Positions 1 to 21,832 of a stretch of DNA of 21,832 bases are shown one piece after another. Under the pieces are notes generated by a model. That model did not search any database, had not been told where the DNA came from, and saw only the letters and a list, made by a program, of their open reading frames with translations. Origin of the DNA: a virus. The position numbers were made by a program, and so were the translations under genes. Every line of letters begins with the position of its first letter. Within the stretch, counting starts at the first letter, position 1. The stretch covers positions 1 through 21,832 of the IMG/VR virus record IMGVR_UViG_3300020446_000094; one strand, given 5' to 3'.

Positions 1-1
1 A

Positions 2-226
2 GTACATGAGCTTATACGTGTAGCAGAAGAAGAGATTATAGTAGATGGGGGAGAAGACGAATTGGCTGCAGACAGATTAAAAAATGCAGCAGCAACTAAA
101 AAGCTTGCAATATTTGACGCTTTTGAAATACTTTCTCGTATAGAAACAGAAAAAAACATTATGGAAGATAAGCCGGCCGAAAATAAAAAAAGCTTCGGGG
201 GGTTTGCTGAAAAAAGATCTAAATAA
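2..226 (+). CDS. C-terminal end of an unknown gene upstream of terminase (5' partial)
   Basis: An open frame enters from the left edge (first whole codon at base 2) and runs 74 codons to a TAA at 224-226. The visible part is hydrophilic and probably helical. It has an acidic stretch (VAEEEIIVDGGEDE), then a helix-like segment (RLKNAAATKKLAIFDAFEIL), and a lysine-rich tail ending GFAEKRSK. The stop overlaps the terminase ATG by one base (TAATG), so the two genes are probably translationally coupled. The position directly before TerL is where a small terminase subunit often lies, but nothing visible proves that role and the N-terminus is missing. I do not recognise the family. The coding call rests on the clean open frame, the stop-start overlap and a composition like that of the neighbouring genes. 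Confidence 0.7.
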   Translation, partial: VHELIRVAEEEIIVDGGEDELAADRLKNAAATKKLAIFDAFEILSRIETEKNIMEDKPAENKKSFGGFAEKRSK

Positions 227-2433
227 TGTACGAGCAAACATTGATAAAAACCATAACACCTGTTAAAGAAAATGTTATTAAAAGAAATAACAGGTATAAA
301 AAATGGGCTTATGGTTATAATAAAGAATACGATATTATAGTTATTAGTAAAAATGGTACTATAGGTGATATTATTGAAATACAAAATTTAGTTATAGCAT
401 TACCAGCAAAGCCTAAAGACGTTGAAAATAATAATAATAAATGGGAAGCACATATATATCCTAAGGAATTAAATAGAATAAATACAATATTTGATTGGGA
501 ATCATATCCTGAATCTTTTAAAAATAAGTGGTATGCGTATATTGATAGAGAATTTACTAGACGGGATCAGGGCTATTGGTTTTATAATAAAAGTAACCCT
601 ACTTACATTACTGGTTCTCACTATATGTACTTGCAGCACACCAAAATTGATGTTGGGAAGCCAGATTACAGGGAAGCAAATAGAATATTCTTTATTTTCT
701 GGGAAGCGTGTAAAGCCGATAATAGATCTTATGGAATGTGCTATCTTAAAAACAGACGGTCTGGTTTCTCATTTATGTCCTCGGCAGAAGCAGTCGCTCA
801 AGCTACAATTACTACAGATGCACGGTTCGGAATATTGTCCAAATCTGGAGCTGATGCTAAAAAAATGTTCACCGACAAAGTTGTCCCTATATCCGTTAAT
901 TACCCGTTCTTTTTTAAACCAATACAGGACGGAATGGATAGACCAAAAACTGAATTAGCTTATAGGGTGCCTGCTAGTAAATTAACTAGAAAATCAATTA
1001 CTGAAACTAGCGAAAAACAAATATTAGAAGGATTAGATACAACTATTGATTGGAAAAATACCGGAGACAATAGCTATGATGGTGAAAAGTTAAGATTACT
1101 AGTGCATGATGAATCTGGAAAGTGGGAAAGACCTGATAATATATTAAATAACTGGCGCGTAACAAAAACAACTTTAAGACTAGGAAGTCGCATTATAGGC
1201 AAATGTATGATGGGTTCTACTTCAAATTCTTTAGATAAAGGAGGAGAGAATTTTAAAAAGTTGTATTATGACTCAGATGTTACAAAAAGAAATAAAAATG
1301 GCCAGACTAGCTCAGGACTATATTCTTTGTTTATACCTATGGAATGGAATTACGAAGGATACATTGATACTTATGGACACCCTGTCTTTGATACGCCAAA
1401 ATTACCCGCAATTGACAACGATGGATACGAAATTGATACAGGCGTAATAGACTTTTGGCATAATGAAGTTGATGGGTTAAAGCATGACTCAGATGGATTA
1501 AACGAATATTACCGTCAATTTCCAAGAACTGAGGAGCATGCATTCCGAGATGAAGCTAAAAATAGTATATTTAATTTAAGCAAAATATATGAGCAAATAG
1601 ATTACAATGAAGATCTCGAAAGACAAGGTTTCATTACTAGAGGAAGCTTTAATTGGGAAAATGGTATTAAAGATTCTAAAGTAATGTTTACGCCTAATAG
1701 ATCGGGTAGATTTTTAGTATCATGGACGCCACCTAAAAACCTTGAAAACAATGTAATAAACAAAGGAGGTATTAAACATCCAGGAAACGAACACATAGGT
1801 GCTTTTGGGTGTGATTCTTATGATATATCCGGCACAACTGATGGACAAGGATCAAAGGGATCGCTTCATGGCCTTACTAAATTTAGTATGGAAGATGCAC
1901 CTCCTAATACATTTTTTTTAGAATATATTGCACGGCCTCAAACAGCTGAAATATTTTTTGAAGATGTATTGATGTCTCTTGTATACTACGGGATGCCATT
2001 ATTAGCAGAAAATAACAAGCCAAGACTTTTATATTATTTAAAAAGAAGAGGTTATAGGGGTTTTGCAATGAATAGACCTGATAAAATTTGGAATAAATTA
2101 TCAGTAACAGAAAAAGAAATTGGTGGTATACCAAATTCATCTGAAGATATTAAACAAGCTCACGCAGCTGCAATTGAAACTTATATAAACAAGCATGTTG
2201 GTATAACCGAGGAAGGCGGCGGCAATATATATTTTAATAAAACTTTAAATGACTGGGCAAAGTTTGATATAAATAAAAGAACAAAATTTGATGCAACTAT
2301 AAGTTCGGGATTAGCTATAATGGCTTGCAATAGACATTTATACTATCCAAAAGCTAAAGTTGAAAAACAAAATGTAGATTTAAAAATTTCTAGATTTAAT
2401 AATAAAGGAATGCATTCGCAAATAATACAATAG
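226..2433 (+). CDS. terL: Terminase large subunit, crAss-like type
   Basis: This is the ATP-driven packaging motor and nuclease that docks on the portal, pumps DNA into the prohead and cuts the concatemer. At 735 residues it is long for a TerL but usual for crAss-like ones. Residues 112-139 (RRDQGYWFYN, then YITGSHYMYLQ) and 156-184 (FIFWEACKAD, then LKNRRSGFSFM) match my memory of the crAss-like family. LKNRRSGFS at 174-182 sits where the Walker A (P-loop) belongs and is a non-canonical version. LRLLVHDES (289-297) is a good Walker B with the catalytic acid, and GSTSN (330-334) is a typical coupling motif. The RNase H-like nuclease half probably uses D530 in AFGCDSYD and D689 in TKFDATISSG; the middle acid is not assigned. 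The start overlaps the previous stop. The TAG stop is one base from the portal ATG. Assignment from motifs; family name from memory. Confidence 0.93.
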   Translation: MYEQTLIKTITPVKENVIKRNNRYKKWAYGYNKEYDIIVISKNGTIGDIIEIQNLVIALPAKPKDVENNNNKWEAHIYPKELNRINTIFDWESYPESFKNKWYAYIDREFTRRDQGYWFYNKSNPTYITGSHYMYLQHTKIDVGKPDYREANRIFFIFWEACKADNRSYGMCYLKNRRSGFSFMSSAEAVAQATITTDARFGILSKSGADAKKMFTDKVVPISVNYPFFFKPIQDGMDRPKTELAYRVPASKLTRKSITETSEKQILEGLDTTIDWKNTGDNSYDGEKLRLLVHDESGKWERPDNILNNWRVTKTTLRLGSRIIGKCMMGSTSNSLDKGGENFKKLYYDSDVTKRNKNGQTSSGLYSLFIPMEWNYEGYIDTYGHPVFDTPKLPAIDNDGYEIDTGVIDFWHNEVDGLKHDSDGLNEYYRQFPRTEEHAFRDEAKNSIFNLSKIYEQIDYNEDLERQGFITRGSFNWENGIKDSKVMFTPNRSGRFLVSWTPPKNLENNVINKGGIKHPGNEHIGAFGCDSYDISGTTDGQGSKGSLHGLTKFSMEDAPPNTFFLEYIARPQTAEIFFEDVLMSLVYYGMPLLAENNKPRLLYYLKRRGYRGFAMNRPDKIWNKLSVTEKEIGGIPNSSEDIKQAHAAAIETYINKHVGITEEGGGNIYFNKTLNDWAKFDINKRTKFDATISSGLAIMACNRHLYYPKAKVEKQNVDLKISRFNNKGMHSQIIQ

Positions 2434-2434
2434 C

Positions 2435-4858
2435 ATGGCAGAAACATTATTAAAAAGCTCATTTCCTAGCCAGATAGCATCTGACGCAGAGAAGGCAACC
2501 CAAGAATATGGTTTAAAAGTTGCGCGTGCTATTGAACACGAGTGGTTTAAAAGAGACAGTGGGGCTACACGATTTTATTCTAACAGAGATGAGTTTCACC
2601 GATTGCGTTTATATGCAAGGGGTGAGCAGTCTGTAAAAAAATATAAAGATGAATTATCTATTAATGGTGATTTATCATATCTTAATTTGGATTGGAAACC
2701 AGTACCAATCATTCCAAAGTTTGTTGATATAGTTGTTAATGGAATGTCTGATAGGCTTTATGATATAAAAGCATTTTCACAAGATCCATCATCTGTAAAA
2801 CAAAGAACAGATTATGTTGAATCTGTATTAGCAGATATGCAATCAAAAGAAATATCTGATCAAATACAACAACAGCTTGGGATAAATGTGTATAGCAACG
2901 ATAGAGATAGCCTACCTGAAAATGAGGATGAGTTGGCTTTACATATGCAGCTTGAATATAAGCAGTCAATTGAGATTGCTGAAGAGCAAGCTATTAATTC
3001 TATATTTAACTCTAATAATTATGATTTAACACAAAGACGAGTTAATTATGATTTAACAGTTATAGGCGTTGGAGCAGTAAAAAATGAATTTACAACTTCA
3101 GAGGGCATAAAATTAAAGTACGTAGACCCTGCTGATTTAGTATATTCTTATACGCACTCGCCCTATTTTGATGATATATATTATGTAGGGGAAGTTAAAT
3201 CGGTTACTATTAATGAATTAAAACAACAATTTCCTGAATTAACTGATGAAGATTTAAAAGAGTTAACAAAACAAGGCACACAAACATCTGCATCACATAA
3301 TAGATTTATAAATGAGGATAGTGTTTTAGATGCAAATACAATACAGGTATTATATTTCAATTATAAAACATATAATAATGAAGTATATAAAGTTAAACAA
3401 ACAGCGTCTGGTGCTTTAAAAGTTATTGTAAAAGATGATCAATTTAATCCACCTAAAGATGCTAGAGCTTTATTTGATAAAATATCAAGATCTGTAGAGG
3501 TTGTATATGATGGAGCATTTGTTTTAGGAACTCAACGTTTACTTAAATGGGAGGTAGCTAAAAACATGGTACGTCCAAAAAGTGACACAACTAAAGTTAT
3601 GTTAAACTATAGTGTTGTAGCACCTCGTATATATAAAGGGCGAATTGAGTCATTAGTAAGCAGAATAACAGGTTTTGCTGATATGATACAGCTCACTCAT
3701 TTAAAGCTACAGCAGGTAATGGCAAGAATGATACCTGATGGTGTTTATTTAGATGCTGATGGATTGGCTGAAATTGATTTAGGTAATGGTACTAATTACA
3801 ATCCGCAAGAAGCATTAAATATGTTTTTTCAAACAGGTTCTGTTATTGGTAGGTCAATGACACAAGAGGGTGATATGAATCCCGGAAGAATGCCAATACA
3901 AGAACTTACATCTAATGGTGGAAATAATAAAATAGGTTCACTTATTAATACCTATAATTATTATTTACAAATGATAAGAGATGTAACAGGCTTAAACGAG
4001 GCTAGGGACGGAAGTACACCTGATAAAAATGCATTAGTTGGAGTTCAAAAGCTGGCAGCTGCTAATTCAAATACAGCAACAAGGCACATATTACAGTCTA
4101 GTTTATATTTAGCGGCTAAAACAGCAGAAGCAGTAAGCTTAAGAATATCTGATGTATTAGAATTTTCACCCACAAGAGATGCTTTTATATCTAGTATAGG
4201 CAGATTTAATGTAGCAACGTTAGAAGATATTAAAAATATGCATTTGCATGACTTTGGTATATTTATTGAGTTATCACCAGATGAAGAAGAAAAACAAATG
4301 CTTGAAAACAATATACAACAAGCTTTAGCTAAAGATCAAGTTTATTTAGAAGATGCTATTGATATAAGAGAAATAAAAAATATTAAATTAGCAAATCAAC
4401 TTTTAAAGGTTAGAAGACGCAAAAAATTAGAGCAGGATCAGGCAACAGCACAACAAAATATTCAAGCGCAAGCTAATGCTAATTCCCAAACTACACAAGT
4501 TGCCGCTGAAATGGAAATTAAAAAGAATCAATCTATTACACAACAAAAAGCAGAGCTTGCTCAGGTTGAGGCAAATCTTGAAATGGAAAAAATGCAAAAT
4601 GAAAAAGAACTTAAAAAAGAGCTTATGCGATTTGAGTTTGATCTTAACATTGCATTGAAAGATAAAGAAGGTGAGGTTTATACTAATAGGGAACAGTACA
4701 AAGAAGATCGTAAAGACGAAAGAACTAGGATACAAGCTTCACAACAATCTAAACTTATTGAACAAAGAAAAGATAAAAAAGGAGAACAAGAGTTTGAGTC
4801 CGCGGGTAACGATACCATGGGGAGCGGCTTTAACTTAGAACAATTTGAACCCCGTTAA
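2435..4858 (+). CDS. Portal protein
   Basis: The portal forms the dodecameric ring at one capsid vertex through which DNA enters and leaves, and it binds TerL and the connector proteins. The 807-residue length and the place directly after TerL fit a large portal of the crAss-like or marine podovirus type. The N-terminal part contains FYSNRDEFHRLRLYARGEQS (about 47-66) and VPIIPKFVDIVVNGM (about 90-104), which resemble conserved N-terminal portal segments as I remember them. A helical middle region includes SLINTYNYYLQMIRDVTGLN (about 500-519), consistent with the clip/stem area. From about residue 660 to 790 the protein turns into a long lysine-, glutamine- and glutamate-rich coiled coil, probably the barrel reaching into the head. 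It starts one base after the TerL stop with no Shine-Dalgarno sequence, so coupling is likely. Role inferred from context, size and pattern. Confidence 0.87.
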   Translation: MAETLLKSSFPSQIASDAEKATQEYGLKVARAIEHEWFKRDSGATRFYSNRDEFHRLRLYARGEQSVKKYKDELSINGDLSYLNLDWKPVPIIPKFVDIVVNGMSDRLYDIKAFSQDPSSVKQRTDYVESVLADMQSKEISDQIQQQLGINVYSNDRDSLPENEDELALHMQLEYKQSIEIAEEQAINSIFNSNNYDLTQRRVNYDLTVIGVGAVKNEFTTSEGIKLKYVDPADLVYSYTHSPYFDDIYYVGEVKSVTINELKQQFPELTDEDLKELTKQGTQTSASHNRFINEDSVLDANTIQVLYFNYKTYNNEVYKVKQTASGALKVIVKDDQFNPPKDARALFDKISRSVEVVYDGAFVLGTQRLLKWEVAKNMVRPKSDTTKVMLNYSVVAPRIYKGRIESLVSRITGFADMIQLTHLKLQQVMARMIPDGVYLDADGLAEIDLGNGTNYNPQEALNMFFQTGSVIGRSMTQEGDMNPGRMPIQELTSNGGNNKIGSLINTYNYYLQMIRDVTGLNEARDGSTPDKNALVGVQKLAAANSNTATRHILQSSLYLAAKTAEAVSLRISDVLEFSPTRDAFISSIGRFNVATLEDIKNMHLHDFGIFIELSPDEEEKQMLENNIQQALAKDQVYLEDAIDIREIKNIKLANQLLKVRRRKKLEQDQATAQQNIQAQANANSQTTQVAAEMEIKKNQSITQQKAELAQVEANLEMEKMQNEKELKKELMRFEFDLNIALKDKEGEVYTNREQYKEDRKDERTRIQASQQSKLIEQRKDKKGEQEFESAGNDTMGSGFNLEQFEPR

Positions 4859-4875
4859 TTTTATAATATTATATC
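4858..4875 (+). promoter_or_regulatory. A/T-only leader abutting the scaffold ATG (copy 1 of a duplicated 18-mer)
   Basis: The 18 bases directly before the ATG at 4876 match the 18 bases before the ATG at 7696 at 16 of 18 positions. There is no Shine-Dalgarno sequence. It touches the start codon, which leaves no room for a transcription start, so a translation-initiation role is more likely than a promoter. AT-rich, SD-free leaders are known in Bacteroidota and their phages. Function is inferred. Confidence 0.4.
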
Positions 4876-6123
4876 ATGGCAGAAGAAACTACTCAAGTTG
4901 AAGAGACCACACAAGAAGCGGTTGAACAACAAGCAGAAGAAAAACAACCTGTTGCTGAAGAGCCAAAAAAGCCTAGCAACACAACCGTTGATGAAGACGG
5001 TACTATTAAATTAGATTTAAGAAATTTAAACAAAAAAGACGATGCCGTTCAAGAGCAAAGCACAGATGAGGTTCCTGTACGCGACGAATCCGAAACTAGC
5101 GGAGAAGTACAAGAACAAAACAACGAAGAAGCAGATGAAAAATCTGCCGAACAAAGCGACTCCACTAACGATGAAAGCTCGGTGCTCGAGCTCGTATCAA
5201 GCGAAGAAACGGTAGACGAAGAGGCAACATTAGCGGATAAAATAAAAGATATTCCTAATAAGCTTAAAGAAGAGTCAGAAGACGTAAATAATAATCAAGA
5301 AGTCAGCGAGTTACCCGAAAATGTAAATAAACTTGTTGATTTTATGAAAGAAACAGGAGGAACTTTAGAAGATTATGTTAATTTAAATAAAGATTACTCT
5401 AATATGGATGATATGGATGTTTTAAGAGAACACTATAGGCAGTCCAAACCTCATTTGAATGAGGAAGAAATAAGTTTTTTAATTGAAGATTCTTTTTCAT
5501 ACGATGAAGACGCAGACGATGAAAGAGATGTTCGAAGAAAAAAGCTTGCATTAAAAGAATCTATCGCAGAAGCTAAATCAACTCTAACTAATTTAAAGAG
5601 TAAATATTACGATGATCTTAAGTTAAGCTCAAAGTTAACTCCCCAACAGAAAGAAGCGGTTCAGTTTTATGATGATTATAAACAAACGCGAGAAACATCA
5701 AAACAGCAGCGTTCTATATTTGAACAAAAAACAAATGATTTGTTTACTGACAATTTCAAAGGTTTTGAATATAAAGTCGGACAAAACAAATATAGATTTA
5801 AGGTAAAAGATGTAAATAGTGTGCAAGAAAACCAGTCTGATATTAATTCATTAGTTAGCAAGTTTGTTGACGAAAAAAATAATATGAAAGACGCAGCTGG
5901 TTATCATAAAGCATTATTTACAGCTATGAATGCTGATGCTATTGCAAATCACTTTTATGAACAAGGCAAAGCTGATGCTATTAAAAATAGTATGGCCAAG
6001 TCTAAAAACATAGATATGAACCCACGCGGCACGCATGAAAATGTAACAACCGCAGCGGGTATGCAAGTAAAAGCAATTAGTGGAGATGATTTCAGTCGTT
6101 TAAAAATTAAAATGAAACAATAA
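4876..6123 (+). CDS. Probable capsid scaffolding protein
   Basis: A 415-residue, very acidic protein between portal and major capsid protein, the usual place for a scaffold. Scaffolds line the prohead interior, guide shell closure and are then expelled or degraded. Residues 1 to about 150 are low-complexity (glutamate, glutamine, aspartate, threonine, valine) and probably disordered. Residues about 150-215 look conserved (GGTLEDYVNLNKDYS at 161-175, then HLNEEEISFLIEDSFSYDED). This is followed by a charged helix rich in Lys and Glu (about 215-275) and a mixed C-terminal part with NHFYEQGKADAIKNSMAKSK. A basic C-terminus (RLKIKMKQ) would suit contact with the capsid protein. No protease catalytic pattern was seen. 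It resembles proteins I remember between portal and capsid genes in marine phage contigs. It could also be an internal head protein. Confidence 0.65.
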   Translation: MAEETTQVEETTQEAVEQQAEEKQPVAEEPKKPSNTTVDEDGTIKLDLRNLNKKDDAVQEQSTDEVPVRDESETSGEVQEQNNEEADEKSAEQSDSTNDESSVLELVSSEETVDEEATLADKIKDIPNKLKEESEDVNNNQEVSELPENVNKLVDFMKETGGTLEDYVNLNKDYSNMDDMDVLREHYRQSKPHLNEEEISFLIEDSFSYDEDADDERDVRRKKLALKESIAEAKSTLTNLKSKYYDDLKLSSKLTPQQKEAVQFYDDYKQTRETSKQQRSIFEQKTNDLFTDNFKGFEYKVGQNKYRFKVKDVNSVQENQSDINSLVSKFVDEKNNMKDAAGYHKALFTAMNADAIANHFYEQGKADAIKNSMAKSKNIDMNPRGTHENVTTAAGMQVKAISGDDFSRLKIKMKQ

Positions 6124-6144
6124 CAAAATTAAGATTATTTAAAA

Positions 6145-7623
6145 ATGGGATTATTTGAAACAGGTGGTTCGTTTCCAGCAGGATTAACGCCCACCCCTAC
6201 TAAAACTTTGTTTGGTAATAACTACCTAACATTCGATTCTGCCTCAGGAGGTGGAACATTTGCACAACAATTTCTACCTGATGTATACGAAAAAGAAGTT
6301 GAAAGATACGGAAACCGTTCTGTAGCTTCTTTTCTACGTATGGTCGGTGCTGAAATTCCTTCTGCTTCAGACCAAATTATTTGGTCAGAACAAGGAAGAT
6401 TACATATAGCTTACGATAGCGCATCTGCTAATACAACAACTGGTGTAATTACTGAAACTGCTCACGCTGTAAGACTTGGTCAAACTGTAGCTATTATTGA
6501 AGCTGGAACACATCCAAATGATGGAGTAACTTGGACTGCTGATAAAGTGGTAAAAGGTGTTGTTTCTGCTGTAACTGCTGACACATTTACTGTACTTGCC
6601 TATGGAGGCGCTACGCTTACTGCCGCTGGACTTACTTCCGGTACTGGCGTTAGTGTAAAAGTATTTGTATATGGTTCTGAGTTTGCTAAAGGAACTTCGG
6701 GTATGGCTGGTTCTATTGACGCTGGTTTCCAAAAATTCTCTAATTCACCTATCATTATCAAAGATAAATATTCTATCTCTGGTTCTGATACTGCACAAAT
6801 TGGATGGGTTGAGGTTACTACAGAAAACGGAGCTTCTGGCTATTTATGGTATTTGAAGTCTGAGCATGAAACAAGGCTTAGATTTGAAGATTATCTTGAA
6901 ATGTCAATGGTAGAAGGTGAACTTGCTGCTTCAGGATCTGGAGCAATCGGAGCTTCTTATAAAGGAACTGAAGGTATGTTCGCTGCTATTGAGTCAAGAG
7001 GAAATGTTTATCAAAACTTCAACTCTAATGAGCAACTACTTGATAATGACGCTGCCGGTGGTGGTGCAAGAAGTGCTCTACAAGATTTTGATGAAATTCT
7101 AAAAAATCTTGACAAGCAAGGAGCTATTGAAGAAAACATGCTTTTCCTTAATAGAGCTACCGCGCTTGCATTTGATGATATGTTAGGAGCTGTTAATGCA
7201 CATTATGCTGGTGGATCTTCTTTTGGAGTATTCAACAACAGTGAGGATATGGCTCTTAATCTTGGGTTTAGTGGTTTCAGAAGAGGTTCTTATGATTTTT
7301 ATAAGACTGACTGGAAATACTTAAATGATGCTACAACAAGAGGACTTGGTGGAAATATTGATGGTGTGCTTGTACCTGCTGGTACTTCAACAGTGTACGA
7401 TCAACAACTTGGTAAAAACATCAAGCGTCCATTCTTGCACGTAAGATATAGAGCTTCTGAAGCTGATGATAGAAAAATGAAATCTTGGATCACTGGATCT
7501 GTAGGTGGAGTTTATACTAATGATGAAGATACTATGAATGTACACTTCTTATCTGAAAGATGTTTGTGTGTTCAAGGGGCTAATAACTTCGTATTATTTA
7601 AGACTGCTACTCAGCAAGCTTAA
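6145..7623 (+). CDS. Major capsid protein (HK97-fold, crAss-like/marine type)
   Basis: This 492-residue protein should form the icosahedral shell. The N-terminal arm has GGSFPAGLTPTPTKTLFGNN (7-26), followed by a helix-like LPDVYEKEVERYGNRSVASF (44-63) and SDQIIWSEQGRLHIAY (75-90). Residues about 100-180 form a separate beta-rich, glycine/alanine/threonine-rich segment, probably an inserted domain. A long helix follows (about 238-263), then P- and A-domain-like regions. The C-terminal part has PFLHVRYRASEADDRKMKSW (429-448) and MNVHFLSERCLCVQGANN (464-481). Length, order after portal and scaffold, and these patterns fit crAss-like capsid proteins. Leucine is mostly CTT here, whereas neighbouring genes favour TTA, and the GC content looks higher; both suggest selection for strong translation. 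An intrinsic terminator follows directly. Start chosen as the first ATG after an A/T-rich leader. Confidence 0.88.
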   Translation: MGLFETGGSFPAGLTPTPTKTLFGNNYLTFDSASGGGTFAQQFLPDVYEKEVERYGNRSVASFLRMVGAEIPSASDQIIWSEQGRLHIAYDSASANTTTGVITETAHAVRLGQTVAIIEAGTHPNDGVTWTADKVVKGVVSAVTADTFTVLAYGGATLTAAGLTSGTGVSVKVFVYGSEFAKGTSGMAGSIDAGFQKFSNSPIIIKDKYSISGSDTAQIGWVEVTTENGASGYLWYLKSEHETRLRFEDYLEMSMVEGELAASGSGAIGASYKGTEGMFAAIESRGNVYQNFNSNEQLLDNDAAGGGARSALQDFDEILKNLDKQGAIEENMLFLNRATALAFDDMLGAVNAHYAGGSSFGVFNNSEDMALNLGFSGFRRGSYDFYKTDWKYLNDATTRGLGGNIDGVLVPAGTSTVYDQQLGKNIKRPFLHVRYRASEADDRKMKSWITGSVGGVYTNDEDTMNVHFLSERCLCVQGANNFVLFKTATQQA

Positions 7624-7633
7624 TATTTAATGT

Positions 7634-7673
7634 AGAGATGGGGCGCCTTTGGGCGCTCCTATCTTTACTTTTT
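7634..7673 (+). terminator. Intrinsic terminator after the major capsid gene
   Basis: A GC-rich hairpin pairs 7640-7647 (GGGGCGCC) with 7652-7659 (GGCGCTCC), including one G-U pair, around a TTTG loop. It can be extended outward by GAT (7637-7639) with ATC (7661-7663) across one bulged T, plus three weaker pairs. Two T-runs follow (7664-7666 and 7669-7673). It stands out sharply against the AT-rich surroundings and probably separates abundant scaffold/capsid mRNA from the downstream tail transcript. Confidence 0.85.
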
Positions 7674-7677
7674 ATTA

Positions 7678-7695
7678 ATTTTATTATATTATATT
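7678..7695 (+). promoter_or_regulatory. A/T-only leader abutting an ATG (copy 2 of the duplicated 18-mer)
   Basis: This segment lies between the terminator and the ATG at 7696 and agrees with 4858-4875 at 16 of 18 positions. Similarity this close in two short spacers suggests a shared translation leader, but both are pure A/T, so chance similarity is easier than usual. Confidence 0.4.
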
Positions 7696-8469
7696 ATGGC
7701 AACTAAAACAAAGGCTACAAAGCCTTCAGGCCCTAAATGGGTTATAAAAGATAGATCTTATGTTCTTAAAGGTGGCAAACAACCTTTAACATTTACTTTA
7801 GCTTCAAAACATCATTCAAGAACACCTCTGTTATGGTGGGATGAAGAATTAGGTTATTCAAGAGAATTAAGATATGCTACTAATCAAAAATCACCACTTC
7901 GTGATGAGCAAAAAGGTAATTCAACATTAGGGCATATTGTTTTTAGAGATGGATTTTTGTTTGTGTCAAAAACAAATCAATCATTACAAAAACTGTTATC
8001 ATTGTATCATCCAGGCAAAGATGTTATGTACGAAGAATTGGATTCTGTACAAGAAGCAAAAGATGATTTGGTAGATTTAGAAATGGAAATTGAAGCTTTA
8101 AATATTGCAAAATCAATGGAATTAGACCATGCTGAAGCGGTATTAAGAGTTGATCAAGGAAGTTCTGTTTCATCAATGACCTCGCAAGAAATAAAAAGAG
8201 ATATACTATTATATGCAAAAAATAACGCAGAGCTTTTTTTACAACTTGCAAATGATGATAATGTTCAACTAAGAAACTTTGGTATTAAAGCATCTGAATT
8301 AGCTATAATACATTTATCAACAGATCAAAGATCTTGGCATTGGAGTAAAACAAATAGAAAATTGTTTACAGTACCATTTGACGAAAATCCTTTTTCAGCA
8401 TTAGCCGCGTGGTTTAAAACTGATGAGGGAACAGAGGTATATAAAGCTATTGAAAAACAATTAAAATAA
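7696..8469 (+). CDS. Unrecognised structural-module protein following the capsid gene
   Basis: A 257-residue protein whose function I cannot name. The N-terminal half looks like a compact beta domain: WVIKDRSYVLKGGKQPLTF (15-33), PLLWWDEELGYSRELRYATN (44-63), then SPLRDEQKG and a hydrophobic IVFRDGFLFV. The middle is acidic and helical (VQEAKDDLVDLEMEIEALNI, about 118-137). The C-terminal part has ELFLQLANDDNVQLRNFGIK and a tryptophan-containing QRSWHWSKTNRKLFTVPFDENPFSALAAWF, which looks like a conserved closing segment. I remember similar proteins in marine phage contigs at the same position, always hypothetical. Its place between a capsid terminator and the connector genes suggests a capsid-associated, head-completion or regulatory role. 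There is no signal peptide or membrane segment. It starts behind the duplicated A/T leader. Confidence 0.88.
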   Translation: MATKTKATKPSGPKWVIKDRSYVLKGGKQPLTFTLASKHHSRTPLLWWDEELGYSRELRYATNQKSPLRDEQKGNSTLGHIVFRDGFLFVSKTNQSLQKLLSLYHPGKDVMYEELDSVQEAKDDLVDLEMEIEALNIAKSMELDHAEAVLRVDQGSSVSSMTSQEIKRDILLYAKNNAELFLQLANDDNVQLRNFGIKASELAIIHLSTDQRSWHWSKTNRKLFTVPFDENPFSALAAWFKTDEGTEVYKAIEKQLK

Positions 8470-8476
8470 CCATCTT

Positions 8477-8509
8477 GTAGTGATATGGGTCACTACGGTG
8501 GCCCTATCA
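8477..8509 (+). promoter_or_regulatory. Intergenic element with two mutually exclusive hairpins
   Basis: In the spacer between two genes, GTAGTGA (8477-8483) pairs perfectly with TCACTAC (8490-8496) around a six-base loop. The same bases can instead form a longer stem: 8481-8493 pairs with 8498-8509 (12 pairs, one bulged T at 8486, one T-G pair), closed by C(TACG)G, a UNCG-type tetraloop of exceptional stability. The two folds share bases and cannot coexist. No T-tract follows, so it is not a standard intrinsic terminator. It could be an attenuator-like switch, an RNA processing or stability element, or a protein-binding site. Confidence 0.6.
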
Positions 8510-8525
8510 TTATAAATACAAAATT

Positions 8526-9212
8526 ATGGCAATAAGCGTAGATACGGTATACCAAAGAGTACAAGCCATTCTTAATAAAGAGAATAGAGGTTATATGACT
8601 CCACAAGAGTATAATCTTCTTGCTAATCAAGCTCAATTAGAAATATTTGAACAATATTTTTATGATTTAGGCCAATTTAATAGACTTGGCGAAATAAATA
8701 GTGAATATGCTAATGTAATAGATAATATAAAAGAAAAAATTAGCTTATTCAAAAAAACATCTTCACTAACAAAAAGCGGTTCCGTTTTTCCTTTACCATC
8801 AGATATATATAGATTAGGCACTGTTTATTATAACAATACAACACCTATTGATCAATTAGATCAAAATGAATTTTTATATATAAACGCTTCTCCGCTTACT
8901 ACTCCATCTACTTCTCAACCTGTTTTTGTAAGAAATGGAAATGATTTAAATATATATCCGTCAACTATAGCAAATAGTATTAATTTATCATATATTAAAG
9001 TTCCTTCTGAAGCAAAATGGGAATATGTAACTGTATTGGATACAGCGCAGTATGATAATACTACAGCGGTAGATTTTGAGCTGCATGAATCTGATGAAAC
9101 AACTTTAGTATATAAAATATTAAGTTATGCAGGTCTTGTAATAAAACAACCTGAAATCAGTCAAATTGCAGAGCAAAAAGATGCTTTAAAAACACAAAAA
9201 GAAAAATCTTAA
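8526..9212 (+). CDS. Probable head-tail connector/ring protein 1 (adaptor)
   Basis: A 228-residue protein with the layout of portal-binding adaptors. It has a helical N-terminus (VDTVYQRVQAILNKENRGYM, 5-24, then YNLLANQAQLEIFEQYFYDL), a beta-rich middle (SVFPLPSDIYRLGTVYYNN; VFVRNGNDLNIYPSTI; INLSYIKVPSEAKWEYV), and a helical C-terminus (TLVYKILSYAGLVIKQPEIS) ending in a charged tail. The phrase around PLPSDIYRLGTV followed by a short native-state strand is what I associate with ring or adaptor proteins below the portal of podoviruses. Position supports this: after the head genes, immediately before a second protein of the same style, then the nozzle. The stop is 3 bases from the next ATG. 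The fold class is inferred; it could instead be a general structural protein. Confidence 0.62.
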   Translation: MAISVDTVYQRVQAILNKENRGYMTPQEYNLLANQAQLEIFEQYFYDLGQFNRLGEINSEYANVIDNIKEKISLFKKTSSLTKSGSVFPLPSDIYRLGTVYYNNTTPIDQLDQNEFLYINASPLTTPSTSQPVFVRNGNDLNIYPSTIANSINLSYIKVPSEAKWEYVTVLDTAQYDNTTAVDFELHESDETTLVYKILSYAGLVIKQPEISQIAEQKDALKTQKEKS

Positions 9213-9215
9213 TAA

Positions 9216-10106
9216 ATGAGTTTAGCAGAGTACATACAAGATGATTACTATTCAGGTTCGAATAAGGGTTACTATCAATACATAAAGCTAGCTGATGTAA
9301 TAAGTAATTTTATAGTATCGCAAGTAGGCGACGATAAAATTATTAAAAAGGTAAAAAGAGCAGAAGTTTTTTTCCATGCTCAGCGCGCCTTGCAGGAGCT
9401 TAGTTATGACACTATAAATAGTATAAAAACACAAGAAATAGAAGTACCTCCTTCACTTAGTATGCCTCTGCCCCATGACTTTGTAGGTTATACTAGAATA
9501 TTGTTTACAGATGAGTCTGGAATACAAAGACCACTAACACCTTCAAAAACATCTTCGGCTCCATCCGCTGTATTTCAAGATTCAAATTATAACTACGTAT
9601 TTGATAACGCTGGTAAACTTTCTTTAGCAAATGAGTCAGAAAGCGCATCAAGGTTTAGAACAGCTAACCAAGACACAAATGCTAATACTGATTCTAATAT
9701 AAATTTTTTAGAAGAGGGATACGGATATAATGTAGATTTTGGCAAAAGATATGGTATAAATCCTCAATTAGCTACAAAAAATGGGTCGTTTATAATTGAT
9801 CAAAATAATGGCACAATTTCTTTTTCTAATGATAATAAAAATAGAATTATTGTTTTAGAATATATATCAGATGGTTTAAATATTAGTGATGATATGAAAA
9901 TACATAAATTTGCTGAAGAAGCAATATATAAATCAATATCCCTTGCAATAATATCAGCAAAATCTAATATACCTGAGTATCAAATAAATAGACTTAAAAA
10001 AGAACGTAGAGCTACAATGCGAGCTGCCAAATTAAGGCTTGCTAATATAAATATTGCAGATCTTACTCAAATAATGAGAGGTAAATCTCAACAAATTAAG
10101 CACTAG
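9216..10106 (+). CDS. Probable head-tail connector/ring protein 2 (adaptor or upper nozzle)
   Basis: This 296-residue protein repeats the plan of its upstream neighbour on a larger scale. It has an N-terminal helix region (IKLADVISNFIVSQVGDDKI, then KVKRAEVFFHAQRALQELSY), a beta region with LPHDFVGYTRILFTDESGIQ, and an acidic, asparagine-rich insertion (about 140-185). A strand pair follows (GTISFSNDNKNRIIVLEYIS), then a long basic C-terminal helix (EEAIYKSISLAIISAKSNIP, then RLKKERRATMRAAKLRLAN). The helix-beta-helix order and the basic C-terminal helix are typical of the rings that join portal to tail in short-tailed phages (T7 gp11-like or P22 gp4-like role). The TAG stop at 10104-10106 is followed, in the same frame, by AAT and then the ATG of the giant gene. 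Confidence 0.65.
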   Translation: MSLAEYIQDDYYSGSNKGYYQYIKLADVISNFIVSQVGDDKIIKKVKRAEVFFHAQRALQELSYDTINSIKTQEIEVPPSLSMPLPHDFVGYTRILFTDESGIQRPLTPSKTSSAPSAVFQDSNYNYVFDNAGKLSLANESESASRFRTANQDTNANTDSNINFLEEGYGYNVDFGKRYGINPQLATKNGSFIIDQNNGTISFSNDNKNRIIVLEYISDGLNISDDMKIHKFAEEAIYKSISLAIISAKSNIPEYQINRLKKERRATMRAAKLRLANINIADLTQIMRGKSQQIKH

Positions 10107-10109
10107 AAT

Positions 10110-13100
10110 ATGGCTGAAATTAAGCACACTTTTACGTCAGGGAGAATGAATAAAGACCTTGACGAAAGGCTTATCCCTAATGGAGAATATAGAGATGCTT
10201 TAAATATAAAAGTTTCTTCTTCTGCAGGCTCAGATGTGGGTGCAGTTGAAGGCCTTTTAGGTAATATACAAATATCTCAATTAGGCATTGACAATGCTTC
10301 GGCTATAGGGGCTATAAAAGATACAACTAATAATAAAATTTATTGGTTTATAACATCTTCAAGCATTGATTCAATATTTGAACAAAATATTTTAACAAAT
10401 ACTTTTGCTCCTGTTATTGTTGATTTAAAATCAAAACAAGTAACCACAATAAAAAGTGTAGTTTCTTCTGATTTAAGCAACGATATTATATTTGAAGATA
10501 TTAACAATAATACTATTAAAAAAATAATAGGTAATGATTTGCCATCTGAAACAGATGAAGAAGCATTAGTGCTTAATAATATTTTTGTAAATATTCCAGA
10601 TATTGCAACTAATATATCAATACCAAAAAATACGGTATTGAAAAAAAATGAAAATGGGTTTTTTGTTTTTAAAAATATAAAATATAACAATAAAAAAATT
10701 CAATTTAATAATATTGAATTTGTATATTATTCTAATAACATATTAAATTTTTCTAAAAATAATTTAATTACTGGAATAAATATAATAGATGGTTTATTGT
10801 TTTTTACAGATAATGTAAATGCCCCGCGCAGGATTAATATAAAAGATTTTGTAACTTTTTCTAATGGCATATATAACGCTAAAACTAAAGTTAAATATAA
10901 AGTTAAAAATAAAGAAACAAATCAAATATTAGAAGAAGAAAGAGTATTTACAGAAGATGATATTTCTGTAGCAAAAAAAGCACCTTTTGCTTCACCGGAT
11001 ATGGAGCTTTTTGATAGCCTTATAGAAGGTACGACTGAAATATCTAATTTAAAAAATTTATTTGGTATTAAAATAAATGATATAATAGATTTAAAAAATA
11101 TAGGTCTAACTTTATCATGGCAAGCTGAAGATATAATAGAAATTTCGTCGCCTGACGATAGTGATGTAACTATAACAACACAAGTTTCTACTGTTCTTAA
11201 CGACAATATTGAATTAAAAGTAATTTCTATAGAAGGCGATATAGCCGATAAAAATTTAAATTATAATTTTGAGTTATTAGAAAAAGATTCTATATATAAA
11301 CTTGGCTTTGTAAGGTTTGCTTATAGATGGAAATATAAAGATGGAGAATATTCTGCAATATCTCCTTTTACAGTCCCTGCTTTTATACCGGGCACTTTTT
11401 TATTTGATGGGCGTGAGGCTTATAATAAAGCTATGTCAAATAAATTACAAAAAGTAATTCTTTCAAATTTTAATTTAGGAGATTCTAATGTTGAAAAAAT
11501 AGATATATTATTTAAAGAAACAAGAAACAATAATATATATGTTCTTCAATCTATAAATAAAGAAGATTTTAATGAATCTTTTGAAATAAAAAAAGAGCAA
11601 ATACATTCAGTATTACCTAATGATCAATTATTAAGGCAATGGGATAATGTTCCTAGAAAAGCTAAAGCACAAGAAATTACTGCTAATAGAATTATTTATG
11701 GAAATTATGTACAAAATTTTGATATTTTTACAGACCCAAAATTTAAAATAGAATCATACAATAGAAATGCTTTATTTAATAGATCTATAAAATCTAATAG
11801 AACATACCAAGTTGGCGTAGTGTATATGGATGATTACAATAGACATTCTCCTATATTATCTAATGATAGCGGTTCTTACACTATAAATTACCAATCTGCC
11901 GGTCTAAATACTGGTCTTTCTATTAAAATGACAACTCCACCGCCGGCTTGGGCTAAATATTATAAATATTATATAAAAGATGTTTCTGGAGAATACTATA
12001 ATTTAGCCGCTGACAAATTTTATAAAGATGAACTAACTAATTTTGTTTATGTTTCTTTTCCTTCAACAGATAGAAACAAAATAGACAAAGACTCTTATTT
12101 GCATTTAAAAAAATATCATGGTAGCGATAAGCTACAGGACTCACCTGTTAAATACAAAGTAATTGATATTTTTAATGAACCCCCTGAGGTGATACATGAA
12201 AAATTAGAGCAAATAGGTGCATTTGAAAATGTATTATTTGCCGCATCTTATGGGGATAACGCTACTGTTGCTACAAAAACCGCTGGAGGAACTCCTGTAG
12301 AAAATAATACCAAAATACAAATACGTTCTATAAATACTACAGGCACAACAAGTGGAGAAGCTGGCACCCAAGGGGTTGATAGTGATTCTAAAGAATTTTT
12401 AAAAGGTGGTACTTATGCAAGATTTTATATTAATAATAAAAAGTCTAAAACATATAAAATAGCTTCTACTAGGTATCATTTTGATGGGGGAAGTGACGAA
12501 GCTGAAGTTAAGTTTGAAAAGCCTTTTGGCCCTGATGTAAATTTTATATATACTGATCCTGAGCTATCTAATAGTCCAATAAAACCAAATGTTGCAATGC
12601 GTTTTTATAAAGACGCGGCTGATGCTGGTGACCCAGAATTTAATGGTAGATTTTTTGTTAAATTAAGAAATGATTTTACATTAGATGATGCTATAAAAAA
12701 ACAGCCTGCTACAGATGACGATGGCGTTAAATATTTTGAAGCATACAGCGTTTTATTTGATGGATTAGATAGAAATAATTATAATTATGCAAAATCTGGA
12801 AGCGAGCCCCGAATTTCACCAACACCAGTTCATGTTAAAGCAGGAGGCACTAAAGTTGAGGGAAGCAGATCAGAAACAGGAAAAAGAGATTTAATTGGAA
12901 GTAAAAAAGCACATATAACTTTTGAGCAAACTGGTCCTTCAGATGATTCTTCTTTCTTAGATAATATAACTGTAGGCACAAAATTAAGGTTTTCTAACCA
13001 TAGCACTATATATAGAGTAGGGGTAGCAAAGCATGAAACTATTTCCAGAAAAAAGGGTCCTAGCCACTCTGTAAAAGTAGTAAAAATGCGCTTTGAAGAC

Positions 13101-16100
13101 GAAGATGGTAAAGAAACAAATTTAACGCATGATCTTGTAACCGATCGAACAAACTTAGACCCTAATTTTTTATCTGTAAGTATACTTATAGAAGAAGACG
13201 AAGAAACAGTTTTATTTACTTCTAATCCAGCTGTTTTTGAAACTGAGCCTAAAGAACAAAAAACAGAATTAGATATATATTACGAAACAGAAAAAGCTTT
13301 TCCAATATCAGAGCATGGCAATTTTAAAGAATTAGAATGGTATAATGCATTTTCTTTTAACAACGGTGTAGAGTCTAATAGAATAAGAGATGATTTTAAT
13401 GGTATTTTTATTGATACAGGGGTAAGGGCTTCGTCCGTTATTGAAGAACAATTTAAAGAAGAACATAAATTTAACGGAATAATTTGGTCTGGCATAATTA
13501 ACTCTAGGTCTGGTGTTAATCAGTCAAATCAATTTAATGCAGCAAATCCTATAACAAAAGATTTACTCCCTTCATACGGCCCAATACAAAAAATGCATGC
13601 ATGGGACGATCAATTAGTAATGCTTTGTGAAAATAAAATTGTTAGAGCTTGGGCTGATAAAGACCAATTATTTAATGCTGACGGTTCTACAAATTTAATT
13701 GCCAGCAATAGCGTAATAGGGTCGGTAAGCCCCTATAACGGAGATTATGGAATATCTAATAACCCTGAGTCGTTTGCAAGCTATGGGTTTAGATGCTATT
13801 TTACTGATAAAAAAAGAGGTGCTGTATTAAGACTTTCTAAAGACGGATTAACTGCAATAAGTGCAGCTAATATGTCCACATTTTTTGAGGATAGGTTATA
13901 TGGCCAAACAAGATTATTATTAGGATCTTTTGACGAAAACAATAAACTATATAATATTACTTTTAGCCAGCAAGACACATTGTGTTTTTCAGAAGCTGTT
14001 AATGGTTGGGTAACAAGAAAATCTTATATGCCAGACCACGCTATTTCTTTAAATGGCAAATATTATACGTTTAAAAAGAACGAAATTTGGGAGCATGATA
14101 GAAAAGATGCAATATTAAATACATTTTATGGGGATTCAATTACTTCTTCTGGAACAAACAATTCAGCATATTCTAAAATAGTATTTGAATTAAATGATGA
14201 CCCTTCTATAATTAAAAAATTTAAAACTCTTTCTTATGAGGGCGATAAAGGTTGGAATGCTAAAATAGAAACGGATCAACAAAAAAGTTCTACATTATCT
14301 TTTAAAGAAAAAGAAAATAAATATTTTTCAAATATTACAGGAGAATCAAAAAATAGAAATAATTTAGATTTAAAAAATATTTCTTTTCAAGGTATTGGTA
14401 AATCTGTACCAGCCTCTGACGCTGAATATACAGACCAAATTGGTAATGTCAATAATACAATATCAACGGTAGTTTTAAGTGCTAATAGTATAGACTCTTT
14501 ACCAATTAATATAAAAGATATAAAAAGCATTACTATTAATAAAAAGCCGGGAGAAAAAACTTCTAGTTTTGAATTTTATATATATCCTCAAGAAGGATAT
14601 TATATAGTGCCTAATTCTTTGGAATACTCAAATATAGAACCAGGAAGTTCTATGTTATTCGAATATATTGATGACTACGCAAAAATAACTTTAAGTTATG
14701 AATTAATACAAGGGTCTACCGACCAAAATTATAATTTTTTAGTTTTAGGAAAAACATTACAAAAAGAAGTTGTAGTTGAAGGTACTTATACTTATAATTT
14801 ACCCTCGCCTTGGCAGTTAGATTTTCCACTAACAGGAACTTTTAGAGTTAAAGGACTCCCAGGGGAGGCTGGAATAATAATTAAATCACCTACTGTATTT
14901 TTAGGAAATGATGATTTAGACTTGCATTTAATAGAGTTTAATTCTACGAATGATTCAGATATAACAATTGAGGCAAATTCTAATGTTAAAATTGCTGTTT
15001 CTAAGCAGAATAATAATGCTTTTAAAGTAACAGAATTAATAACATTACCTAAAAAATCTATTCAAAATTTTTCATATGTAGTAAATGTAAAAAGTACAGA
15101 AGCTCCGCCGGTTATAAATTATCTTATACGAAAAACATTTAACCCAGAAAATTTTACTTTAAGTAACTTAGAAGAAACAGTAGATTTAAAAATATTAGCT
15201 AATATAAATTCTTCTTATAATATAAAATTTGAAAGAACAGCTGGCAGCCCAATAGAAATTATAAAAGAACAAACAATTGTACACACTACAGAAGAACAAG
15301 GGTTTGAATTTGTTTTTCCTGAAAGTAATTTAAGCGAAATATATAAAATAACTATTAGCGAAAACACAAATACACAAGCAAAAGATTCTTTTGGTGATAA
15401 AATTGTTACATTTTCAAGAGCTGCTAAAGTTCAAAAAGAAGCTAATTTATTAATAAAATATAATCAAAATAGTAATACTACTTTAACGTATAATGCTTTT
15501 GTAGGGGAAAGTATTAATTCAAAAATAAATTTTAGTGGCACAAATTATATAACATTACCAGTCGGTACTTATATTATACCCAAATCGCCTTTATCTTCTG
15601 ATTTTGTTAATTTTGGGAAAAACAAAAATAATGCCTCAATAGATTTTACAAAATTTGAGTTTGATACTACAAACACTAATCGATTAATTATAGAAGGTAT
15701 AATAAATATTGAAAATATTACAGAAAATGAAACTTATATACTTGATTTAACAAAAGTATTGGGTGCAAGTATTACGACTACTTTTGATTATAGCATTGTA
15801 AGTGGATCCGGAAATTATACAGATTCCCCAACATCTTATACAGATATTGGGCCCGGAGGATTAATAAAAAATCCTGATTTAACACAATATCTTTTTACAT
15901 TAACACCTTCTTCTAATTTTGTTTTTAAAGAAACAATTAGCGGAAGCGATTTTGAAATTGTAGACAGTTCAAATACCGACGTTTCTTCTTTATATGCACT
16001 TACAGGAGAAATAAAATTATTAAAGGAAAACAATTTAATTAAAGTTGGGTTTGATACAAAATCTTATACAGTACCTTTAACTGCGTCAACAATTTTTGTT

Positions 16101-18440
16101 AGACCAAAGCAATCAGTTGTATTAACAGAGGCTGATGTAAGTAGTATTGCTAAAAAATATATATTAGATATAGAATTAACCGCTGAAAGTACTCAATCTA
16201 ATGAATTAACGTATACTGAAAATTTTGCTAAAACTTTTAAAAATATAGATTCAGCTTCTACAAATATATTATACCAGTTTGTATACAATGATAAAGAACT
16301 ATCAAATTTAAGACCTTTATTAAATAATAATATTATAGGTGCTATTCACTCAGGTCAATTTAGCAATTTTGTTTTTTCAAATACCAATAATACACAAGTA
16401 ACTTTAGTAAGCTCAAGTGGAGGAACTTTTACAAATACAGACGGAAATTCTGTAACTGTCGCAGGGCCTTATAGTTATGATTCTTCTACAAAAGATTTAA
16501 CCGTTAACTTGCTAATTAATTTAACAGCAGGTGGAAATAGTGTAAGTAATAAGGTTTCCTTAAAAATACTTTTTGATCATTTAAAACAATATAATGCTTC
16601 AAATAATTTAATTGATAAATACAAATTAATTTCTATATATCCAGGTGCTGGTTTAACAAGCATGGTAAGGGCTGGTTGTGAAAATACTTTAAAAGGAACA
16701 CCCTCTTATGTAGGCCCAGATAGTTTTACTTCAATAGATCCACAAGACAATAAATTCCCTAAGTTTTGGATGTACAATGGTGCTCCTTTAGCAAAAGGTC
16801 AACAAATTTTTGCACAAAAAGAAAATGAAGTAGCCCCTGGCAGTCCTGTAGTATGGTTCCAAACTAATACTAAAAATATTTTAGTAGCAGGGGATAACAC
16901 TCTTTATAATGTTGGGCAAGATAATTTAAAAAGAGATGGTATAATATTAGAATCTAAAGCATGTCCGTTGCCAAGCAGCCATATAAGTGTTGCTTATGAT
17001 GGAACTCAATATGTGAAACCAACAAGAGGATATTATCCAGATGTTATAACTCATAAACTTCTTTTGCATAGTACAATATATAAAGATGAGCAGGCAACAG
17101 TTACAGGAGAGATTATAAATATTACTTCAACTCAAAAAGGTAATTACGGTGATTTTTACCAATGGGCAGTAGTAACAGGCCAAGTAAAAGCCGCTAAAGA
17201 TGGATTGCCACCTCACTTCGCAAATACCTTTTTCCCCGGTTTACTTGAATCAACTCCATTAAATGGTTTAACAATTACATCTATAACTGCTAGTAGCAAT
17301 AAACAAAATTATACAGATAGAGAGGCTTATAACTCGGCTGGAGTATTTAACAATAATCCTCTGGCTGTAACATCAAATGTTGGTAATGTAAAATATAAAT
17401 GGAAAAAAAGTTTGTTTTTTAATGAAAATGGAGTAGCAGAAATGGAGTGGTTTTCTTATAGAGGTAAAGCACAATATAGTTATATGGTTAGATTTGACAA
17501 TAGAGCTGCTACCTCACCTGTAGCGGGATTTGGTTATCAAATACCTTTTATGGCCAGAAGAAGCAATGCAGGAATAAGTGATAAATATGATGTAGGACCA
17601 TCACCTAATCAAGTAAATAAATACGAAAAAATTTCAAATACTTGCTTCCAAGACTTAAAGCTTACAAAATTTGGGGCTAATAATCCTTTTTATGATGCAA
17701 ATCCATATTGTCCTCCTGTAGGAGTTCCTGAAAACCCTGTTTTTTCAGATAAATATTTAATAAACGATAGCACAGACGATTTAATTGCTCTTAGAAATGG
17801 TTCTGGAGATATACAACAAATTGGGGCTCGGCCTTATGGAAATTATAATATGGTGACTTCGTTTGGTTTAATGTTTAATAATAGTGGCAATAAATTAAAT
17901 TTTGAAAAAGATCCTAGTGAAGGAAATAAAATCCGAAGTATTGATAGAGAAGTAAAATATGCATATATTAAAATAGACAATTTAACAGTATATACTGACC
18001 CAGAATATTCTTTTAAAAATTTAATTGATCCAACAGAAAATCCGCCTTTTGAAGCAATAGGATTAGACGGCCCTACTGTTTTAAATATAAATGGGCAAAA
18101 ATATGCAAAAATTGTATTTTTTAATACAAATAATACTTATAATATAAAGTATCATCCAGAAAGAGTTTTAAATAAAAATATTATATTCGGTACTGATGGT
18201 AGTACAAATAATTTTATTGGTTCAGTTATACAAGCAGGTAATATAGACCATACAGAAAACAGTAACTATTTAAAAGATTTAGGTAAATGGATACAAGGAA
18301 ATATTTATGTATATGGATATAAAGCAGGATCTCCTGGTGATACAACAATAGATTTAGGATTTAATATTAAAAATTATGAAGTAGGAGGGCCTTCAAATAT
18401 TGGACAATTCGTTAATTTAGAAAAATTAATAATAAAATAA
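10110..18440 (+). CDS. Giant tail nozzle protein with a long C-terminal beta-rich, probably adhesive region
   Basis: One 2776-residue open frame. Residues 1 to about 1420 resemble a nozzle/tail-hub family known to me from marine phages: HTFTSGRMNKDLDERLIPNG at 6-25, GAVEGLLGN, VRFAYRWKYKDGEYSAISPF (about 400), YQVGVVYMDDYNRHSP (about 566), MHAWDDQLVMLCENKIVRAW (about 1160), and YFTDKKRGAVLRLSKDGL (about 1228). The alternating strands fit a beta-propeller-containing tail tip. From about 1460 to 2180 the sequence is threonine-, asparagine- and serine-rich with beta-sandwich-like segments and little conserved motif. The last 600 residues carry more aromatic and proline residues plus a few cysteines (AGCENT, KACPLP, NTCFQD, NPYCPP), as in receptor-binding domains. 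No collagen repeat, chaperone domain or obvious autocleavage site is visible. Its stop overlaps the next ATG (TAATG). Nozzle role likely; the adhesin role is inference. Confidence 0.72.
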   Translation: MAEIKHTFTSGRMNKDLDERLIPNGEYRDALNIKVSSSAGSDVGAVEGLLGNIQISQLGIDNASAIGAIKDTTNNKIYWFITSSSIDSIFEQNILTNTFAPVIVDLKSKQVTTIKSVVSSDLSNDIIFEDINNNTIKKIIGNDLPSETDEEALVLNNIFVNIPDIATNISIPKNTVLKKNENGFFVFKNIKYNNKKIQFNNIEFVYYSNNILNFSKNNLITGINIIDGLLFFTDNVNAPRRINIKDFVTFSNGIYNAKTKVKYKVKNKETNQILEEERVFTEDDISVAKKAPFASPDMELFDSLIEGTTEISNLKNLFGIKINDIIDLKNIGLTLSWQAEDIIEISSPDDSDVTITTQVSTVLNDNIELKVISIEGDIADKNLNYNFELLEKDSIYKLGFVRFAYRWKYKDGEYSAISPFTVPAFIPGTFLFDGREAYNKAMSNKLQKVILSNFNLGDSNVEKIDILFKETRNNNIYVLQSINKEDFNESFEIKKEQIHSVLPNDQLLRQWDNVPRKAKAQEITANRIIYGNYVQNFDIFTDPKFKIESYNRNALFNRSIKSNRTYQVGVVYMDDYNRHSPILSNDSGSYTINYQSAGLNTGLSIKMTTPPPAWAKYYKYYIKDVSGEYYNLAADKFYKDELTNFVYVSFPSTDRNKIDKDSYLHLKKYHGSDKLQDSPVKYKVIDIFNEPPEVIHEKLEQIGAFENVLFAASYGDNATVATKTAGGTPVENNTKIQIRSINTTGTTSGEAGTQGVDSDSKEFLKGGTYARFYINNKKSKTYKIASTRYHFDGGSDEAEVKFEKPFGPDVNFIYTDPELSNSPIKPNVAMRFYKDAADAGDPEFNGRFFVKLRNDFTLDDAIKKQPATDDDGVKYFEAYSVLFDGLDRNNYNYAKSGSEPRISPTPVHVKAGGTKVEGSRSETGKRDLIGSKKAHITFEQTGPSDDSSFLDNITVGTKLRFSNHSTIYRVGVAKHETISRKKGPSHSVKVVKMRFEDEDGKETNLTHDLVTDRTNLDPNFLSVSILIEEDEETVLFTSNPAVFETEPKEQKTELDIYYETEKAFPISEHGNFKELEWYNAFSFNNGVESNRIRDDFNGIFIDTGVRASSVIEEQFKEEHKFNGIIWSGIINSRSGVNQSNQFNAANPITKDLLPSYGPIQKMHAWDDQLVMLCENKIVRAWADKDQLFNADGSTNLIASNSVIGSVSPYNGDYGISNNPESFASYGFRCYFTDKKRGAVLRLSKDGLTAISAANMSTFFEDRLYGQTRLLLGSFDENNKLYNITFSQQDTLCFSEAVNGWVTRKSYMPDHAISLNGKYYTFKKNEIWEHDRKDAILNTFYGDSITSSGTNNSAYSKIVFELNDDPSIIKKFKTLSYEGDKGWNAKIETDQQKSSTLSFKEKENKYFSNITGESKNRNNLDLKNISFQGIGKSVPASDAEYTDQIGNVNNTISTVVLSANSIDSLPINIKDIKSITINKKPGEKTSSFEFYIYPQEGYYIVPNSLEYSNIEPGSSMLFEYIDDYAKITLSYELIQGSTDQNYNFLVLGKTLQKEVVVEGTYTYNLPSPWQLDFPLTGTFRVKGLPGEAGIIIKSPTVFLGNDDLDLHLIEFNSTNDSDITIEANSNVKIAVSKQNNNAFKVTELITLPKKSIQNFSYVVNVKSTEAPPVINYLIRKTFNPENFTLSNLEETVDLKILANINSSYNIKFERTAGSPIEIIKEQTIVHTTEEQGFEFVFPESNLSEIYKITISENTNTQAKDSFGDKIVTFSRAAKVQKEANLLIKYNQNSNTTLTYNAFVGESINSKINFSGTNYITLPVGTYIIPKSPLSSDFVNFGKNKNNASIDFTKFEFDTTNTNRLIIEGIINIENITENETYILDLTKVLGASITTTFDYSIVSGSGNYTDSPTSYTDIGPGGLIKNPDLTQYLFTLTPSSNFVFKETISGSDFEIVDSSNTDVSSLYALTGEIKLLKENNLIKVGFDTKSYTVPLTASTIFVRPKQSVVLTEADVSSIAKKYILDIELTAESTQSNELTYTENFAKTFKNIDSASTNILYQFVYNDKELSNLRPLLNNNIIGAIHSGQFSNFVFSNTNNTQVTLVSSSGGTFTNTDGNSVTVAGPYSYDSSTKDLTVNLLINLTAGGNSVSNKVSLKILFDHLKQYNASNNLIDKYKLISIYPGAGLTSMVRAGCENTLKGTPSYVGPDSFTSIDPQDNKFPKFWMYNGAPLAKGQQIFAQKENEVAPGSPVVWFQTNTKNILVAGDNTLYNVGQDNLKRDGIILESKACPLPSSHISVAYDGTQYVKPTRGYYPDVITHKLLLHSTIYKDEQATVTGEIINITSTQKGNYGDFYQWAVVTGQVKAAKDGLPPHFANTFFPGLLESTPLNGLTITSITASSNKQNYTDREAYNSAGVFNNNPLAVTSNVGNVKYKWKKSLFFNENGVAEMEWFSYRGKAQYSYMVRFDNRAATSPVAGFGYQIPFMARRSNAGISDKYDVGPSPNQVNKYEKISNTCFQDLKLTKFGANNPFYDANPYCPPVGVPENPVFSDKYLINDSTDDLIALRNGSGDIQQIGARPYGNYNMVTSFGLMFNNSGNKLNFEKDPSEGNKIRSIDREVKYAYIKIDNLTVYTDPEYSFKNLIDPTENPPFEAIGLDGPTVLNINGQKYAKIVFFNTNNTYNIKYHPERVLNKNIIFGTDGSTNNFIGSVIQAGNIDHTENSNYLKDLGKWIQGNIYVYGYKAGSPGDTTIDLGFNIKNYEVGGPSNIGQFVNLEKLIIK

Positions 18441-18760
18441 TGGCAGATCTTAATGTTTCTTTTAATAAAAAAATAAATTTTTCTTGTCAAATTGGTGATG
18501 AAGTATATTTTTTAAAAAGTGGTAATCCTCGATTTTTAGGCTTATGTAAAAGCATTTCAACAGATAGAAAAAGCTTTATTATAGATGTTACTGAAAACAT
18601 AAGACCAGTTATAGGTGATTATTTTATGTTCGCTAAAAATAACGTAATAAATAGTAATGGAGTGCTTGGTTATCATGGCACTGTAACAATGGAAAATACA
18701 TTAAATGATTCTACAGAATTATATGCTGTAAATTCTGAAATACAAATAAGTAGTAATTAA
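18440..18760 (+). CDS. Small virion-type protein of unknown role
   Basis: A 106-residue, mostly beta protein whose ATG overlaps the giant gene's stop (TAATG), so it is probably made by coupled translation. It starts MADLNVSFNKKINFSCQIGD and continues with VYFLKSGNPRFLGLCKSIST. A central IGDYFMFAKNNVINSNGVLG precedes YHGTVTMENTLNDSTELYAV and a closing SEIQISS. Proteins with the same ending (a G-Y-x-x-x-V-x-M-x-N strand, then A-E-L-F/Y-A-V) are familiar to me next to structural genes in several tailed phages, usually annotated hypothetical. Two cysteines, no signal peptide and no membrane segment. Possible roles are a minor tail component or an assembly partner of the nozzle; I cannot choose between them. 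Confidence 0.85.
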   Translation: MADLNVSFNKKINFSCQIGDEVYFLKSGNPRFLGLCKSISTDRKSFIIDVTENIRPVIGDYFMFAKNNVINSNGVLGYHGTVTMENTLNDSTELYAVNSEIQISSN

Positions 18761-18772
18761 AAATATATTAAT

Positions 18773-19495
18773 ATGTTTGGAAGTGGAATTGTAAACCCAT
18801 CAACATCAACACCAGCAGCAGCAGCAGCAGCGCCCGCGGCTATAGCAAAGGAGCCTAGCAAATTAGGCCAAGCTATAAAAAGTACAGCTCAAGACGATCC
18901 TGGAGCATTTGGACAAATAGCACAAGGTTTAGCAGGTGTAGCTGGTGGTTTAATTGGCGGTCGCGCTCGCAGAAGAGAACAAAGAGAAGCAAGAGCAGAA
19001 TTAGCTAGACAAAGACAAGCTTACGAAACTTTTGAATTTAAAGACCCAACAGCTAATTTAACTAATCCTTTTGAAGATTTAACTGTAAATCAACAGCAAG
19101 CACAATTTGCTTCTCAACAACAACAGCAGGCTTTAGCAGGTACATTGTCAGGTTTATCTGGGGCTGCAGGAGGATCTGGGATTGCTGCGTTGGCACAAAC
19201 ATTAGCACAACAGCAATCAAGCAATTTACAAGCTTCTGCGGCAAGCATAGGTGCCCAAGAGTCTAGAAATCAATTAATGAGAGCCCAAGGGCAACAATCT
19301 TTAGAACAACAAAGAGCAGCAGGAGCTGCGGCAAAAGAAGCCAAAGAGTTCGGTAGAACAGAAACGTTATTTGGTATGGCACAACAACGTAAAGCTGCAG
19401 CAGACGAAGCAAGACGCGCCGCGACTGAAGGCTTAGTTGGCGGGATAGCCAATGTAGCTGTAGGAGCTGGTCGAATAGCCGCTGGCGGAATGTAA
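18773..19495 (+). CDS. Probable internal virion (ejection) protein, Ala/Gln-rich
   Basis: A 240-residue protein rich in alanine, glutamine and glycine. It opens with a short region carrying six alanines (15-20). A glycine-rich, possibly membrane-interacting helix follows (FGQIAQGLAGVAGGLIGG, about 46-63), then an arginine-rich coil (RARRREQREARAELARQRQA). A conserved-looking centre reads FKDPTANLTNPFEDLTVNQQ (73-92) and GAAGGSGIAALAQTLAQQQS (130-149). A long Ala/Gln helix follows, with a second glycine-rich hydrophobic end (LVGGIANVAVGAGRIAAGGM). This plan of amphipathic glycine/alanine helices around an alpha-helical core recalls small ejection proteins of podoviruses (T7 gp14-like or P22 gp7-like) that enter the cell envelope with the DNA. 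Assignment by composition, order and memory of marine relatives. Confidence 0.62.
   Translation: MFGSGIVNPSTSTPAAAAAAPAAIAKEPSKLGQAIKSTAQDDPGAFGQIAQGLAGVAGGLIGGRARRREQREARAELARQRQAYETFEFKDPTANLTNPFEDLTVNQQQAQFASQQQQQALAGTLSGLSGAAGGSGIAALAQTLAQQQSSNLQASAASIGAQESRNQLMRAQGQQSLEQQRAAGAAAKEAKEFGRTETLFGMAQQRKAAADEARRAATEGLVGGIANVAVGAGRIAAGGM
18813..18830 (+). repeat. (CAG)6 trinucleotide repeat encoding poly-alanine
   Basis: Six perfect CAG units, read as GCA codons, give most of alanines 15-20 of the internal virion protein. Slippage here would change alanine number without shifting the frame. It is GC-rich in an AT-rich genome. Confidence 0.9.
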
Positions 19496-19505
19496 AATAT
19501 ATAAT

Positions 19506-20951
19506 ATGGCAAATCAACAATTAATTAGAGGCGCGCGGATGGCCGCAGATAGATTTACAGACATTGGAAAAGTTGTCGGAGACGCTGTAATGAGAGGTGA
19601 ACAAGCTATACTTAGGCGTCGTGCCGTAGAAAATAGAAGGCAGGAATTACAAGCACAAGCTATTGCTCAATTACCTATGCTTGACGAATCACAAGTTCCG
19701 GAACAAATGCGTGAATATGCAATGACTGAAGCTATGAATATCCGTAATGAAGCAATTGCCGCTATTCAAAATAAAGATATAAATCCTGTTGAAAGACAAT
19801 TAGCTATCAGCAAAGCTATGGGTAAAGTCAACAAAATAGCTACACAAGCTGGTGACTTTAAACAATGGATTGCCAATTTAGCTGAAATGGGGCAAGATGA
19901 TTTAAGTAAATTAAATAGCCCCGAACTAATGTCTAAAGTTGATGATATATATAAAGGCAACTTTGTTGTGCAAAATGGTCAGTTTATATTTAATGATGGT
20001 GATGTAAAAGATTTTGGAGCATTAGTTAATACAAGACCTATATCTAGGAGATCAGATGCTTATTTGCAACAATTACAAGTTGTAGGTAAAGAATACGAAA
20101 AATATGGATTGCAAGGGTGGGATGAAGCATCGTTTAATAATAAAATTGAAAATGAAATAAAAAACATAAAATATACAGATGCAGATTTGGCTAGCATATT
20201 AGTTGATGAAATGGAAGACGAACTTCCAGAAGGTTTACAACAACAAATAAAAGATGATTTTGAAGATAATGGAAAATTTGATACTCTTAGCAAAGACCAG
20301 CTTGTACAAATAGTTTCTGACAGATACAAAGCTGCGGCTAAAGAAGCATTTGATAGATCTAAAAAATTATATGACGAAAAGGTTTCTGCTAAGGCTGCGG
20401 CTGATGCAGCTAAAGACAAAGCTGACACTGGAATGACTGCTTCCCTTAGACAAGAAATAGCGTTGTTTGGCCCAACAATAATACCGTATAGCAAATTTAG
20501 TGAGACTATATCTAATATTACAGAAATGGAAGGGCCTATGCAAAATGTTGGAGTTGATGCTCCAACTACCATACCTGTAACTAGTGAGATGAAATCGAAA
20601 ACCATAGTTAATCAACTTCGTTCAATAAATAAACAAAGCCAAGGCGACTACGCTACTAGGGCAGAGCAATTAGAAATATTTAAAACAAATGCATCAACTG
20701 TTGATAGCTTAAAAGATTTATCTTCTGATCAACTTACAGATATGTTTAATGCTGTAAACGGAGATGCTTTAGCTTTTTATAAAGGTCAACCATTACAAAT
20801 TAATTATGATAATCCTGATGATATTTATGATTTAATACTTAAAAATACACCAGGTTTAAGCCCAGAGGCCCAAAAGTATTTCTTTAATAAATATATGGCT
20901 GATAAATACGCCGATGTTGATACCTCCGGAATGCCAATTAAAAAATTCTGA
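19506..20951 (+). CDS. Probable internal virion or cargo protein
   Basis: A 481-residue, soluble, mostly helical protein. It starts with a basic amphipathic region (MANQQLIRGARMAADRFTDI, then GEQAILRRRAVENRRQELQA). A negatively charged central part contains DDLSKLNSPELMSKVDDIYK (about 131-150) and VDEMEDELPEGLQQQIKDDF. An alanine/lysine coiled-coil segment follows (VSAKAAADAAKDKADTGM, about 298-315). The C-terminal third has LKDLSSDQLTDMFNAVNGDA and TPGLSPEAQKYFFNKYMADK. I do not recognise an enzyme motif. Its place between the Ala/Gln-rich ejection-type gene and a large cargo-type gene, with identical operon style, suggests a protein carried in the head or ejected. Ends with TGA, 12 bases before the next ATG. 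An antisense frame over this gene is not credible. Confidence 0.6.
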   Translation: MANQQLIRGARMAADRFTDIGKVVGDAVMRGEQAILRRRAVENRRQELQAQAIAQLPMLDESQVPEQMREYAMTEAMNIRNEAIAAIQNKDINPVERQLAISKAMGKVNKIATQAGDFKQWIANLAEMGQDDLSKLNSPELMSKVDDIYKGNFVVQNGQFIFNDGDVKDFGALVNTRPISRRSDAYLQQLQVVGKEYEKYGLQGWDEASFNNKIENEIKNIKYTDADLASILVDEMEDELPEGLQQQIKDDFEDNGKFDTLSKDQLVQIVSDRYKAAAKEAFDRSKKLYDEKVSAKAAADAAKDKADTGMTASLRQEIALFGPTIIPYSKFSETISNITEMEGPMQNVGVDAPTTIPVTSEMKSKTIVNQLRSINKQSQGDYATRAEQLEIFKTNASTVDSLKDLSSDQLTDMFNAVNGDALAFYKGQPLQINYDNPDDIYDLILKNTPGLSPEAQKYFFNKYMADKYADVDTSGMPIKKF

Positions 20952-20963
20952 AAATAATATAAT

Positions 20964-21832
20964 ATGTTTGAATTAGACGGAAACGAATATACGTTAACCC
21001 AAGTTCAAGCTGCGGCTTATAAGTCGGGCATGATGTTTGATGATTATATTCAAAAATATAAATTCAAAAAGTTGGGAAAGACAACTCCCACATCACAGGG
21101 TGCGGATGTGGAGGTAACTGCAGCACCCGAGTTGACCGTTATGGAGTCACCATCGGTAGATATTTCTTCGGAATTACCTCAAGCAGACACAGTTGATTCA
21201 ACATTAGTTACACCACCTCCACCTCCTCGCAAAAAAACACAATCTGAATTAAGGATAGATGTTACAAGGCAAGCAATGGCAAGAGCCAATCCTATGGCTG
21301 CGCTTATGCCTGATTTTATGATACCTATATTAGCTGATTGGACTGCTATGACAGCAGAATTAGGAGCTGGGGTTGTTGATACTGCTGAAATATTATACGA
21401 ATTAGGATTAGCTGGAATAAGTGATAAAACTTTTGATAGAATATCTCGTGAACAAAGAATAGATATGTCAGAAGTTTACGAAGGCGTAGAAGCACTTAGA
21501 AATATTAGAGAAAAAAAATATGATGAACAAGGCAATGAGTTAGATGCCATTGGCTTGTGGCAATCAGGTCGCAAAGGTGAGTCAGCACAACAATTTATTA
21601 GTGAAGCAATTGGCTCATTACCTGCCACTGTTTTAACTTATATGATGCCAGGATATGGCTCAGCTGTAATAGGTCTTGGCACATTTGGTTCTGAATTTGA
21701 AAGAAATTTAAAAGAACGACCAGAGGAAACAGCAGGGTTGATGTTAGGTAATGCTGCTTTAAAAGGAGGGTCAGAAGCTTTATTTGAATGGTTAGGGGGA
21801 TATACTTTTAAAACATTAACTAAAGCGGCTAC
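20964..21832 (+). CDS. N-terminal part of a probable large ejected/cargo protein (3' partial)
   Basis: An open frame starts at ATG 20964 and runs 289 codons off the right edge without a stop. Residues 1-32 form a small unit (LDGNEYTLTQVQAAAYKSGM, then FDDYIQKYKF). A proline/threonine/serine-rich linker follows (KTTPTSQGADVEVTAAPELT, then VTPPPPPRKK near residue 85). After that come helical segments with hydrophobic, glycine-rich stretches (MPDFMIPILADW, MTAELGAGVVDTAEILYELG, LPATVLTYMMPGYGSAVIGL, NAALKGGSEALFEWLGG). Marine phages known to me often have very large proteins with this N-terminal unit and linker after the small ejection genes, and they are thought to be packaged and injected. Any enzymatic domain would lie beyond the window. 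The leader AAAATAATATAAT directly before the ATG matches those of the two preceding genes. Confidence 0.8.
   Translation, partial: MFELDGNEYTLTQVQAAAYKSGMMFDDYIQKYKFKKLGKTTPTSQGADVEVTAAPELTVMESPSVDISSELPQADTVDSTLVTPPPPPRKKTQSELRIDVTRQAMARANPMAALMPDFMIPILADWTAMTAELGAGVVDTAEILYELGLAGISDKTFDRISREQRIDMSEVYEGVEALRNIREKKYDEQGNELDAIGLWQSGRKGESAQQFISEAIGSLPATVLTYMMPGYGSAVIGLGTFGSEFERNLKERPEETAGLMLGNAALKGGSEALFEWLGGYTFKTLTKAA

Follow-up and report, generated by a model that had tools for sequence, protein, structure and literature searches.

A candidate host-contact arm inserted ahead of the detached last domain of a crassvirus-type tail muzzle

P0001, a 2776-aa protein encoded on the plus strand (10110-18440) of the complete 21,832-base virus record IMGVR_UViG_3300020446_000094 (the window), is probably the tail muzzle of a crassvirus-related flavophage into which an arm for contact with the host has been grafted before the last domain, where it would act as an auxiliary adhesin and not as a substitute for fibers. 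Comparison with related sequences shows where the graft is located, that the last domain is detached, that the arm of relatives changes more quickly than their core and that the arm alternates between fused and separate forms. A sequence-only reading of this DNA had already proposed a 2776-residue ORF with a two-part build, a nozzle or tail-hub half followed by a beta-rich extension. Both proposals are borne out, the first by an ATG start and a frame with no internal stops, the second by matches to PHROG 14478 and PF25729 and by the predicted structure of the proximal arm.

Residues 1-1430 (10110-14399, plus strand) are, judged from profile matches, a crassvirus-type tail muzzle. P0001 matches PHROG 14478 in four stretches (E 2e-120; best stretch 1033-1437), and an HMM for the end of the core stops at residue 1430. 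Residues 1352-1410 (14163-14339, plus strand) score 28.7 bits, against a curated cut-off of 27, with PF25729, the "Crassvirus muzzle protein C-terminal domain" (crAss_MUZ_C). These two matches uphold the nozzle or tail-hub identity that had been suggested for the first half of the protein. PF25731 (crAss_MUZ) is not listed for P0001 or for the muzzles of Cellulophaga phage phi38:1 and Flavobacterium phage elemoF_6-3D (elemo), and the related locus L059 has a partial match below cut-off. A sequence search of the PDB gave no match for P0001, for alignments A1 and A2 or for the phi38:1 and elemo muzzles. The core is 47-49% identical to those of 12 loci (the nearest relative, L001, excluded) that align in one piece from residue 1 to at least residue 1428. 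In a tblastn search of 50,697 phage records P0001 matched 87, all at less than 60% identity, and in the 40 of these that were listed, annotated structural proteins from isolates match from residue 1 onward and never past 1439. Beyond 1440, the remaining 1336 residues have no match in the phage records at E ≤ 0.1 and match no PHROG or Pfam family at cut-off, the best sub-threshold row being BBS2_GAE (E 0.028). By these searches the muzzle belongs to a known family and the extension was not found among the isolates in the phage collection. The boundary between the two parts, which the sequence-only reading had put at about residue 1460, is real and lies at about 1430-1440. Of the aromatic and cysteine-containing C terminus little remains: there are 3 cysteines in residues 1-1440, none in 1441-2120 and 4 in 2121-2776, with 11.2%, 10.3% and 12.0% aromatics, respectively. 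In L023 and L024 the core ends at residues 3075 and 3107, with about 1600 extra core-internal residues relative to the window.

Upstream of the muzzle is a syntenic block (226-10106, plus strand) that encodes TerL, the portal and five more structural or unknown proteins, assigned from PHROG matches apart from a 415-aa gene that has none. The order of TerL, portal, structural genes, two small structural genes and muzzle is also that of phi38:1 (Pervagoviridae), elemo (Elemovirus) and the environmental phage ctfjg026, and because it is common to these phages the host is probably a marine member of the Bacteroidota. GC-rich, hairpin-like sequences were seen by eye at 7624-7663 and 8470-8509, in the gaps that follow the 492-aa and 257-aa genes.

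The arm comprises 1346 residues inserted directly ahead of the last domain that belongs to the muzzle; this domain is encoded by the following 106-aa ORF (18440-18760, plus strand). The two ORFs meet in a stop/start overlap, TAATG (18438-18442, plus strand). PHROG 18548 is a single profile that spans muzzle residues 1289-1440 together with the 106-aa ORF. An HMM derived from 26 ORFs of the last-domain family matches the C termini of intact muzzles (elemo 1398-1491, E 4e-11; phi38:1 1236-1321, E 7e-6) and second muzzle pieces (L059 158-268, E 5e-19; L046 167-265, E 3e-11), with partial matches in L032-L034 (E 9e-5 to 1e-7). On the evidence of these profiles, the 106-aa ORF is not a foreign gene but the last domain of the muzzle itself. 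The loci compared were obtained by searches with P0001 and the 106-aa ORF, with three annotated phages added, and are a non-random sample. From 48 rows with a core end, 9 that stop short of the last domain and 2 repeat contigs were removed, leaving 37 contigs in which near-identical ones from different samples are counted separately. In 21 of the 37, a fused extension of 695-1617 aa is followed directly by the last-domain ORF. In six others 321-879 aa are fused and one further ORF stands apart (L009, L012, L015, L051, L023, L024), and three have 23-63 aa fused and one or more separate ORFs (L016, L019, L043). The remaining seven (L032, L033, L034, phi38:1, L046, elemo, L059) have no insert at this slot and carry the last domain in the same ORF. 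The last domain is separate in 30 of 30 contigs with an insert and fused in 7 of 7 without one, and we propose that it is separate whenever the arm is present because the arm needs a free end. Five of the seven insert-free muzzles (L032-L034, L046, L059) are broken elsewhere, and a whole single chain is present only in phi38:1 and elemo.

Inspection of the broken muzzles shows several arrangements. In L033 (5818-15147), L034 (6218-15560) and L035 (8115-17166) the core is distributed over three ORFs that cover profile positions of about 1-123, 210-311 and 393-1396, the intervals being occupied by large additional ORFs or extensions. The break falls between profile positions of about 587 and 1097 in L032 (10001-15860) and at about 1297 in L046 (8001-14021) and L059 (4977-10300), and the gap in L046 holds a 183-aa ORF annotated "putative glycosidase". 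A programmed frameshift from the muzzle into the next ORF was rejected as the main idea: the shift needed differs (+1 in L007 and L012, -1 in L009 and L015), the distance from the muzzle stop to the first possible start codon of the last-domain ORF, where nothing lies between, ranges from -25 to +29, and the window has similar junctions between other genes, although single phages might still use this mechanism.

The proximal arm, residues 1441-2120 (14430-16469, plus strand), is predicted to consist of tandem beta-sandwich domains. An AlphaFold2 model of residues 1428-2175, based on the 18 sequences of alignment A1, has a mean pLDDT of 75.1 and is nearly all strands, with a pTM of 0.37, so that the relative placement of the domains is not fixed by the model. 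The earlier description of the C-terminal half as beta-rich, with stacked sandwiches, agrees with this model at least as far as about residue 2175. Fold matches (VIA-align) best cover a predicted Ig-like domain at residues 1667-1772 (15108-15425, plus strand), most of the rows spanning model residues 240-346 and being tied near Z 8. This domain resembles an Ig-like domain in GbpA, a chitin-binding factor from Vibrio (2xwx_A; Z 8.7, 3.0 Å over 94 residues), in a tie with Calx-beta, macroglobulin and complement domains, and such Z values are common. Foldseek returned 18 rows at E ≤ 0.001 for the proximal-arm model, the top ones being long multi-domain beta-sandwich proteins (query TM 0.06-0.14) and the lower ones single Calx-beta domains (target TM about 0.5); we read this result only as a predicted beta-sandwich array. 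The Pfam matches of the 18 proximal arms were disbelieved, being spread over nine unrelated families, of which the best was JHBP (E 0.0007, in two members).

The distal arm, residues 2121-2464 (16470-17501, plus strand), is homologous to the fused arm of L049, as determined by phmmer (E 4.7e-15 over arm residues 1-344, to about residue 2464) and alignment A3, whose six sequences include a separate 499-aa ORF of L051. With the distal arm alone as the query, no further relatives were found in the viral contigs, and an A3 profile search gave five loci, all on contigs already included in the comparison. Rows for A3 in the PDB, an SsrA-binding protein (E 0.019) and a thioredoxin (E 0.61), were taken as chance, and no binding domain was recognized by PHROG or Pfam in the window's distal arm. 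The 312-residue tip that follows (2465-2776; 17502-18437, plus strand) is not covered by phmmer among the arms of the loci and has no match in the viral contigs, phage records, PHROGs or Pfam. A model of residues 2110-2776 from the six sequences had a mean pLDDT of 33.3, too poor for a fold search, probably because relatives are scarce.

In two groups of relatives the same distal part occurs both as a fusion and as an ORF of its own. In the first it is fused in L002, L010, L049 and L054 and forms the 499-aa ORF of L051, the end points of the two forms adjoining one another. In the second, L004, L005, L008 and L038 have it fused, and L009, L012 and L015 encode it as a separate ORF of 389-395 aa; the L007 muzzle has the same end as these three, and its contig ends shortly after. 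A single polypeptide, which the sequence-only reading saw as an unusual host-recognition design, is not essential, the homologous distal part being a separate ORF in L051, L009, L012 and L015. As we read the alignment, the break in the second group splits one Ig-like domain, the first part of which would belong to the muzzle and the rest to the next ORF. L005 and L008 read straight through the Ig-like repeat where L009, L012 and L015 break, and partial Big_2 matches in the L009 and L015 ORFs, although below cut-off, begin at profile position 29 of 79, as they would if the first part of the domain were missing. In L004, TSP3 repeats stand between arm parts of the same kinds, and BACON is found in the L012 arm just above cut-off and in L009 below it, with no listing in L015, L004, L005, L008 or L038. 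Rows for Por_Secre_tail in L053 (E 0.04) and for EF-hands in L012 and L015, all below cut-off, were set aside. Judged from these alignments, the alternation of fused and separate forms and the variety of linkers amount to modular behavior in the relatives.

The muzzle may, more generally, be a self-assembling split chassis, into which host-contact modules are plugged at fixed points with breaks in the chain and whose pieces rejoin non-covalently, the 106-aa ORF being one such piece. We put this forward tentatively, and with slightly less than even confidence. It draws on the Ig-like domain that is shared between two ORFs in L009, L012 and L015, and apparently in L007, and on the cores that are broken at other places in L032-L035, L046 and L059.

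Along the chain, sequence divergence in the relatives increases from core to arm and is mostly greatest at the arm's end. In all 16 pairs that reach 65% identity over residues 1-690, conservation is lower in the proximal arm than in core residues 1051-1435; these pairs share members and are not independent. Within groups the distal stretch falls below the proximal arm in 10 of the 12 pairs where it is measurable and equals it in two (L008/L038 and L005/L008), only the fused part being counted for the group formed by L007, L009, L012 and L015. From residue 2465 on the arm is below residues 2121-2464 in eight of the nine comparable pairs among the 16, with one tie. Identities of the window to distant complete relatives, distal and proximal respectively, are 26 and 26% (L052), 26 and 33% (L010) and 25 and 31% (L049). 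The pair L009/L015 is instructive. Portal (100%), MCP-like gene, core (98-99%) and proximal arm (97%) are all 97-100% identical and the last domain is 99% identical, whereas the separate ORF is 84% identical over its first 240 aa and 54% over the remainder. In the DNA, the final 500 or so bases of this ORF are 46-76% identical, and identity is back at 97-99% in the last domain. The last-domain ORF, which lies 3' of the arm, is conserved like the core (81-99% identity in the 10 within-group pairs that have it), and the drop in identity is therefore local to the arm. The distal part thus varies more than its anchor, as would be expected of an adhesin, in the relatives; the tip of the window has no close relative. 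The gene that follows in the window (18773-19495, 240 aa) is also highly variable, with 53% identity between L009 (15906-16661) and L015 (15813-16670), whose cores are 98-99% identical.

The sequence-only reading had expected the C-terminal half to vary faster, and this holds for the 16 pairs of relatives but fails for the window and L001. The frame of L001 is unbroken from the core into the extension until its contig ends at its residue 2106, before the distal arm, so this comparison covers the core (74% identity) and the proximal part of the extension (84%). The most variable stretch is in the core, where protein identity is 36-38% at residues of about 700-1050 versus 84% in the proximal arm. 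In the DNA a hypervariable block at 12116-13215 (plus strand; residues of about 669-1036) has 46-69% identity to L001 in 100-base steps, while the four flanking steps show 81-89% before it and 86-95% after it, and the lowest value elsewhere is 73%. The sharp edges of this block give it the look of a recombination product. It occupies the place expected for the crass fold, an assignment made from position alone. It may be argued that this block is the muzzle's main receptor contact and that the arm is a tail decoration or shield, and the sharp borders, the low identity and the proposal of the phi-crAss001 structure authors that the crass domain touches the cell (PMC10172136) all speak for this. 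We nevertheless consider this explanation somewhat unlikely, because the distal arm lies outside the L001 comparison and, in within-group pairs with complete fused arms, it is the least conserved part of the muzzle in six of seven, being tied with the proximal arm in the other. The explanation is compatible with a second contact made by the arm, the alternatives weighed here not all being mutually exclusive, and both surfaces, core block and arm, may face the host.

A more doubtful alternative is that the arm is mainly mechanical, its folded Ig-like domains straightening on attachment to lengthen the channel, as in phage SU10, with sequence drift reflecting relaxed constraint. The prediction of tandem beta-sandwiches for the proximal arm would suit such a role. 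SU10 has a nozzle-type protein with tandem Ig-like domains at the tail end, and its four Ig-like nozzle domains are described as rearranging to extend the tail by 28 nm (PMC9509320); the likeness noted here is one of domain type and of location at the tail end. However, the SU10 domains are inserted between propeller blades 2 and 3. In P0001, judged from the order of the sequence, the arm comes after the C-terminal domain of the core and ends freely. In SU10 the C-terminal part of the chain is reported to return to the platform domain, and short fibers to dock at blade 1, where that part leaves the propeller (PMC9509320). Also against a mechanical role are the strong differences over the last 500 or so bases of the separate tip ORF in the otherwise near-identical L009 and L015, the linkers, which may be Ig or TSP3 repeats, and the lack of an arm in the isolates phi38:1 and elemo. 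That the long ORF is an accidental fusion of the muzzle with a downstream fiber gene, through a lost stop or an assembly error, is very improbable and was rejected, since the occurrence of the distal part as a separate ORF in several relatives is outweighed by the independent contigs with fused arms (21 of 37) and by the L001 frame, which crosses the core-arm junction.

It had also been suggested that the fused arm explains why no separate fiber gene is seen in the window. Four relatives on contigs of 64-69 kb (G001, G003, G008 and G005; TerL 83-92% and portal 80-94% identical to those of the window, the portal of G001 being 94% identical), which we judge from size and gene content to be near-complete, contradict this, as all four carry separate tail-fiber ORFs. 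In G001 three ORFs match tail-fiber PHROGs: one of 2326 aa that contains DUF7483 and six LamG-type stretches, another large one and one of 735 aa; the three corresponding ORFs of G003 and G008 match as well, and in G005 one of two ORFs scanned does so, about 8 kb upstream of terL. In G001, G003 and G008 the first fiber ORF is about 1.3 kb upstream of terL. Since the fiber genes of relatives lie upstream of terL and the window has only 225 bases there, the missing fiber gene is most likely an effect of the window's borders, and a fiber gene just outside, which the sequence-only reading had named as counting against it, is what the relatives have. G001 also carries GroES-like (L066 8010-8603, minus strand) and GroEL-like (L067 4188-5735, minus strand) genes.

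Some of these features have counterparts in known systems. The muzzle gp44 of phi-crAss001 contains the same PF25729 domain family as P0001, from which a role as a tail-tip gate may be extended to P0001. The phi-crAss001 paper attributes variation in muzzle length to insertions in the crass and IG2 regions, and its accessible text describes neither an arm before the last domain nor a detached last domain (PMC10172136). The muzzles of phi38:1 and elemo resemble P0001 at about 33-34% identity over pieces that cover 23-29% of it, but they are 1324 and 1493 aa long, lack the arm and have the last domain fused. The evoDit distal tail proteins are likewise tail structural proteins with added carbohydrate-binding modules, but they belong to siphoviruses and are neither nozzles nor muzzles (PMC9128512). 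Ig-like domains are reported in the DGR-targeted fibers of some zeta crAss-like phages (PMC12386605), and an Ig-like stalk with an exchangeable tip is a known design in fibers. The accessible text of PMC10172136, PMC10136315, PMC7886860, PMC8776804 and PMC12386605 makes no mention of such a graft in the muzzle, ahead of a last domain that is detached, and no paper on it is among the titles and abstract openings given by a literature search whose scope left out most subscription papers and all bioRxiv preprints.

The auxiliary-adhesin reading that we prefer is favored by the single slot, the modules (TSP3, BACON) in the arms of relatives, the divergence and the beta-sandwich model. Counting against it are the window's own distal arm, in which no binding domain is recognized, BACON's reaching its cut-off in L012 alone, the breaks elsewhere in five of the seven insert-free muzzles, the isolates phi38:1 and elemo, which do without an arm, the dedicated fibers of the relatives and the core block, which varies far more than the proximal arm in the comparison with L001 and could hold the main contact. 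The steps envisaged are as follows. The phi-crAss001 muzzle is described as a hexamer; its crass fold has been proposed to touch the cell and so cause the gate to open, and the fibers of this phage dock higher up, on a collar (PMC10172136). If P0001 forms such a hexamer, six arms would hang from the end of the tail. Each arm would leave the muzzle near its upper, platform side, the copies pointing down or outwards, while the last domain, although detached, would pack against the core again. The proximal beta-sandwich domains would hold out the distal tip, and after the ordinary fibers had bound, the tip would make a second contact, its target being a host surface structure, probably a glycan. 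Opening of the muzzle gate would follow this contact.

The docking and ejection steps of crassviruses have been described as unknown (PMC10136315), and their muzzle is thought to act as a gate. A defined slot for adhesin-like arms, fused or split, is a testable candidate for the evolution of host range in marine flavophages, and pairs of the L009/L015 type, with near-identical cores and different tips, are natural experiments for this purpose. For annotators, the small ORF after the muzzle belongs to the muzzle. If the muzzle is indeed a split chassis, modules would be exchangeable between phages while the gate is left undisturbed.
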